DNA of 64,000 bases. It comes from Pseudidiomarina homiensis. GTDB lineage: Bacteria; Pseudomonadota; Gammaproteobacteria; Enterobacterales; Alteromonadaceae. The stretch lies in NCBI RefSeq assembly GCF_003987225.1, contig NZ_PIPX01000003.1, positions 124,001 through 188,000 of the forward strand, read 5' to 3'. The notes beneath the pieces were generated by a model. That model worked only from the letters and a program-made list of their open reading frames with translations, was not told where the DNA came from and did no database searches. The translations under genes were made by a program, and so were the position numbers. Positions 1 to 64,000 of the stretch are shown here, one piece after another (the stretch's first letter is position 1; each line of letters opens with the position of its first letter).

Positions 1-530
1 CCATTGTCGAACGCCTCGGGCAACTACTAGAGATTCCTCTGCAGGTGAACTCTAAGGTCGGCCAAGGTACTGACTTTTCGATGTTGCTGCCCGTCGAGCG
101 TTGGCGTAGCACCAGCGTTCCCACAGCTACCCCCCACCCCATCAGCGAGGCAAGCTTTTTGCAAGGCAGGTCTTTCTGGCTTATCGATAATGACACGCGC
201 ATGCTAGCCGCTGTGCAACAGCTATTGGAAAGCTGGGGGGCTGAGGTTACCAGTGCGGTTAACGCCGATAACTTGCAACGTGATGCTGGCCAAGCACAAC
301 CTGACTTATTAATCGTCGATTACCATTTGGACAATAACGTGACTGGCATTGAGGTGCTTCATCAATTGCGCCAGCAACCGCAACTTGCGGAGCTTGATGC
401 GATTGTCATTTCCGCTGATCCAGATGAGGTGCTGCGCGAACAGGCGATTGCCGCGCAGGCTGGCTTTATGCCAAAACCCTTAAAGCCAGCGGCGCTGCGT
501 AGACTTTTGAAGCGTTATTTGCAGAATTAA
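1..530 (+). CDS. Hybrid sensor histidine kinase, C-terminal part (cut by window start)
   Basis: The reading frame is open from the first bases, so the N-terminus lies outside the window. The first visible residues include GQGTDFSMLLP, the end of a HATPase domain (G2 box). A linker leads to a complete receiver domain with the acidic pocket in LIDNDT, the phospho-acceptor Asp in LIVDYHL and the conserved Lys in MPKPLKP. This is therefore a hybrid kinase that autophosphorylates and passes phosphate to its own receiver. Its stop overlaps the stop of the convergent LuxR-type regulator by a few bases. By analogy, a hybrid kinase beside a LuxR-type regulator resembles the CrbS/CrbR (MxtR/ErdR) acetate systems. 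The N-terminal sensor that would test this is not visible. Confidence 0.85.
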   Translation, partial: IVERLGQLLEIPLQVNSKVGQGTDFSMLLPVERWRSTSVPTATPHPISEASFLQGRSFWLIDNDTRMLAAVQQLLESWGAEVTSAVNADNLQRDAGQAQPDLLIVDYHLDNNVTGIEVLHQLRQQPQLAELDAIVISADPDEVLREQAIAAQAGFMPKPLKPAALRRLLKRYLQN

Positions 531-1198
531 TCTTGGTTGTCAGCAACCAGAGAATGACGATCGGGAACACTCAACATTTGCTTAAACACAATTCCAGCTT
601 GCGTGCGATTGGTCACTTCCAACTTGCGCAGAATAGCCGAAACATGCTGTTTGATAGTGGTTTCTTGGACGTTCAGCTCATAGGCGATTTGCTTGTTTAA
701 TAAGCCGTCGGCTAAACATTCGAGCACCCGGTATTGCTGTGGCGTCAGGAGTTCTAGGCGTTGCGCAAAATCCACTTCAGGCGTTGCTTCATTATTGGCG
801 ACTGCGTCGCGCAAATGCGCAGGTAACCAAGTGTCGCCAGCGAGCACGTGATGAATCGCTGCCTGCAGCTCAGCGAGCGGCATGGATTTCGGAATGTAGG
901 CACTGGCGCCAAAGGCCATCGCCTGCCGAATGACCGACAACTGCTCATTGGCCGACACCACCACAACAAGGATGTCTGGGTAGCGGCTCCGTAGCGAAGT
1001 TATCGCCGACAAACCTTTGTTGCCAGGCATCGATAAGTCGAGCAGCACCAGCTCAAGTTGCGGTTGTTGCTGCAAAACATCGAGTAACTGCGGAAAACTT
1101 GCTGCTTCAGCGATATCAGTGGAAAGGGTTTCCACCAGCGCTTGCTTTAGCGCTGCACGAAATAAAGGATGATCATCAGCAATAACTGCACGAGCCAT
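527..1198 (-). CDS. LuxR/NarL-family response regulator
   Basis: This is a two-domain transcription regulator: a receiver (VIADDHPLF acidic pair, phospho-acceptor Asp in LVLLDLSMPG, Lys in YIPKSMP) followed by a C-terminal HTH of the LuxR type (LTPQQYRVLECLADGLLNKQ, then a recognition helix in TTIKQHVSAIL). I chose the internal ATG at 1198 because receivers of this family start a few residues before the first beta strand. An in-frame ATG at 1231 would add 11 residues, and neither start has a strong Shine-Dalgarno site. It is convergent with the hybrid kinase and is its probable partner. Likely targets are the nearby receptor and acyl-CoA ligase genes, by inference only. Confidence 0.88.
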   Translation of the reverse strand: MARAVIADDHPLFRAALKQALVETLSTDIAEAASFPQLLDVLQQQPQLELVLLDLSMPGNKGLSAITSLRSRYPDILVVVVSANEQLSVIRQAMAFGASAYIPKSMPLAELQAAIHHVLAGDTWLPAHLRDAVANNEATPEVDFAQRLELLTPQQYRVLECLADGLLNKQIAYELNVQETTIKQHVSAILRKLEVTNRTQAGIVFKQMLSVPDRHSLVADNQD

Positions 1199-1311
1199 AG
1201 ATGTTTCGGATTGGTTAAGACTGATGACCATGCTAGCGTGTCCAGAGAGAAAAGTCAGTGGTTACCTACCATCAACTCACCGATAGTAAGTAACCACTTG
1301 TAACAGGGGGC

Positions 1312-3573
1312 TTAGAACTTGTACCCCACTGACAGGGAGATGGTACGCGGGTCGCCATAGAAGCCAACGACAGCGTCATCACCGAAGGTTGGGCCGAAGT
1401 TATAACCACCAACACGATACTCTTCGTCGGTTAGGTTTTTACCATGTAGCCCAACATTCCACTGACCACTGTTTGAATACCAAACGATACTTGTATTCAA
1501 GAGACCATAGCTGTCTTGGTCAAGCGGCGAGGCGGCTTCAAACATTTGCACGTCATCACGGAACGCATAGTTACCCGACCATACGATCTGTCCACTTTCC
1601 AACTCAAAGGTTTGATTGAAACCGAGGTTGTAGGTGAGTTCAGGGGTGTTTTGGAATGACCATGCATCCGTTACATCGGTGGTCTCTCCGGTCGCTGGCT
1701 CGGTGTAGACAACGGCATCGAATTCAGCATCGATGTAACCCAACATCGCCGTAAAGTTCAGGCTGTCGGTTGCGGCAAAGACGGTCTCAACTTCAAAACC
1801 TTTTACCGTCGATTCACCGGCATTCAAGACTTGTGAAGAGATACCTGCTTCCACAACACGTTGCACGGTCACCTGCATGTCAGTGTAGTCCGAGAAGAAC
1901 ACCGCACTGTTCAGACGCATGCGGCCGTCCAGTAATTCAGACTTCATACCAAACTCGAAAGTGTCGACGATTTCTGGATCGTAAGGCTCATCAATGGTGG
2001 GGTTGAGCGACTTATCCGCGCGCATATCCACACCACCCGACTTAAAGCCGTTGCTGTAGCTCGCATACAACATCACGTCATCAGTCGCTTGGAAGTTCAC
2101 TGCAACATGCGGCGAGAAACGACTCCAGTCACCGCCACTATTAAACTCAGAGTTCACTGCAAATGGATCGCCGTACGCGGCGCGAACTTGCGCTGGGTCA
2201 TAGGCAGTACCGACAGTGCCATCATTGATATAGTGCACACCTAAATAAGTGTAACGGAAGACATCAGCTTCTTTTTCGTCTTTGGTGTAACGACCACCGA
2301 GCGTTAGGCTCCAGTCGTCATTCATTTGGTAGGTACCTTGACCATAGAATGCCAAGCTATCGGTATCTACACAGCCACCGTTATCCACGGTAACGCCGCC
2401 CAGGGCAGCCAGATACATTGGCAGCACCGTACCGAACACACCACAAGCTTCGCCATCATAAAAATAGACGCCACCAACAAAGTCAAAGTCACGATTGTTG
2501 CTGTAACTTAGTTGGAACTCTTGGGTGAACTGCTCATCTTCATAAATCGCCGGTACCATGAAGATCGGTTCACCGGTCGAGTTAAAGTCGATATTGGTAT
2601 TGGTGTAGCCTTCACGGCTGGCGGTCACCGATTTAAAGCCCCAGTTCGCATCGACATCCCAGTTGAACGTCAACGACCAGCCTTCAGTCTCGACGATGTT
2701 ATCAACCGGCATTGCGGTGTTGGAGTTATACACGTCGGCATACGGCTCTTGCCCTGTAATGGCGCTGGTTTGCAAACGGTAGGCGCCTTTCGCGTTCGAC
2801 TCATCTTCCGTTTTGTCATACGCAAACTTCAGGTCCATAGCGTTATTGATAAGCCATTTGGCTGAGACACGATAGGTCAATAAGTCTTTGTTGTAGTTGT
2901 CATCACCGGTATTAACGTATTCGCCAAAGCCATCACGTTGTAGCGAGGCAATCGCCGCCCCTACATAAAAGTTGTCGCCTAGGGCCGTCTGACCAGAGAT
3001 TTTAAGGTCACGTTGGTTGTAGCTGCCAACGGTACCTTGCACCGATAGCTCGTCATAACCAGTGAGTTCTTTGGTGACATACTTCAGTGCACCACCGATG
3101 GTATTCTTACCGTACAGCGTGCCCTGCGGTCCGCGTAGTACTTCGATGCGCTCGAGGTCAAAAACTTCAAGAACTGCGCCTTGTGGCCGCGCGATGTAAA
3201 CATCATCAATGTAAACACCAACACCTGGTTCAAAACCCCACAGCGGATCTTGTTGTCCGACGCCGCGAATATACGCGGTTAATGTTGAGTTGGTGCCGCG
3301 ACTTACTTGAATCGTCGCATTGGGAATCCGCTGCTGCAGCTCAGTAATGTCTTCAACACCTACTTCTTCCAAATCGCCAGCACTAAACGATGACACCGAG
3401 ACTGGCACATCTTGCAAGCTTTCAGTTTTGCGGCGGGCGGTAACTTCAATACGCTCTAAGGCTTTCGCTTCGTTTTCTTCGCTTTGCTCATCCTGTTGAG
3501 CGTACGCTGGCATACTGACCACTGACGCTACTGCTAAGGCCAGTAAGGAATGTCGAAACTTGGGTTGACTCAT
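1312..3573 (-). CDS. TonB-dependent outer-membrane receptor
   Basis: The 753-residue protein begins with a clear signal peptide (cleavage near AYAQQ). A plug domain follows: IEVTARRKTESLQDVPVSV, later IDDVYIARPQGAVL and LERIEVLRGPQGTLYG. A long beta-barrel ends in the typical aromatic terminus, VGYKF. Such proteins import scarce substrates across the outer membrane using TonB-ExbBD energy. The plug resembles the large group seen in marine bacteria for carbohydrates, lipids or siderophores, and the ligand cannot be told from sequence. A ribosome site CGGGAG precedes the ATG. The gene is divergent from the GntP-permease operon, so uptake of a related compound is plausible. It is complete, with no frameshift. 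Confidence 0.93.
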   Translation of the reverse strand: MSQPKFRHSLLALAVASVVSMPAYAQQDEQSEENEAKALERIEVTARRKTESLQDVPVSVSSFSAGDLEEVGVEDITELQQRIPNATIQVSRGTNSTLTAYIRGVGQQDPLWGFEPGVGVYIDDVYIARPQGAVLEVFDLERIEVLRGPQGTLYGKNTIGGALKYVTKELTGYDELSVQGTVGSYNQRDLKISGQTALGDNFYVGAAIASLQRDGFGEYVNTGDDNYNKDLLTYRVSAKWLINNAMDLKFAYDKTEDESNAKGAYRLQTSAITGQEPYADVYNSNTAMPVDNIVETEGWSLTFNWDVDANWGFKSVTASREGYTNTNIDFNSTGEPIFMVPAIYEDEQFTQEFQLSYSNNRDFDFVGGVYFYDGEACGVFGTVLPMYLAALGGVTVDNGGCVDTDSLAFYGQGTYQMNDDWSLTLGGRYTKDEKEADVFRYTYLGVHYINDGTVGTAYDPAQVRAAYGDPFAVNSEFNSGGDWSRFSPHVAVNFQATDDVMLYASYSNGFKSGGVDMRADKSLNPTIDEPYDPEIVDTFEFGMKSELLDGRMRLNSAVFFSDYTDMQVTVQRVVEAGISSQVLNAGESTVKGFEVETVFAATDSLNFTAMLGYIDAEFDAVVYTEPATGETTDVTDAWSFQNTPELTYNLGFNQTFELESGQIVWSGNYAFRDDVQMFEAASPLDQDSYGLLNTSIVWYSNSGQWNVGLHGKNLTDEEYRVGGYNFGPTFGDDAVVGFYGDPRTISLSVGYKF

Positions 3574-3675
3574 GGTGTCATTCTCCCGGTAACTGTTATT
3601 GTTGTACTGTTATCGTTAAGTGCTTTCGGAGCACATTTTTTTTATGGCAGGCTTACCCTAGCGCAAAGAATCAAG

Positions 3676-3705
3676 TTTGTATTCTGTACGTTAGTACTAT
3701 GTAAA
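3676..3705 (-). promoter_or_regulatory. Likely sigma-70 promoter of the TonB-dependent receptor
   Basis: Reading the minus strand, TTTACA is followed after 18 bases by TACAAA, about 100 bp upstream of the receptor start. The spacer contains the small inverted repeat GTACGTTAGTAC (3686-3697), which could bind a regulator of this divergent region. Assigned by eye only. Confidence 0.4.
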
Positions 3706-3762
3706 TTAAACAGCGTCTCACGCATGATGTTGCTGTCAAAAATAATAACAACGAGGTAATGC

Positions 3763-5058
3763 ATGTTAAGCATGATTGGATTAGTCGGCGGCCTAGTGCT
3801 TCTTATTGTACTTACGCTGCGCGGCATGAACCTTTTTATCAGCGCGCCATTATGCGCCGTCATTGTAGCGCTCACCAGTGGCGTTCCCTTATTTCAAGGT
3901 GACATTAACTTCGTCAGTGCCTACATGGATGGCTTTGCTAGTTTCGTCGCCGCTTGGTTTTTCATGTTCTTACTGGGTTCACTCTTTGGTAAATTCATGG
4001 AAGATACCGGTGCCGCCGACAGCGTGGCCCACTGGATCATCGGCAAGCTCGGCAAAAAACAAGCAGTACTCGCAGTGGTCTTGGCCTGCGCCATTTTGAC
4101 CTACGGCGGTGTGAGTGTTTTTGTCGTAGCCTTCTCGGTCTACCCCATGGCATTAGCACTCTTTAAAGATGCTGATTTACCGCGGCGCTTCATTCCGGCG
4201 GCGCTGGCATTCGGCTCAGTCACCTTCACCATGACCTCTGCCGGTTCACCAGAAATTCAGAACTGGATCCCGATTCAATACCTCGGCACCTCTCCCTATG
4301 CTGCCTGGGAAGTATCATTAGTGGTCGCCGTCATTATGTTCGTCATCGGTTATTGGTGGCTCTCAAAAATGATCAAAGCCGCGGTGTCGCGAGGTGAAAG
4401 CTTTCAACAACGCGCCAGCGATCCTGAGCTGGTTGAACGGGAATTGCCCTCGCCCATTAGTGGTTTAGTTCCTTTAATTGTAGTGCTGACCTTAAGCTTC
4501 CTCTTCCATGAAGACTTGAAACAAAATGCCCTGATTATCGCCTTGAGCGGCGGCGTTTTAGCCATTGCGATCATCAACTTTCGCTATTTTCAGAATATGT
4601 CACGAGCGGTCGGCGAAGCTTCAACCGGTGCGCTCATTGCGATTGGTAATACATCGGCTGTGGTTGGTTTTGGCAGTATTGCCAAAGTGACTCCGGCCTT
4701 CGCCGACGCCGTTACCTTCATGACCAGCTTGCCTGGCAACGAATTGGTTGGCGCCGCGGTTGCTGTCAGCGTGATCGCCGGCCTCACCGGGTCAGCCTCG
4801 GGCGGCCAAGCAATAGCCTTACCGGAAATCGGTCCGCACTATATGGACCAAGGCGTCAATCCCGACCAGCTCCACCGTATCGTGGCCATTTCATCGGGCG
4901 CATTAGATTCCTTGCCACACAATGGCTACGTGGTCACGACCATTCGCGCTATCTGTAATGAAACGCATCAGGCGGCCTACTGGCCGGTGGCTGCGGTGAC
5001 AGTGGTAGTGCCATTTATTGGCTTGAGCATCGCAATTGCGTTGTTCAACTTCTTCTAA
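3763..5058 (+). CDS. GntP-family permease (organic acid or hydroxy-acid transporter)
   Basis: A 431-residue, very hydrophobic inner-membrane protein with about twelve predicted membrane segments. It has the GntP-family features: a segment around ILTYGGVSVFVVAFSVYPMA, a later GSASGGQAIALPE loop and a conserved SSGALDSLPHNGYVVT near the C-terminus. GntP relatives are proton symporters for gluconate or for hydroxy acids such as hydroxybutyrate. A GAGG ribosome site lies before the ATG. It is the first gene of an operon with an acyl-CoA ligase and a MetX-like hydrolase, so a short carboxylate that is then activated with CoA is the likely substrate. The specific ligand is inference. Confidence 0.85.
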   Translation: MLSMIGLVGGLVLLIVLTLRGMNLFISAPLCAVIVALTSGVPLFQGDINFVSAYMDGFASFVAAWFFMFLLGSLFGKFMEDTGAADSVAHWIIGKLGKKQAVLAVVLACAILTYGGVSVFVVAFSVYPMALALFKDADLPRRFIPAALAFGSVTFTMTSAGSPEIQNWIPIQYLGTSPYAAWEVSLVVAVIMFVIGYWWLSKMIKAAVSRGESFQQRASDPELVERELPSPISGLVPLIVVLTLSFLFHEDLKQNALIIALSGGVLAIAIINFRYFQNMSRAVGEASTGALIAIGNTSAVVGFGSIAKVTPAFADAVTFMTSLPGNELVGAAVAVSVIAGLTGSASGGQAIALPEIGPHYMDQGVNPDQLHRIVAISSGALDSLPHNGYVVTTIRAICNETHQAAYWPVAAVTVVVPFIGLSIAIALFNFF

Positions 5059-5089
5059 GTTCAACTGTTTTAAGCGAAGGTCGTTATTC

Positions 5090-6763
5090 ATGTTTGAAAC
5101 AACCCAAGAATCCGCACCGGTGATGGCTGCAGCAATGCAGCCGAGCCAGCTATTGATCATTGATCTGCTGCGTCATGGTGTGCGTCGCCACCCGCAGCAA
5201 GAAGTTGTTAGTCGGCGTATTGAAGGTGATATTCATCGCTACACTTATCAAGATTGCTATGCGCGCACCTGCCAACTTGCACATGCCCTCGACGAGTTGC
5301 AAATCAAGCCCGGTGAACGCGTCGCCACCTTGGCATGGAATACCTACCGCCACCTTGAGCTTTATTATGCGGTGAGTGGCATCGGGGCGGTTCTGCACAC
5401 GGTTAACCCGCGTCTCTTGGCCGAGCAAATTGCATGGATTATGCAGGATGCTGATGCGCAATGGTTATTTGTTGACGCGTGCTTTGCGGAACTCGCGAAT
5501 GCTGTTGTCGCCCAATTGCCGAACTTAAAGGGTGTGGTTGTGTTGGCCGAGAGCAAGCAACAACCAGCACTTGCTGAGGTTGCTACGCCACTGTACGCCT
5601 ACGAACCATTCATCGCTGACCAACCCACAACCTATACATGGCCTGCGCTGCATGAAGATACCGCCGCGCTACTTTGCTATACCTCTGGTACCACCGGCCA
5701 TCCGAAAGGTGTGCTCAGCTCACATCGAGCGATGGTGTTACATGCCCAAGCCACCGCCAGTGCTGAGTTATTAGACTTACGCGCCAACACCGTGCTCATG
5801 CCGATGGTAGCGATGTATCACGCTGGAGCTTGGGGCGCACCTTATGCGGCGCCGTTAGCAGGCGCTAAGCTAGTGTTACCCGGTAGTGGTATGAGTGGCG
5901 CCGACATGCATGAATTGATCACCAAGGAACACGTCAACGTTGGGCTCGGGGTGCCGACGATCTGGTTGACCTTGCATAATCACTTAAGTGAAAAATCCCT
6001 AAACGTGCCTTCGCTGGAGCGGGTTTGTGTAGGGGGGGCAGCCTCGCCACTTGGTCTAGTGAAAACCTTTGACCAACAGTATGACGTCTACTGGCAACCC
6101 ATTTGGGGAATGACGGAAACCGGCCCGTTGGCCTGCTCAGCGCCGCCGGAACCCAGTCTCATGGCGTTACCAACCGAGCAACGCTACCGCATCCAAACCA
6201 CCGCTGGACGTGCATGCTTCGGCGTTGACATGCAGATCGTCAACGCTGACGGCGAACCGCAGCCACACGACGGTGAGACCAGCGGCGAATTGCGGGTGCG
6301 CGGACCATGGATAGCCAGTAGCTACTTTCAACGTGATGACCCAGACACTTTTGCCGAGGGCTGGCTTGCCACTGGCGATATTGCGGTGATTGATGCGCAA
6401 GGCTACATGAAAGTGGTCGATCGCAAAAAAGATGTGATCAAGAGCGGCGGTGAATGGATAAGCTCGCTCGATATCGAAAATATTTGCAGCCAACACCCGG
6501 CCGTTAACGAAAGCTGTGTGATTGGTGTTAAACATCCAAAATGGGATGAGCGACCACTTTTACTGGTGGTGCCGAACAAAGGCCACCAATTGGATAAAGC
6601 CACACTGTACGAATTCTTGCAGGGTAAAATCGCAAAATGGTGGATGCCTGACGACATACTCATCGTTACTGAGTTACCCCACACTGGTACCGGCAAGCTC
6701 GTGAAAAACGAACTGCGTAAGCATTACCAAAACTACCTTATCGAATCTCAGGACGCTAACTAG
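5090..6763 (+). CDS. AMP-forming acyl-CoA ligase (AlkK-like)
   Basis: Activates a carboxylic acid to its CoA thioester through an acyl-adenylate. Visible motifs are the P-loop-like CYTSGTTGHPKGV, an MYHAGAWGAPYAAPLAGAKL region typical of medium-chain AlkK-like ligases, GMTETGP, the adenylate motif GWLATGDIA and the hinge DRKKDVIKSGGEWIS. The terminal catalytic Lys is in TGTGKLVK. I start at the ATG at 5090 because AAGG lies about nine bases upstream. An in-frame ATG at 5036 overlaps the permease and has no such site. At 557 residues it has the usual length. It lies 31 bp after the permease stop and directly before the MetX-like gene. Confidence 0.9.
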   Translation: MFETTQESAPVMAAAMQPSQLLIIDLLRHGVRRHPQQEVVSRRIEGDIHRYTYQDCYARTCQLAHALDELQIKPGERVATLAWNTYRHLELYYAVSGIGAVLHTVNPRLLAEQIAWIMQDADAQWLFVDACFAELANAVVAQLPNLKGVVVLAESKQQPALAEVATPLYAYEPFIADQPTTYTWPALHEDTAALLCYTSGTTGHPKGVLSSHRAMVLHAQATASAELLDLRANTVLMPMVAMYHAGAWGAPYAAPLAGAKLVLPGSGMSGADMHELITKEHVNVGLGVPTIWLTLHNHLSEKSLNVPSLERVCVGGAASPLGLVKTFDQQYDVYWQPIWGMTETGPLACSAPPEPSLMALPTEQRYRIQTTAGRACFGVDMQIVNADGEPQPHDGETSGELRVRGPWIASSYFQRDDPDTFAEGWLATGDIAVIDAQGYMKVVDRKKDVIKSGGEWISSLDIENICSQHPAVNESCVIGVKHPKWDERPLLLVVPNKGHQLDKATLYEFLQGKIAKWWMPDDILIVTELPHTGTGKLVKNELRKHYQNYLIESQDAN

Positions 6764-6772
6764 GAGCTCCTT

Positions 6773-7966
6773 ATGCAACGTTTACTGATTGGTTTTCTGA
6801 TTGTTTGCAGTGTGCTGTTCAGCGTCAGCTGTGCAGCACAAGAAACAGCTGTGCCGATGTTGGTTGAAAAGCAACGTTTTAGCTTTGACAACTACACTAC
6901 ATTGGGTGGCGAAGTTATCCCGCAAGTTACCATTGGCTGGGAGAGCTACGGCGAACTCAACGAGACGAAAGATAATGTGATTCTTATCACCCATTTTTTC
7001 TCTGGGAATAGCCATGCGGCTGGTAAATACGCCGCTGACGACATGATGCCAGGTTATTGGGACAGTATCATTGGTCCTGGTAAGGCCATCGATACCAATA
7101 AATATTTCGTCATCAGCTCTGATACCTTAGTCAATGCGTTTCCCAACGACCCTAACGTCATTACCACCGGTCCAGCTTCGATGAATCCAGCAACCGGCGA
7201 ACCGTACGGTCTTGATTTTCCAGTCGTGACCATTCGTGATTTTGTTAACGTGCAGCACGAGCTACTCAAGAGCTTAGGTATTGAGAAATTGCATGCAGTG
7301 GTTGGCGCATCTATGGGCTCGCTGCAAGCGCTCGAATGGTCGGTGGCCTATCCTGACATGGTCGAACGCATGGTCTCGGTGATTGGTGCTGGAGCCATGG
7401 ATGCGTGGACAATTATGGCGCTTGAACATTGGGCGCGCCCGATCAAGCACGACCCTAACTTTAACGGTGGCGATTATTACGGTGGCGAAGCGCCATTGAC
7501 CGGTATTACCAGTACGTTGGCCATGATCACACAGCAAGCCATGCACCCAGTGATTATGAACATGCGTGCGCCACAGCCTGAAGTGATGCCAGAAACCGCG
7601 TTAGAGAGTGTCCTGAACAGCACTCCTGTGCTGGATTATCTTTTTGCTAACTCCGCGAACCGTGCGCCACTAGCAGATGGTAATCACTTACTTTATCTGG
7701 TTCGGGCGAATCAGCTGTTTGTCGCTGGTCATGATGGTGACTTAGCCAGTGCGATGGCAAAAGTGAAAGCAAAAACATTGTTTATGCCGGCGACCAATGA
7801 TTTGTTGCTACAGCCTTATCTCGCCAGAAAGGTAGTGGAAGTACTGAAGCAGCAAGGCAAGGATCCGCAATACAGTGAAATCGAGGGCATCTGGGGGCAT
7901 CTGGATGGGCTCTTTTCGATTCCGAGTAAAGCTGAAGAGTTACGAGCATTTTTGGAGAGTGAATAA
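6773..7966 (+). CDS. Exported alpha/beta hydrolase of the homoserine O-acetyltransferase (MetX) fold
   Basis: The 397-residue body matches the MetX family: GWESYGELNE, FFSGNSHAAG, TGPASMNPATGEPYG, DFPVVTIRDFV and a nucleophile elbow VVGASMGSLQALEW with Ser near residue 180. Asp lies in PATNDLL and His in IWGHLDGL. MetX enzymes are cytoplasmic, but here about 22 residues of hydrophobic leader (MQRLLIGFLIVCSVLFSVSC) precede the domain, suggesting export, possibly as a lipoprotein with a poor lipobox. It ends the permease-ligase operon, with a TAGGAG ribosome site overlapping the ligase stop. It is probably not a methionine-pathway enzyme. A role as an esterase feeding the ligase is inference. 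Confidence 0.8.
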   Translation: MQRLLIGFLIVCSVLFSVSCAAQETAVPMLVEKQRFSFDNYTTLGGEVIPQVTIGWESYGELNETKDNVILITHFFSGNSHAAGKYAADDMMPGYWDSIIGPGKAIDTNKYFVISSDTLVNAFPNDPNVITTGPASMNPATGEPYGLDFPVVTIRDFVNVQHELLKSLGIEKLHAVVGASMGSLQALEWSVAYPDMVERMVSVIGAGAMDAWTIMALEHWARPIKHDPNFNGGDYYGGEAPLTGITSTLAMITQQAMHPVIMNMRAPQPEVMPETALESVLNSTPVLDYLFANSANRAPLADGNHLLYLVRANQLFVAGHDGDLASAMAKVKAKTLFMPATNDLLLQPYLARKVVEVLKQQGKDPQYSEIEGIWGHLDGLFSIPSKAEELRAFLESE

Positions 7967-7988
7967 AAAGGGCGCTTCGGCGCCCTTT
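7967..7988. terminator. Rho-independent terminator, both directions
   Basis: A 9-bp stem AAAGGGCGC / GCGCCCTTT closes on a TTCG tetraloop. It lies between the convergent MetX-like gene and the TIGR03545 gene and has A and T flanks suited to either direction. Confidence 0.85.
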
Positions 7989-7994
7989 GCTAGT

Positions 7995-9770
7995 CTAGTT
8001 GCCGCCGAGAATGCCTTTGAGTTTGTCCTTCACTTTGTCTTCGAGCTTATCCTGAAGTTTCGCTTCGAGTAAGCTTTGGAGACGCTCTTCACGGTTTTCG
8101 GCGTCGGTGAGTAAGCCTGACAACTCGCTTAAGTCATCACCGTACTCGCCGACAAAGCCATCTGACTGCGTCGTCAATCGTTGCCGCAACTCGGTTAGTT
8201 CACTGCCAGCAGCGTCCATCGCCGCAGCTTTGAGGGCCTGCCCTAACTGACGATCGAGATCGGAGCTTAACTTAAAGTCAGGAGACATTAACGCACCTTT
8301 GATGTCAGCGTTAATATCGAGACGATTCAAGCTCTCTAAAGCCTTCGCAATGACCTGCGCCCACTGGTTTTCGGCATTTGCTTCAATGGTCATATTCGCA
8401 AGGCGCAGAATGGCATTACCGTCAAATTGACTGTCCCGCAAGGCAATATTCCCCTCACTATCTAACAGCGCAGATAAGATGGTTGCGGCAAGTTCGCTAC
8501 GTTCACTTAACGCGGTCCTGGCTAGGTTAACGCCCTGTACCTTCCATTGTTGACGCGCATCGAAGCCCTCGGCAGTGAGTGCCAACTCACCATTAAGCTG
8601 CAATAGCGTCCACAAGTCGTTATTTTCTCCTCGTGCACGGAAAACCGTCGGCTGTCCGAGTTGCTCATGTTGATGGGTAATATTTTCCCAGTCGACATCG
8701 AGTACCGTTGGCCCCACGGCAAACTCGGTTCGCGCCTTTTTAATTAAAAAATCAGGTGGTGCATCAGCACCGGTAAATGAAAACCAAATACCCTCGCCTC
8801 GTGGGGGCTCAACAGCGGTCTCATCGGCTGATCGCTGTAACATCGGCATGACTTGCTCATAGGCCAGCAACATGTAGTCAGCCCAACGTCGCGCCTGCTC
8901 ACCAAAAAGAACGGCAGTAATTTCACTTAAGCCATCACTGTTCAATTGCATGAGTTCGCCAACCCGATCAAGATCGTGCTGTGGCGCTGCTTTGACTTTC
9001 TGCATTTGCGTTTTTAATTCAGCGACGGCGGTGCTCGCAACTTCCTTAAATTCTTTCAGAGCCTTTTGATCAGAGGCAAATTGTTCTTTCAGCTGCTCGA
9101 ACTTTTCTTTGCGTTGCTGCAACTGTGCAGGGGTAGAAATATCACCTTCAGATAATTCCTTCATCTGCGCTTCATACTGGCTAAGCTTTTCTTTGCTCGG
9201 AAGTTTTTCCATCAACTCTTTAACTCTTTGGCGCTGAGTTTCAAAACTTTCCTTCGCTTCACTGATGGCCGTTGGGGTACGCAAATCCACCCGCGCCATA
9301 ACATCGTCTAGCGATGGCATCGACAGTTGCAGGTCAGCCATGTTCTCGCCGAACCAGTTTTGCATCTGCGATTTATCCGGTAGTTGGTAGACTTCACCTG
9401 CACTGTCACGCTCAGTGTGGACACGGATTCCAGTGCTCACAACTTCTTCAAAATGGAAACGCCCCATCAAAAGTTGTTCCCAATTTAACTCACCAGAAGC
9501 TTCGCCGATGGCCACCCGATTAAACTCTGGTTGCGCTGGGTCGGTAACCTGAATATCACTCATGCGGATTTTTAACGGTACCCATTGATGGTCAACCTCA
9601 GCGATATTTACCTCAGCACCGTTTAATGTGCCCAAGGTACGCTCAAGCGACCACTTTAAAATGGTGTCGAGCAACAACCACGAAAACGCAGCAATCACAC
9701 CGACAATAACGAGAAATGCGACCAGACCAGGCCAGCGAAAAGCGCTGCGACGAACGGTATGCTGTTCCAT
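7995..9770 (-). CDS. TIGR03545-family, AsmA-like membrane-anchored protein
   Basis: A 591-residue protein with one N-terminal membrane anchor (LVAFLVIVGVIAAFSWLLL), then an AsmA-like region (LERTLGTLNGAEVNIAEVDH). A long charged coiled coil follows around residues 160-270 (EKLSQYEAQMKELSEGD and similar). After a second beta-rich region, the tail is an acidic/basic helix ending LKGILGGN. The architecture matches the TIGR03545 family of unknown function, which usually sits next to a TIGR03546 membrane protein, as it does here 4 bp upstream. AsmA relatives span the periplasm and shuttle lipids, so an envelope role is plausible but unproven. A ribosome site AGGGGG overlaps the end of the upstream gene. 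Confidence 0.82.
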   Translation of the reverse strand: MEQHTVRRSAFRWPGLVAFLVIVGVIAAFSWLLLDTILKWSLERTLGTLNGAEVNIAEVDHQWVPLKIRMSDIQVTDPAQPEFNRVAIGEASGELNWEQLLMGRFHFEEVVSTGIRVHTERDSAGEVYQLPDKSQMQNWFGENMADLQLSMPSLDDVMARVDLRTPTAISEAKESFETQRQRVKELMEKLPSKEKLSQYEAQMKELSEGDISTPAQLQQRKEKFEQLKEQFASDQKALKEFKEVASTAVAELKTQMQKVKAAPQHDLDRVGELMQLNSDGLSEITAVLFGEQARRWADYMLLAYEQVMPMLQRSADETAVEPPRGEGIWFSFTGADAPPDFLIKKARTEFAVGPTVLDVDWENITHQHEQLGQPTVFRARGENNDLWTLLQLNGELALTAEGFDARQQWKVQGVNLARTALSERSELAATILSALLDSEGNIALRDSQFDGNAILRLANMTIEANAENQWAQVIAKALESLNRLDINADIKGALMSPDFKLSSDLDRQLGQALKAAAMDAAGSELTELRQRLTTQSDGFVGEYGDDLSELSGLLTDAENREERLQSLLEAKLQDKLEDKVKDKLKGILGGN

Positions 9771-9774
9771 GTGC

Positions 9775-10281
9775 TTACCCCCTTAAGTTCGCATAAATCG
9801 TGTAGAAGCGATTCGCCTTGAGTGCCTGCACGATTTTTAGCTTATTAAACCAAGCCTGAATGCGCTGGCGATATTGACTCACAATCCAAAAACTAACCAG
9901 CGCCAGAATCGGTGCAAAGGCAAAACTAAGAACGAGGCTCCCTAAGGTAATCGTATGGTGAAATTGCACCACGCGCCAAAAGGCTGAATCGTACATATTC
10001 TGCCACACCGGCTGCCAGCTCTCCGCGGCTAAAATGGCAAAGCCAATCTTATGAAAAACAGGGTCTAACAGGTACGCAAGCCCCGAACAAAGGACAAAAC
10101 TCAAAATAAAGCCGGATAAATTGACACGGAAGAGGAGAGCAACAAGTAAAATCACCAGATTATGCACCCGCCATAACGGCGTGAACCCCATAATCATACC
10201 GAGCACAAAGGCAATCGCTAACGCCCATGCGCCGGACTCAGAATTGAGCGCTTTCAATAGCCTAGCTAATAAAGTCAGCAT
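9775..10281 (-). CDS. TIGR03546-family (DUF2062-like) small membrane protein
   Basis: About 168 residues with three or four membrane segments: WALAIAFVLGMIMGF, a stretch around VILLVALLFRVNL and LGSLVLSFAFAPILALVSFW. The GFTPLWRVHN loop resembles DUF2062 proteins. I chose the ATG at 10281 over an upstream in-frame ATG at 10317 because AGGGGG lies about seven bases before it. It is the first gene of a two-gene operon with the TIGR03545 protein, with which it normally co-occurs. The function is unknown and likely in the envelope. Confidence 0.78.
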   Translation of the reverse strand: MLTLLARLLKALNSESGAWALAIAFVLGMIMGFTPLWRVHNLVILLVALLFRVNLSGFILSFVLCSGLAYLLDPVFHKIGFAILAAESWQPVWQNMYDSAFWRVVQFHHTITLGSLVLSFAFAPILALVSFWIVSQYRQRIQAWFNKLKIVQALKANRFYTIYANLRG

Positions 10282-10429
10282 CCTTTTGCCCCCTAAGTTA
10301 ACGCTGAATTTAAGCATAGCTTAATGGTTTTTATCTGCTACCCTTTTTTGTAAAGCTTAGATGAAAATTTTACTTGTATTTTCGTCAATTTAGCCGTAAA
10401 TATGCGCGCAATTCTAGTGCGGAGTTTTT

Positions 10430-11896
10430 ATGCAAAATGCAGCCTTGATCATCCTTGATGATATTACCGATTGGCAACCTTATTACCCCAGCCAATCTAT
10501 CGTTACCGCGAGCGAGTATTTACTCCAGCAAAACGCCAAAGCACGTGCGCAAATTCTGAATTTGTGCGGTGACTTAAGCTATTTGTCGACCGGTTATTAT
10601 GTCAGTTTACTCGCCGAGGCGCGTGGCCAACGCGTGTTGCCATCGGTAACCACGATTAATGATCTGGCGAACTTCTCGCACTACCAACTGGTGCTGCCGG
10701 CCAATACCGACAAACAAATCAGTAAGTATCTTGGTCAGCAGTCCACCGCCGCAACACAACGTGTGCTGGTATGCTTTGGCCAAGCCGAGAACCCGCAGCT
10801 AAGCAGTTTCGCGCGACAAATTTTTGATCGTTATCCGTGCCCGATCCTATGGGTCGAGTTTAGCCATCAAGGGCGCTGGTTTATCACCAATATTGGTGCT
10901 GGTCACCTTGGTGAACTCGACGACGCCCAACAAACATTCTTCGGGAATGCGCTAGATAGCTTTAGCAAACGCGTCTGGCGTAAAGCGCGCACGCCAAAAG
11001 AGTATCGCTATGACTTGGCGATCTTGCATGATCCCGAAGAAGCGATTCCGACCAGTGACAAAAAGGCATTGCAGAAATTCATTAAGGCGGCGAAAGAAGC
11101 GGACATTGACGCGGAGCTTATTACGGCCGAGGACTACAATCGCTTGTTGGAGTTCGATGCGCTCTTTATTCGCGAAACCACGCGCATCAACCACTATACC
11201 TATCACTTTGCCAAGAAAGCTGAAGCGAATGGCATGGTGGTCATCGATACACCGCACTCGATCCTGCAATGCGCTAATAAAGTTTTCTTGAAGGAGTTGC
11301 TGGATAAGCACAACATTCCCACGCCGCGTACTGAGCTACTGCTGAGCCAACAATCCATTGACTATCAAGCGATTGGCGAACGACTCGGCTATCCAGTTGT
11401 GCTTAAGATCCCCGACGGGTCGTTCTCGATTGGGGTCGAAAAAGCGGAGAATATCGACGAACTTAAGGCGATCGCCGCCGATCTTTTTGAAAAATCGACG
11501 ATCTTATTGGCGCAAGAGTTTGTTCGTACAGAGTTCGACTGGCGCATTGGCGTACTCAATAATCGCCCCATTTACGCCTGCAAGTACTTGATGGCTCGCA
11601 ACCATTGGCAGATCTACAATCATGCGAGTGCCAGTAGTCGCGGTAAATCCGGCGGTTTTGAAACCGTTGGCGTACACCAAGTACCGAAAGAAGTCATCAA
11701 GACCGCGCTGCAAGCAACACGGCTCATCGGCGATGGACTGTACGGTGTCGACATGAAAGTTACCACCAAGGGACCGGTGATCATTGAAATTAACGATAAT
11801 CCGTCCATTGACGCCGGTGTTGAAGACTTACTCTTGGGTGACGAGCTTTATTACATCATTATGCGCGACTTCGCACGACGCTTGGATGAAAAGTGA
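10430..11896 (+). CDS. RimK-family ATP-grasp ligase with N-terminal RLAN domain
   Basis: A 488-residue protein. The first ~190 residues match the RLAN (RimK-like N-terminal) region (LNLCGDLSYLSTGYYVSLLA). The rest is an ATP-grasp ligase: FIRETTRINHYTY, CANKVFLKELLDKHNIPTPR, VVLKIPDGSFSIGV, a second ATP-binding strand LAQEFVRTEFDWRIGVL, and the metal-binding end VIIEINDNPSIDAGVED. ATP-grasp enzymes of this type join an amino acid to a peptide or protein carboxylate. A GGAG site precedes the ATG. The stop overlaps the GNAT gene by 4 bp (ATGA), so the two are translationally coupled and probably act on the same product. The substrate is unknown. Confidence 0.87.
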   Translation: MQNAALIILDDITDWQPYYPSQSIVTASEYLLQQNAKARAQILNLCGDLSYLSTGYYVSLLAEARGQRVLPSVTTINDLANFSHYQLVLPANTDKQISKYLGQQSTAATQRVLVCFGQAENPQLSSFARQIFDRYPCPILWVEFSHQGRWFITNIGAGHLGELDDAQQTFFGNALDSFSKRVWRKARTPKEYRYDLAILHDPEEAIPTSDKKALQKFIKAAKEADIDAELITAEDYNRLLEFDALFIRETTRINHYTYHFAKKAEANGMVVIDTPHSILQCANKVFLKELLDKHNIPTPRTELLLSQQSIDYQAIGERLGYPVVLKIPDGSFSIGVEKAENIDELKAIAADLFEKSTILLAQEFVRTEFDWRIGVLNNRPIYACKYLMARNHWQIYNHASASSRGKSGGFETVGVHQVPKEVIKTALQATRLIGDGLYGVDMKVTTKGPVIIEINDNPSIDAGVEDLLLGDELYYIIMRDFARRLDEK

Positions 11897-12345
11897 TGAC
11901 CCCGACATTGCGTGCCGCCACAACGAACGACTTAACTCAGTTGGTTGCCCTGGAGGCCGCAACTTTTGATTACAGTCAGCTTGGTCGGCAAAGTTTTCGC
12001 CGACTTATCACTAGCCCAAGTGCGCATCTATTTGTGCTCTATGAGCACCAACAACTGTTAGGGTACAGCCTGTTACTAACGCGTAAAAATAGTAAGGTGT
12101 GGCGTCTCTATTCCATCGCTGTCGCCGCTATTGCCCGCGGTAAGGGCGTTGGCAGGATGCTGTTAGAGCATGCCATAGAGCTGGCAAAAAGGCACGGCGC
12201 CACAGCGCTCTCGCTTGAGGTTAAAGTTGATAATCAAGCGGCGATAGAACTCTATCGCCGCTATGATTTTGAAGTTGTGGATTTACTTCCGGACTACTAT
12301 CCAGGACATGCCGACGGTTACCGCATGCGGTTAACATTTAGCTAG
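11893..12345 (+). CDS. GNAT-family N-acetyltransferase
   Basis: About 150 residues with the GNAT fold. It begins with LRAATTNDLTQLVALEAATF, has the acetyl-CoA pyrophosphate loop ARGKGVGRML in motif A, and has the C-terminal LEVKVDNQAAIELYRRYDFE typical of RimI-like enzymes. It acetylates an amine on a small molecule, peptide or protein N-terminus. The ATG overlaps the stop of the RLAN-RimK ligase (ATGA), and this pairing suggests it modifies or protects the ligase product. Its stop overlaps the convergent cysteine-synthase-like gene by 8 bp. Confidence 0.85.
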   Translation: MMTPTLRAATTNDLTQLVALEAATFDYSQLGRQSFRRLITSPSAHLFVLYEHQQLLGYSLLLTRKNSKVWRLYSIAVAAIARGKGVGRMLLEHAIELAKRHGATALSLEVKVDNQAAIELYRRYDFEVVDLLPDYYPGHADGYRMRLTFS

Positions 12346-13381
12346 GCTTGTACCACACCCGTTCGCCGCTATCACGATAGCGCGCCAACATTTCACTGAT
12401 AGGTTTAAGATCGAGGTTGAGACCGCGACTTTTCAAATAGTCTTTATTGTAGAGCTTACTCGCCGAGCGCTCGCCTAGGTCACAGGCAAACGTCACAATG
12501 GTTTTACCCGGTCCATGTAACGCCGCTGCTTGCAGCGCACCGGCTAAGTTGAGTGCCGAGCTACTGCCCAGCACAATCGCATCCTGATCACGCACATAAC
12601 GTGACAATGCCAGTAAGTCTTGGTCGGGTAAATTAACCGCAGCATCGACGCGCGCTTGTTTAAAGTTTTCGACCAGACGCATAATGCCGATGCCTTCAGT
12701 AAAAGACCCGCCATTGGCAACATACTCGCCCTGCTTCAAAAAACTATAAATACCAGAGCCATCGGGATCGGTAAGCCAAACTTGCACGTCAGGATTACGT
12801 TCTTTCAAATACATAGAGTTACCCGCAATAGTACCGCCAGTTCCGGCAACCGATACAAAAATATCCACTGCACCGTTGGTCTGCTGCCAGATTTCCGGCC
12901 CCGTGGTCAGGTAATGTGCTCGCGCGTTACTGGTATTTTCAAACTGGTTGGCCCACCAGTAATCATCACGGCTTTCGGCAAGTTTGCGGGCCGTATGATA
13001 AAAGTGGTTATCGTCGCGAAACGGCACCGGATCAACCGTCTTGAGTTGGGCACCATGCAAACTAATCATGCGCTCTTTTTCAGGAGATTGATCGTTTGGC
13101 ATCACCGCCAACATATTGAGGCCCAATGACCGCGCCACAATGGCTAAACCGATCCCGGTATTGCCTGCGGTGCCTTCAACCACTGTCATTCCTGGTTCCA
13201 GCTCGCCGCTCGCCAGCGCATCTTGAATCATTTGCAGCGCCGCACGATCTTTGATGGAGCCACCTGGGTTTTGCGACTCCAGTTTCAACCAGATGTCACA
13301 ACCGGTAAGTTCCGACAACGAACGGACTCTGATCATGTCAGTCTGACCAATCAAATCGATCGGACGATGCGCATTACGCAT
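12338..13381 (-). CDS. Cysteine synthase-like PLP enzyme
   Basis: A fold-type II PLP-dependent enzyme of 347 residues. The PLP lysine is Lys44 in QNPGGSIKDRAAL. The substrate loop is VVEGTAGNTGIGLAIVA, and the glycine-rich phosphate cradle is VSVAGTGGTIAG. The family makes cysteine from O-acetylserine and sulfide, or does the related beta-replacement with other nucleophiles. The C-terminal extension (YLKSRGLNLDLKPISEML) makes it longer than CysK/CysM, so it may be a specialised paralogue. An ACTCCT ribosome complement lies just upstream. No sulfate-assimilation genes are near. Confidence 0.85.
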   Translation of the reverse strand: MRNAHRPIDLIGQTDMIRVRSLSELTGCDIWLKLESQNPGGSIKDRAALQMIQDALASGELEPGMTVVEGTAGNTGIGLAIVARSLGLNMLAVMPNDQSPEKERMISLHGAQLKTVDPVPFRDDNHFYHTARKLAESRDDYWWANQFENTSNARAHYLTTGPEIWQQTNGAVDIFVSVAGTGGTIAGNSMYLKERNPDVQVWLTDPDGSGIYSFLKQGEYVANGGSFTEGIGIMRLVENFKQARVDAAVNLPDQDLLALSRYVRDQDAIVLGSSSALNLAGALQAAALHGPGKTIVTFACDLGERSASKLYNKDYLKSRGLNLDLKPISEMLARYRDSGERVWYKPS

Positions 13382-13417
13382 AAACTACTCCTTCACCGCT
13401 TACGTGTTTAGCTTGTT

Positions 13418-13783
13418 CTATTGTAACGGTTGCGCTTGAAAAGCGGTACCTTCGCACCACCAACGCGCGGTGCAACCACCGTCACTATCTTGCTGGCAAC
13501 GCTTTAATACGATGCGATTCGCTTGTTTGTCCGCAGCGGCTAATTTCATCGCAATCATGGCTTCTTCTTGCGACGCTTGGCCGTCCAGTAATGGCCGCTG
13601 GCAAGACTCGCCGCGCACCACACCTAAATCTACGAATTCAACGTCCGTACGCGACAATTCATAAGGTTGCATGAATTCAACCTGCTTACTGCGCTCAAGA
13701 TCCGCTGTTGGAAAGCGTTCGACCGACGTTGCGCAGCCAACTAACAAGCCGCTACTTAAAATCACCATCACTAGATTACGCAT
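13418..13783 (-). CDS. rcsF: RcsF-like outer-membrane lipoprotein
   Basis: A 121-residue lipoprotein with signal sequence and lipobox LLVGC (Cys17). The mature domain has four cysteines at 61, 96, 104 and 110. Their spacing of 35, 8 and 6 closely follows the disulfide cysteines of E. coli RcsF (spacing 35, 9, 6). VDLGVVRGESCQ and NRIVLKRCQ align with RcsF signatures. RcsF senses outer-membrane and peptidoglycan stress and signals to the Rcs phosphorelay. Other Rcs genes are not in the window, so in this organism it may act with other partners. Homology is inferred from these motifs. Confidence 0.78.
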   Translation of the reverse strand: MRNLVMVILSSGLLVGCATSVERFPTADLERSKQVEFMQPYELSRTDVEFVDLGVVRGESCQRPLLDGQASQEEAMIAMKLAAADKQANRIVLKRCQQDSDGGCTARWWCEGTAFQAQPLQ

Positions 13784-13929
13784 ACCTTGCCTCTTCCGTG
13801 TTCTTTATGAAACCCTACGGTGCTAATGATGAATAGTCTAGTCCGTTTCTGACTAAGCTAGAACTTTCCTGCGCTTAGCTGCATTTTTTGTCAGCTTAGC
13901 TACACTTAGTGGCAACCTGCGGAGGCGTT

Positions 13930-15045
13930 ATGAAAACTGAAGCTTATATCGCTCAATTGTTACAACAAGCGGATGTTCAACTGAATGGTTCCCGCCCTTG
14001 GGACCTGCAAGTACACAATACAGCCATGTATGCCGATGTTCTTGCACGAGGCAACCTTGGCCTTGGTGAGGCTTACATGCGCGGCGACTGGGACTGTGAG
14101 CAGCTCGATGTCCTCTTTCAGCGTATTTTACGCGCTAGTCTTGGTGAGCATATTCGCCCGTTGAAACTCCTCTGGCACCATTTGAAGGCACGCATTCTGA
14201 ATTTACAAAGTTCCCGTCGTGCCTGGCAAGTCGGTCAACACCATTACGATTTAGGGAATGACCTCTATCGAGCAATGCTTGATGAACGCATGGTCTACAC
14301 CTGCGGTTATTGGCAGCGCGCGCAAGATCTTGACGCCGCGCAACGCGATAAACTTGAGCTGGTCTGCCGTAAACTGCAACTCAAGCCTGGTATGCGCGTG
14401 CTCGATATCGGTTGTGGCTGGGGCAGCTTCATGAAGTATGCCGCCGAGAACTACGGTGTGCGATGCGTGGGACTTACCGTGTCAAAAGCCCAGGTTGAAT
14501 TGGGCCAGCAACTTTGTGAAGGCTTGCCCATTGAGTTTCGTTTGCAGGATTACCGCGACATCAATGAACCTTTTGATGCCGTCGTCAGCATTGGCATGTT
14601 CGAGCATGTTGGACAAAAGAATTACGCCACTTTTATGCGCGTTGCGCAGCGTTGCCTCGCCGATGAAGGACTGTTTTTATTGCATACGATTGGGCGTAAT
14701 CGCGACGTCCGCGGTACCGATCCGTGGATCAATCGCTATATTTTCCCGAATGGTGAACTACCTTGCCTTAGCCATATTGACGATGCTTCTCGGGAGCTCT
14801 TTTGTACGGAGGATATTCATAATTTTGGTGCCGACTACGACACCACGCTCATGGCCTGGTGCGCTAATTTTGAGCAACATTGGCCCGAATTACAGAAACA
14901 CTACAACGAAACCTTTTATCGGATGTGGCGTTACTACTTGCTTTCCTGCGCCGGAGCTTTCCGCGCGCGTGACTTACAAGTATGGCAATGGGTCTTCAGT
15001 AAGCATGGCTTGAGCCATGGCTATGAGCGACCGCAGCTCGACTAA
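13930..15045 (+). CDS. cfa: Cyclopropane-fatty-acyl-phospholipid synthase
   Basis: SAM-dependent enzyme that adds a methylene bridge to unsaturated acyl chains of membrane phospholipids. The SAM-binding motif VLDIGCGWGSFMKYAAE is near residue 157, and the family signature HYDLGNDLYRAMLDERMVYTC lies upstream of it. Further family motifs are FDAVVSIGMFEHVGQKNY and WINRYIFPNGELP. The ATG at 13930 is preceded by a strong GGAGG at 13921-13925, so I prefer it over an in-frame start seven codons upstream. It has 371 residues, the normal length, and stands alone on the plus strand. It is usually growth-phase induced, but no specific promoter is assigned. Confidence 0.94.
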   Translation: MKTEAYIAQLLQQADVQLNGSRPWDLQVHNTAMYADVLARGNLGLGEAYMRGDWDCEQLDVLFQRILRASLGEHIRPLKLLWHHLKARILNLQSSRRAWQVGQHHYDLGNDLYRAMLDERMVYTCGYWQRAQDLDAAQRDKLELVCRKLQLKPGMRVLDIGCGWGSFMKYAAENYGVRCVGLTVSKAQVELGQQLCEGLPIEFRLQDYRDINEPFDAVVSIGMFEHVGQKNYATFMRVAQRCLADEGLFLLHTIGRNRDVRGTDPWINRYIFPNGELPCLSHIDDASRELFCTEDIHNFGADYDTTLMAWCANFEQHWPELQKHYNETFYRMWRYYLLSCAGAFRARDLQVWQWVFSKHGLSHGYERPQLD

Positions 15046-15090
15046 ACATCGGTGCTATGTGGTAGTGCGGCGTGGTGCCGCGGCGAGCCA

Positions 15091-16137
15091 TTACAGCTCG
15101 CCATTAAAGTCCTTCATGAAGATTTGCCAAGTCGCCATGAACAACGCTGCCACCAAAGGTCCGATAACAAAGCCATTAATGCCAAAGAGCGCAATCCCGC
15201 CAATGGTCGAAAACAGCACGACGTAATCTGGTAATTTAGTGTCACGCCCCACTAAAATCGGCCGCAACACATTGTCGGCGAGGCCAATCACAATAGCACC
15301 GTAGGCCACTAGTACGGTTGCACTAATCCAAGCGCCTGTCGCATACAAATACAAACTCACGGGAAACCAGATAATCGCAGCGCCAACAGCGGGAATAAGC
15401 GACAAGAAGGCCATGACCACGCCCCATAACAACGGTCCAGGAATAGCCAAAATCCAAAAAATGATGCCGCCAAGCGCGCCTTGCACAATGGCCACCACCA
15501 GATTGCCTTTTACGGTTGCCCGCGTCACCTCAGCAAACTTCGTAAACAACGCTTGTTCACGCTCGTCACCTAACGGTAAAGCTTTGATGATCAGGTGCAC
15601 CAGCTTCTTACCGTCACGGAGCAAGAAAAAGGTTAAATACAGCATCAACGCAAGGCTGATCAGGAAACTGAAGGTATTCTGCCCGATGGTAAAGGTCTCT
15701 TTGGCCAAAAACTGGCTCGCGCTCACGAGCGACTGTGACAAACGCTCCCTTAAATTATTGGTGTCGACGCCAAACTCCACCAACAACTGATCCACCCAAG
15801 GAAAGGCATCACGCAAACGCTGTAAGATTTGCCGCGGGTCAATCTCGCCCGCCTCGATGCGCTGGTAGAACTGTACCCCCTCGCTGACAAACGCCGAGGT
15901 CAGTAGAATCACCGGAATCACGACAATGGCCATGAGTGCTAGTAGGGTGAGTAACGCTGCCGTATTAGGCCGTTCGCCGATTTTACTGAGTACCCAACGC
16001 TGCATCGGCGCGAAGATGACCGTTACCGCGCACGCCCAGAAAATCGCGCCCCAGAAGGGTTCTAAGATCAAGCCAAAGGCAATACTGACCAATACCAGTA
16101 ACAGCAAAAATGAGCGACGTTCCAGTTTATCGCGCAT
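15091..16137 (-). CDS. AI-2E family (PerM/TqsA-like) membrane permease
   Basis: A 348-residue inner-membrane protein of the AI-2E transporter/PerM family. It has two N-terminal membrane segments, a soluble helical region (residues ~85-140) and a C-terminal bundle containing the family signature GALGGIIFWILAIPGPLLWG and LIPAVGAAIIWFP. Conserved PxxVG-type residues appear in DNVLRPILVGRDTKLPDYVV. Family members export autoinducer-2 or act as Na+/H+ antiporters, and the role here is not determined. It is convergent with cfa. A stem GGCGAGC/GCTCGCC straddles its stop (15082-15102) but lacks a T-run. Confidence 0.85.
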   Translation of the reverse strand: MRDKLERRSFLLLLVLVSIAFGLILEPFWGAIFWACAVTVIFAPMQRWVLSKIGERPNTAALLTLLALMAIVVIPVILLTSAFVSEGVQFYQRIEAGEIDPRQILQRLRDAFPWVDQLLVEFGVDTNNLRERLSQSLVSASQFLAKETFTIGQNTFSFLISLALMLYLTFFLLRDGKKLVHLIIKALPLGDEREQALFTKFAEVTRATVKGNLVVAIVQGALGGIIFWILAIPGPLLWGVVMAFLSLIPAVGAAIIWFPVSLYLYATGAWISATVLVAYGAIVIGLADNVLRPILVGRDTKLPDYVVLFSTIGGIALFGINGFVIGPLVAALFMATWQIFMKDFNGEL

Positions 16138-16242
16138 GTTCTTTCCTTTCTGTTTAATTTCTATTTATAGTAGATGGAGGTTGCATAGTGACAGCAGTTA
16201 CTTATCGTAGCAAAAAATTATAGCAAGAAGCGGAGCGCTAGC

Positions 16243-16740
16243 ATGAAAACAATCACCGACCATTTAGCAGAGTACGCGGCTTACCATCGTGATCGTCGCA
16301 ATATTGCCACTCACTTAGTCGGCATCCCGATGATTGTAGTTGCGCTGCAAATCTTGCTGTCACGACCATACTGGGGTTTTGATGGCTGGTTTATTACACC
16401 TGCGCTGATCGTCGCTGTTTTGGCTTCAGTCTTTTATCTGCGCTTAGATCGACCACTCGGGATCCTCATGACGTTATTGCTTGCGCTCACGGTGATACTT
16501 GGCTTACAAGTTGCAGCTTTGGCAACCGGAGTATGGCTTACGTGGGGGATCGGCCTGTTTGTAATTGGCTGGCTATTTCAGTTTATTGGGCATTATTTTG
16601 AAGGCCGTAAGCCGGCTTTTGTCGACGATATTATGGGGTTGGCAATAGGTCCACTGTTCGTAGTGGCCGAAGTCGTCTTTATGCTTGGCGGAAAAAAAGC
16701 GTTGCACCAAGCGATTGAGGCTCGGTTTGCGCAAAAATAA
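16243..16740 (+). CDS. Mpo1-like (DUF962) membrane protein
   Basis: 165 residues with four membrane segments. The histidine motifs of the Mpo1/DUF962 family are present: YHRDRRNIATHLVGIP near residue 14 and FIGHYFEGRKPAF near residue 112. Yeast Mpo1 is an iron-dependent dioxygenase in alpha-oxidation of 2-hydroxy fatty acids, and the bacterial homologues are uncharacterised. The histidines that would bind iron are all visible. A GCGGAG ribosome site precedes the ATG. It stands alone between the PerM-like permease and a small lipoprotein on the other strand. Confidence 0.82.
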   Translation: MKTITDHLAEYAAYHRDRRNIATHLVGIPMIVVALQILLSRPYWGFDGWFITPALIVAVLASVFYLRLDRPLGILMTLLLALTVILGLQVAALATGVWLTWGIGLFVIGWLFQFIGHYFEGRKPAFVDDIMGLAIGPLFVVAEVVFMLGGKKALHQAIEARFAQK

Positions 16741-16777
16741 ATGACGTCCGTGTCAGCAATACTGTCCAAGCTTATCG

Positions 16778-17002
16778 TTAGTGTTGAGGTTCTTTCGCAC
16801 CATCATCTGCCACATATTCCATTGGCGGGTTGACCCAAATAATACGATTTTGGGTTGTTGAACGTTTTGAGGCAGCTTCCACCGCTGCTACATACTCCTG
16901 ATCAACAACTAATTTGGTTGGTGCTTGTACTGTGTGCGTGCTCGAACATCCGCTGATCAATGCAACGCCCAACAGGCCTAGTGAGAGTACTAAAGTACGC
17001 AT
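16778..17002 (-). CDS. Small lipoprotein of unknown function
   Basis: 74 residues: a signal peptide with lipobox ALISGC, then a short polar mature part (residues like LVVDQEYVAAVEAASKR and IIWVNPPMEYVADD). The ATG at 17002 follows an excellent AGGAGG at a 5-base spacing, which argues it is real despite its size. The IIWVNPP motif appears in small Gram-negative lipoproteins of unknown role. I do not recognise a function. It stands alone, convergent with the Mpo1-like gene. Confidence 0.7.
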   Translation of the reverse strand: MRTLVLSLGLLGVALISGCSSTHTVQAPTKLVVDQEYVAAVEAASKRSTTQNRIIWVNPPMEYVADDGAKEPQH

Positions 17003-17141
17003 AATCACCTCCTGCGGTGTCTGTTGCTAGCTAAAGTATAGCTGCATTTTTGAGAATTTTTGCAACTCTAATTGTCTCAATGACTTACAAGTTGTATGCT
17101 GGCAAAACCACATCAAAAAGCCATTTTCTTGAACTTGTACA

Positions 17142-18029
17142 ATGAAAAAATTAAGTGCATATCACATTACCGCATCGGTACTTCTTTTGGCCTTCGTCAG
17201 TCTCAGCTCGGCGGCAGCTGCCACACTTGAGCCAACTGCTCACGACGAACAACCGCGGCGCAGCAACGTTAGCTTTAATGACGTGCTTAAAGTGCCCTTT
17301 AGCAAACCCGACCAACGTACTTACTACGGCGAAGCACCGATACAATTTGTTGAGCGCTGGCAAGCTGTCAAAGACCAGTCATCAACGCCGGTCATCATAA
17401 GCATTCATGGCGGCTGCTGGTTAAACGCATACGCTATTGACCACACCTATGCCATGAACAGCGCGTTACGTGAGGCTGGGTTTGAGGTCTGGGCGTTGGA
17501 GTACCGTCGGGTAGGTGATACCGGCGGTGGTTGGCCAGGTACATTTGTCGATGTCCAACAGGGCTTAGCTCGTATTGTCGCAGAGTTTGGTGGTGAGCAG
17601 GCATTAGCGCAGCGGGATGTCACTCTCATGGGACACAGCGCTGGTGGGCATTTGGCGTTGCTTGCGGCACAGCAAAACACGCAGATCGTTGACCGTGTCG
17701 TTGGTTTGGCAGCGATCACCGATCTTAGCACCTATGCGCAGGGCGAAAATAGCTGCCAACAAGCGGGCAAACGTTTTATGGAGGGTGCGGACGCCACAGC
17801 GTGGCAGGCCGCTAACCCTGCTACAATGGCACCAGCGCAGCCGGTCTATCTTTTTCACGGCGATGCTGACAGTATTGTGCCACAGCAGCAAAGTCGTACC
17901 TACGCCGTGCACGACAACGTGCGACTGCTATGGCTTAAAGGCGCAGGTCATTTCGACGTCATTGATCCACAGAGTCACGCATGGCTTGCTCTCGTCACCC
18001 AACTTAAAGAATTAAGCGCACAGAACTAG
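17142..18029 (+). CDS. Exported alpha/beta hydrolase, probable kynurenine formamidase
   Basis: 295 residues: a signal-peptide-like leader (ASVLLLAFVSLSSAAAATLE), then an alpha/beta hydrolase domain. The oxyanion motif is HGGCW at residues 89-93, the nucleophile Ser166 is in LMGHSAGGH, and the Asp is in FHGDADSIVP and the His in GAGHFDVIDP. HGGxW with this triad is typical of the arylformamidase group that hydrolyses N-formylkynurenine. The next gene, 9 bp away, is kynureninase, which supports that role. The odd point is the leader: the pathway is normally cytoplasmic. Alternatively it is a periplasmic carboxylesterase that merely sits beside kynU. Confidence 0.72.
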   Translation: MKKLSAYHITASVLLLAFVSLSSAAAATLEPTAHDEQPRRSNVSFNDVLKVPFSKPDQRTYYGEAPIQFVERWQAVKDQSSTPVIISIHGGCWLNAYAIDHTYAMNSALREAGFEVWALEYRRVGDTGGGWPGTFVDVQQGLARIVAEFGGEQALAQRDVTLMGHSAGGHLALLAAQQNTQIVDRVVGLAAITDLSTYAQGENSCQQAGKRFMEGADATAWQAANPATMAPAQPVYLFHGDADSIVPQQQSRTYAVHDNVRLLWLKGAGHFDVIDPQSHAWLALVTQLKELSAQN

Positions 18030-18038
18030 GAAGCTTTT

Positions 18039-19295
18039 ATGAGTAGTATTGACTTCGCCACCCTTGCCCGCCGTGATGCCGACGATCCGTTGGCGGCCAA
18101 GCGCAGTCTTTTTAAAATCCCCGCAGACACGGTTTATTTGGACGGCAATTCGCTTGGTCTATTAACCCATCAAACTGCGCAGCGCGTGCAAGAAGTAGTG
18201 CAAGCGCAATGGGGCGATGATGCGATTAAGAGCTGGAACTTGCATGACTGGGTCGATTTACCGCTTAGCGTCGGGAATAAAATTGCACCATTGATTGGGG
18301 CTGAGCCGGGGCAGGTTATCTGTTGCGATTCCATTTCAGTTAACCTTTTTAAAGCGCTCAGTGCTGCTCTGCGACTGCAAGATGGCCGTAACACTGTCAT
18401 CTCGACCGCCGATAACTTTCCAACGGACTTATACATGGTACAGGGGCTCAGTGAGCTCCTTGGCGAACAACGTTGCCAGTTACAGTTGGTTGACGAGGCT
18501 GACTTACTTGCTGATCCTCAGCGTGTGATCGACGAAACCACAGCGGTCGTCCTGTTGACTGAAGTTAACTTCCGCACCGGTCGGCGTTTACCCATGCAGC
18601 AACTGATTGCGCAGGCGCATGCGGTAGGTGCTTTAGTTATTGTTGACCTTGCACATAGCGCCGGCGCAATGCCCGTGGCGCTCGATGCATGGCGCGCCGA
18701 CTTCGCCGTCGGTTGTACCTACAAATACTTAAATGGTGGCCCTGGAGCGCCAGCCTTCATCTATGTTGCCGAGCGTCATCTAACACAGCTGCAGCAGCCT
18801 ATTGCCGGATGGTTTGGGCACGCCCAGCCGTTCGCCTTTGACCCCATTTACCAGCCCTCGCCCACCGTTAAACAAATGCTGAGCGGTACGCCCTCAGTGC
18901 TTGCTATGAGCGCGGTCGATGCTGCCTTAGATGCATTTGTGGATGTTGATTTGCAGGAATTGCGAAATAAATCACTGGCGTTAAGTGAGTTGTTTTTGGA
19001 GTTACTCGAAGCCAACGGGTTAGCGGGCAGCTTTACCTGTATCTCGCCCAGCACTACCGCCGAACGTGGCAGTCAATTGTCATTTGCACACCCTGAAGCG
19101 TACGCCATTTGCCAAGCATTGATTGACGCTAAAGTCATCGCCGATTTTCGTGCGCCTAACTATTTGCGCGTCGGCTTTACGCCGTTGTACACCAGTTATA
19201 CCGACATCGGCACAGCCGTTGCACGACTGAGCACCATCATGCAACAAGAGAGCTACCGCGCGCCACGTTTTCAGCAGCGACACGCGGTCACATAG
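18039..19295 (+). CDS. kynU: Kynureninase
   Basis: PLP-dependent aminotransferase-fold enzyme that splits kynurenine into anthranilate and alanine. Clear kynureninase features are YLDGNSLGLL at the start, STADNFPTDLYMVQG in the PLP domain, VDLAHSAGA with the PLP-contacting Asp, and the Schiff-base Lys229 in CTYKYLNGGPGAP. The C-terminal YLRVGFTPLYTSYTDI is also typical. It has 418 residues, the family length. AGGAAG precedes the ATG. It forms a two-gene operon with the upstream formamidase-like hydrolase. No tryptophan 2,3-dioxygenase is in the window. Confidence 0.95.
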   Translation: MSSIDFATLARRDADDPLAAKRSLFKIPADTVYLDGNSLGLLTHQTAQRVQEVVQAQWGDDAIKSWNLHDWVDLPLSVGNKIAPLIGAEPGQVICCDSISVNLFKALSAALRLQDGRNTVISTADNFPTDLYMVQGLSELLGEQRCQLQLVDEADLLADPQRVIDETTAVVLLTEVNFRTGRRLPMQQLIAQAHAVGALVIVDLAHSAGAMPVALDAWRADFAVGCTYKYLNGGPGAPAFIYVAERHLTQLQQPIAGWFGHAQPFAFDPIYQPSPTVKQMLSGTPSVLAMSAVDAALDAFVDVDLQELRNKSLALSELFLELLEANGLAGSFTCISPSTTAERGSQLSFAHPEAYAICQALIDAKVIADFRAPNYLRVGFTPLYTSYTDIGTAVARLSTIMQQESYRAPRFQQRHAVT

Positions 19296-19302
19296 TACAA
19301 GC

Positions 19303-20154
19303 CTAGCGCAACACCAACACCGGTGTTGTGCTTTCTTGCAACATACGCATGGTCGTGCTGCCCACCAAGAACTGACGGATACGCGAGTGCCCAAAGGCGC
19401 CCATCACCATCATGTCGATGCTGTGTTCCGTTTGGTAAGCATGCAGAGCTTGTTCGACATCGCCGGCAAGCAATGCTGTTTCCACCTCATGACCACCAGT
19501 ACGCAGTTGTTGCGCCGCCCACTCAAGTCTTTCACGATTATCCGCAGTGTCAGCATCTACCATGACAATATGCACTGGCATACCTTTAAATAGCGGGCTT
19601 TGAGCCAGCAATTCGACACCTTTTTTGGTAGTTGCGCTAGCGTCAAATGCCAACATCGCCGTCTTCGGTTCGCTAAAACTGTCTGGAGTTAGCAGCAGTG
19701 GGCGATGTACCGTGCGGATCACCGTTTCCAAATGACTGCCAACTTTATGCAGTTGGTTCACCGAATCCTCACCATGTAACCCCATCACTGCGAGTCGAAC
19801 ATCACTTTCCATGTCGAGCAGGGTTTCGGCGAGCTCTCCGTGGCGCTGCCGTTGATGCACATTCTCAACGCCCAACGTCTGAATTTTTTGCGCGGCCTGC
19901 TCGAGCACCATATGGCCATGCTTTAGCGCTAACTTGGCGCGCTGTTCATCCAGCTCGGCCAGTTGCTCCAACAAGCCCTCGCGAGTACCTAGACCAATAT
20001 TTCCGGTCACGTCGGTACTCACCTCGCGCGCATGATCTTCGAGTACGTGTAACAGCATCAACGGTGCCGATAACTGCTTCGCCGACCAAGCTGAATACTC
20101 ACAGACTGCAGTGTTCGCAGTCGCGGCATCAATGCAGCCAATTACGTAAGACAT
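19303..20154 (-). CDS. Tandem universal stress protein (UspE-like)
   Basis: 283 residues with two Usp domains. The second carries the nucleotide-binding G-x2-G-x9-G-S motif in GAFGHSRIRQFLVGSTT and ends with PVLVLR. The first is degenerate and starts VIGCIDAATANTAVCEYS. Usp proteins bind ATP or AMP and regulate stress resistance, and some couple to transporters. It lies 24 bp downstream of a SulP transporter on the same strand, with an AAGGAG ribosome site, so the two form an operon. Usp genes often accompany SulP permeases in marine bacteria, where a regulatory role has been suggested. Confidence 0.9.
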   Translation of the reverse strand: MSYVIGCIDAATANTAVCEYSAWSAKQLSAPLMLLHVLEDHAREVSTDVTGNIGLGTREGLLEQLAELDEQRAKLALKHGHMVLEQAAQKIQTLGVENVHQRQRHGELAETLLDMESDVRLAVMGLHGEDSVNQLHKVGSHLETVIRTVHRPLLLTPDSFSEPKTAMLAFDASATTKKGVELLAQSPLFKGMPVHIVMVDADTADNRERLEWAAQQLRTGGHEVETALLAGDVEQALHAYQTEHSIDMMVMGAFGHSRIRQFLVGSTTMRMLQESTTPVLVLR

Positions 20155-20178
20155 AGTATTCTCCTTCGTTCGGCCAGT

Positions 20179-21669
20179 TTAGTGGCCGCCCATGATTTCA
20201 TCGGTGGCGCCCGGCTTGTCGTGCACACCAAAGCGGTCGACAATGGTAGCGCTGGCTTCATTTAAGCCAATCACTTCAACGTCGGCACCTTCACGACGAA
20301 ACTTGATCACGACTTTATCAAGCGCGCCAACTGCGGTGATGTCCCAAAAGTGAGCTTTGGTCAAATCAATCACTACTTTATCAACCGCTTCTTTGAAGTC
20401 AAAAGACGCCACAAACTTGTCGGCTGAACTAAAGAAGACTTGCCCGATAACCTGATAATGACGCACTGTTCCGTCATTGTCGATCGTTGAACTAACGTGC
20501 ATAAAGTGACCAATTTTGTTGGCGAAGAACATGGCCGCTAGCAATACGCCAACACCGACACCAATCGCTAGGTTATGGGTCGCCACCACCACCACGACAG
20601 TGGTTACCATAACGATGTTGGTCGATAACGGGTGCTTACGCATTTGTCGCAATGAATCCCAACTGAAAGTACCAATAGAGACCATGATCATTACCGCCAC
20701 CAACGCAGCCATTGGGATTTGTCGCAGCCACTCATCAAGAACCACAATCATCACCATTAAGAAGACACCGGCAACCAACGTCGACAAACGCCCACGACCA
20801 CCTGACTTCACATTGATAACCGATTGACCAATCATGGCACACCCTGCCATGCCACCGAATAAGCCAGCACCAATATTGGCAATCCCTTGACCACGGCATT
20901 CACGGTTCTTGTCACTGGTCGTGTCGGTTAGGTCATCGACAATCGTTGCGGTCATCATCGATTCCAGTAAACCGACTACAGCAAGGCCCATAGAGTAAGG
21001 AAAGATGATCATTAAGGTATCGAGGTTAAGTGGCACATCTGGCCATAAGAATATCGGCAACGTATCCGGTAATTCACCCATGTCGCCAACCGTGCGGATA
21101 TCAATGTTCCAGACAATCGCCACCACCGTTAAGCCAATGATGCAAACCAGTGGCGACGGCAACAGCTTGCCGACTTTAGGTACGTACGGGAACAGATAAA
21201 TGATACCAAGGCCCGCCGCGGTCATCGCATAAACATGCCATGTCACATTAGTAAGTTCAGGCAACTGCGCCATAAAAATAAGAATCGCCAAGGCATTCAC
21301 GAAGCCCGTGACCACTGAGCGCGAAACAAAGCGCATTAAATCACCGAGTTTCAACACTCCCATGATGATTTGTAGCACCCCGGTCAGTAAGGTCGCTGCT
21401 AGCAAATATTCAAGCCCATGCTCTTTGACTAGGGTCACCATGAGCAATGCCATTGCCCCAGTCGCGGCAGAGATCATGCCAGGACGACCACCGACAAAGG
21501 CAATAATCACCGCGATACAGAAGGAGGCATAAAGACCGACCTTTGGATCGACGCCAGCAATAATAGAAAAGGCGATCGCCTCTGGAATAAGCGCCAACGC
21601 CACCACAATACCCGCGAGCACATCGCCACGAATATTCGCTAGCCACTGACTACGAATCGTATTCATCAT
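20179..21669 (-). CDS. SulP-family anion permease with STAS domain
   Basis: A 496-residue permease with about twelve membrane segments: ADVLAG-type start, [20 protein letters not shown] near residue 25, then [21 protein letters not shown] cytoplasmic STAS domain occupies roughly the last 110 residues ([38 protein letters not shown]). SulP proteins carry sulfate, bicarbonate or other anions with Na+ or H+. The ion cannot be told from the sequence. It is first in an operon with a tandem Usp protein. The intergenic DNA upstream (21670-21830) shows no obvious regulatory palindrome. Confidence 0.9.
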
Positions 21670-21830
21670 ATTTTTTTCACTTAAGTTAACTAAAGAAGGT
21701 TAATTAAATAGTTTTATCGCGAGCTGCGATCAATAAAGATGCCGCCTCACTGGGAGCCAGCAAAAAAAGGAAGGTCTGTTACGTCTAGGGTGGCGTAAGC
21801 AGTTGCAAAAGATGTTCTCCAATTGCGTTT

Positions 21831-21866
21831 AAAATAGGGCGCGGAGTATATAGCAAACGCGCCCTA
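21831..21866 (-). terminator. Rho-independent terminator of the Sel1 gene
   Basis: On the minus strand, a 9-bp stem TAGGGCGCG / CGCGCCCTA with a 14-base loop is followed by ATTTT. It lies directly after the stop of the Sel1-repeat gene. Confidence 0.75.
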
Positions 21867-21874
21867 GCTTCAAA

Positions 21875-22792
21875 TTAGTTCCCCTGCGAACCACTCATCA
21901 CGTCAGCAAGGCTACTTTGCCCCTTCTGCGGGCGAAGTACGGCACACGGACTCCCCGTGTCGCCACAACCTACGCCCTGAATACGTGAGCCAATCGAGCG
22001 GTTATCAAAATTTGGCGCCTCCTCGAGTTGCTCAACCAAACGGCCAAGTTGCGTGCGATACAAGCTAGCATCAGCAGTGACGGTGATGCGCTCCATCGCC
22101 TGTTCAGCGGCCTGCAAACGCTCGCCTTGCTCGGATTGGGCAAATTCTGTTGGCGCCAATTGTTGGTTGACCACACGTAGTTGCTGACGTGCATTGGTGT
22201 GGCCTGAGCGCGCTAAACGCGCATACAAAGCCCCCGCTTTCGGCAGGTCTTGCTCAACCAATGTGCCCGTTTGGTACAACCGTGCTAACGCATACATAGC
22301 GGTTAGCAAGTTCGCTTCGGCGGCCTTTTCCAGCAACGGAACCGCGGCTTGTTGATCAGCGCGATCCGTTGCCGCCAACAACTGTACAGCCTTTTCATAC
22401 TGTGCCGGTGCATAATCTTCGGCGGCGGCGCGGTCGAGCCATAGTTGCGCTTGTTCTGCGTCTTGTTGCACCACAAAGCCTTTCGCATACCAATCCGCAA
22501 GCACGAACATAGCCAACGGATTACGGCGACTGGCGCCACGTTCAATGAACGTCTGCGCCTTCGCCAAGTCCTGCTCGACGCCATCGCCACTCGCATAGGC
22601 AATCGCCACCACTGCCGCAGCGTCACCACTACCTTTACGCGCAAAACGTTCAAGCTTGGTCAGTTCCGCCTCACAGTCACCACTTTGGCATATCGTCACA
22701 CCTTCGGTAACGTCTGCGTGAACTTCGACTGATCCTAGATGCATGCCAACGAAAAGCACCACCCCAATCAGTTTTACCGACGAGCGAATCAT
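21875..22792 (-). CDS. Periplasmic Sel1-repeat (TPR-like) protein
   Basis: 305 residues. A signal peptide ends near VEVHADV. Several Sel1-like repeats of about 36 residues follow (AVVAIAYASGDGVEQDLAKA, FVLADWYAKGFVVQQDAEQA, YALARLYQTGTLVEQDLPKA), then a C-terminal region without recognised fold ending in a QGN tail. Sel1 repeats form helical scaffolds for protein-protein contacts. An AGGAG site precedes the ATG. It sits immediately downstream of a DUF945 gene (23 bp gap), so the pair likely forms an operon. The partner is unknown. Confidence 0.82.
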   Translation of the reverse strand: MIRSSVKLIGVVLFVGMHLGSVEVHADVTEGVTICQSGDCEAELTKLERFARKGSGDAAAVVAIAYASGDGVEQDLAKAQTFIERGASRRNPLAMFVLADWYAKGFVVQQDAEQAQLWLDRAAAEDYAPAQYEKAVQLLAATDRADQQAAVPLLEKAAEANLLTAMYALARLYQTGTLVEQDLPKAGALYARLARSGHTNARQQLRVVNQQLAPTEFAQSEQGERLQAAEQAMERITVTADASLYRTQLGRLVEQLEEAPNFDNRSIGSRIQGVGCGDTGSPCAVLRPQKGQSSLADVMSGSQGN

Positions 22793-22815
22793 ATCGCTGG
22801 CTCCTGTTGGTTAAG

Positions 22816-24225
22816 TTACATCATTTGGCCAAGCGGGAGGCTTTGACCGTTCAAGTTTAGTAAACCTTGAGCGACTTCAGCATCAAGCAGATACTGTTCA
22901 TTCTCAATTTTCAGCAGTCCCTGCTGCACAAAGTTTTGCAACACCATCGTCGCTTGTTGCGTCGCCATTTGTTCCAATTGCGCTGGATCTAATTCTGTTT
23001 GACCGCTCGCTTCGAGCATGCTCAGAACATAAGTCTTGGCGAGTCGCTCTGCTAAAGGCTTATCGATAGCCACACGAGCACTAGCAACCATGTTTTGCTG
23101 GATAAACTGTTCATCAAGCTGAGCCGGTACTTGTTCGAGTTCGGCTAGCGCTACACGCATTGAGCCATCAAGCTCGCCCTCGGGCATACGGAAACCAAAA
23201 TCACCAATAGCGAACTCAGGCTGCGCCATCAACAGAGCTTCTTTATGACGCTCCATCATTGCCGTCATTTGCTGTTCAAGCACCTGCGGATCCTCTTCAC
23301 CGACGAAGTCCTTCATGGTCTCAAAGTAATCATCAACAAAACCACGATCGATATTATTAACCGCAGTCAGCAAGCGCAGTTCAGTTGCTTCAGTTCCACC
23401 TACAAACACTTGCTCGGCACGATAACCCATGTGTATGTGGGCAAGGCGGCCATCCTCACTTTCTTTAAGTGTGATATCGCTCACTAGATGACTCAGCAAA
23501 AAGAGTTCTTCATCCGCAGATTCCACGCGCATTTGACCGATCGTGAACGTCGCCGTCGAAGGGTAATATTTTCCGACAATCATGGTCTTTAAGTCCGCTT
23601 GGGCATCGACATTCATAGCCATCGCATTCAACTCAACCGCAAACTCTTCGGCAACGTTGAATAACAGCTGCTCGTAATTGCCTTGATAAGCGAAGCTACC
23701 ACTACTGTAGCTACCGTCACCACGATACTCAGTCAGCGTGAAGTCGAATTCCGGAATCGCGTCGGTACTTTGCAAACGCGGAATGTAATCTTGATAAACG
23801 GCATTGCCCAGAAGGCTTACGCTACCTTGCTGCAGGTAAAACGGCTGGCTTTCATCCCACTGCACATAGGTTTCTAAACCTTTACCGCTATTTTCAGCCT
23901 GCCATGAGGCTAAGCCCACCGAAAAACCTTGGTCGGTAAGAATGGGGCCGTGCTGAATAGATAACTCAATATCGGTGGTCAACACTTCGGCCTCTGGATC
24001 GGCCAATAACTTCGGTAAATCGATGCCGAGCTCTACAACAACTTGCGAACTAAACCAATTGCGCTCGTAACTCACCACTTCGAGCGTGTAGCCTGGCTGT
24101 TCTTGATCGAAAAGTTCCACGTGCTCACGCAAACTCGATTCCGTTTGCGAACCAATGATTGTTGGACTAACGATTAGTCCCGCCGCTACAACAATGGCTC
24201 CAATGCCCCATCCTTTCTTGCTCAT
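22816..24225 (-). CDS. DUF945 (YdgA-like) periplasmic protein
   Basis: 469 residues with an N-terminal membrane anchor or signal (GAIVVAAGLIVSPTIIG). The DUF945/YdgA N-terminal signature follows: LREHVELFDQEQPGYTLEVV and SYERNWFSSQVVVELG. The rest is beta-rich (QGSVSLLGNAVYQDYIPRL) and ends with helices. E. coli YdgA has no settled function; the family is associated with the cell envelope. It is the first gene of a probable operon with the Sel1 protein. It is complete and of usual length. Confidence 0.82.
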   Translation of the reverse strand: MSKKGWGIGAIVVAAGLIVSPTIIGSQTESSLREHVELFDQEQPGYTLEVVSYERNWFSSQVVVELGIDLPKLLADPEAEVLTTDIELSIQHGPILTDQGFSVGLASWQAENSGKGLETYVQWDESQPFYLQQGSVSLLGNAVYQDYIPRLQSTDAIPEFDFTLTEYRGDGSYSSGSFAYQGNYEQLLFNVAEEFAVELNAMAMNVDAQADLKTMIVGKYYPSTATFTIGQMRVESADEELFLLSHLVSDITLKESEDGRLAHIHMGYRAEQVFVGGTEATELRLLTAVNNIDRGFVDDYFETMKDFVGEEDPQVLEQQMTAMMERHKEALLMAQPEFAIGDFGFRMPEGELDGSMRVALAELEQVPAQLDEQFIQQNMVASARVAIDKPLAERLAKTYVLSMLEASGQTELDPAQLEQMATQQATMVLQNFVQQGLLKIENEQYLLDAEVAQGLLNLNGQSLPLGQMM

Positions 24226-24382
24226 TTTTATTCTTCCGCAGTTTGTTGTAAAAACGTTAGGTTAACGGATAAGTAGGCACAATTCACGTTAAACCTTTGC
24301 GAAAAAGGTGGACTTACCGGTGATCTTTTCCGTTTAATTGTAAGAAATAATATCAAACACCTTTTTACCTTTAGGGAGCCAC

Positions 24383-24949
24383 GTGTTGCGCCAACTCGCA
24401 TTGCTACTACTCGCCACCGTGTTCGTCTTCAGCGGTATCGCCGGCTGTTCATCCAGTGATTGGCGTAACACCTCGCGCGAACCTGCGGGTTTATCGTTAA
24501 CCCCAACAGCAACGCAGGAAGCTGTGATTGAAGCCTATGCGGCCGATGCATTTGGTTGGCGTGGCTGGTTTGCGGTGCATACGTGGTTAGCGGTCAAACC
24601 TGCAAACGCGGACGAGTATACCGTTTATGAAGTGGTTGGGTGGCGCGTGGACAGCGGGCAACCGGCACTGCGCATTTATCAAACAGCAACGCCCGATCGT
24701 TACTGGTACGGTGCACGCCCAGAAAAACTATTGACGGTGACGGGTGAGCAAGCCGCAGATTTGATCCCACAAATTGCCGCAGCGGCAGAAGAATACCCAT
24801 GGACGAACGAATATGAAGCGGTTCCGGGCCCGAATAGCAACACCTTCCCGGCGTGGATTGCGCTACGTTTTCCCGAGCTTGGATTGCAGTTACCCTTTAG
24901 CGCGATTGGCAGTGGCTATGCTGACAATGACCCACGGCTGCCCTACTAG
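24383..24949 (+). CDS. DUF3750-family lipoprotein
   Basis: 188 residues, with a lipobox SGIAGC near residue 21. The mature domain matches DUF3750: WRGWFAVHTWLAVKPANADE, YTVYEVVGWRVDSG, YPWTNEYEAVPGPNSNTFPAW. The terminal part around SAIGSGYA is also conserved. The start is not ATG: GTG at 24383 and TTG at 24386 both follow AGGGAG, and the TTG has the better spacing. The NSNTF motif suggests a papain-like or transpeptidase-like fold, but no function is known. Its stop overlaps the convergent diguanylate cyclase by 4 bp. Confidence 0.75.
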   Translation: MLRQLALLLLATVFVFSGIAGCSSSDWRNTSREPAGLSLTPTATQEAVIEAYAADAFGWRGWFAVHTWLAVKPANADEYTVYEVVGWRVDSGQPALRIYQTATPDRYWYGARPEKLLTVTGEQAADLIPQIAAAAEEYPWTNEYEAVPGPNSNTFPAWIALRFPELGLQLPFSAIGSGYADNDPRLPY

Positions 24950-26697
24950 TTTGACTCCCGCGCAAGGCTAACATCTTGCGCGTCGCCGTACACACAGACC
25001 CGATCGCGACCATTACCTTTCGCCTGATACAACGCGGTATCTGCGTCATGCAAGGCCAGTTCGATCGAGGATACGTTTAAGTCAACTTCGCTCACCCCGA
25101 TACTCACCGTCACCGTCAGGTCGGCTTGCTCAGCGGCTAACTTTAACTCCCGCACTTGTTGGCGCAGTGTTTCAGCAATGGCCTCGGCGCTGCTGAGTGA
25201 CGTGCGGTACAACAAGATCACGAACTCCTCGCCACCGAAGCGGGCGACGACATCATGTGAGCGGCAGGACGCACGGAGTAGCTCGGCAAGCTGCACCAAT
25301 ACTTGGTCACCGACATGATGACCATAGGCATCGTTCACCTGCTTAAAATCATCAAGGTCTATTGCTAAAACCACGAGCGGCACGTTTTGGTGTTTCGCTT
25401 TTGCCAATAATTCGTTCGCACGGCGATGAAAATAACGACGATTATAGAGCCCGGTGAGCGAATCCGTTTGTGCTTCGATACGAAGTTGCTCCTGACTGGC
25501 TTTAACCTGTTCCAGCATCTTAATGCGATACGCCACAATAAAGGCCAGCATTAATGCTTCGAGCATAATACCAATCCCAACACCGTGCTTGGTCACATAA
25601 CTAAAATCAAGAATCGACTTGTAATAAAGCACCGCTAGAGCATTAAAAACAAAGAAGAAACCGTGCCCTAATAAGAAATAAATTGCCAATGGATGGCCTT
25701 TCCGCCAAATCGACAGGCCCACCGACAGGGTCACCACAATCATGATTGCGGCAATGGTACTGGCATAGCTAAGTGCGCCGACGATATCAAAAATACCGTA
25801 GACAAAATCAGCCACGATGACCGCGAGCAACAATGACAAAATCTTGTGTTCGGTGGGAAAGCTACGTTTGGTATCAAAGATCGCGATCATGAACAAAATC
25901 AGAAATGCCGCCATCGCCATCAGCGACAAATGAAATTGCAAGGCAATATCGCCGAACAAGCCAAACATATTGCCTAGTAAACCGTACGATAATGCAATCC
26001 AAGTCGCGCCAGAAATAAGGTAGAGCGCATAGTAGACGTTTTCGATTGAGCGCGATGAAAAATACAGGAGAAAATTGAAGATAATTAGCGCCAGCAAGAT
26101 CCCCACCATTAATGCGATATCCAGCATAGTGCCTGCTAACGCATTGCGTGAGTGCTGCTCATCATAAACATTGAGCGCAAACCATTGGTGCGAATACGAC
26201 CAACTGTGCACGTAAAACGTCGCGCTTTCGCCTGCGCCAAGGGTTGTATCATAAACCGCTTGTTCACGAATCATCGACGGATGTTGCTTCGCGTTATTCA
26301 GATCAATTTTAATTTTGTTGCTCAGCAGGCCATCGCGCAGTTCATAAAAACCTACCGCACGATTATGATAAGCCTCAGGGAAGTGAATAAACACGCGCCG
26401 GGGCACACTTGCAGTGTTCTCCAGACGAAATCTAAGCCACACTGATTTAGCCTCAGTGCCTAGTGCTAATTGGCTTTCATAGGGGGTGAATGTGAGCGCG
26501 CGCACTTCATTAAGGCTCATAGCGTCGCGTGGCGCAACCGAATATTCGATTGGAAAGCTCTCCAACTTTATAGGCTCGGCGCTGATCTGGCTCGTCGGAA
26601 TGGCAGCATGCGCCGCAGTACTGAAAATCAGCACTATGCAGCTTACCAAAAGCCAGCTCATCAGAAGCCAGCTGAGCTGGCGCAACAATGCAGTCAT
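24946..26697 (-). CDS. 7TM-DISM membrane diguanylate cyclase
   Basis: 583 residues: a signal peptide, a periplasmic 7TMR-DISMED2 sensor (FTPYESQLALGTEAKSVWLR), seven membrane segments from about residue 185 to 390, a short coiled linker and a GGDEF domain (DSLTGLYNRRYFHRRA). The active site is intact as RFGGEEFVIL. The inhibitory I-site RSHD stands five residues before it, so product feedback inhibition is expected. The enzyme makes cyclic di-GMP from two GTP in response to an external signal, possibly a carbohydrate. It stands alone and is convergent with the DUF3750 gene. Confidence 0.92.
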   Translation of the reverse strand: MTALLRQLSWLLMSWLLVSCIVLIFSTAAHAAIPTSQISAEPIKLESFPIEYSVAPRDAMSLNEVRALTFTPYESQLALGTEAKSVWLRFRLENTASVPRRVFIHFPEAYHNRAVGFYELRDGLLSNKIKIDLNNAKQHPSMIREQAVYDTTLGAGESATFYVHSWSYSHQWFALNVYDEQHSRNALAGTMLDIALMVGILLALIIFNFLLYFSSRSIENVYYALYLISGATWIALSYGLLGNMFGLFGDIALQFHLSLMAMAAFLILFMIAIFDTKRSFPTEHKILSLLLAVIVADFVYGIFDIVGALSYASTIAAIMIVVTLSVGLSIWRKGHPLAIYFLLGHGFFFVFNALAVLYYKSILDFSYVTKHGVGIGIMLEALMLAFIVAYRIKMLEQVKASQEQLRIEAQTDSLTGLYNRRYFHRRANELLAKAKHQNVPLVVLAIDLDDFKQVNDAYGHHVGDQVLVQLAELLRASCRSHDVVARFGGEEFVILLYRTSLSSAEAIAETLRQQVRELKLAAEQADLTVTVSIGVSEVDLNVSSIELALHDADTALYQAKGNGRDRVCVYGDAQDVSLARESN

Positions 26698-26854
26698 GTA
26701 AAAAAGTCTTTGCAGTTTATTTAATTATTATTGTCCGACAAGCGTAATACATAACGGTAAAAAATTCCACGCAGACGAAAGGGGTGAAAATGTGGATAAT
26801 AGGCGCTGTTGAATCTTTTCACGGCACACGCCCTCGCAATAAGTAGCGCACACA

Positions 26855-29035
26855 ATGGAAATCAAAGTTAATTTTCTCGACAATCTCCGCCTCGAAGCCA
26901 AATTCGACGACTTTACAGTGGTCACCGATCAGCCGATCCGCTATAAAGGCGACGGCTCGGCGCCGAGCCCATTTGACTACTTTTTGGCGTCGTCGGCGAT
27001 GTGTGCGGCCTATTTTGTGAAGGTCTACTGCTTATCACGTGACATCCCCACCGAAAATATTCGCTTGTCGCAAAACAATATCGTCGACCCAGAGAATCGC
27101 TACAACCAGATTTTCAAAATCCAAGTCGAGCTTCCTGAAGATATTTCTGACAAAGATCGCCAAGGCATTTTACGATCCATTGATCGTTGTACCGTTAAAA
27201 AGGTTGTGCAAACCGGCCCTGAATTCCAAATTGAAGTGGTCGAGAACCTTGATGAAGATGCTCAGGCGCTATTGATGGGGGCACCAGAGGGCGGCTCACT
27301 CACCTACATCGAAGGGAAAGATCTACCGTTAGAGCAAACCATTGCCAACATGACGCAAATTCTTGCCGACCTCGGCATGAAAATAGAGATTGCGTCGTGG
27401 CGTAACATCGTGCCACACGTGTGGTCGCTACATATTCGTGATGCCGCATCGCCAATGTGTTTCACCAACGGTAAAGGTGCGACCAAAGAAGCCGCTTTGG
27501 CGTCAGCACTAGGTGAGTTCATCGAGCGTTTAAACTGCAACTTCTTCTACAACGACCAGTTCTTTGGCGAAGAGATTGCCAATAGCGAATTCGTACACTA
27601 TCCGAATGAAAAGTGGTTTGCGTTAACCGAGGACGATAGCCTTCCCAAAGGATTACTCGATGACTATTGCCTGCCAATTTACGATCCAGAAGGCGAGCTG
27701 CGCGGCTCACATTTAATTGATACCAATTCTGGACGCCGTGATCGCGGCATCTGCGCTTTACCCTTTAAGCGCCATTCCGACGGTGAAACCCTGTATTTTC
27801 CCTCGAATCTGATTGAAAACTTGTACCTGAGCAACGGTATGAGCGCGGGTAATACGCTCGCGGAAGCACAGGTGCAATGTTTGTCGGAGATCTTCGAGCG
27901 CGCCGTGAAGCGCGAGATTCTCGAAAACGAAATTGCCCTCCCCGAGGTGCCGGATGACGTGATGGCGCGCTATCCTGAGTTGGTAGAAGCGGTGCAAGCG
28001 TTGGAGGCACAAGGTTACCCGATTTTAGTCAAAGACGCCTCGTTAGGTGGTCAATTCCCGGTGATGTGCGTGACCTTGATGAACCCGCGAACGGGAGGCG
28101 TATTTGCCTCTTTTGGTGCGCACCCGAGTATGCATGTGGCACTCGAGCGCAGTCTTACCGAGCTGATGCAGGGCCGCAGTTTTGAAGGCCTAAACGACTT
28201 CCAGCCACCCACCTTTAATTCCATGGCAGTGAGCGAACCGAATAACTTTGTCGAGCACTTTATCGATTCATCAGGGTTAGTCTCTTGGCGTTTCTTCAGT
28301 GCACGCAGCGATTACGAGTTTGCCGACTGGGATTTCTCGGGCAGTAATGCCGAAGAATCCGACGGCTTGTTCCAAATCCTCGCCGACATTGGTAAAGAAG
28401 CCTATGTCGCGGTGTATGAAGACCTTGGTGCGCCAGTATGTCGTATTCTGGTACCCGGCTATTCAGAAGTGTACCCGGTCGAAGACCTGGTCTGGGATAA
28501 CACCAATATGGCGCTCGACTACCGCGAAGACATTCTTAATTTGCATCGTTTGTCGGACGAACAGTTACGCGATCTCGTTGATCGTTTAGAAGAAAGCCAG
28601 CTCGACAACTACACCGATATCATCACCTTGATTGGTATTGAGTTCGACGAAAACACCGTCTGGGGCCAACTGACGATTTTAGAACTGAAACTGCTCATTT
28701 ACTTGGCACTCGGCGAGCACGAAGATGCGCTCGATTGCGTGGAAATGTTCTTACAGTACAACGACAACACCGTTGAGCGTGTGCTGTTCTATCGCGCCGT
28801 GCAAGCCGTTTTAGAGATTGAATTAGACGAAGAGCTGGAGCTCGACGACTTTATTTTTAATCTACGCCGCATGTACGGTACCGACACCATGACTGCCGTC
28901 GTTGGCTCTGTTACCGGGAATGTCCGCTTTCATGGTCTCAAACCAACCAACATGCAGCTCGACGGTTTAGACAAACACCTGCGCTTAATCGAGAGCTATA
29001 AAAAGCTCCATGCCGCACGAGGCGCAAAGCTATAG
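26855..29035 (+). CDS. OsmC-YcaO fusion protein
   Basis: 726 residues. The first ~135 are an OsmC-like domain (NFLDNLRLEAKFDDF, PSPFDYFLASSAMCAAYFVK, with a second Cys in RSIDRCTVKKV). The rest is YcaO: FTNGKGATKEAALASALGEF, GMSAGNTLAEAQVQCLSEIF, SLTELMQGRSF and a TPR-like C-terminal tail. E. coli YcaO lacks the OsmC part and assists RimO in methylthiolating ribosomal protein S12. YcaO domains use ATP to activate amide carbonyls. The OsmC cysteines could supply or handle sulfur or peroxide, which is inference. It stands alone on the plus strand, and its stop overlaps the convergent patatin gene by 6 bp. Confidence 0.88.
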   Translation: MEIKVNFLDNLRLEAKFDDFTVVTDQPIRYKGDGSAPSPFDYFLASSAMCAAYFVKVYCLSRDIPTENIRLSQNNIVDPENRYNQIFKIQVELPEDISDKDRQGILRSIDRCTVKKVVQTGPEFQIEVVENLDEDAQALLMGAPEGGSLTYIEGKDLPLEQTIANMTQILADLGMKIEIASWRNIVPHVWSLHIRDAASPMCFTNGKGATKEAALASALGEFIERLNCNFFYNDQFFGEEIANSEFVHYPNEKWFALTEDDSLPKGLLDDYCLPIYDPEGELRGSHLIDTNSGRRDRGICALPFKRHSDGETLYFPSNLIENLYLSNGMSAGNTLAEAQVQCLSEIFERAVKREILENEIALPEVPDDVMARYPELVEAVQALEAQGYPILVKDASLGGQFPVMCVTLMNPRTGGVFASFGAHPSMHVALERSLTELMQGRSFEGLNDFQPPTFNSMAVSEPNNFVEHFIDSSGLVSWRFFSARSDYEFADWDFSGSNAEESDGLFQILADIGKEAYVAVYEDLGAPVCRILVPGYSEVYPVEDLVWDNTNMALDYREDILNLHRLSDEQLRDLVDRLEESQLDNYTDIITLIGIEFDENTVWGQLTILELKLLIYLALGEHEDALDCVEMFLQYNDNTVERVLFYRAVQAVLEIELDEELELDDFIFNLRRMYGTDTMTAVVGSVTGNVRFHGLKPTNMQLDGLDKHLRLIESYKKLHAARGAKL

Positions 29036-29869
29036 CTGATCAATATGCTCAAATGCGGCACGTAAACCGGCGTTGTAACCTACTTCAAGGCGCTCGCGCT
29101 GACGCGTGAAGCGCCCAACCGGCATAGAGTCCGGCGGGGCAATAATGTGAACCGTGCAGTCCGCGGGCGGGTTTTCGATAAAGTCGATGGTGGCGTTGTA
29201 ACGTTCAGCACGATCTTCGATAGCATCGCACAACTTCGGATATTGGCTAAGTATACGGCGGGTAATGCCGAGCGAGCGCCCTGAGGTTTTACGATAACCT
29301 TTCGCACGCGACAGAATCACTGTGATTTCACGTGCTCCCATCTCATAGGCCTTCAACACCGGAATAGAATCCGCCACACCTCCGTCAGTCATCGCCACGC
29401 CATCGACTTCGGGAAAATCACGAAACGCCAACGGAATCGCGCACGATGCCGGAAAGAGCTGATGCATGTTTTGCTCATTCACTTGGATATAGCACGGCGC
29501 GCCATCTTCAACCCGCGTCGTTACCGCATAAAGTGGGATTTTGCCCGCTAGGTAGTGTTCGAAGTGCAGCTCAATCTGATCGTAAGACGTGCGCCACAAC
29601 CATTCCACATCACACAAGTGCCCGCCAAGCATGCCGCGGATTGGGTCAATAAAGTCTTTCGATTGCGCCAGCTCAGTGAGAATCCGGTAGCTGCGTTGGT
29701 AGTCATCAGTTAAATAACCAATGAGGTTGGTCGAGCCAGCCGAAACGCCGATAGCGACATCAAAGGGCTTAAATTTATCGCGCATAAACCCATCGAGTAC
29801 GCCGGCGGCAAAAATACCGCGCATAGCGCCGCCTTCGACAACTAGCGCACGTTTTGTTTTTGCTGTCAC
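29030..29869 (-). CDS. Patatin-like phospholipase (YjjU-like)
   Basis: 279 residues with the patatin Ser-Asp dyad. The oxyanion loop is EGGAMRGIFAAGVLDGF, the nucleophile is in IGVSAGSTNLIGY, and the Asp is in MTDGGVADSIPV. It is predicted to hydrolyse acyl esters of phospholipids in the cytoplasm or at the inner membrane. The start is GTG at 29869 with only a weak ribosome site. It stands alone and is convergent with the OsmC-YcaO gene. Confidence 0.88.
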   Translation of the reverse strand: MTAKTKRALVVEGGAMRGIFAAGVLDGFMRDKFKPFDVAIGVSAGSTNLIGYLTDDYQRSYRILTELAQSKDFIDPIRGMLGGHLCDVEWLWRTSYDQIELHFEHYLAGKIPLYAVTTRVEDGAPCYIQVNEQNMHQLFPASCAIPLAFRDFPEVDGVAMTDGGVADSIPVLKAYEMGAREITVILSRAKGYRKTSGRSLGITRRILSQYPKLCDAIEDRAERYNATIDFIENPPADCTVHIIAPPDSMPVGRFTRQRERLEVGYNAGLRAAFEHIDQL

Positions 29870-29956
29870 AATTGCTTCGCTTCTTATTGGTTATACCGCC
29901 TTGCGGCGACTCAAGTCCCCTACCCCACAAATAGTAGCATCGAAAGGCGCTGAATT

Positions 29957-29982
29957 AAAAAAGGCGCCTAATGCGCCTTTTT
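29957..29982. terminator. Rho-independent terminator after the subtilase gene
   Basis: Stem AAAAAGGCGC / GCGCCTTTTT with a 5-base loop CTAAT and A/T flanks on both sides. It lies 35 bp after the subtilase stop. Confidence 0.85.
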
Positions 29983-30016
29983 AGTCTCTAACTTAACTCT
30001 TCTTCATGTGCGTTAT

Positions 30017-32092
30017 TTATTGCACTTCCGAAGTGATTTCTGTCGTGATGGTAAACGGCGTTGCGATACTAATATAACCAGTTACACGCAATGTATAGGT
30101 GCCCACCATGTCTGTCCAAAACTGGATAACCTCAGGGTTTTCCAAGGACGCGCTTGATGCAATTTCGACACCATCGGGGTTAACCAAGAAAAAATCTAGG
30201 TCAGCGACCCCGGTCCAAGTCAAAGTGGACGTAAGGTTGACATCGTTAGGGCCAATTTCTAGCGGGAATTCCTGAACCTCAAGGTTCTCCGCCGAAACCC
30301 CCATTGTTCCTGAGTCAATTTGTTGGCTTTGGGTGAAGCTAACATCAGGAGGCAAAATTGCGCCATCGACATCCATCCGATCGAACATCACGCCCTTATC
30401 GAGAACCCGAACTTCTAAGTCATGAATGCCGTCACCTAAGTCATCGAACGCAACCGCTACATCTTGCGGTGATCCTGCAGAAGCATTACGCGCATAAATT
30501 GTTTCAGCCCCCATCACGCGCCCATCGCTGATCAGTTCGATAGATACTGGCTGATCACTGGTCGCCAAAAAGTGGAGCCGCACGCGCTCACCTCTCACTT
30601 TCGCAAAAACTGACGCATGTGCGTTTTTAGCTTTAGAAACCGTTCCTTCGAATGCTTTGGTATCTGTTTTGCTTTGCCATTTTCCGACATAAACAAATTC
30701 TTGAGCACTGTCATCGGCCTGCGCCCAACGTCCTTGACTTGCCCAAAGCGTATCGCCATTCATGAAGGCAATACGATTACCGCTTGTTTCTTTCGCTAAG
30801 TCCACCGCCGCTTTAACGTCAATGTAACCAGCGCCTACTTCATGGGGCGCATAGTCCATCGGTTCAGCAGTATCCTTAATTATCTGCTCTATTTGGTCTG
30901 GCGACAGCGCTGGATTCGCTTCTAGTAACAATGCAGTCACTCCAGCAATGAACGGTGTTGCCATAGAGGTACCGCTTATCGTGTGGTAGTACAACAGATA
31001 ATCGGGATTTTCTTCATCAATAACTGGCCCCATTGCCCCAATCGCTGTATTTGGTGCGCGCGTTGACGTTATATTTTGCCCAGGAGCCGTAATATCGGGT
31101 AGTTTATATTGATGACCCGCAACCCCCCGACTGGAAAAGTCTGCGAGTAGTTTGTCACTGGTACCAGCTGCCACATTGATAACCCAAGGTGCGATCGCAT
31201 ATTGGTTTAACGTATCCTCTGTAGGGCCTGAGTTTGACGCTGCAAAACTTACCACCATCCCCTTCTTATACGCTTCAAATGACGCTTTGTTTATTGGGTT
31301 GTTTGGATCAAACTCTGCACCGTCGCCGCCGCCCCAACTATTGGTAATCACATCGATACCCAACCGTTCTCGGTTCGCAATGGCGTAATCGAAACCCAAC
31401 AGTGCATACAGAATCGAAATGCCTTCACCGGCGCCAAGCCCCACTAAGCTTGCTCCTGGAGCAATACCATCGTGGTAATAGGCTCTACGTGTATCATCAA
31501 TAGATGCCATGCCTGTTCCAGCAACGGTACCAGCAACATGGGTACCGTGACCCGACGAGGTATCACTGTTTGGCACCCCTTCTAGAAATGCATTGCGTCC
31601 GCCAAGCAAATCAAGATCGCCAACAATTTTTACATTCTCGATCGTTTTGGTTGCGAACTCCAAATCCGGGTGCGTCGCATCGACCCCAGAATCTAACACT
31701 GCAATTGTTACGCCTTGTCCGTCTAAACCATAGAAGTCTTGCACATAATGTCCGCCAGTAATTTCACCCGACGTATAGTTGCTGTATTCTAAGGGAGTGT
31801 TCGCATAGATACTGCTGACAGCTGGGCTCGCCAGAAGCGCTTGCAATTGCAACTTGCTTACAGTCGCACCTGCGATGGGCATTGTTTGCAGTGCAATGTA
31901 GGGGATTCCTAGGTTCTGTAGCACACCATCAATTTGGTTGTGCTCCTCAAATGACACTATTACATCGTAAGGCCCTGTCAGGCTTTGTAGGTCTTGTGAG
32001 AGTTTAGGACCCAATAAGGCATCAGCATTTGCGCTCCCTACTCCGATAAGCCCAGACGCCAAAATACTCAATGAAAGAAGAGTTCGTTTCAT
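30017..32092 (-). CDS. Secreted S8 subtilisin-like serine protease
   Basis: About 691 residues: a signal peptide (LSILASGLIGVGSANA), then an inhibitor-like propeptide (YDVIVSFEEHNQIDGVL). The S8 catalytic domain has Asp in VLDSGVDATHPDL, His in GHGTHVAGTVAG, the oxyanion Asn in TNSWGGGDG and Ser in SGTSMATPFIAG. C-terminal beta domains include one resembling a pre-peptidase C-terminal domain (WTGVADLDFFLVNPDG). I prefer the second ATG (32092), because GGAG lies seven bases before it and only one base before the first ATG. It is an extracellular protease for scavenging protein. The mobile element ends 117 bp upstream. Confidence 0.92.
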   Translation of the reverse strand: MKRTLLSLSILASGLIGVGSANADALLGPKLSQDLQSLTGPYDVIVSFEEHNQIDGVLQNLGIPYIALQTMPIAGATVSKLQLQALLASPAVSSIYANTPLEYSNYTSGEITGGHYVQDFYGLDGQGVTIAVLDSGVDATHPDLEFATKTIENVKIVGDLDLLGGRNAFLEGVPNSDTSSGHGTHVAGTVAGTGMASIDDTRRAYYHDGIAPGASLVGLGAGEGISILYALLGFDYAIANRERLGIDVITNSWGGGDGAEFDPNNPINKASFEAYKKGMVVSFAASNSGPTEDTLNQYAIAPWVINVAAGTSDKLLADFSSRGVAGHQYKLPDITAPGQNITSTRAPNTAIGAMGPVIDEENPDYLLYYHTISGTSMATPFIAGVTALLLEANPALSPDQIEQIIKDTAEPMDYAPHEVGAGYIDVKAAVDLAKETSGNRIAFMNGDTLWASQGRWAQADDSAQEFVYVGKWQSKTDTKAFEGTVSKAKNAHASVFAKVRGERVRLHFLATSDQPVSIELISDGRVMGAETIYARNASAGSPQDVAVAFDDLGDGIHDLEVRVLDKGVMFDRMDVDGAILPPDVSFTQSQQIDSGTMGVSAENLEVQEFPLEIGPNDVNLTSTLTWTGVADLDFFLVNPDGVEIASSASLENPEVIQFWTDMVGTYTLRVTGYISIATPFTITTEITSEVQ

Positions 32093-32151
32093 AATCATGC
32101 TCCAAGTAAACGTTGTTGACGTTCACAGAGTTGCAGCAAATGAAAACCGAG

Positions 32152-32180
32152 GATATAGGGGATCTCCCCTAACTTACCAA
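32152..32180 (-). promoter_or_regulatory. Subtilase promoter with a palindrome in its spacer
   Basis: On the minus strand, TTGGTA is followed after 17 bases by TATATC. The spacer is filled by a perfect 16-bp palindrome, TAGGGGATCTCCCCTA (32156-32171), with 7-bp arms. A protein bound there would sit between the -35 and -10 boxes, so the palindrome is a strong operator candidate. Confidence 0.55.
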
Positions 32181-32208
32181 TATTGAGAAGTGGCTTAACA
32201 ATTAAAAA

Positions 32209-32253
32209 TGGTGGCCCCTCCCAGATTTGAACTGGGGACCAACCGATTATGAG
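32209..32253. repeat. attL: 45-bp direct repeat of the tRNA 3' end
   Basis: Identical to 39868-39912. The next base differs (A here, T in the tRNA), which marks the end of the match. It contains the CCA end, acceptor 3' strand, T arm and half the anticodon arm of tRNA-Ile2, on the minus strand. It is not a functional tRNA. Confidence 0.92.
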
Positions 32254-32267
32254 ACGAAAACACCCTC

Positions 32268-32302
32268 TGTTCAGGCTGTTCGCCTATGAACAAACATGAA
32301 CA
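32268..32302. promoter_or_regulatory. Clustered TGTTC/TGAAC boxes beside attL
   Basis: Two TGTTC boxes (32268, 32277) are followed by two TGAAC boxes in the opposite orientation (32287, 32297), spaced 9-10 bp apart, about one helical turn. A fifth TGTTCA is at 32373. This arrangement, between attL and int, suits integrase arm sites, excisionase sites or an operator for int. Confidence 0.45.
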
Positions 32303-32444
32303 AATAATCCTATTTATATCTATTATTTTCATCAACTTAAATACACTACCGTCAATAACCCCTGTTTACAGTTGTTCACATTCTTACCTCGTTGTGCAAT
32401 TATCTAGCTACATTGCTGCTACATTTTCGATTGGTGAGTGCGAA

Positions 32445-33689
32445 ATGACGACCCTGACGACAACCCGCGTAAAGCTGACAAATTCCGTTTTGAAAGGCCT
32501 GAGTGAGCAGATTCGGCGGGTCAATGATACCGAGCTTCCAGGGTTCCACCTGCGGATCAGCGAGCGTGGCAAAATGACCTATTACCTGTTCTATCGCCTT
32601 CACGGTAAACAGGTCAATTTCAAGCTTGGCTCGCATCCTCAAATCACCCCAGCCCAAGCACGGGAAATGGCCAAGCAAAAAGCGGGAGAAGTCGCTAATG
32701 GTATCGACGTTCAGCAAGCACGAAAAGCGCAGCGCCTGCAAACCGAGCGCGACAAACTGACACGACTGGAAGCGTTCATCGAGCAGCGCTACCGTCCCTA
32801 CCAGGAAACGCGTAATCCCAAAACAGCAACTAAGCTCATTCAACAGTTTTACTCCGGCTTCCCTGAGCTCCTGCCATTACAGCTCTCAGACATAACCGCC
32901 GCCCGTATCGAAAACTGGCGTAATGCAAAGAAAAAGGGGGGGATGAAAGACGCGACCATTAACAGCTATGTCGCTACACTCAAGGCCGCTTTGAATCGAG
33001 CCGTCGACTGGGATCTTATTGACCATCACGATCTGCAGAAAGTCAAACCGCTTAAAAGTGATAATACCCGCGTGCGCTATCTCGAAGATGACGAAGAGCA
33101 GCGTCTTCGCGAAGCTCTGCGTGCTCGCGATCAGCGACTTAAAAATGAGCGCGATAGCGCCAATAAGTTTCGCCAGCAGCGTGGTTATCCCTTAAAACCT
33201 CCACTTTATGACTATCCCTATGCCGACCATTTAGAGCCCATCGTTTTATTAGCCATGAATACCGGACTACGTAAAAGCGAACTCCTCTCGCTCACCTGGG
33301 CGGACGTCGACATAAAGCGTAAGCACCTGACTATTTTGCCGAGTAACGCTAAATCCGGAAAGACCCGTCATGTTCCGCTTAATTCTCATGCGCTGAACGT
33401 TTTTAAGGGATGGGCCAAGCATCACGCGCATCAACACTATGTCTTTGAGCGCGCGCCTGGTGACAAGCTACAGGACGTAAAAAAGAGTTGGAATAAGGTG
33501 CTAGAAGAGGCGCAAATTGAGAACTTCCGCTTTCATGATTTACGTCACCACTTTGCAAGTCAACTTGCCATGCGCGGCGTGGATCTGAATACCATTCGTG
33601 AATTGCTCGGTCACCACAGTATGGAAATGACACTCCGATATGCTCACTTAAGACCTGAGAAAAAGACTGCCGCTGTCGATCTACTTTGA
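32445..33689 (+). CDS. int: Tyrosine recombinase (P4-type integrase)
   Basis: 414 residues. The N-terminal DUF4102-like arm-binding domain (LPGFHLRISERGKMTYYLFY, FKLGSHPQITPAQAREMA) is followed by a core-binding domain and a catalytic domain. The catalytic residues are visible: Arg in NTGLRKSELLSL, Lys in SNAKSGKTRHVPL, His-x-x-Arg in FHDLRHHFAS, His in LLGHHS and the Tyr nucleophile in LRYAHLRP. I start at the ATG at 32445, where family homology begins and GGTGAG precedes it. The longer frame from 32286 adds 53 hydrophobic residues unlike any integrase. It catalyses integration at the tRNA-Ile2 gene and lies at the end away from the intact tRNA. Confidence 0.95.
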   Translation: MTTLTTTRVKLTNSVLKGLSEQIRRVNDTELPGFHLRISERGKMTYYLFYRLHGKQVNFKLGSHPQITPAQAREMAKQKAGEVANGIDVQQARKAQRLQTERDKLTRLEAFIEQRYRPYQETRNPKTATKLIQQFYSGFPELLPLQLSDITAARIENWRNAKKKGGMKDATINSYVATLKAALNRAVDWDLIDHHDLQKVKPLKSDNTRVRYLEDDEEQRLREALRARDQRLKNERDSANKFRQQRGYPLKPPLYDYPYADHLEPIVLLAMNTGLRKSELLSLTWADVDIKRKHLTILPSNAKSGKTRHVPLNSHALNVFKGWAKHHAHQHYVFERAPGDKLQDVKKSWNKVLEEAQIENFRFHDLRHHFASQLAMRGVDLNTIRELLGHHSMEMTLRYAHLRPEKKTAAVDLL

Positions 33690-33898
33690 CCCTTTGGTTG
33701 ATAAACATCAAATTGATAAAATCGCGCATGCGGCCTGTTTACTATACCTTGGCTAGCGGTAATTGCCGCAAATAGATCCTGACTAAGCGCTACCACTCAG
33801 CCAGGATGATTTAATAGTCTGCGTTATCTTTGCTGGTAATTTATTACCGTCTGACATTTCGGACACGTGTGCAGAGCGAAGAACTTATTCGCCACCCT

Positions 33899-34390
33899 CT
33901 AAATTCGCTCTCGATCTTCCATAACAAGCTTCTTCCTACCTTCAGTGAGATCCCAGAGAAGCGTCAGGCTTGGCGCTTTATATTTCTCTTCACTATAAAA
34001 TATTTTAAGGTATTCATAATCGCTCCTATGGGCATAAAGCTCATCGCAAAGCCGCCGCCTTTCGGCTAGAAAGAAACTGTGCAAGCGATCCTGAGCCGCA
34101 GCGAGTCGCGACATATTTTTGGTAATCACCTCGTAAATACCAAATGCTTTAAAGGTATGGTAGCCGCCGAAAGCAAATCCAGCGCCCATAAAAGAATACA
34201 TGACAGGTGGGTAATGTTGCCTCATTAGGTAGTAACTGAGAAAGAGGCCTCCAAGAGCAAAAATACATACTGCAATTAATTCGCAATCATCCAGTCTGTT
34301 ATCTATCAACTTACGCCAGTGTCGAATCTCATAATCGTAAGAGTCGTTTACCGCCTTGTGCAGAAAATTGTAAAGTTTTTCATGTTCCAT
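33899..34390 (-). CDS. Unknown protein with two membrane segments
   Basis: 163 residues. A polar N-terminal helix precedes two membrane segments (CELIAVCIFALGGLFLSYYL and VMYSFMGAGFAFGGYHTF). The remaining ~75 residues are charged and cytoplasmic (RRRLCDELYAHRSDYEYLKI). AAGGAGA lies at good spacing before the ATG, so translation is likely. It is the only gene of the element on the minus strand and is divergent from the 302-residue unknown gene. I do not recognise the family. Possible roles are phage exclusion at the membrane or immunity, by analogy with cargo genes in similar elements only. Confidence 0.7.
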   Translation of the reverse strand: MEHEKLYNFLHKAVNDSYDYEIRHWRKLIDNRLDDCELIAVCIFALGGLFLSYYLMRQHYPPVMYSFMGAGFAFGGYHTFKAFGIYEVITKNMSRLAAAQDRLHSFFLAERRRLCDELYAHRSDYEYLKIFYSEEKYKAPSLTLLWDLTEGRKKLVMEDRERI

Positions 34391-34554
34391 GAATAAATCT
34401 CCTTTTTAAATCTTTCAAGTATTTTCAACGCAAGCCAGACGGTAAAGTCAGCACATACACTTTGTTACCTTAGTGCCGCTCACCATTGTTTTATAGCAAC
34501 GATTCACTCATTATGTCTCTAAAAAAATAAGAGATAAACAAGGATGAACCGATA

Positions 34555-35463
34555 ATGGCAGCAATTAACTTTTTACGACTCGGAGAGAAAGCGCTCGAAC
34601 GAATCGCTAATGAGGCCGATATATACTCACTGGTAAAAGGCGGACATATAAGGTTATGGGCTGAAATTCCGCGCACTTGGGCATTGCTGACCTTACCTGA
34701 TGAAGCTGAAACGGCAGTTGCAAAAGCGGTAGTTGAAGGACTCGTGATGTTGCGCAATGCAGATGCGTTAAGACTTCTTGAAAACGGTGTAATCAAAACA
34801 GATACCGTTTACGCATTTGTTGGAGAGAGTATAAAAGCGACTTCTTTTGATAACCCTTTTTCCTCCGAGCTACCAATTGACTTTATAAAAAACTGGGCAC
34901 CTGAGAGATATAGCAACGAGAGACTAACGTTATACAGAGCAAAGTTAAATGCTGAAGAGGCAAAAACCGGGGGGGCTATATTCAAAGAGATGCTTGAGGG
35001 GTCAACAGCTCACAACCAGGAATTTAAAGATGCATTTGCGAACCTTCAAAAGATATTTGCTTCACAACAGCAAATAACGATACAAACACGAGCGATCGAA
35101 ATCAAAAGGTTGCAAGTACTGGTTGACTCAAGCATTACGCAGTTCAATCCTGCACTTCCTAAAACGACACCGACCACAAATGAGGTTTTTTTATCGCAGT
35201 ACTCAATCCCCTCGTATCCGATTATTCTAGACACTCTAGAATACCTGCGTGTTAACCCATCGATTAAACCCGCGAACTTATGGAAAAAGCTTCGAGAAGA
35301 GCATAATCGCTCTTCCCCAAAGGTTATCGACGTCAACGAGTCAATTATCGATATTTCACAAAATGACATGGCGCATTATGACGCCAACAACAATCGTGAA
35401 GAGATGAGCAAGAAACGCTATTCCAACTTGGTTGCCGAACTAAGAAAACTTCTCGATTCATAA
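34555..35463 (+). CDS. Unknown 302-residue element protein
   Basis: A soluble, mostly helical protein with no recognised motif. The N-terminal third (LGEKALERIANEADIYSLVK) is followed by an amphipathic region rich in Glu and Lys, a central stretch FASQQQITIQTRAIEIKRLQ that could form a coiled coil, and a C-terminal part (LDTLEYLRVNPSIKPANLWK) that looks like a small helical domain. AAGGA lies 10 bases before the ATG. A weak promoter TTGTTT-17-CATTAT lies upstream, and a strong terminator follows directly, so it is a single-gene transcript. Its place between integrase and replication genes suggests cargo or regulation. Confidence 0.65.
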   Translation: MAAINFLRLGEKALERIANEADIYSLVKGGHIRLWAEIPRTWALLTLPDEAETAVAKAVVEGLVMLRNADALRLLENGVIKTDTVYAFVGESIKATSFDNPFSSELPIDFIKNWAPERYSNERLTLYRAKLNAEEAKTGGAIFKEMLEGSTAHNQEFKDAFANLQKIFASQQQITIQTRAIEIKRLQVLVDSSITQFNPALPKTTPTTNEVFLSQYSIPSYPIILDTLEYLRVNPSIKPANLWKKLREEHNRSSPKVIDVNESIIDISQNDMAHYDANNNREEMSKKRYSNLVAELRKLLDS

Positions 35464-35470
35464 GAAAAGA

Positions 35471-35496
35471 GCCCGGGATTTTGCCCGGGCACTTTT
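35471..35496 (+). terminator. Rho-independent terminator of the 302-residue gene
   Basis: Stem GCCCGGG / CCCGGGC with loop ATTTTG, followed by ACTTTT, 7 bp after the stop codon. Confidence 0.8.
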
Positions 35497-35546
35497 CGAT
35501 CTCGTAAGTTTCGTCATGAACCAGTACATCACATGAGGAAACTACT

Positions 35547-35783
35547 ATGTCACTACACAAACGTGCATACAGTGAGAGCGAAGCCTCACAGTACATTTGC
35601 ATGAGTCGCTCATTTTTACGTCAAGCGCGTATGAACGGGCCTCTCGCAAAAAGAACGCCAGGACCACGTTATATAAGAGTCGGGCGCGCAATTCGCTACT
35701 TAGTTGACGATCTTGACGCCTGGCTCGAACAACATTGCAAGCACCAATCCCCTCTTCATGCTCTGGAGGGTGGACATGACTGA
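35547..35783 (+). CDS. AlpA-like excisionase / HTH regulator
   Basis: 78 residues with a winged-helix MerR-like HTH: YSESEASQYICMSRSFLRQA is the helix-turn-helix and the wing region is GPRYIRVGRAIRYLVDDLDA. This matches AlpA and small excisionase proteins of integrative elements, which bend DNA at att sites and control int or rep expression. GAGGAA precedes the ATG. It opens a tight operon: the next gene overlaps it by 8 bp, and the replication gene overlaps that one by 4 bp. Confidence 0.88.
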   Translation: MSLHKRAYSESEASQYICMSRSFLRQARMNGPLAKRTPGPRYIRVGRAIRYLVDDLDAWLEQHCKHQSPLHALEGGHD

Positions 35784-36012
35784 ATCAAAAAAAGAAGCGA
35801 TTCTTGAGCAGTTCAAGCATTTCCCAAAGCTTCTCATCTGCTTGGACGTATGTAGCCGATCCGGATCGGTGATTTTCGGAGAGAACCCACCTGAGTTAAG
35901 CATGTCTTTACTCGCCGAACTGCGAGCAGAAGGGAAAATCGAAAGAAAGTTTCGAGAAGTTCACGGAATACATTGGTGCGAGGTCACTCCGAAGTCAGGG
36001 AGAAGACCATGA
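35776..36012 (+). CDS. Small helical protein upstream of the replication initiator
   Basis: 78 residues (MTESKKEAILEQFKHFPKLL onward), likely a small winged-helix fold judging by the helix-helix-strand pattern and the ending HGIHWCEVTP. The ATG at 35776 has GGAGGG at a 5-base spacing, inside the end of the AlpA-like gene. Its stop overlaps the rep start (ATGA). I do not recognise a family. Position suggests a replication accessory or copy-control protein. Confidence 0.65.
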   Translation: MTESKKEAILEQFKHFPKLLICLDVCSRSGSVIFGENPPELSMSLLAELRAEGKIERKFREVHGIHWCEVTPKSGRRP

Positions 36013-37637
36013 ACCAAAAAGACATGCAACGGCTAGAAGCTCTTTACCCTGATTTAGTTCCATTTTCAGAAATGATTGAAATTGATGACGCTAAATTTAT
36101 TCTTCAGAAGCTATCCGTATTTCCCCGCCCAAGTTGGCCACGGGTCCTTAGACGCTATAGAGGAAAGGGTTCGAAAAGAGAACGGAACCTATTTCTATAC
36201 GAATTCGCTGAAGAAACGCGAAACTCACTTCCTAGCTGTATAAAAAGCCTCGATATAGATTCGGAAGAAATAAACACGATTGCTAAATATCAGCTTGGTA
36301 GAATCACTGAGATAGCTAAAGGGGTGCTATACGAAGTAGAGGATCATTTTCACGCACCCTATACCTATACGGGGAGAGCCAATTCCGACAAGATACTGTA
36401 TACCAGTCTGCGACTGTATATGGAAAGGTTAAGACTGATTCCACCAGATGCCTATACCCATCAGAATTTCGCTTCTTGTATCCGGAAAATGCTTTGTATA
36501 AAAACATGGAGACGTCAGTTACACGTCGAACTGAAGCGAGCTAGAGAAAAGTTCTTTATATCCCTTGGCGAAGTTAACCAATCTAACGGCTTGTATATCA
36601 GTAATTTCGGCGCAGAAAAGCGAAAACATGAAAAAATTGCCAATCAGGAATTCCTTGCCTCTACCTATATGAAAAATTCAAAAGGGGAGATTTTCAGTCT
36701 ACTTAAGCTCTCAAATGCAACGGTTGCAAACCCGATTAACCGAAGAAATGAATTAATGGCTCGACTGGCCGGAGCAGAGCAAGAAGCCAACCGACGAGGA
36801 GATATAGGGTTATTTTTAACGATCACCTGCCCTAGCCGGTTTCACTCTACTCTATCTACCACAGGTCAGCAGAACCCCAAATGGGATGGAAGTACCCCCA
36901 AGCAGGCGAGTCAGTATTTATCTAAACTTTGGCAAAAGATCCGCGCAGCGTTAAGCCGACAACAAATACGTATATATGGAATTCGTATTAGCGAGCCACA
37001 ACATGACGCTACGCCTCATTGGCACATGCTGGTCTTTGTTGCGCCTGAATATACTCAAAACTTAATCGAAACAGCGAAAGAATACGCTTTGCAAGATAGT
37101 CCGAATGAACCAGGCGCAACCAAATATCGCTTTGATGTCGAGATTATAGACAAACGGAAAGGCACCGCAACTTCATATATAGCAAAGTACATATCAAAGA
37201 ATATTGATGGTTTTGGACTAGAGCATGTGGACAACGAGATTCTAATAAAGGCATTTCGCGTCGAAGCCTGGGCAAGCTGTTGGGGGATCCGACAATTTCA
37301 GTCATTTGGCATGCCATCGATCACCGGCTGGCGAGAGATCCGAAAAGTAGAACGGGAGTTGCCCGAGTCTTCTCCTTTTCATTTAACACACAAAGCGGCT
37401 GATTCAGGGGACTTCGCGGGGTATATAAGAGCAATGGGGGGAGTTTGTATTCCAGCAAAGGAGCGCTCAATTAAGTTGTTATACGATGCTCAATTCGCTC
37501 AAGAGTCGGGAGAGGTCAAACTCAGCCAGTATACGCACGAGCCCGTATTTAAAGTTGTTGGGTTACAAGCTGAAGGCAAAAGGCTCCTTACTAGAAGCGA
37601 GCGCTGGCAGCGTTGCTCTGAGACTGGGGCGGCATAG
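36009..37637 (+). CDS. HUH replication initiator, P2 gpA type
   Basis: 542 residues, matching the phage replication endonuclease GPA family. The HUH metal motif is PHWHMLVFV (His337 and His339). The two catalytic tyrosines are Tyr390 and Tyr394 in SYIAKYISKNIDG, the Y-x3-Y spacing of P2 gpA. An upstream conserved block is TITCPSRFHSTL. It nicks one strand at an origin and starts rolling-circle replication, usually with host Rep helicase. Start at 36009 by ATGA overlap with the upstream gene. Its presence implies the excised element replicates autonomously. It is complete and has no frameshift. Confidence 0.92.
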   Translation: MNQKDMQRLEALYPDLVPFSEMIEIDDAKFILQKLSVFPRPSWPRVLRRYRGKGSKRERNLFLYEFAEETRNSLPSCIKSLDIDSEEINTIAKYQLGRITEIAKGVLYEVEDHFHAPYTYTGRANSDKILYTSLRLYMERLRLIPPDAYTHQNFASCIRKMLCIKTWRRQLHVELKRAREKFFISLGEVNQSNGLYISNFGAEKRKHEKIANQEFLASTYMKNSKGEIFSLLKLSNATVANPINRRNELMARLAGAEQEANRRGDIGLFLTITCPSRFHSTLSTTGQQNPKWDGSTPKQASQYLSKLWQKIRAALSRQQIRIYGIRISEPQHDATPHWHMLVFVAPEYTQNLIETAKEYALQDSPNEPGATKYRFDVEIIDKRKGTATSYIAKYISKNIDGFGLEHVDNEILIKAFRVEAWASCWGIRQFQSFGMPSITGWREIRKVERELPESSPFHLTHKAADSGDFAGYIRAMGGVCIPAKERSIKLLYDAQFAQESGEVKLSQYTHEPVFKVVGLQAEGKRLLTRSERWQRCSETGAA

Positions 37638-37710
37638 CCGCCTAACTTGGAGTACTGGGAATAACTGTACTAATATAGAGCCAAACAATAAACCAAAAGC
37701 AAAGGACAGC

Positions 37711-39228
37711 GTGTTGACTACCTCCAAAGAAGATACCCATCAAAATGCTGATATTGATAAACCTGAAATAGTGATAGCTTTCGTGGCTGCTGTGGGAACA
37801 GACATTAACCATTTCTCTAATTTAATAACGCAGGAGCTTTCATTGTATGACTATCGTACAGAGGAAGTAAGAATCTCTCGACAATTTTTGGAATTGTTGA
37901 GTCAACCTCCCAACAACGCAACCAAGCTCCAGGAGGTTGATCACTACATGACTTTAGGTAATCGCGTTAGAAAGTTAACTGAAAATAATGCAGCATTAGC
38001 ATATAGCGCGATTACACTCATAAATAAAAGGCGAAAAGAGCTATCAACAGAAGAAGCACCTCTTAATAGATACGCATGGCTTATAAGATCTTTAAAACAC
38101 CCCGAGGAAGTCAAAGCTCTTAGAGAAGCATATGGGGATAGTTTATATATAATTGGTATTCATTCCGATGAGAAGGTTAGAAAGAAAAACCTTGAAAAGC
38201 TTAGAAAAAAAGCTGATCAAGACGGTTTTGTCGACAAGTTAATCAAGCGAGATGAGGACGAGCTTGAGGGGCATGGTCAGCATACTAGTGATACTTTTCA
38301 CTTATCAGACTTTTTCATCGACTCTGGCGAAACACTCGATAAGAACAAATATGATATTGAACGCGTATTTGAACTTATATTTGATAATCCATTTTTGACG
38401 CCTACATTCGATGAGTATGCCATGTTTATGGCATTTTCCGCATCTACCCGCTCTGCAGATCTATCTAGGCAAGTCGGAGCGGTGATAGCAAAGGATGAAA
38501 ATATAATTTCCACTGGGGCTAATGATGTTCCAAGAGCGTCAGGGGGGCTTTACTGGCCTATAAATACTAAATCTCATGGGGTTATAGATGAAGACCAAGG
38601 CCGGGACTATAAGGTCGGTTATGACTCAAATAGAAAGGTTTTAGACGAGATAATAGCTGATCTGTTAGTAAAGTTAAAAATAGAAAACTCGGAGGAGAAT
38701 AAGGAAATAATAAAAAGCAGCAAGTTAGGTGACATAACTGAATATGGAAGAGTGGTTCATGCTGAAATGGAAGCTATACTTTCTTGCGGTAGAACCAATA
38801 ATACAACGGTAGGAACGACGCTTTACTGCACCACTTTTCCCTGCCACAACTGTGCCAAGCATATTATTGCTTCAGGTATCATGAAGGTTTTTTATGTTGA
38901 GCCCTATTCGAAAAGTCGCGCTTTGGAGTTCCACAAAGATTCTGTGACTACTTGCAAGAAGAAAGGTGATAAAGTGCTGTTCGCGCCTTTTGTTGGAGTT
39001 GGTCCAAAAAACTTCCTAAATTTTTTCTCGTTGAAGCTGGGTTCTGGCGCGGTAGTGAGAAGAAAAGACAAAAATACCGGCAAAAAATTGAGTTGGTCCA
39101 AAGAATCCGCTAAGCTCAGAATCGAGCCTGATGTTATGAACTATCTAACTAATGAAGAGTTTGCTCTTCACATTGCGAGTGAGACTTTAGATAAGTATAA
39201 CAAGGCTTGTCAAAACGAGGGAGAATAG
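37711..39228 (+). CDS. AvcD/DcdV-type anti-phage dCTP deaminase
   Basis: 505 residues in two domains. The N-terminal P-loop-kinase-like domain has VIAFVAAVGTDINHF (residues ~21-35), a NRYAWLIRSLKHPEEVKAL core and LYIIGIHSDEKVRKKNL. The C-terminal cytidine/dCMP deaminase domain has zinc ligands His350 in VVHAEMEAI (with Glu352 as proton shuttle) and Cys378 and Cys381 in FPCHNCAKHI. This architecture matches AvcD/DcdV, which deaminates dCTP/dCMP on phage infection and starves phage DNA synthesis. The start is GTG (37711) or TTG (37714) after AGGA, with TTG the better spaced. It is 73 bp after rep and is followed by a 47-residue gene. Activity is predicted, not shown. Confidence 0.9.
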   Translation: MLTTSKEDTHQNADIDKPEIVIAFVAAVGTDINHFSNLITQELSLYDYRTEEVRISRQFLELLSQPPNNATKLQEVDHYMTLGNRVRKLTENNAALAYSAITLINKRRKELSTEEAPLNRYAWLIRSLKHPEEVKALREAYGDSLYIIGIHSDEKVRKKNLEKLRKKADQDGFVDKLIKRDEDELEGHGQHTSDTFHLSDFFIDSGETLDKNKYDIERVFELIFDNPFLTPTFDEYAMFMAFSASTRSADLSRQVGAVIAKDENIISTGANDVPRASGGLYWPINTKSHGVIDEDQGRDYKVGYDSNRKVLDEIIADLLVKLKIENSEENKEIIKSSKLGDITEYGRVVHAEMEAILSCGRTNNTTVGTTLYCTTFPCHNCAKHIIASGIMKVFYVEPYSKSRALEFHKDSVTTCKKKGDKVLFAPFVGVGPKNFLNFFSLKLGSGAVVRRKDKNTGKKLSWSKESAKLRIEPDVMNYLTNEEFALHIASETLDKYNKACQNEGE

Positions 39229-39230
39229 AG

Positions 39231-39374
39231 ATGTGTGTTCAAACTAGAAAACAACAACTTATCGAACATTTGAAAGATGCAGATGACAGAGTTGCCCGTC
39301 GGCCACAATGGCAGAAAGCTCTTATCCAAAAGAAAAAAGATATGCTGTTTAAAGCACAGGCTCAACCTGCTTGA
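39231..39374 (+). CDS. 47-residue basic protein downstream of AvcD
   Basis: An ATG 2 bp after the AvcD stop follows a GGGAG ribosome site in the end of that gene. The 47-residue product starts MCVQTRKQQLIEHL and ends KKDMLFKAQAQPA. It is highly charged and predicted helical, and a strong terminator lies 22 bp after the stop. Tight coupling, ribosome site and terminator argue for a real gene. No family recognised. It could regulate AvcD, the role that AvcI RNA has in other systems, or be unrelated. Confidence 0.6.
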   Translation: MCVQTRKQQLIEHLKDADDRVARRPQWQKALIQKKKDMLFKAQAQPA

Positions 39375-39396
39375 GCCATTCACTACAAACTTAGGG

Positions 39397-39430
39397 AGGT
39401 AACAACTACCTAAAGAGTTGTTACCTTTTA
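39397..39430 (+). terminator. Rho-independent terminator of the rep-AvcD operon
   Basis: A perfect 11-bp stem AGGTAACAACT / AGTTGTTACCT with an 8-base loop is followed by TTT. It ends the plus-strand operon of the element. Confidence 0.88.
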
Positions 39431-39867
39431 GTTACTCTTAAGCGTTCACACGGCTTAGTTAAACCGAGCTCCACCTCTGCCGTTTCTTATTTTCACTCAA
39501 GTAATGAATATTATTGAAGACTATTTGCTTTGGTCTTATCGCAATCTTGCTGCTCTCAAGTGTCAACTTCTCTTAAGATGAGACAGATGCCACTAGAGCT
39601 TTCTGAGAGGATAACCCTCAGGAGACGAAAATAAAAAATCGAAATTTACCGAAACGCAGACCTTCTCGATTCTTAATTAAGCTGACCAAGATCGAAATCT
39701 CGACTTCCTCGTTAGTGAGACACTACCTGCTAGCCTATCCTACCCATCTCAATCACCAAACTTGATAAACCAATAAAGAAACCCTGACCTGCTACAAATT
39801 AGCTACAGGAAGCGTTTTTTAGGATACATACGTTAGTGCCTGCTAACTGTATAGAGTTTGTTTGTAT
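39431..39867. other. Non-coding right end of the element
   Basis: No gene is visible. The stretch is A+T rich and contains a small bulged stem CTGAG-AGG / CC-CTCAG (39603-39621) and two copies of ATCGAAATYT (39638-39647 and 39691-39700). By position it may hold integrase arm sites, the gpA nicking origin, or a small RNA. None of these can be confirmed by eye. Confidence 0.4.
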
Positions 39868-39912
39868 TGGTGGCCCCTCCCAGATTTGAACTGGGGACCA
39901 ACCGATTATGAG
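39868..39912. repeat. attR: 45-bp repeat in the tRNA 3' end
   Basis: Identical to 32209-32253. It runs from the CCA end of the tRNA (39868) through the T arm and variable loop into the anticodon. Typical attachment site of a tyrosine integrase. Confidence 0.92.
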
Positions 39913-39943
39913 TCGGCTGCTCTAACCACTGAGCTAAGGGGCC
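39868..39943 (-). tRNA. tRNA-Ile2 with CAT anticodon (needs lysidine)
   Basis: A complete 76-base cloverleaf including encoded CCA. The anticodon CAT is at positions 34-36, and stem 27-31/39-43 pairs with one G-U. The sequence is close to E. coli ileX, with acceptor GGCCCCT and AGGGGCC, so it is the AUA-reading isoleucine tRNA whose C34 is changed to lysidine by TilS, rather than an elongator methionine tRNA. The 3' 45 bases are the right attachment site, and the tRNA stays intact after integration. Confidence 0.88.
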
Positions 39944-39958
39944 ATTACAGGAAGGTGT

Positions 39959-39976
39959 TTAATCCCATGGGATTAA
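39959..39976. promoter_or_regulatory. 18-bp perfect palindrome upstream of tRNA-Ile2
   Basis: TTAATCCCATGGGATTAA reads the same on both strands and ends 16 bp before the tRNA 5' end, where a tRNA leader or promoter would be. It may be an operator or a processing element. Confidence 0.4.
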
Positions 39977-39978
39977 CA

Positions 39979-40013
39979 AAGCGGGCGCAAGTATATGCAA
40001 TTTTGGCCCGCTT
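39979..40013 (-). terminator. Putative terminator of the amidohydrolase gene
   Basis: Stem AAGCGGGC / GCCCGCTT with a 19-base loop, about 25 bp after the amidohydrolase stop, followed on the minus strand by TTTGTTAAT. It may overlap the tRNA promoter region. Confidence 0.45.
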
Positions 40014-40036
40014 GTCATGACCCCGAAGGGCTGTTT

Positions 40037-40831
40037 TTAAAGCTTTATGTTGTAGAATTCGGCGGCGTTGCGCGCGAATACTTTGTCGATGGCGTCGTCG
40101 TCATCGAGGGCTGCAGCAACTGTGGTGATGTCACTGACGTTGAACGGTCGCTCAGCGCGGTTTGACGGTAAGTCAGTACCGAACATCAAACAGTCTGGGT
40201 TGGTCTTGTAGAGCGCGCGTACGGCTTCTGTAACGTTCACTTCGGTACGACCAAAGCCGCTGGCTTTAATATGCACGCCAGCTTCAGCTAATTTTCGCAC
40301 TTGTGACAAACCAGAGCGTGCCATGCCAAGGTGGTCGACCGATGCTTTTGGCAACTTAATGAGCTTTGGAATGACTTCATCAAGTTCACGGCTGTCGACG
40401 TACATTTCGAGGTGCCAGCCAGCAAGATCCCAGATGCGCATACCGAAATCAACGAGGTTGTCGAGCCCGCTGACCACGCGACGTTTTAAGTTAACACGTA
40501 CGCCGCGGACACCGGCATCACGTAACGACAAAATCTTTTCGTCAGATACGGTACTTGGCAAGTTGGTGATGGCGACAAAATTGTCACCGAGCTGGTCCAG
40601 CGCAGGGGCAATGTACTTTTGATCAAAGCCTTGTGATGAACCTGACACCAACGCTCCGCCAACAATAGGCAGGTCGCGCGTACGGTGCTTGTAGTCCTCC
40701 ACCGAAAATGGCGGTGGCAAGAAGCCTTGGTTTTCTATTAATGGATACGCGTCATTGTAAATGTGCAAATGCGCATCGACGATACGACGTGGTTGCGGTG
40801 TATCAGTCTTATTCTGATCCATTGCGATCAT
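40037..40831 (-). CDS. Amidohydrolase family 2 protein
   Basis: 264 residues with a TIM-barrel metal-dependent hydrolase pattern: DAHLHIYN carries the metal-binding HxH, SVDHLGMAR carries a later His, and FGTDLPSNR carries the terminal Asp. This resembles the 2-pyrone-4,6-dicarboxylate lactonase-like branch. AAGGA lies about six bases before the ATG at 40831. The substrate is unknown. It stands alone between the tRNA and the rpoD terminator. It is chromosomal, outside the element. Confidence 0.8.
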   Translation of the reverse strand: MIAMDQNKTDTPQPRRIVDAHLHIYNDAYPLIENQGFLPPPFSVEDYKHRTRDLPIVGGALVSGSSQGFDQKYIAPALDQLGDNFVAITNLPSTVSDEKILSLRDAGVRGVRVNLKRRVVSGLDNLVDFGMRIWDLAGWHLEMYVDSRELDEVIPKLIKLPKASVDHLGMARSGLSQVRKLAEAGVHIKASGFGRTEVNVTEAVRALYKTNPDCLMFGTDLPSNRAERPFNVSDITTVAAALDDDDAIDKVFARNAAEFYNIKL

Positions 40832-40935
40832 AAAGTATCCTTTTCAGCGAAATTAGCACCACCTTAACAAAAATAGCGGCAAATTTCATATCAGCACAAC
40901 TTATACTGGCTACAGGCCAGCACGAATTCAAGCAT

Positions 40936-40968
40936 AAAAAAGCCTCTGCAGTTCGACACTACAGAGGC
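40936..40968 (-). terminator. rpoD terminator
   Basis: On the minus strand, stem GCCTCTG / CAGAGGC with a 13-base loop is followed by six T. It lies 20 bp after the rpoD stop. Confidence 0.85.
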
Positions 40969-40988
40969 GTTTTCGTTCGACTTCAGGC

Positions 40989-42830
40989 TTACTCGTCCAA
41001 GAACGACTTCAGCTGTTCTGAACGGCTTGGATGACGAAGCTTGCGTAACGCTTTCGCTTCAATCTGACGGATCCGCTCTCGGGTTACGTCAAACTGTTTA
41101 CCCACTTCTTCAAGCGTATGGTCAGTATTCATGTCGATACCGAAACGCATGCGCAGAACTTTCGCTTCACGCTGCGTTAAGCCACCCAACACACCGCGAA
41201 CGGCATTTTTAAGGCTTTCCGAAGTCGCAGAATCCACTGGCAAATCGAGGGTTGTATCCTCGATGAAGTCACCAAGATGCGAATCTTCATCGTCACCAAT
41301 CGGTGTTTCCATGGAGATCGGCTCTTTGGCAATCTTCAAGACCTTACGGATCTTGTCTTCAGGCATGACCATGCGCTCCGCCAACTCTTCTGGCGACGGC
41401 TCACGGCCCATTTCTTGTAGCATTTGACGCGAAATACGGTTCAGCTTATTGATCGTTTCGATCATGTGCACCGGAATACGGATGGTCCGCGCTTGGTCAG
41501 CAATCGAACGCGTGATCGCCTGACGAATCCACCAGGTCGCATAAGTTGAGAACTTATAACCACGGCGATATTCGAACTTATCCACGGCTTTCATCAAACC
41601 GATGTTACCTTCTTGGATCAAGTCCAAGAACTGCAGGCCACGGTTGGTGTATTTTTTCGCAATCGAAATAACCAAACGTAAGTTCGCTTCGACCATTTCT
41701 TTCTTGGCGCGACGCGCTTTCGCTTCACCGATCGACATACGACGGTTGATGTCTTTCACTTTGGCAATAGTAAGTCCGGTTTCGACCTCAACTTCTGCCA
41801 GTTTGGCGACACAACGTTCAAGCTCGGTGCGTAGTTCAGCGATGCCATCGGCGTAGCTTTCGCCACTTTCGATCGCTGCTTCCAGCCACGCTGTGCTGTT
41901 TTCATTACCGGCGAACGCTTTCATGAAGGCGCGCTTCGGCATGTTTGCCTGCTCGACGCACATTTTCATGATCAAACGTTCTTGCACACGGACACGATGC
42001 ATCATGTCGCGCATGTCTTTCACTAAACGATCAAACTGCTTAGGTACTAAGCGGAATTGTTTAAACAGATCGCTTAGTGCGTCAATGTCTTTCCGCGCTT
42101 TAGCGTTGTCACGGCCATGCTTGCTGATCGCCGCGCGGGTCTTTTCGTACTGGTCACGAAGCTCACCGAATTTTTGCCGTGCGAACTCAGGATCGATGCC
42201 GCCTTCATTGGCGTCATCATCATCGTCGTCATCGTCATCGGCATCATCGTCTTCGTCTTCGAGTTCATCTTCAGATAACTCAGAGCCGATGTGCGTTGCC
42301 GCGACCGGTGCTTCGTCGACTTCGTTAGGATCGATAAAACCAGAAATGATGTCGGTGAGACGCATTTCTTCGGCTTCACATTGATCCCACTGATCGAGTA
42401 AGAAGTTAATGGCTTCAGGATATTCGGCGACTGAGCATTGAACTTGGTTAATACCTTCTTCAATGCGCTTGGCTATGTCGATTTCGCCTTCGCGTGTTAA
42501 CAACTCGACCGTACCCATTTCACGCATGTACATACGCACAGGGTCTGTCGTGCGGCCTAATTCGCCGTCAACACTAGCGAGCGCTGCCGCCGCTGCTTCC
42601 GCAGCATCTTCGTCTGCGGTGTCTTCGCTCATCATCAAGTCATCGGCATCGGGGGCGTTTTCAAACACCTTGATCCCCATGTCGTTAATCATGGCGATGA
42701 TATCTTCAATTTGATCGGAATCTACAATCTCAGAAGGTAAATGATCGTTGACCTCGGCAAAAGTCAGGTAACCCTGCTCTTTTCCTTTGGCAATAAGAAT
42801 TCTGAGTTGCGATTGACGACTCTGCTGCAT
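40989..42830 (-). CDS. rpoD: RNA polymerase sigma-70 factor
   Basis: 613 residues, the normal length. Region 1.1 is at the start ([19 protein letters not shown]), and the group-1 non-conserved region contains an Asp/Glu run near residues 190-215. Regions 2.3/2.4 are in [20 protein letters not shown], and the HTH of region 4.2 is in [20 protein letters not shown]. This is the housekeeping sigma factor. Upstream is a DUF3192 lipoprotein gene instead of the usual dnaG, with a terminator between, so rpoD must have its own promoter. The acidic run also occurs in E. coli RpoD, so it is not unusual. Confidence 0.98.
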
Positions 42831-42865
42831 ACAGATCTACCACCTGTGATTTCAAATGGATAACT

Positions 42866-42905
42866 AAAAACCGGTCTTAAACTGAGGTATCGAATTCAAG
42901 ACCGG
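42866..42905 (-). terminator. Terminator between the DUF3192 gene and rpoD
   Basis: On the minus strand, stem CCGGTCTT / AAGACCGG with a 19-base loop is followed by TTTTTAG. It separates rpoD from the lipoprotein gene. Confidence 0.7.
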
Positions 42906-42944
42906 ATAGTGTAGCAGATTATGCAGTTTCGAGCCAGAAAATAA

Positions 42945-43334
42945 TCAATTCTGTTGTGGGATACGGTCCAATGCTAACTGACCGGTACCAACGAGTTTTC
43001 CATCCTCAAAAACCAGTGGTGTGCACTCGTCACGAGTGGTGTTGCCGTCGCCTTCAACGCGATGCGTGCGATAGTAAAGTACATCGTAACGTACGCCATC
43101 AATGGTCGTGCGATCAGCAAAGTTTGGGGTGCCCATGGTCGCACGTACTGTCTCAGGTGTTGCTGCGGCAGAAAGTGCAGCGATGTGCGCACGGTTTTCT
43201 TCTTCTAACTTACGAAAGTCGCTCGTTGACCAATCATTATCACCGTGGCCATCGGCGACGATCAAGCACCCTTGTAAGGTCAAAACTGAAGTAAAGATAA
43301 CTGCGCCAGCGGCTAAGGCTTTCATGGTTTTCAT
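42945..43334 (-). CDS. DUF3192-family lipoprotein
   Basis: 129 residues with a lipobox (LTLQGC) after a signal sequence. The mature domain has the DUF3192 pattern: RAHIAALSAAATPETVRATM, then TIDGVRYDVLYYRTHRVEGD and ECTPLVFEDGKLVGTG. The fold resembles the BamE/SmpA-type lipoproteins of the outer membrane. AAGGAA precedes the ATG at 43334, which I prefer over an upstream in-frame start. It sits between dnaG and rpoD, an unusual break of the macromolecular synthesis block, and has its own putative promoter and terminator. The function is unknown. Confidence 0.82.
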   Translation of the reverse strand: MKTMKALAAGAVIFTSVLTLQGCLIVADGHGDNDWSTSDFRKLEEENRAHIAALSAAATPETVRATMGTPNFADRTTIDGVRYDVLYYRTHRVEGDGNTTRDECTPLVFEDGKLVGTGQLALDRIPQQN

Positions 43335-43420
43335 TATTATTCCTTTATGACTAAGTTTCAGAGAAGACAAAGGGAGTTAGCGTACGCTACGCTCACAACT
43401 TTGTAGTTACCCAAGGATTT

Positions 43421-43438
43421 AAGCAAGGATAATGCCAA
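43421..43438 (-). promoter_or_regulatory. Possible sigma-54 promoter of the DUF3192 gene
   Basis: On the minus strand, TTGGCATTATCCTTGCTT has the GG (-24) and GC (-12) exactly ten bases apart, as RpoN promoters require. It lies about 90 bp upstream of the start codon. A chance match cannot be excluded. Confidence 0.4.
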
Positions 43439-43545
43439 GTTTTTAAATTCATAAAATTACCAATAAAAACAATTATTTAGTTTTGGCGTATTGGTTTTGG
43501 TTTGCTTGAGGATGGAGTGGTTTTCACTACTTTTTGTCAATTTTA

Positions 43546-45303
43546 TCAACTTTGTGCGTTGTTCTTTTTCGCTTTATGTTGCATCAATGCCATGTATTCG
43601 CGCTTCTCGTCTGCACTCAGCGGCGCCTGTTGCTCTTTGGCAAGCAGCTCATTCGCACGTTGTTCAACAAACAAATCAATGAAATACAAGAAGGTATCGA
43701 AAAACTCTTGGCTGATATTGTCTTGCTCAAGATGATGCTCCCAACTTACCAGCTGACGTAAAAGTTTTTCTTCACGCTGACCACGCCAAAGCTCAACCAA
43801 TTGCGCTGAATTAACATTTTGCTCGCGCGTCTGCCGATGCAGCTCAAGCAGTACGTTGATGCCCGGCAATTTAAGTTGCGCTAACTCTTCGTGCAGCGGT
43901 ACTTCGTGACCGAGTTGCGGGTATTGCAGGAGCAGTGCTATGGCACGCCGAATCGGCGTCATTTTTAGTTGTTCCGGCGCTTGTGCATGCTGTGGTTTTT
44001 GCTTCACTTGACTCGCTACTTGCGAGACTTCGCGGCGTAACAAACGGGCCAGTTCCTGTAACAGTTCTTCGCGGTAATAATCGCTGGCCACTTTTTCAAT
44101 TAACGGCCGCGCTTGGCTCAACAGCGCCGCACGTCCACCATCGGTGGTGAGATCCAAGCTCTCAGTCAGATGATTGAAAAAGTACTGGGTGAAGCTTTGT
44201 GCCTTTGCTAACCGCGCAGTGAACGCTTCGGCGCCTTCTTGGCGGACCAAACTATCTGGGTCTTCGCCATCGGGCAAAAATAGAAAATTCAGTTCAAGGC
44301 CGTCGGTTAACAACGGTAAGGCATTTTCGAGTGCGCGCCAGGCCGCGTCTCGGCCCGCACGGTCACCATCGTAGCAACAGGTCACCCGCTTCGTTGCACG
44401 GAATAGCATCTGCAATTGCTCAGTCGTCGTTGCTGTGCCTAGCGATGCCACGGCAAAGTCAATCCCCGCTTGGGCTAAGGCCACGACGTCCATATAGCCT
44501 TCGACAATAACGACTTGCTCGAGATTGCGATGCGCTTGCTTTACTTCATAGAAACCATACAGTTCCCGGCCTTTATGAAAGATGCGCGTTTCTGGCGAGT
44601 TTAAATACTTCGGCCCATCACCGGCCAGAATACGACCACCAAAACCAACCACGCGGCCACGGCGATCACGAATGGGGAACATCACCCGATCGCGGAAGAA
44701 GTCGTAATAACGGCCATTATCGTTGCGATTCACCAGCTTCAAGTCGACCAGCTGTTCACGTGATCCTTGATCCTTTGCCAAACTCTTCAGCAGATCATCC
44801 CAACCATCCGGGGCGTAGCCAATTTGGAATTGCTTCACGACTTCGCCGCTAAGGCCACGGCCCTTAAGATAATCAACCACCTCGGCTGACTTCTTATGGT
44901 TGCGTAACTGATAGGCAAAAAACTTACTGGCACGTTCCATTTGTTGGTAATCATCAGCGGCTTGTTGCCGTTTGCGCGCCTCTGCCTGAGGGTTGGCTGA
45001 GGTTTCGCGGGGCACTTCAACACCCAGCATTGCCGCAAGCTCTTCCACTGCATCGGGGAATTCAAGACCGTCATAGCGCATTAAAAAGTCAATGGCATTA
45101 CCATGCTCGCCACAGCCAAAGCAGTGAAAAAACTGCTTATCCGGAGCTACGGTGAAACTGGGGGTCTTTTCATTATGAAATGGGCAACAGGCCTGATAAT
45201 TACGGCCCGCTTTTTTAAGCGGCACACGGCTATCCACGACTTCGACCACATCGGCGCGGTCAAGTAGATCATAGATAAAGCTTTTTGGAATCAGCCCTGC
45301 CAT
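43546..45303 (-). CDS. dnaG: DNA primase
   Basis: 585 residues. The start at 45303 fits the family (MAGLIPKSFIYDLL), whereas the upstream in-frame ATG adds nine residues. The zinc ribbon is CPFHNEKTPSF with Cys-His, and HCFGCGEHG with Cys-Cys. The Toprim core is VVIVEGYMDVVALAQAG. The DnaB-binding C-terminal helical domain ends the protein (LRQLVSWEHHLEQDN). It makes RNA primers for replication. It follows rpsU after a terminator and precedes the DUF3192 gene. Confidence 0.97.
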   Translation of the reverse strand: MAGLIPKSFIYDLLDRADVVEVVDSRVPLKKAGRNYQACCPFHNEKTPSFTVAPDKQFFHCFGCGEHGNAIDFLMRYDGLEFPDAVEELAAMLGVEVPRETSANPQAEARKRQQAADDYQQMERASKFFAYQLRNHKKSAEVVDYLKGRGLSGEVVKQFQIGYAPDGWDDLLKSLAKDQGSREQLVDLKLVNRNDNGRYYDFFRDRVMFPIRDRRGRVVGFGGRILAGDGPKYLNSPETRIFHKGRELYGFYEVKQAHRNLEQVVIVEGYMDVVALAQAGIDFAVASLGTATTTEQLQMLFRATKRVTCCYDGDRAGRDAAWRALENALPLLTDGLELNFLFLPDGEDPDSLVRQEGAEAFTARLAKAQSFTQYFFNHLTESLDLTTDGGRAALLSQARPLIEKVASDYYREELLQELARLLRREVSQVASQVKQKPQHAQAPEQLKMTPIRRAIALLLQYPQLGHEVPLHEELAQLKLPGINVLLELHRQTREQNVNSAQLVELWRGQREEKLLRQLVSWEHHLEQDNISQEFFDTFLYFIDLFVEQRANELLAKEQQAPLSADEKREYMALMQHKAKKNNAQS

Positions 45304-45371
45304 GGTATCTGCGGTTCCCTTTTGTGTCATCGAGCGAAGGTCGCACGATTGTACCGCTTATTGCAGAAATG

Positions 45372-45403
45372 AAAAAGCCGAAGCGTGAAACACGGCTTCG
45401 GCT
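45372..45403 (-). terminator. Terminator between rpsU and dnaG
   Basis: On the minus strand, AGCCGAAGC pairs with GCTTCGGCT, extended by CGTG/CACG-type pairs with one bulge, then TTTTTC. An internal terminator at this place also occurs in the E. coli rpsU-dnaG-rpoD operon. Confidence 0.85.
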
Positions 45404-45486
45404 CTCAGCAGTCACTGTAAAAGCAGATTGCTCATCAGTAACCAGTCGCGGTGTAAAAGTTCAAGGTCGGCATGCGACCCAACAAC

Positions 45487-45702
45487 TTAGTACAAACGAG
45501 TGCGACGCGCATTCTCGCGCGACAATTTCTTCGCGTGACGTTTTACCGCTGCTGCTTTCTTGCGCTTACGCTCTGCAGTTGGCTTCTCGTAGTGTTCACG
45601 ACGACGTACTTCTGACAATACGCCCGCTTTTTCGCAAGAACGCTTGAAACGACGCAGCGCCACGTCAAACGGCTCGTTTTCTTTTACTTTAACAACTGGC
45701 AT
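45487..45702 (-). CDS. rpsU: 30S ribosomal protein S21
   Basis: 71 residues, the exact family length. It begins [19 protein letters not shown] and is strongly basic. S21 is the last protein added to the small subunit and helps initiation. GAGGTGAG precedes the ATG. It heads the rpsU-dnaG block, with a good promoter at 45787-45815. Confidence 0.98.
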
Positions 45703-45786
45703 TAAAATCTCACCTCAATGAAAATTCTGTTGTTTGGTTATCAACTTTGGTCACTTTTTGACCAAGACGAATAAAAATGGTGCTGA

Positions 45787-45815
45787 ATTGTAGCGAGTTC
45801 AGATCCTGATGTAAA
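45787..45815 (-). promoter_or_regulatory. rpsU operon sigma-70 promoter
   Basis: On the minus strand, TTTACA is followed after exactly 17 bases by TACAAT. The predicted start is near 45780, giving a leader of about 78 bases before rpsU. Confidence 0.75.
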
Positions 45816-45860
45816 GCCTGCGATCAATTTAATTCTTTAGGTGAACGTGGCGAGAAAGGA

Positions 45861-45928
45861 TGGAAGCGGTGAAGCATGAAAATCAGGCTGGTCAACATGA
45901 CACTCATGCTGGTGACTCACCGCTTCCA
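45861..45928. other. Structured element upstream of marC, possible sRNA or leader
   Basis: Nested inverted repeats: an outer perfect 12-bp stem TGGAAGCGGTGA / TCACCGCTTCCA, an adjoining inner 7-bp stem AGCATGA / TCATGCT with a 6-base bulge on the 3' side, and a small GTCA/TGAC hairpin inside. A plus-strand terminator lies 75 bp downstream. It lies outside any recognised gene. It could be an sRNA, a cis-acting leader of marC, or a protein-binding site. A 62-codon frame (45860-46048) overlaps but looks spurious. Confidence 0.4.
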
Positions 45929-46002
45929 AAGCGTGATCAACAGAAGTTGTATATTATGTTTTATTTTTGTGAGCAGATTATGACACCTTTACACGTCAAA
46001 TT

Positions 46003-46035
46003 ATGTCGCAGCAAGCTTATTTTGCGACATTTTTT
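46003..46035 (+). terminator. Orphan plus-strand terminator ahead of marC
   Basis: Stem ATGTCGCA / TGCGACAT with a 12-base loop, followed by five T. No plus-strand gene ends here, so it implies a short transcript or a transcription attenuator. A likely marC promoter (TTTACC-18-TACAAT, 46033-46062) starts at its end. The gap 45703-46118 contains otherwise only the rpsU promoter. Confidence 0.65.
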
Positions 46036-46118
46036 ACCTCTTTTTTAAAAACTTGATACAATACGGCTACTTATCGGCGCAATGTCGATCTATACAAGAG
46101 GCTTGCGGGGAGTCTGGC

Positions 46119-46766
46119 ATGTTCGAAACCTTTATTTTTCAATTCACATCTCTGTTCACCATGATCAACCCGGTCGCAGCCGTACCTATTTATATTGCGC
46201 TTACCGAAACCATGACACCCAAAGCAGCACGCTGGGTGGCGATGCGCGCCGCGGTAACAGCCTTTATTGCCTTAAGCGTGTTTGCGCTGTTGGGCGAAGC
46301 TATTTTTAGTTTCTTCAATATTTCAGTGAACGGCTTGCGGGTCGCGGGCGGTATTTTGTTCTTTGTGATGGGTTTTGAGATGTTACGCGGTCGCACTGTC
46401 CCTAAACGGGTCGATGGCGAAACCGATGGAGATTTCGGCTCCGACGTGGCAGTCACACCGATCGGCATCCCAATGATTGCCGGACCAGGGGCCATTACCA
46501 TGGTGATCTTGGTTATTCAGGAAGGTAAAACCGCAGCCTCGACAGCTTCTTCGAGCATCAGCCTGTTTATCGCTATTGGCTTGGTCTGCGCATTAACGGC
46601 AGTGGTGCTCGCCAGTGGCCGACAATTATTAGCCAAGCTCGGCCGCAGCGGTAGTAAGATTCTAATGCGCCTAATGGGACTTATTGTCATGCTCATTGCC
46701 GTCGAGTTTTTCTTCGCCGGCATCAAACCCTACGTGATTGATATTGCACGTTCGATCCCAGCCTAG
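46119..46766 (+). CDS. marC: MarC-family membrane protein
   Basis: 215 residues with six membrane segments. MarC features are TSLFTMINPVAAVPIYIALT at the start, then GLRVAGGILFFVMGFEMLRG, and TPIGIPMIAGPGAITMVILV in the middle. Proteins of this NAAT-like family are of unclear role; E. coli MarC is not an antibiotic pump. The ATG at 46119 follows CGGGGAG, whereas an upstream in-frame start at 46053 lies inside the likely promoter. It is the single gene of its transcription unit. Confidence 0.9.
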   Translation: MFETFIFQFTSLFTMINPVAAVPIYIALTETMTPKAARWVAMRAAVTAFIALSVFALLGEAIFSFFNISVNGLRVAGGILFFVMGFEMLRGRTVPKRVDGETDGDFGSDVAVTPIGIPMIAGPGAITMVILVIQEGKTAASTASSSISLFIAIGLVCALTAVVLASGRQLLAKLGRSGSKILMRLMGLIVMLIAVEFFFAGIKPYVIDIARSIPA

Positions 46767-46779
46767 CAGGCTGGGATCG
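46753..46779. repeat. 12-bp inverted repeat across the marC stop codon
   Basis: CGATCCCAGCCT / AGGCTGGGATCG with a 3-base loop. It lies between the convergent marC and tgt genes. It lacks a T-run in either direction, so it may act in transcript protection or in Rho-assisted ending. Confidence 0.55.
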
Positions 46780-46788
46780 CAGCGTTAC

Positions 46789-47919
<1,131 letters not shown>

Positions 47920-47958
47920 TTAATTCACGGAAAAACAGTCCGAGGGCGCCAGTATACC

Positions 47959-49005
47959 TTAGCTCGGTTTACGGGTCACAAACATCGCATCGCCATAACT
48001 GAAAAAGCGATAGCGTTCTTGAATGGCCTGGTCATAGGCATTGAGGACTTGCTCGCGTCCAGCAAATGCCGAAATCAACATAATCAACGTCGACTCTGGC
48101 AGGTGAAAGTTGGTCACCATGGCATCAATAATTTGGAATTCATAACCGGGATAGATAAAGATATCAGTGTCGGAAAAAAACGGCGCTAATTGCTGACCAC
48201 TTTTTAACGCCGCTTGTGCTGCTGACTCAAGCGAGCGCACTGACGTCGTTCCCACGGCCACAACACGCTTACCAGCAGCTTTGGTCGCTAAAATCGCATC
48301 AACAGTTTCTTGCGGCACTTCAGCGTATTCACTGTGCATGTGATGTTCTTCGATATTATCAACGCGCACAGGCTGAAACGTGCCAGCACCAACATGCAAG
48401 GTCACATAAGCAAACTGCACTCCTTTGGCTTTGAGCGCAGTTAGAATCGCATCATCGAAGTGTAAACCTGCGGTCGGCGCGGCAACAGCGCCCGGTTTTT
48501 TATTGTAGACCGTTTGATAGCGCTCACGATCGCTCGCCTCATCGGGGCGATCAATATAGGGCGGCAAAGGCATATGCCCGTAGCTTTCCAGAACTTCTAA
48601 GACCGGCGCTGCGGTTAAAAACTTAAGCTCAAACAATGCGCCTTCACGGCCCACCATTTCAACATCAACCTTACCTTCGAGAATAAATTTGGCGCCAGGC
48701 TTCGGCGCGCGGTTACTGCGTACATGCGCCAGCACCCGTTGGTCGTCCAGCAAGCGTTCGACCAATACTTCTATTTTGCCGCCCGAAACCTTCTCACCGA
48801 GCATCCGCGCCGGAATCACACGGGTATCGTTGAACACCAACAGGTCGCCAGCTTCAAGTTCATCCACAATCGCTTTGAACTGTGAATGCTCGACCGCACC
48901 GGTTTCACCATCAAGGCGCAACATACGGCTCGCACTGCGATCCGGCTGAGGGTAACGAGCTATCAGCTCATCAGGTAATGCAAAGGTAAAGTCTTTTACG
49001 TCCAT
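47959..49005 (-). CDS. queA: SAM:tRNA ribosyltransferase-isomerase
   Basis: 348 residues. It converts preQ1 in tRNA to epoxyqueuosine using the ribosyl part of SAM. Family signatures are [13 protein letters not shown] at the start, [34 protein letters not shown] and [19 protein letters not shown] chose the ATG at 49005, because a longer frame adds 26 residues unlike the family. It forms an operon with tgt. Confidence 0.96.
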
Positions 49006-49055
49006 AGGTATCACTGCCGCTATTTTGAGCGCGTACTTTACCTGTTTTGACGGGC

Positions 49056-49081
49056 AAAAAAAAGCACGCCCGAAGGCGTGC
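49056..49081 (-). terminator. Terminator of the ECF sigma operon
   Basis: On the minus strand, GCACGCC / GGCGTGC with a TTCG loop is followed by eight T. It lies 33 bp after the coiled-coil gene and before queA. Confidence 0.9.
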
Positions 49082-49113
49082 AAACAGAGATGACAACCGA
49101 TCCTATTGATCAG

Positions 49114-50034
49114 TTAAAAGTTGTACGTCGTTGCTTTAGTTAACAGATCACTTGGCGATTCACATTTATCTAATTGACCTTTCGAGAAAATATAGATTTT
49201 GTCATTGCCGCCTTGTTCTGCTTGGCCTGCGCCTTCGAGTACAAAGGTTACATTTTCCGATGCTGGCAACGCCCGCAACGTACGGCCGTAATCACACAGA
49301 GTACTCGCCATAGTTTGTTCAAAACTCGCAAGTTGCTTCTGCAATAACTCTGCACGCTCGGCTTTACGCACTTCTACTTTCTTGCGCACTTGTTGACGCG
49401 CTTCAGCGATTTCTGCACGCGCTGTTTCCAATGCTTGCTGGGTTTCTTCCAATTCGACCCGTGCCTGTGCTAGTTCTTTCTCAATCGCCTCGCTTTCAGC
49501 TCCCTCAGCGCTGCGTTTGGCCAGCTCTAAGTCACGTACACGGCGGCGAAGTTCACGCATATCACCGGCTGATTCACGGACTTCATCGGTCACCGTGCGA
49601 ATGATGCGAATATTACCTTCGCCGTCACCTTCAATATCTTCAGTAACAATTTCTAAGCCTTCCAGCGCTTCAGATGCTGCCGCTAAGCCTTCGGTTACCG
49701 CCAGTTCAATTTCGACACTATCGATACCTTCAATGTGCGGCATATCAGGCATCGGTGGAATAGGTACTTCACCGCCGAAAAACATGATGCGGTTACCACC
49801 GATCCGAGTGCGGTACACGACGCCTTGGCCAGCTAAATAGTTGTAGCTCAAACGGTCACGTGAAATCACATGACGTTGATCTGATTTACTTTCCTGCTCC
49901 AGTGCGGTCGAAAAAATGCTATTCATAATTTCAAGTTGCTTTCGCAGCTCGTTTCGTTGTTTCTCGTCCGCATGAGCAACTGTACTTGTCGTCAGTGCTA
50001 ATGCGACCGCAGAAATCGCCATTAAGGTACGCAT
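49114..50034 (-). CDS. Periplasmic coiled-coil protein of the ECF operon
   Basis: 306 residues. A signal peptide (LMAISAVALALTTSTVAHAD) is followed by a short globular part with GGEVPIPPMPDMPHIEGID. A long coiled coil at residues ~160-235 (LRRRVRDLELAKRSAEGAES) precedes a C-terminal domain with two cysteines, in STLCDYGRTL and QLDKCESPSDL. It could form a disulfide in the periplasm. AAGGAGT precedes the ATG. It is third in the ECF sigma/anti-sigma operon. I do not recognise a family. A role as the sensed or sensing envelope component is inference. Confidence 0.72.
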   Translation of the reverse strand: MRTLMAISAVALALTTSTVAHADEKQRNELRKQLEIMNSIFSTALEQESKSDQRHVISRDRLSYNYLAGQGVVYRTRIGGNRIMFFGGEVPIPPMPDMPHIEGIDSVEIELAVTEGLAAASEALEGLEIVTEDIEGDGEGNIRIIRTVTDEVRESAGDMRELRRRVRDLELAKRSAEGAESEAIEKELAQARVELEETQQALETARAEIAEARQQVRKKVEVRKAERAELLQKQLASFEQTMASTLCDYGRTLRALPASENVTFVLEGAGQAEQGGNDKIYIFSKGQLDKCESPSDLLTKATTYNF

Positions 50035-50038
50035 GGTA

Positions 50039-50614
50039 TTACTCCTTCGTCTCAAAATTTGGGGTGGTATCCAAGTCACTCGGCTCAATAAGCTGATCTG
50101 TGACTTGTGAAAGTTGATAAGCAAAATAAACCTGATCGTCTTCGCGCTGTGCATTTACATAACGAATCAAGTCTTCCATATCCTCTTGGCGCTCACTGCG
50201 ATTGGTGGTCAATACATAATTCACCAATTGCTGATTAGCGGCTGCCACATCATCGCGGAAGTCTTCGCGCAAGTTCGCCGCGTAATCGGCCATTTGCAAT
50301 TGCTGTTCAGCAGCGTAAGCATTCATGCGCTCGGACACTGCGGCCTGTAATTGTTGTTCAGTCAATCCACCACCAAAGTGAACATTGAAGCCTTGATCGG
50401 TCACTTGTACCTGTAACTGACTTACAATGGCTAGCAACGCCAGCGCCGAGCAGGCCAGTGAGGCTACCGGTAAAAAAGGCCGTTGCCACCAGCGCAAAGG
50501 CTGTTCGGCGTGACCGCGAAAGGTCAGTTCACGCGGCCATTCAGGTACGCGTTCGGCTTGGGTCTGATCGGCAGTCTGCTGGATCCAATTTTCAAATTCA
50601 TGTGACTTATTCAT
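50039..50614 (-). CDS. Membrane-anchored anti-sigma factor
   Basis: 191 residues: a cytoplasmic N-terminal segment (MNKSHEFENWIQQTADQTQA), a single membrane segment (VASLACSALALLAIVSQL, residues ~51-68), and a periplasmic helical tail rich in Gln. The ATG overlaps the sigma stop by 4 bp (ATGA). Both the topology and the coupling fit an anti-sigma factor that holds the ECF sigma at the membrane. No zinc-binding ZAS motif is evident, so it is not of the RsrA/ChrR type. Confidence 0.78.
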   Translation of the reverse strand: MNKSHEFENWIQQTADQTQAERVPEWPRELTFRGHAEQPLRWWQRPFLPVASLACSALALLAIVSQLQVQVTDQGFNVHFGGGLTEQQLQAAVSERMNAYAAEQQLQMADYAANLREDFRDDVAAANQQLVNYVLTTNRSERQEDMEDLIRYVNAQREDDQVYFAYQLSQVTDQLIEPSDLDTTPNFETKE

Positions 50615-51153
50615 ACGTCCTCCACCAACTGCTGTAAACGTTCAACCGCTTTGTATAAGCGTGACTTCACGGTGTTCAGCGGTACATCAAGTTGCTGACT
50701 AATCTCTTGTAACTTCAAATGCTGAAAAAACTTCAGCTCGACAACAATGCGTTGCTCAATCGGCAGCTCCTGCATGGCTTTCACCAATTGCTGGGTGCGT
50801 TGCTGCCCCTGATAAACGGCTTCCGGGTTGTGCCAATCGAGCTCACTTTCTTGCTGTTCAAAATCATGTTCATCAGCAAAATCTTTACGCCGACGAAAGT
50901 GCTCGATACAGCGATGGTGAGCGATCTTCATCAGCCAGTTCTTGAATGAACTTTCACCACGCCAGCCAGCTAAATTGCGGAATAGCGACAAAAACACGTC
51001 CTGCATTAAATCCATGGCGTCGTCACGACTGCCGCTCATGCGCAGAGCGTAGTTAAACACTAATCCTTCGTAGCGCTGTACCAATTGCAACCAGGCCTGT
51101 TTGTTATTTTCTAAGGCTCGCCTCACGAGCCGCTCATCTGATGGTGCAAACAC
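50611..51153 (-). CDS. ECF sigma factor
   Basis: 180 residues with sigma regions 2 and 4 only. Region 2 has RRALENNKQAWLQLVQRYEG, NYALRMSGSRDDAMDLMQDV and FKNWLMKIAHHRCIEHFRRR. Region 4 has LPIEQRIVVELKFFQHLKLQ and an HTH in LDVPLNTVKSRLYKAVERLQ. The start is GTG (51153) after AAAGGAA. An in-frame TTG at 51201 is less likely. It heads a three-gene operon and probably autoregulates it. The stimulus is unknown, but the membrane-anchored anti-sigma points to the envelope. Confidence 0.92.
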   Translation of the reverse strand: MFAPSDERLVRRALENNKQAWLQLVQRYEGLVFNYALRMSGSRDDAMDLMQDVFLSLFRNLAGWRGESSFKNWLMKIAHHRCIEHFRRRKDFADEHDFEQQESELDWHNPEAVYQGQQRTQQLVKAMQELPIEQRIVVELKFFQHLKLQEISQQLDVPLNTVKSRLYKAVERLQQLVEDV

Positions 51154-51243
51154 AATTGAGTTCCTTTGTTCTTTGCTACTGTAGTCGAGCGCCAACAACA
51201 AAAAGTTTTCGTAACAGCAAAAAAATTTCTTATGCGCACAAAA

Positions 51244-51265
51244 AAAGGCGACCGAAGCCGCCTTT
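51244..51265 (-). terminator. Terminator of the phosphate transporter operon
   Basis: On the minus strand, AAAGGCGGC / GTCGCCTTT with a TTCG loop is followed by TTTT. It lies 21 bp after the Pit stop. Confidence 0.85.
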
Positions 51266-51285
51266 CTATAGTGGACGAGGTTGGC

Positions 51286-52554
51286 TTAAACGCCAAATGC
51301 CGCCTTCAAAATAAAGAAGAAGATAATCGACATAATCGCACCTGCCGGCAGGGTAACCACCCACGACACGACAATGTTACGAACCACACCCAAGTTCAAT
51401 GCGGCGATACCGCGCGCCATACCTACACCGAGCACCGCACCCACTAGGGTTTGCGTCGTCGAAATAGGGAGACCGGTACCAGAAGCAATAACCACCGTCG
51501 ACGCGGCCGCTAATTCTGCGGCGAAACCACGGCTTGGGGTCAAGTGCGTAATCCCTTTACCAATGGTTGCGATAACGCGCTTACCGAGCATCGCTAGACC
51601 TAGTACGATACCTACGGCACCGACTGGCAATACCCACCATGCGAGCGCGGCCTTGCTCGAAATCTCACCACCACTTTGCACGACACTTACGACTGCAGCC
51701 AATGGACCAATCGCATTCGCAACGTCATTTGAACCGTGGGCAAAAGCCATGGCACAGGCGGTAACCACCATCAATACAGCGAATACTTTTTCGACATTGG
51801 TGTAATGCATGTCTTTATCGGCCGAAGGGTCAAAGCGTAGACGGCCGATCATGATTTTACCGATGATTCCTACCACCACACCAATACCTATCGCCAAGGC
51901 AATGCCGTCGAAGGTTGAGAACTGCACACCAACGTGCTTCAGTCCCTTCTTGATGGTAACCAACGCGATAACAAAGCCGGTAAGTCCCATGTAGAAAGGT
52001 ACATAGCGTTTGGCCATGTCGAGCGGGTTTTCCCGATCAAAAATAAGCTTCTGTGCGCTTATAAAGATGAAATAGGCAATGAGGCCGGCGATCATAGGTG
52101 TCACCACCCAACTACCGACAATACCTAGTACCTTTGACCACTCCACCGAGTCAGGACTCACACCGACGGCGGCAAAGCCAACGATAGCGCCGATAATCGA
52201 GTGCGTTGTCGACACTGGCCAACCCAAATACGACGCGATTAGCAGCCAGAAACCAGCGGCTAAGAGAGCGCCAATCATACCGAATACGAGCAGTTCCGGT
52301 GCATCGACAAAGTACGCCGAGTCAATAATACCTTTGCGAATCGTCGAGGTAACTTCACCACCCGCCAAATACGCACCAGCAAACTCGAAAATCATCGCGA
52401 CAATAATCGCTTGTTTGATGGTTAACGCTTTAGAACCTACTGAGGTTCCCATAGCGTTCGCAACGTCATTGGCACCGATACCCCACGCCATAAAGAAGGC
52501 AAACGCTGCTGCCATCAAGATCAACGTGAGGTTATAAGTTGAAATAATATCCAT
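51286..52554 (-). CDS. PiT-family inorganic phosphate transporter
   Basis: 422 residues with about ten membrane segments and the family's internal duplication: WGIGANDVANAMGTSVGSKA near residue 24 and FAHGSNDVANAIGPLAAVV later. It is a low-affinity symporter of phosphate with cations or protons. GGAGA precedes the ATG. It is coupled downstream of a DUF47 protein (14 bp), its usual regulatory partner. Confidence 0.95.
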   Translation of the reverse strand: MDIISTYNLTLILMAAAFAFFMAWGIGANDVANAMGTSVGSKALTIKQAIIVAMIFEFAGAYLAGGEVTSTIRKGIIDSAYFVDAPELLVFGMIGALLAAGFWLLIASYLGWPVSTTHSIIGAIVGFAAVGVSPDSVEWSKVLGIVGSWVVTPMIAGLIAYFIFISAQKLIFDRENPLDMAKRYVPFYMGLTGFVIALVTIKKGLKHVGVQFSTFDGIALAIGIGVVVGIIGKIMIGRLRFDPSADKDMHYTNVEKVFAVLMVVTACAMAFAHGSNDVANAIGPLAAVVSVVQSGGEISSKAALAWWVLPVGAVGIVLGLAMLGKRVIATIGKGITHLTPSRGFAAELAAASTVVIASGTGLPISTTQTLVGAVLGVGMARGIAALNLGVVRNIVVSWVVTLPAGAIMSIIFFFILKAAFGV

Positions 52555-52568
52555 TGTTTGTCTCCGAC

Positions 52569-53249
52569 TTAGACTCGTGCAAGCATGAGCTCAAATCGCG
52601 CGCCCACGCGCTCGGCTAGGTCCGCGAGATCACCGACCCAATCAAGGATTTTGTAGAGAAACATCGCATCAAGCGGATTCATGTCCTGCTCTAACGCACG
52701 TAGCTGACGGCGTAGTTTAACTTGCAGGGCATCGGTATCTTGCTCAATGTTGTCCAGCTCAGAAATCAGGCTATCAACAATCTTACGCTCGCGGCCTTTG
52801 AAGCCCACTTCGAGCAGATCATCGAATTCACCAATGGTTTCTTTGGCTTTATCGGTGGCATCCAAACAGCGCTGCAGATACGCATCAAAGCCTTCAACCA
52901 TCGACTCTGGTACTTGTAATTCACGTCCAGTAATCAGGCCGGAAATATCTTTAGCTTTGTTCGCGATGCGGTCTTGTTGCGATACCAGTTCGAGCAAATC
53001 GGTGCGCTCGACAGGCATAAACAAACCACCAGGAAGGTTCAAACGGATTTCGCGTTTCAGATCATCTGCGGCTTTTTCTTTTTTCACAATCGCCTTGCGA
53101 TGCTCTTCAGCGTCATCCCAATTGCCGGCATAAACGGCTTGAAAGAAGGGTTTTAAAGTCATTGCGCAGTCATGCACTTGTTCAATGTGCTCGATCATCG
53201 GTTTGATCGGTGACTTTGCAAATACACCTAGAAACGAGTTTGCAGACAT
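52569..53249 (-). CDS. DUF47 (TIGR00153) PhoU-like regulator of Pit
   Basis: 226 residues, helical, resembling PhoU. It starts MSANSFLGVFAKSPIKPMIE and has a metal-site-like helix LVSQQDRIANKAKDISGLIT. Such proteins sit beside PiT transporters and regulate their activity. It lies 14 bp upstream of pit on the same strand. A small stem CCCGAT/ATCGGG is visible upstream near 53297. Confidence 0.92.
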   Translation of the reverse strand: MSANSFLGVFAKSPIKPMIEHIEQVHDCAMTLKPFFQAVYAGNWDDAEEHRKAIVKKEKAADDLKREIRLNLPGGLFMPVERTDLLELVSQQDRIANKAKDISGLITGRELQVPESMVEGFDAYLQRCLDATDKAKETIGEFDDLLEVGFKGRERKIVDSLISELDNIEQDTDALQVKLRRQLRALEQDMNPLDAMFLYKILDWVGDLADLAERVGARFELMLARV

Positions 53250-53416
53250 AAAAGTTCGCCTTTGTTGCTGCTATTAGAATCATCGTGTTCCCGATCATTA
53301 TCGGGGTGCGCATACTAGCCAAAATGTAAGCGCTGCGCAAAGAGTATTCCACGTTGTTTTTGCGAAATAACCCGTTTATTGTAATTCAATACCATCACAA
53401 TGTAAGAGAAACCTAA

Positions 53417-54160
53417 ATGTTTGAATGGATCTTTTTACCCGAGGCGTGGATTGCCTTAGCGACCCTAACCGCTCTCGAAGTCGTCTTAGGCATTGATAAT
53501 ATTATCTTTATTTCTATTCTAGTTGGGCGTTTGCCTGAAAGCCAACGGCAGAAAGCACGTCAAATTGGCTTGTTGCTCGCCATGGGAATGCGGATTGCGT
53601 TACTGCTAAGTATCGTCTGGGTCATGGGCTTAACAGAGCCGTTATTTGAGGTACTTGGCTTTGCCTTCTCGGGGCGCGACTTAATTCTTTTCTTTGGTGG
53701 TTTATTCTTGCTCGGTAAAAGTACCTTAGAGATTCATCATAGTCTCGAGGGTGCGGAAGAAACCAAAACATCTGGGAAAGCGGCCACGTTTGGCGCCATT
53801 ATCACCCAGATCGCCGTCATCGATATCGTCTTCTCACTCGATTCGGTAATTACTGCAGTAGGTTTAGTCGATTATGTCGCAGTTATGATTATTGCGGTCG
53901 TCGTTGCGGTCTTGGTGATGATGCTTGCCGCCAAAGCGATTGGTGACTTTGTCGACCGTCATCCGACCATCAAGATGTTAGCACTGAGCTTTCTCATTCT
54001 GATCGGCTTTACGCTGATGGGCGAAGGGTTAGGCTTCCATGTACCCAAAGGCTACGTGTACTTTGCGATGGCATTCTCACTCGTCGTGGAGTTGCTCAAC
54101 ATTCGTATTCGCGCACGTAACCAACCCGTCCATTTGAAAAAGCGGATTGCCGAGGACTAA
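53417..54160 (+). CDS. TerC-family membrane protein
   Basis: 247 residues with seven membrane segments and conserved acidic residues: LATLTALEVVLGIDNIIFIS at the start, then ITQIAVIDIVFSLDSVITAV. The end LGFHVPKGYVYFAMAFSLVV is also typical. TerC/Alx-type proteins export manganese or help metal loading of secreted proteins. It is a single gene, preceded by AGAGAAA only, so the ribosome site is weak. It is distinct from the DUF475 family. Confidence 0.9.
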   Translation: MFEWIFLPEAWIALATLTALEVVLGIDNIIFISILVGRLPESQRQKARQIGLLLAMGMRIALLLSIVWVMGLTEPLFEVLGFAFSGRDLILFFGGLFLLGKSTLEIHHSLEGAEETKTSGKAATFGAIITQIAVIDIVFSLDSVITAVGLVDYVAVMIIAVVVAVLVMMLAAKAIGDFVDRHPTIKMLALSFLILIGFTLMGEGLGFHVPKGYVYFAMAFSLVVELLNIRIRARNQPVHLKKRIAED

Positions 54161-54196
54161 TCGGCAACCCGCTCTGAACGCTTAAAGCAAGTGAGG

Positions 54197-54997
54197 TTAG
54201 AAACTGTAAACTAAGGTCACTGCTGTTTCAGTGTCTAACTTCTCTTTGCTCGGGTCTTCTAAATACGAGTTATGGCTTGCCGCCACAGAAAACTTCAATG
54301 CCAGTGAACTATTCACGTTTGCCGACACTGACAGTTCGCCACGCGACTTGGTATTTTCTTCACCAATTTCCGTCGAGGCTAACGCGTTCAGCTTCGAGTT
54401 CTTGGTGATATCCCATACTAAGTTACCGGCAAGACGCAAAATTGCGCTACTTTCTTGTTCCTGAGCGACACCATCAATAATCGGCTTATTGTATGAGAGA
54501 CCTGGACCGATCTCGTAGTCAGCAAACAACGTAGGACTGTAGCGATAGCGAGCACCGTAACCCACAGCGACAGTTCCGCGGTAGTCATAACCGCTAAACT
54601 TGTCTTCTTCATAAGAGCCAAAAATAAAAATCGAGGAGCGACTTTCAGGACTGAACTTGTAGTTCGACTGCCCTGACACGAATAAGCGATCGCCTGTGGT
54701 GTAGGTTTCACCGGTCGACTGGTCTTCTTGTTTTGAACGGTAATAATCGATAACACCCTTGTGACGCCAGTTTTCGTAGTCACGAGCAGCATTCAATTTG
54801 GTTTTGAAAGTTTCGGTTTTGGTGTTACCTGAGGTGAATAGCAAACCGAGCTCAGCCGATGCATCCCAGTCTTTTTTCTCTTCCGTGTCTAAATCGCTTG
54901 CATCGTCAAACATGAATATTGACGCTTGCGCATACGCACTTGGCAAGCCAAGACAGGCAAACACAGCCAGCGCTGGCAAAGTCTTCTTAAAGTTCAC
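54197..54997 (-). CDS. DUF481 (YdiY-like) outer-membrane protein
   Basis: 266 residues with a signal peptide (ALAVFACLGLPSAYAQ) and a beta-barrel with family motifs: GNTKTETFKTKLNAARDYEN, YKFSPESRSSIFIFGSYEED, and the C-terminal strand TAVTLVYSF. The start GTG at 54997 has GAGG at good spacing, whereas the ATG at 55027 lies in a long inverted repeat. Such barrels are induced by salt or acid in some bacteria. It is a single gene downstream of fba. Confidence 0.85.
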   Translation of the reverse strand: MNFKKTLPALAVFACLGLPSAYAQASIFMFDDASDLDTEEKKDWDASAELGLLFTSGNTKTETFKTKLNAARDYENWRHKGVIDYYRSKQEDQSTGETYTTGDRLFVSGQSNYKFSPESRSSIFIFGSYEEDKFSGYDYRGTVAVGYGARYRYSPTLFADYEIGPGLSYNKPIIDGVAQEQESSAILRLAGNLVWDITKNSKLNALASTEIGEENTKSRGELSVSANVNSSLALKFSVAASHNSYLEDPSKEKLDTETAVTLVYSF

Positions 54998-55007
54998 AAA
55001 CACCTCG

Positions 55008-55064
55008 TCTTTTTCACAATCCCACATTACGCGTCAGTATAACGTGGGATTGCCTCGAAAAAGA
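55008..55064. repeat. Long inverted repeat between fba and the DUF481 gene
   Basis: TCTTTTTC / GAAAAAGA outside and CAATCCCAC / GTGGGATTG inside, separated by a GAGG/T internal loop, then a partly paired ATTA/TAAC end. It is downstream of fba and just upstream of the DUF481 start. It may act as a processing or terminator structure or as the DUF481 leader. Confidence 0.5.
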
Positions 55065-55071
55065 ACCCCGA

Positions 55072-56136
55072 TTAGTTCACTTTAGCGTCCAATTCGCCCG
55101 TTTCGTAGCGTTTGAACATTTCTTCTAGCGAAATCGGCTTGATTTTGTGCGCTTGGCCAGCACAGCCGAATGCCTCATAGCGAGCTTTACAAATGTCGAA
55201 CATGGCATCGGTCGACGCTTTTAAGAACTTACGAGGGTCGAAGTTGCTGGTGTTTTGGGCCAGATGACGACGTACCGCGCCAGTCGACGCAAGACGCAAG
55301 TCGGTATCGATATTTACTTTACGCACACCATGCTTAATACCTTCAGCAATTTGCTCAACAGGCACACCGTACGTTTCTGGGATCTCGCCGCCAAATTCGT
55401 TAATCACTTTCAACCATTCTTGCGGTACCGAAGACGAACCGTGCATCACCAAATGCGTGGTTGGAATACGCTTGTGGATTTCTTTGATGCGGTCGATCGC
55501 AAGAATATCGCCAGTTGGTGGACGGCTAAACTTGTAGGCACCGTGTGAAGTACCACAAGCAATCGCCAACGCATCAACATTGGTTGCCTTAACGAACTGC
55601 GCAGCCTCTTCAGGGTCAGTCAACAGTTGGTCGTGGCTAAGTTTTCCTTCAGCACCAACACCGTCTTCTTCGCCCGCTTCACCGGTTTCCAATGAACCTA
55701 ACACACCCAGCTCACCTTCAACCGAAACACCGCAGGCATGCGCCATGGCAACAGCGGTCTGGGTAACCTGAACGTTATAATCGTAATCCGCTGGGGTCTT
55801 GCCGTCTTCTTTTAACGAGCCATCCATCATTACTGAGCTAAAACCCAGTTGAATTGAACGCTGACAAACCGCTGGCGAGGTGCCGTGATCTTGGTGCATC
55901 ACCACTGGAATATGAGGCCATTCTTCGATTGCCGCAAGAATCAGGTGACGTAAAAACGGAGCGCCTGCGTAAGTACGCGCACCCGCTGAAGCCTGCACGA
56001 TCACTGGGCTATCGGTGGCATCCGCAGCTTCCATAATGGCGCGCATTTGCTCGAGGTTATTAACATTAAAAGCGGGTACGCCATAGCCGTTCTCGGCAGC
56101 GTGGTCGAGCAATTGGCGTAGTGAAATTAAAGCCAT
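55072..56136 (-). CDS. fba: Class II fructose-bisphosphate aldolase
   Basis: 354 residues. Metal-dependent aldolase splitting fructose 1,6-bisphosphate. The zinc-binding region is [20 protein letters not shown], followed by [15 protein letters not shown]. The C-terminal phosphate-binding [12 protein letters not shown] is complete. AGGAGAT precedes the ATG. It is the last gene of the metK-tkt-epd-pgk-fba cluster. Confidence 0.97.
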
Positions 56137-56170
56137 GAGTTATCTCCTGATCGTTGAATCGTAATGGTTT

Positions 56171-57355
56171 TTAACCATTCTCTGCGCGTTCTTCCAGAAT
56201 CGCGACTGCAGGTAGTTTTTTACCTTCTAAGAATTCCAAAAAGGCACCGCCACCGGTCGAAATATAGCTGATTTTATCAGCGATGCCGTACTTATCAATC
56301 GCTGCAAGAGTGTCACCACCTCCAGCAATCGAAAATGCTGAGCTCTGCGCAATGGCTTCGGCTAACGCTTTAGTGCCTGCGCCAAATTGGTCAAATTCAA
56401 ACACGCCCACCGGTCCATTCCATACGATGGTTCCGGCATTTTGCAGAATTTTTGCAAAAGCCTCGGCAGTATCTGGGCCAATATCAAAAATCATATCATC
56501 CGCGCGCACATCGCTAACTGACTTGGTTTCTGCGGCCGCTTCAGGGCTGAATTCTTTACCGGTGACGACATCGGTTGGCACTGGAATATCGCCACCTTTG
56601 GCTTGTGCCGCAGCAACTAGGCGTGCTGCTTCGTCCATCAAGTCAGCTTCATACAACGACTTGCCCACATCATGACCTGCCGCAGCAATAAAGGTGTTGG
56701 CAATGCCACCACCAACGATGAGCTGATCCACCACTCCTGACAGCGATTCCAACACAGTCAGCTTGGTCGAGACCTTTGAGCCACCGACAATTGCGACTAA
56801 AGGACGAGCCGGATTGGCTAATGCTTTGCCTAATGCTTCAAGCTCTGCCGCGAGTAATGGCCCAGCGCATGCAACATCAGCGTATTTCGCCACACCATGA
56901 GTAGAGGCTTGGGCACGGTGCGCGGTACCGAAGGCATCCATCACAAACACGTCACATAACGCTGCTAATTTTTGCGCTAAAGCATCGTTGTTTTTCTTTT
57001 CGCCTTGATTAAACCGTACGTTCTCAAAGACCACGACTTCGCCCTGCGCTACCTCAACGTCGTCAAGGTAATCGGTGGCAAGTTTAACCGGAACTGATAG
57101 TGCTTCATTCAGATAATCGACCACCGGCTGCAACGAAAATTGTGCGTCGTACACGCCTTCTTCGGGACGCCCTAAATGCGACATCACCATAACCTTCGCA
57201 CCAGCATCAAGCGCTTTCTGAATGGTTGGAAGCGCAGCTTTGAGACGCGCGTCTGAGGTTACCTTGCCGTCTTTTACCGGCACATTCAGATCTTCACGGA
57301 TCAAAACGCGTAAATCGGTTAAATCGAGATCATCCATGGTGATGACTGAAGACAT
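56171..57355 (-). CDS. pgk: Phosphoglycerate kinase
   Basis: 394 residues. It transfers phosphate from 1,3-bisphosphoglycerate to ADP. The N-terminal [20 protein letters not shown] binds the substrate, [11 protein letters not shown] is typical, and the C-terminal nucleotide loop is in [20 protein letters not shown] chose the ATG at 57355 because GAGGG precedes it and the family begins there. It is 23 bp after epd and 34 bp before fba. Confidence 0.97.
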
Positions 57356-57378
57356 TACTGCACCCTCTTGCTTATTCG

Positions 57379-58416
57379 TTAAGTTGAAACTGACTGCTGT
57401 GCAAGCATCACTTGAGCCGTATCGAGCATGCGATTGGCAAAGCCCCACTCATTGTCACACCAGCACAGTACTTTAATTAAATGCTTGTCGGCGACCCGTG
57501 TTTGGGTGCCATCCACAATACTTGAGCGTGGATCATGATTAAAATCGATCGAGACCAGGGGCTCGTCAATATAACCCAAAATGTTCGCCATACGGCCTCG
57601 AGCCGCCTGCGATAGCAGACTGTTAACGCGGTCGATACTCACTTCATCACGCACCGTCACGCTGATGTCCATTGCCGTCACATTGGTGGTGGGCACACGT
57701 ACCTGAATGGCTTCGAACTTGCCCGCAAAGTGCGGCATGATGCGCTCAATACCCCGCGCTAAACGGGTATCTACCGGAATAATCGAACGCCCAGCAGCAC
57801 GCGCCAAACGCGGATCTTGATGATAAGCATCAATAACTTGCTGGTCGTGCATGGCGGCATGAATCGTGGTAATCGCACCACTCTTAATACCAAAGGCATC
57901 GTCGAGTACTTTCAATACCGGTACGCTACAGTTGGTTGTGCATGACCCATTTGAGACAATTTTGTGGGCGGCAGTTAACTGATCACTGTTCACCCCAAAG
58001 ATCGCAGTAAAGTCGACATCTGGATCACCTGGATGCGAGTAAAGTACCCGCGAGATGCCCAACTCGTGATAATGCGCGCCGTCTTCGCGCGAACCGTGAA
58101 CACCGGTGCAATCCAACACAATGTCGACGCCAAGTTGCGACCAATCAAGGCAGCTAATCTCTGCTTCAGCAGACACGCTGATCACGTCATCACCAACTTG
58201 CAACTGATGCTTGTCGGGCGTCGTCACGGGCTGCTGGAAGCGACCATGACTGGTGTCGTACTTAAGTAAGTGCGCCATCGCCGATACTGGTGCCAGCTCA
58301 TTGATGGCGACAACCTGCAACTGCTCACGATAGCCGCGCTCGTATAGGGCCCGCAATACATTGCGGCCAATACGACCGAAACCATTAATAGCTATCCGCG
58401 CAGTGGCTTTGCTCAT
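57379..58416 (-). CDS. epd: Erythrose-4-phosphate dehydrogenase
   Basis: 345 residues, closely following E. coli Epd: [20 protein letters not shown], the [20 protein letters not shown] segment, catalytic Cys159 in [13 protein letters not shown], and the ending [18 protein letters not shown]. It oxidises erythrose-4-phosphate to 4-phosphoerythronate for vitamin B6, though some homologues are true GAPDH. Its start overlaps the tkt stop by 4 bp, so translation is coupled with tkt. Confidence 0.93.
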
Positions 58417-60425
58417 TCGGCGAGTAACTCCTCAGCAGCAGCAACAATGTGCTCCGCGGTAAAACCAAAATGCTTAAACAGGTCGCCAGCAGGTGCTGAC
58501 TCACCAAAACTTGTCATACCGATAATGCGGCCGTTTAGACCTACATACTTGTACCAGTAGTCAGCGATACCTGCTTCGACCGCAACACGTTTGCTCACTG
58601 AACTTGGTAACACCGCTTCGCGGTAGTCGGCCGGTTGTGCGTCAAATACATCGGTGGCAGGTAAAGATACCACACGCACCTGCTTACCCTGTGCCTGCAA
58701 TGTTTTCGCGGCAGCCATGGTAATCGCGACTTCTGAACCCGTAGCAATCAAAATAAGTTCAGGCGCGGCGGGGCTATCAAGCAACACGTAACCACCACGC
58801 GCGACATTCGCTAACTGCTCTGCATTGCGCTCCTGCTGTGGTAAGCCTTGGCGGCTAAATACCAGTGCGGTTGGTCCGTCTTTGCGTTCCAGTGCAGCTT
58901 TCCATGCGACTGCCGACTCCACTTGGTCACATGGGCGCCAAGTGCTCATGTTCGGTGTCATGCGCAAGCTCGCTAATTGCTCTACCGGCTGGTGCGTCGG
59001 GCCGTCTTCGCCGAGCCCAATCGAGTCGTGGGTATACACGAAAATGCTTTGCTGCTTCATCAACGCCGCCATACGTACCGCATTGCGCGCATACTCCATG
59101 AACATCAAGAAGGTTGCACCGTAAGGCACTAAACCGCCGTGCAAGGCGATACCGTTCATGATCGCCGACATACCAAATTCGCGTACGCCGTAATAGACAT
59201 AATTGCCACTAGCATCTTCTGCGGTAACGCCTTTCGCGCCATCCCACAAGGTCAGGTTTGAGCCCGCCAAATCGGCTGAGCCGCCAAGTAGTTCAGGGAG
59301 TTCTGGGGCAAACGCATTGATCGCATTTTGCGACGCTTTACGACTCGCAATGTCTGCCGGCTCTGCTTGTAACTTCTCGATGTATGCTTGCGCATGCTCG
59401 GCAAAATCACTCGGCAATTCGTTCGCTAATCGGCGCTTCAATTCCGCCGCCAATTCTGGGTGAGCATCTGCGTAGGCAGAAAACCGTTGGTTCCATTCGT
59501 TTTCTTGTGCCGCACCTGCGTCCTTCGCTGACCACTGTTGATAAACATCATCAGGAACTTCAAACGCAGCGTAATTCCAACCGAGTTGCTTACGTGCTGC
59601 AGCAATTTCGTCGGCACCCAGCGGTGCACCGTGACAACTTTCACTGCCTTGCTTATTCGGCGCTCCAAAACCAATGATCGTTTTGCAAATGATCAATGTC
59701 GGTTTGGCTGTTTCGCCGCGCGCCGCTTGGATCGCTTGGTCGACGGCTTGCGCGTCATGTCCATCCACGTCACGAATAACGTGCCAGCCATAGGCTTCGA
59801 AACGTTTCGCGGTGTCATCGGTGAACCAGCCTTCAACTTCTCCGTCAATGGAAATGCCGTTGTCGTCATAAAATGCAATGAGCTTGCCCAAGCCAAGCGT
59901 TCCTGCCAATGAGCAAACTTCATGGGAGATACCTTCCATCAAGCAGCCATCGCCAAGGAAGGTGTAGGTATAGTGATCGATAATGTCATGACTTGGGCGG
60001 TTAAACTGTGCCGCGAGCACTTTCTCGGCGAGCGCCATACCGACAGCGTTCGAGATACCTTGCCCTAATGGGCCTGTGGTGGTTTCAATACCAGGCGCGT
60101 AACCGTACTCAGGGTGACCAGGGGTTTTGGAATGCAACTGCCGAAAGTTTTTCAGATCATCGATGTTGAGCTCATAGCCCGTTAGGTGCAGCAACGAGTA
60201 AATTAGCATGGAACCATGACCGTTCGACAATACAAAACGGTCGCGATCAGCCCAATTGGGGTTTGCAGGGTTATGTTTCAGATAGTCCCGCCAGAGCACC
60301 TCGGCGATGTCGGCCATGCCCATCGGCGCACCCGGATGTCCGGAATTGGCTTGTTGTACGGCATCCATGCTGAGTGCGCGGATAGCGTTGGCGAGATGCT
60401 TGCGTTCAGAAACTGCTGTCGTCAT
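58413..60425 (-). CDS. tkt: Transketolase
   Basis: 670 residues. Thiamine diphosphate enzyme moving two-carbon units in the pentose-phosphate pathway. The binding site is [19 protein letters not shown], with typical [20 protein letters not shown] at the start and [20 protein letters not shown] in the middle. ATG at 60425 chosen by family start, because an in-frame ATG at 60440 would add five residues. It is second in the metK-tkt-epd-pgk-fba cluster. Confidence 0.97.
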
Positions 60426-60434
60426 AACGAAAAA

Positions 60435-60494
60435 CCCCAAATTGCTGCTTGAGAAAAATGCTCACTAGGTGCGCGTATTCTCCACAATTCGGGG
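60435..60494 (-). promoter_or_regulatory. Possible stem-loop between metK and tkt
   Basis: On the minus strand, CCCCGAATTG pairs with CAATTTGGGG (one mismatch) across a long loop and is followed by TTTTT, immediately before the tkt start. It may be a weak terminator of metK or an attenuator of the downstream genes. Confidence 0.35.
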
Positions 60495-60506
60495 CTTCTA
60501 AGCAAA

Positions 60507-61655
60507 TTAGATGTCGGCGCGCAGAGCTTCTGCTTTATCGGTTTTCTCCCACGGGAAAGCATCGCGACCGAAGTGACCATAGGCTGCCGTCTGTTGATAA
60601 ATCGGGCGTTCTAGGTCGAGCATCTGAATCAAACCATAGGGACGCAAGTCAAAATGTTTGCGAACTAGAGCGATTAATTGCTCTTCGCTATAAGGACTCG
60701 TACCAAAGGTCTCAATGCTAATCGACGTTGGTTCGGCCACACCGATTGCATAAGAAACCTGAATTTCACAGCGTTCCGCAAGGCCCGCAGCCACCAAGTT
60801 TTTCGCCACGTAGCGCGCCGCATAGGCCGCACTGCGATCCACTTTCGATGGATCTTTACCTGAGAATGCACCACCACCGTGCCGCGCCATACCGCCATAA
60901 GTATCGACGATGATCTTGCGACCGGTTAAGCCACAGTCACCCATAGGTCCGCCAATCACGAATTTCCCAGTTGGATTAATAAAAATCCGCTCTTGATTCA
61001 CTGGGAACCATTCCTCTGGCAACACTGGCTTGATGATGGTTTCGATCACGGCTTCACGCAAATCCGCTTGGCTAATGCCTTCAGCATGCTGCGTAGAGAG
61101 CACCACGGTATCAATTGCCACCGGCTTGCCGTCTTCATAAACGAAAGTCAGCTGGCTTTTTGCATCGGGACGTAACCACGGCAACGTGCCATTCTTACGC
61201 ACTTCGGCTTGACGCTGCATGAGTCGGTGCGCATAAGTAATCGGCGCAGGCATCAACACGTCAGTCTCATTTGAGGCGTAACCAAACATTAAACCTTGGT
61301 CACCGGCGCCTTGCTCTTCGAGTGACGCGCGATCCACACCTTGGTTGATATCCATCGACTGCTTACCAATGGCATTTAATACCGCACACGAAGCGCCATC
61401 GAAGCCCATGTCAGAATGGGTATAACCGATTTCACGGACGGTGTTACGTGCCAACTCTTCGATATCAACCCATGCGGTTGTCGAAACTTCACCACCGACC
61501 AACACCATGCCGGTTTTGACATAAGTTTCGCAGGCCACGCGAGCGCGTGGGTCCTGAGTAAGAATTGCATCGAGAACTGCATCTGAAATTTGATCGGCAA
61601 TTTTATCCGGATGTCCTTCTGATACTGACTCAGAGGTAAAAAGGTGCTTCGCCAT
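60507..61655 (-). CDS. metK: S-adenosylmethionine synthetase
   Basis: 382 residues. It makes SAM from ATP and methionine. Signatures are [20 protein letters not shown] at the start, the [12 protein letters not shown] motif, and the [19 protein letters not shown] phosphate loop. Start at 61655 by family alignment. It heads the metK-tkt-epd-pgk-fba cluster, a layout found in several gammaproteobacteria. No SAM riboswitch is seen in the short upstream gap. Confidence 0.98.
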
Positions 61656-61684
61656 AGTGTTCGGTCTCAACTTATCTTTAAGCT

Positions 61685-61720
61685 AAAAAATTGGGCGTAG
61701 TTTAACGAAACCACGCCCAA
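61685..61720 (-). terminator. Terminator of the alcohol dehydrogenase gene
   Basis: On the minus strand, TTGGGCGT pairs with ACGCCCAA, continuing after one mismatch with GTTT/AAAC around an AACG-type loop, then six T. It lies 29 bp after the dehydrogenase stop. Confidence 0.9.
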
Positions 61721-61748
61721 CTTTCCACATTTAGACGTCTAAAAGTCT

Positions 61749-62804
61749 TTATTTCTGTTTCAACGTTGCCATATCAATAACAAAGCGATATTTCACATCG
61801 CTTTTCAGCATCCGTTCGTAGGCTTCATTGATATCATCCATCGCAATCATTTCGATGTCAGAGGTGATGCCATGTTCGGCACAGAAATCGAGCATCTCTT
61901 GGGTTTCGGCAATCCCCCCAATCAATGAACCAGCCAGACTGCGACGCTTGGCGATCAAGTTGAATACAGCTGGTGAAGGATGATGCTCAGCAGGGACGCC
62001 CACCAAACACATCGTGCCATTCAACCGCAACAGGCTCAGATAAGCATCCAAGTCATGCGGAGCTGCCACGGTGTTTAAGATAAAGTCGAGCTGATTGGTC
62101 CAAGCTTTCATTTGCTCTTCATCTTTCGAAATGACTACATGATCAGCACCTAAGCGCTTGCCATCTTCGACTTTACCCGGCGAGGTGGTGAACAGCACCA
62201 CTTCGGCGCCCATCGCTGCGGCTAACTTCACCGCCATGTGACCAAGACCACCTAGCCCCACTACACCGACTTTATGGCCCTTGGTGACGCCCCAGTGACG
62301 TAATGGTGAATAGGTCGTAATACCGGCACACAGCAACGGTGCAACACCGGCTAAATCAAGGCCTTCGGACACGCTCAAGACGAAGCTTTCTTTGACGGTG
62401 ATGCGATTCGAGTAACCGCCAAAAGTGACGCCACCTAAATGCTTGTCTTCGCCGTTGTAAGTGCCAACAAAACCATTCTCACAGTACTGCTCGTGGCCCT
62501 CGTCACAGCTATGACAGTGCCCACAAGCGTCGACCATGCAGCCGACACCCACAGTGTCACCCACTTTAAATTTGCTTACCTTGTCGCCGACTCGGGTCAC
62601 CTTGCCGACGATTTCGTGTCCCGGTACGCATGGGAATACAGTTCCACCCCATTCATTACGTGCCTGATGCAAATCTGAGTGGCAAACACCGCAGTACGCA
62701 ATTTCGATTTCAACGTCTTCCGCAGTCGGGTCGCGACGTTCAAACTCAAAATACTCCAGATCTTTGTCTGCAGCCTGTGCTGCGTAACCTATTGCTTGTG
62801 GCAT
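61749..62804 (-). CDS. Zinc-dependent NAD(P) alcohol dehydrogenase (YahK/CAD-like)
   Basis: 351 residues of the medium-chain family. The catalytic zinc ligands are in YCGVCHSDLHQ and the VPGHEIVGKV loop. The structural zinc site is CGHCHSCDEGHEQYC, with four cysteines. The dinucleotide-binding loop is VGVVGLGGLGHMAVKLA. This subgroup reduces aldehydes with NADPH. AAGGAG precedes the ATG. It is 17 bp after an M1 peptidase gene on the same strand, likely an operon. Substrate unknown. Confidence 0.93.
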   Translation of the reverse strand: MPQAIGYAAQAADKDLEYFEFERRDPTAEDVEIEIAYCGVCHSDLHQARNEWGGTVFPCVPGHEIVGKVTRVGDKVSKFKVGDTVGVGCMVDACGHCHSCDEGHEQYCENGFVGTYNGEDKHLGGVTFGGYSNRITVKESFVLSVSEGLDLAGVAPLLCAGITTYSPLRHWGVTKGHKVGVVGLGGLGHMAVKLAAAMGAEVVLFTTSPGKVEDGKRLGADHVVISKDEEQMKAWTNQLDFILNTVAAPHDLDAYLSLLRLNGTMCLVGVPAEHHPSPAVFNLIAKRRSLAGSLIGGIAETQEMLDFCAEHGITSDIEMIAMDDINEAYERMLKSDVKYRFVIDMATLKQK

Positions 62805-62821
62805 AGCGTACTCCTTTTTGC

Positions 62822-64000
62822 TTACTGTTCGGGATAAAGCAGGGCTTCATTCACCGTCTGCGTGAGCGGGTGATAGCCAGGCTTGGCTTGCTGATAAACT
62901 TCGCGCGCCCATTTCAGATTGTCGGGCGTTTTCGCCAGCTCACGGTAGAGCGGGCTGACCAGTTTGTTACGGCCAATAGTAAGCAAGTAGTTACGCAAAC
63001 GATCCCGCGCTGGTTCATAGTTTTTTACGATCGCTAACTTTAACCATGCGTGCGCAATCTCTGCGTTCTTGCTTTGCGTCAAGTTAAACTGCTCATCAAG
63101 CCGACGCATATTCACGCTGGAAATATCCAGCGGTAGGTTGTTAATGAAATGCAGCCATTCGTGCGTGGTCCACTCTTGTGTTGTTAACTGACCCCCTTTT
63201 AACCAACGTTGCATTTGCTTTTCAACTTCCGCAAACGCATTTGATGTCGGCTTGGGCGCATCTGCTGGTAAACCTGGCTCATGAATCCACTCATTGACCT
63301 GTTCCATCGACACGACGTTAGGGTTCTTGGCCAGTAAGTGACGCGCTAAATACGCTTTGAATTCGGCGGTTGAAATACTTTGGAAGGCGAAGTCATCGAA
63401 GTACTGACGCAAGAAGTTATCAAACGTCTCACGACCAAACTTGTTTTCGAGATACACCAAGAACAGTTGGCCTTTTACATACGGGACCTGCGAAAACACA
63501 TCATCAGGGTGACGTGTACCCAATTCGAGGTTGAGTACTGTGTCTTTCGACGCCAAGCGTTCCATATTGTCGAGCAGGTCTTGGTAGCCTAGCGCCAATT
63601 CCATTTGCGCACGGCGTTCACCGAATAGCGACTCCATAATGCGATTCTCAACATAACTGGTGAAGCCTTCGTTAAGCCACAGATCGCGCCAGCTGGCATT
63701 GGTCACGAGGTTGCCCGACCATGAATGCGCTAATTCGTGGGCGATAAGGTTAATCAAGGTGCGGTCGCCGGACACCACCGTTGGCGTAATGAACGATAAC
63801 CGTGGATTTTCCATGCCGCCAAATGGGAAACTCGGTGGCAACACCAGCAAATCATAACGATCCCAACGATAAGGCCCATACATTTCTTCAGTAGCGGTGA
63901 TCATCGCTGGGGTATCTGCCCATTCCCAAGCAGCGTCATCAATGATGTACGGTTCAGCAAAAACTGCGACATTGTCGCTGATCTCTTTCACCACTAACTC
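62822..64000 (-). CDS. M1-family aminopeptidase (LTA4H-like), 5' end outside the window
   Basis: The N-terminal part is cut off, as the frame runs open to the last base. Visible are the exopeptidase loop FGGMENPRLSF and the zinc site HELAHSWSGN, with the third ligand Glu in WLNEGFTSYVE. The C-terminal helical domain of leukotriene A4 hydrolase-like enzymes follows, ending LLYPEQ. It removes N-terminal residues from peptides. It is first of two genes in the operon with the alcohol dehydrogenase. Confidence 0.93.
   Translation of the reverse strand, partial: ELVVKEISDNVAVFAEPYIIDDAAWEWADTPAMITATEEMYGPYRWDRYDLLVLPPSFPFGGMENPRLSFITPTVVSGDRTLINLIAHELAHSWSGNLVTNASWRDLWLNEGFTSYVENRIMESLFGERRAQMELALGYQDLLDNMERLASKDTVLNLELGTRHPDDVFSQVPYVKGQLFLVYLENKFGRETFDNFLRQYFDDFAFQSISTAEFKAYLARHLLAKNPNVVSMEQVNEWIHEPGLPADAPKPTSNAFAEVEKQMQRWLKGGQLTTQEWTTHEWLHFINNLPLDISSVNMRRLDEQFNLTQSKNAEIAHAWLKLAIVKNYEPARDRLRNYLLTIGRNKLVSPLYRELAKTPDNLKWAREVYQQAKPGYHPLTQTVNEALLYPEQ

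Follow-up and report, generated by a model that had tools for sequence, protein, structure and literature searches.

A small tRNA-integrated element of Pseudidiomarina homiensis combines a gpA-type rolling-circle initiator with an avcD-type defence gene

Many small genomic islands that carry defence genes have no known means of movement. Among described systems, the closest to the locus analysed here include the phage-inducible chromosomal minimalist islands (PICMI) of Vibrionaceae, which are reported to run in the order int, alpA, a small gene, a replication gene, a defence hotspot and the far att site, are defined by a DUF3987/DUF5906 primase and typically integrate beside fis, a feature that is optional in one model (PMC10803314). 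PICMI115 is 6.1 kb long; rolling-circle-like concatemers have been reported, and packaging by a virulent phage has been shown (PMC10803314). P4-like satellites are likewise described as small, with a tyrosine integrase, AlpA and defence cargo (PMC8628076). The IntY/tmRNA islands, e.g. I55, are described with a tyrosine integrase, AlpA and defence cargo and as lacking transfer genes, and they have been shown to move in phage particles (PMC12595487).

In P. homiensis, a mobile element of ≈7.7 kb (positions 32209-39912 of the window, the whole 64,000-nucleotide stretch of DNA analysed) sits in a tRNA-Ile(CAT) gene, with its genes in the order int, orf163 (minus strand), orf302, alpA, orf78, gpA and avcD. 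The succession of int, cargo, AlpA-xis, gpA and AvcD had been read by an earlier note on this DNA and is borne out by family matches (PF00589, PF12728, PF05840 and NF041025).

32209..32256, minus strand: left att copy; 45 bp equal to the 3′ part of the tRNA, then one mismatch and two matching bases
32407..32424, plus strand: left pair of predicted integrase arm sites (GCTACAT twice at an 11-bp interval), ~198 bp from where the left att copy starts
32445..33689, plus strand: int, tyrosine integrase with arm-binding and SAM-like domains (PF00589, E 1.3e-34; PF13356; PF13102)
33899..34390, minus strand: orf163, first-slot cargo with hydrophobic stretches; best match a weak CrcB-like one below cut-off
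34555..35463, plus strand: orf302, conserved core gene (profile of other members, E 1.4e-17)
35547..35783, plus strand: alpA, HTH protein, predicted excisionase (PF12728; phrog_66 excisionase)
35776..36012, plus strand: orf78, small ORF overlapping the alpA and gpA ends (assigned by position)
36009..37637, plus strand: gpA, rolling-circle initiator (PF05840, 3.9e-84; phrog_91, 1e-145)
37628..37642, plus strand: hairpin GGCGGC-ATA-GCCGCC directly before the origin core (DNA fold z -2.14 over 37600-37680)
37646..37670, plus strand: predicted double-strand (nick) origin CTTGGAGTACTGGGAATAACTGTAC, by likeness to the annotated 186 origin
37711..39228, plus strand: avcD-type anti-phage dCTP deaminase (NF041025; PADLOC dCTPase, 1.3e-159; solved dCMP deaminases)
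39231..39374, plus strand: 47-aa ORF after avcD, no library match (scanned as 39207-39374)
39791..39807, plus strand: right pair of predicted integrase arm sites (GCTACA twice at an 11-bp interval), 77 bp ahead of the right att copy
39868..39943, minus strand: intact tRNA-Ile(CAT); the right att copy comprises the 45 bp at its 3′ end (39868-39912)

The element resembles PICMI in its small size, its gene order, its pairing of int with AlpA and its lack of capsid or packaging genes (PMC10803314). It differs from them in that none of its eight ORFs matches DUF3987/DUF5906, a gpA with its own origin being present instead, and in that it lies at tRNA-Ile near rpoD and not at fis; moreover, packaging by a virulent phage, shown for PICMI, is here a proposal. 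With P4-like satellites it shares the tyrosine integrase, AlpA, defence cargo and small size, and with IntY/tmRNA islands the integrase, AlpA, defence cargo and lack of transfer genes. Unlike the former, it carries gpA instead of alpha, and psu, sid, delta and alpha are all unmatched in its eight ORFs; the latter differ from it in their reported size (from less than 20 kb to more than 70 kb), their 14-bp repeats at tmRNA and their other core genes (RadC, YqaJ and Gp2-like) (PMC12595487). We found no name for small gpA-type satellites in the open-licence literature, judged largely from abstracts, which favours one half of the earlier suggestion of a poorly described satellite class; the other half, packaging by a helper phage, is argued by analogy.

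Of the 48 positions compared between the two att repeats (32209-32256 and 39868-39915), 47 are identical, 45 of them exact in a row, and the repeats start 7659 bp apart, so that the alignment and the tRNA call uphold the 45-bp direct repeats and the intact tRNA at one end that had been noted earlier. ARAGORN calls this tRNA Met(CAT). Because the five E. coli matches listed (88.2-89.5%) are all annotated as tRNA-Ile and rpoD lies nearby (40989-42830), its proposed identity as tRNA-Ile2 is well supported. The G+C content is 43.7% within the element versus 49.6% in the flanks. Empty sites, which the earlier note had proposed seeking in related genomes, were found in three genomes of the same genus (G018, G022 and G020), where the left-flank sequence continues directly into a single tRNA copy; the junction was inspected letter by letter in G018 and G022. 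The survey covered 21 same-genus loci of 1.5 kb each, five of which were readable; the two besides the empty sites (L025 and L026) lack the neighbouring gene and hold no island of comparable size there. The element itself was found in one of 26 genomes of its genus. At the level of sequence comparison, integration into tRNA-Ile with empty sites in relatives is confirmed.

The start of int was refined to ATG 32445 (comparison queries began at 32439), and its identity to the full-length integrases of relatives is 42-57%. AlpA shows 45-54% identity across the family alignment, and its HTH score of 27.0 bits on PF12728 equals the cut-off exactly. We obtained no match for orf302 in the family libraries scanned, and a structure predicted from the single sequence (pLDDT 35) was too low in confidence for use. 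The orf78 product is possibly a winged-helix protein according to a low-confidence model (pLDDT 60); leave-one-out searches did not detect the small ORFs of relatives as its homologues. In the element and ten relatives, paired predicted arm sites keep a nearly constant distance to each of the two att copies, the element's right pair at 39791-39807 having been picked by eye where the script gave no flag.

The gpA gene, with its start placed at ATG 36009, retains intact HWH and two-tyrosine motifs, and H337, H339, Y390 and Y394 are invariant among 15 aligned sequences. The gpA family, the origin core and the hairpin before the nick motif are common to the element and to P2/186-type phages (Peduoviridae), and a tRNA-Ile gene is the integration site of phage 186 as well, according to the notes in its record. 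Unlike these phages, the element lacks cI, cII, ogr and structural genes, its int and AlpA differ, and its gpA is 542 aa long versus 694-828; element-type gpA forms its own clade (19 rows, support 95/97) in a tree that holds few phage gpA. The origin core resembles the annotated rep_origin of phage 186 (28576) and takes the form GGAGTACTGGGAATAA in the element, adjoining the gpA stop. It is present in 20 of 22 stretches, as a single copy each and on the same strand as gpA; by chance, a shuffled 64-kb window yields 0.055 copies when one mismatch is tolerated. The cleavage site of PM2 (2253/2254) was considered as a match to this origin and set aside as off pattern, although it reads CTTG^CAGAGTTCACAATAA. 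PM2 also has a one-mismatch match to the origin pattern at 3511, away from the annotated cleavage site.

AvcD scores 464 bits on the curated NF041025 model (cut-off 400), which places it in that family, and its HAE and PCxxC zinc motifs are visible; the start is probably GTG 37711. In passing the curated cut-off and in its zinc motifs it is like the AvcID/DCD anti-phage deaminases. Unlike in AvcID, only 73 nt separate gpA from avcD, less than the reported AvcI minimum of ~171 nt (PMC10511110), and we detected no AvcI-like RNA signal at 37480-37715 (fold z -0.33, no Rfam match there). No family above cut-off was found for orf163 in the libraries scanned. In eight of 13 elements, this one included, the slot that separates gpA from the tRNA holds a match to a known defence family, as a raw count.

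We sampled 20 other loci around gpA hits in genomes of the same order and found that int, a ~300-aa gene, AlpA and a short gpA co-occur in 12; tRNA repeats of 45-47 bp, 7.8-12.8 kb apart, were measurable in ten of these. The orf302 assignment in L113 fails the leave-one-out comparison. The element shows all family features, namely the gene set in order, the origin core at the gpA stop and tRNA repeats with arm pairs. The short int-orf302-AlpA-gpA layout recurs across genera, and the int-alpA-gpA set recurs with varied cargo, as an earlier proposal to look for the same int-rep pair beside other cargo had envisaged. Judged by these shared features, the element is a structurally intact member of a coherent family of small tRNA-integrated elements.

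Packaging, capsid and relaxase families are absent from the eight ORFs scanned, in keeping with the earlier reading of an element without packaging, capsid or conjugation genes. Capsid, terminase and tail genes are absent from the element, and the whole host genome lacks PF05125. This family of small defence-carrying elements probably needs another agent for cell-to-cell movement. Among the viral contigs examined, no family element was recognised, those with a family-type origin being phage-like, and the element's own origin variant occurred in none. A single-sequence search found no gpA relatives in viral contigs; by alignment, the best 80 of 587 were mostly larger gpA, many with P2-type structural matches. 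The earlier note had weighed against its own reading the possibility that the same genes belong to a complete prophage. No complete prophage with the family set was encountered, with two partial exceptions: viral contig L124, with a family-like int and AlpA alongside two tail-gene matches, and L122, a contig of 52 kb that is predicted to be viral and carries AlpA and gpA.

From these genes and sites we infer, with good support, excision by Int/AlpA and rolling-circle replication by gpA. Int, aided by AlpA, would recombine the two 45-bp att copies and release a 7,659-bp circle; gpA would nick the origin at 37646-37670 behind its own gene, and rolling-circle replication would proceed with host enzymes. 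A helper phage would most likely package the circles or concatemers, a transfer step that we infer by analogy with PICMI satellites, and AvcD, in the gpA-tRNA slot, would guard the host against other phages through depletion of dC nucleotides. We regard the model as a whole as moderately likely. For transfer, the earlier statement that the element must rely on another agent is reasonable, but excision and replication have genes and sites of their own, together with presumed host enzymes.

We sought traces of a helper in several ways. Best matches to a 186-type cos in 11 elements carry 5-7 mismatches, much as shuffles do, and this candidate was rejected. Searching for 11-mers present in at least five of 11 elements (L116 dropped as a near-copy of L118) yielded no shared packaging signal, only the origin, arm and tRNA sites and a few coding or AT-rich stretches judged by inspection; five shuffles gave 0 each. 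Genomes that carry an element show no enrichment of resident prophages of the P2-like or the filamentous kind.

The absence of a packaging gene, a common packaging signal or a helper correlation, and the presence of the element in so few genomes of its genus, would also suit an element that excises and replicates without a dedicated helper, spreads passively (by generalized transduction, vesicles or transformation) and is kept because its defence gene pays. We consider this rather unlikely: the conserved replication gene and its own origin suggest selection for amplification, and known minimal satellites are also described as lacking packaging genes (PICMI, PMC10803314).

On an improbable reading, the element is the satellite of a filamentous phage or another small phage without a tail, which packages single strands or circles made by gpA, with size unlimited. 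Both a gpA relative and the family-type origin in its exact form are present in the inovirus-like contigs L235 and L236 and in L234, which is 10 kb long, carries a 61-bp terminal repeat, has a match to a major head protein and is PM2-like by layout, but all three gpA fall outside the element clade. The host has no Terminase_6N or P2 capsid match, and in its assembly filamentous-phage genes lie on a contig of their own (6,598 bp); however, this contig lacks the origin core even at up to two mismatches, has a different replication protein (the host genome has one gpA) and has no exact match of more than 14 bases to the element. Zot, moreover, occurs in 3 of 18 element-bearing versus 40 of 376 other genomes (p 0.43), i.e. 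without enrichment. If this reading were true, particle length would set no size limit, a packaging gene would be unneeded, and the cargo would hit competing tailed phages. That a widespread satellite family with P2-type rolling-circle replication rides small non-tailed phages of the same gpA/origin type we hold to be similarly improbable.

HUH-type initiators and relaxases are related, and tRNA-gene integration is common in integrative mobilizable elements, so one could envisage such an element that a conjugative helper mobilizes, its transfer starting at gpA or at a hidden oriT; its eight ORFs contain no relaxase or mobilization family, and we think this improbable. A P2-like prophage remnant, which the P2/186-type gpA and origin and the existence of circles of only a P2-type early region (Kc166BP, 6.0 kb; p1878-9k, 9.1 kb) might suggest, is very improbable given the intact core genes, the short layout repeated across genera, the separate gpA clade in a tree with only few phage gpA, and a sole structural match among the fetched stretches (47-aa, TerL-like, in L108).

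The uniform backbone (int, the 300-aa gene, AlpA and gpA), predicted origin, mapped att arms and cargo slot allow direct tests of excision, replication and helper use. On confirmation, the family would add a satellite-like class whose type of replication gene is common with phages and whose lineage is its own. In loci L225 and L226, a VapE-like protein takes the position of gpA behind the same integration backbone; upon such confirmation, replication modules (gpA or VapE-like) would appear to be swapped behind one integration backbone.

The unit at 32209-39912 of the window, within a 2.61-Mb genome of six contigs, is a real, intact-looking integrative element that combines a rolling-circle module of its own with a defence gene and belongs to a family of small tRNA-integrated elements. 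The direct repeats of 45 bp described in the earlier note are confirmed: the copies at 32209 and 39868 match at 47 of 48 bases, 45 of them consecutive and exact. The right copy forms the 3' part of a CAT tRNA that is intact, as that note had also read, and identity of up to 89.5% between this tRNA and E. coli genes annotated as tRNA-Ile bears out the proposed target. The G+C content is 43.7% within the element and 49.6% outside it. Empty sites, which the note had suggested seeking in related genomes, are present with a single repeat copy in G018, G020, and G022, three of 21 same-genus loci compared over 1.5 kb per locus, a length at which 16 loci are uninformative. Flanking sequence in G018 matches on the left (90% over 1,551 bp) and on the right (95%), and the two sides join at that single copy. 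Two further loci lack an island of such size, but the neighbouring gene is absent too.

Other islands probably use the tRNA-Ile site as well, since two same-genus genomes each carry a second copy of the repeat (98-100%) on another contig (G019:C6:2108-2155 and G009:C5:5014-5060). The same tRNA site in Idiomarina sp. ATCH4 (L068) holds a 13-kb island (487-13713) with only the 3' part of gpA and no family int, which is likely a remnant or composite.

The gene order is int, orf163 (minus strand), orf302, alpA, orf78, gpA, and avcD. The integrase contains PF13356, PF13102, and PF00589 domains, AlpA scores only just at the cut-off of PF12728, gpA reaches 283 bits in PF05840, and the deaminase reaches 464 bits in NF041025 (cut-off 400), with a PADLOC dCTPase match as well. 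Family library scans gave no convincing match for orf163, orf302, orf78, or the last small ORF. Consistent with the earlier reading that capsid, packaging, and conjugation genes are absent, structural, packaging, and relaxase families are without match among the eight element proteins. The element, a putative satellite, seems to work in the manner of the minimal PICMI satellites; it differs in lacking the PICMI primase and in not being located at fis, and is therefore not a PICMI. No name for the family was found in the open-licence literature searched.

Among 394 genomes of the order, 98 contain a gpA match at 1e-50. We fetched 20 stretches, comprising 18 of the 20 best non-self gpA rows (G304 and a second G375 row, the latter being L229, were left out) and L100 and L101 from a separate search. 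The family int, orf302, AlpA, and gpA co-occur in 12 of these 20 with differing slot matches, which answers the note's suggestion to look for the same int-rep pair with other cargo.

Family membership of the 20 fetched stretches (descriptive, because most listed sequences also built its profiles)
Members: L102, L103, L104, L106, L107, L109, L113, L115, L116, L117, L118, L119
Others, tmRNA elements with a different int: L100, L101
Others, truncated by contig ends: L105, L114
Others, different ints: L108, L110, L111
Others, only a gpA piece: L112

The AlpA of L109, overlooked by ORF picking, was taken from the AlpA profile survey; L116 has its gpA in two pieces, L119 has a short int, and the orf302 assigned in L113 does not pass leave-one-out. 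Independent support comes from profiles of other members, which match the window at 1.4e-17 (orf302), 2.4e-30 (AlpA), and 5.5e-160 (gpA). A contig from the genome of L105 (L230) carries the family int, orf302, and AlpA. The AlpA survey was positive in 18/394 genomes and 12/114 genera, with all matches at or below 3.1e-29 (cut 1e-12), including one of 26 genomes in the window's own genus; 12 of the 18 supplied profile rows, and six are further finds. Repeats of 45-47 bp, spaced 7,849-12,801 bp apart, bound 10 of the 12 elements at tRNA-Arg (CCG, CCT) or CAT tRNAs, and no bounding tRNA repeats were found in the fetched stretches of L107 and L119. Near-copy elements occur in different genomes, with gpA split in L116 (9176-10759) and entire in L118 (9349-10932). 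The tmRNA-bounded elements of L100 (8595-14271) and L101 (6416-11425), from two same-genus genomes, are ≈5 kb long with 26-bp repeats, a different int, and a gpA without the origin core.

PADLOC was run on 20 of 56 cargo ORFs (at least 140 aa), 19 from the gpA-tRNA slot in 12 elements and one from the first slot of L107, and matched 12 at 1e-3.

PADLOC matches of cargo ORFs
L102: cll and beta
L105: AvcD
L109: PbeA-like (4.4e-15)
L113: PD-Lambda-2_B
L115: AbiLi and AbiLii
L118: PDC-M66A and B
L119: HerA and DUF4297
L107, first slot: AriA/NsnB-like ATPase

The remaining eight ORFs, from L103 (two), L104, L106, L113 (one), L116 (two), and L117, had no PADLOC match. The gpA-tRNA slot is thus matched in 7/12 elements, or 8/13 with the window, as raw counts. 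PMC10803314 places a PICMI defence hotspot between the replication gene and the far att, and PMC9122126 describes one adjoining gpA in P2-like phages. Alongside its PD-Lambda-2_B-like protein, the L113 slot holds a thymidylate-synthase-like protein (PF00303; 13315-14355), perhaps another nucleotide-pool defence.

A tree built from 32 gpA proteins groups 19 element rows, that of the window included, in one clade (support 95/97). This clade stands apart from the small number of P2-like, PM2, inovirus-like, and PM2-like rows in the tree; its sister group comprises L100, L101, and the viral contigs L122 and L129. The exact placement of the window gpA is unsure because its branch is the longest. 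In two further stretches (L225, L226), a VapE-like protein (PF05272, 1.8e-44 and 1.2e-41) occupies the gpA position beside the family int, orf302, and AlpA, and two others (L227, L228) have AlpA with the family int, orf302, and gpA absent, so the integration backbone and replication gene look exchangeable. The surroundings of the VapE-type backbones (L225 11454-15299; L226 10293-14290) are rich in dispersed repeats and are perhaps a cassette array. Two circles, Kc166BP (6 kb) and p1878-9k (9 kb), have a P2-type early region and no annotated structural genes.

Whole-genome profile searches of the window's genome gave no Terminase_6N and no P2 capsid match. As markers of a candidate helper phage, neither P2 capsid (1/18 AlpA-positive genomes versus 77/376 others, p 0.22) nor Zot (3/18 versus 40/376, p 0.43) is enriched, assuming the same 394 genomes across searches, as their handles suggest, and ignoring relatedness. 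Another contig in the host assembly, 6,598 bp long (L238, G000:C5), has filamentous-phage genes, namely a Zot-like assembly protein and, by inspection, coat-like and ssDNA-binding-like ORFs, and is a possible resident inovirus; the origin core was not found in it at up to two mismatches, and its exact stretches in common with the element never exceed 14 bases. Backbone parts are found on predicted viral contigs too: L122 has AlpA and gpA with no family int within the 14.8 kb examined, and L124 has a family-like int and AlpA adjoining tail genes.

The top k-mer in a count across 12 elements, CTTGGAGTTCTGT, occurs in 11, with longer forms (to AAATAA) in eight; in phage 186, the origin is annotated at 28576, within CTCGGAGTTCTGTCAATAACTGTAC. 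The window, as twelfth element, has the variant CTTGGAGTACTGGGAATAACTGTAC at 37646-37670, preceded by a hairpin, with GGAGT beginning 12 bases past the gpA end. This variant is common to the ATCH4 island, whose gpA is closely related (78% identical). GGAGTNCTGNNAATAA is present with zero mismatches in 20 of 22 stretches (close kin included, L103/L105 and L116/L118), each time as one copy on the same strand as gpA, at -15 to +21 bases from the gpA end in 16 and +291 to +1,493 in four; L100 and L101 lack it. The background is 0.055 matches per shuffled 64-kb window with one mismatch allowed. The motif is present in Kc166BP and absent from ACA1 and p1878-9k. Three viral contigs (L234, L235, L236), PM2-like or inovirus-like in layout, combine a gpA relative with an exact family-type origin, so the replication module spans phages of very different kinds. 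They are phage-like rather than element-like: L234 has a 61-bp terminal repeat and a major-head-protein match, and L236 a Zot-like assembly protein. Phage PM2 (L237) has the pattern with one mismatch at 3511, inside its replication gene and away from the annotated cleavage site.

The window and ten att-bounded relatives carry paired short repeats, spaced by 11 bp, at ≈183-200 bp inward from the left att and ≈62-79 bp inward from the right att, as would be expected for arm-type integrase sites. Most of them are GCTACA-like, L109 and L106 have GCTATAAA, and L115 has GGACTTAC; most pairs were flagged by script, and for the window and L106 the right pair was read by eye. Near the left att, a tandem ATGAACAAAC lies at 32286-32306, and TGAAC/GTTCA repeats at similar positions in relatives may be sites for AlpA.
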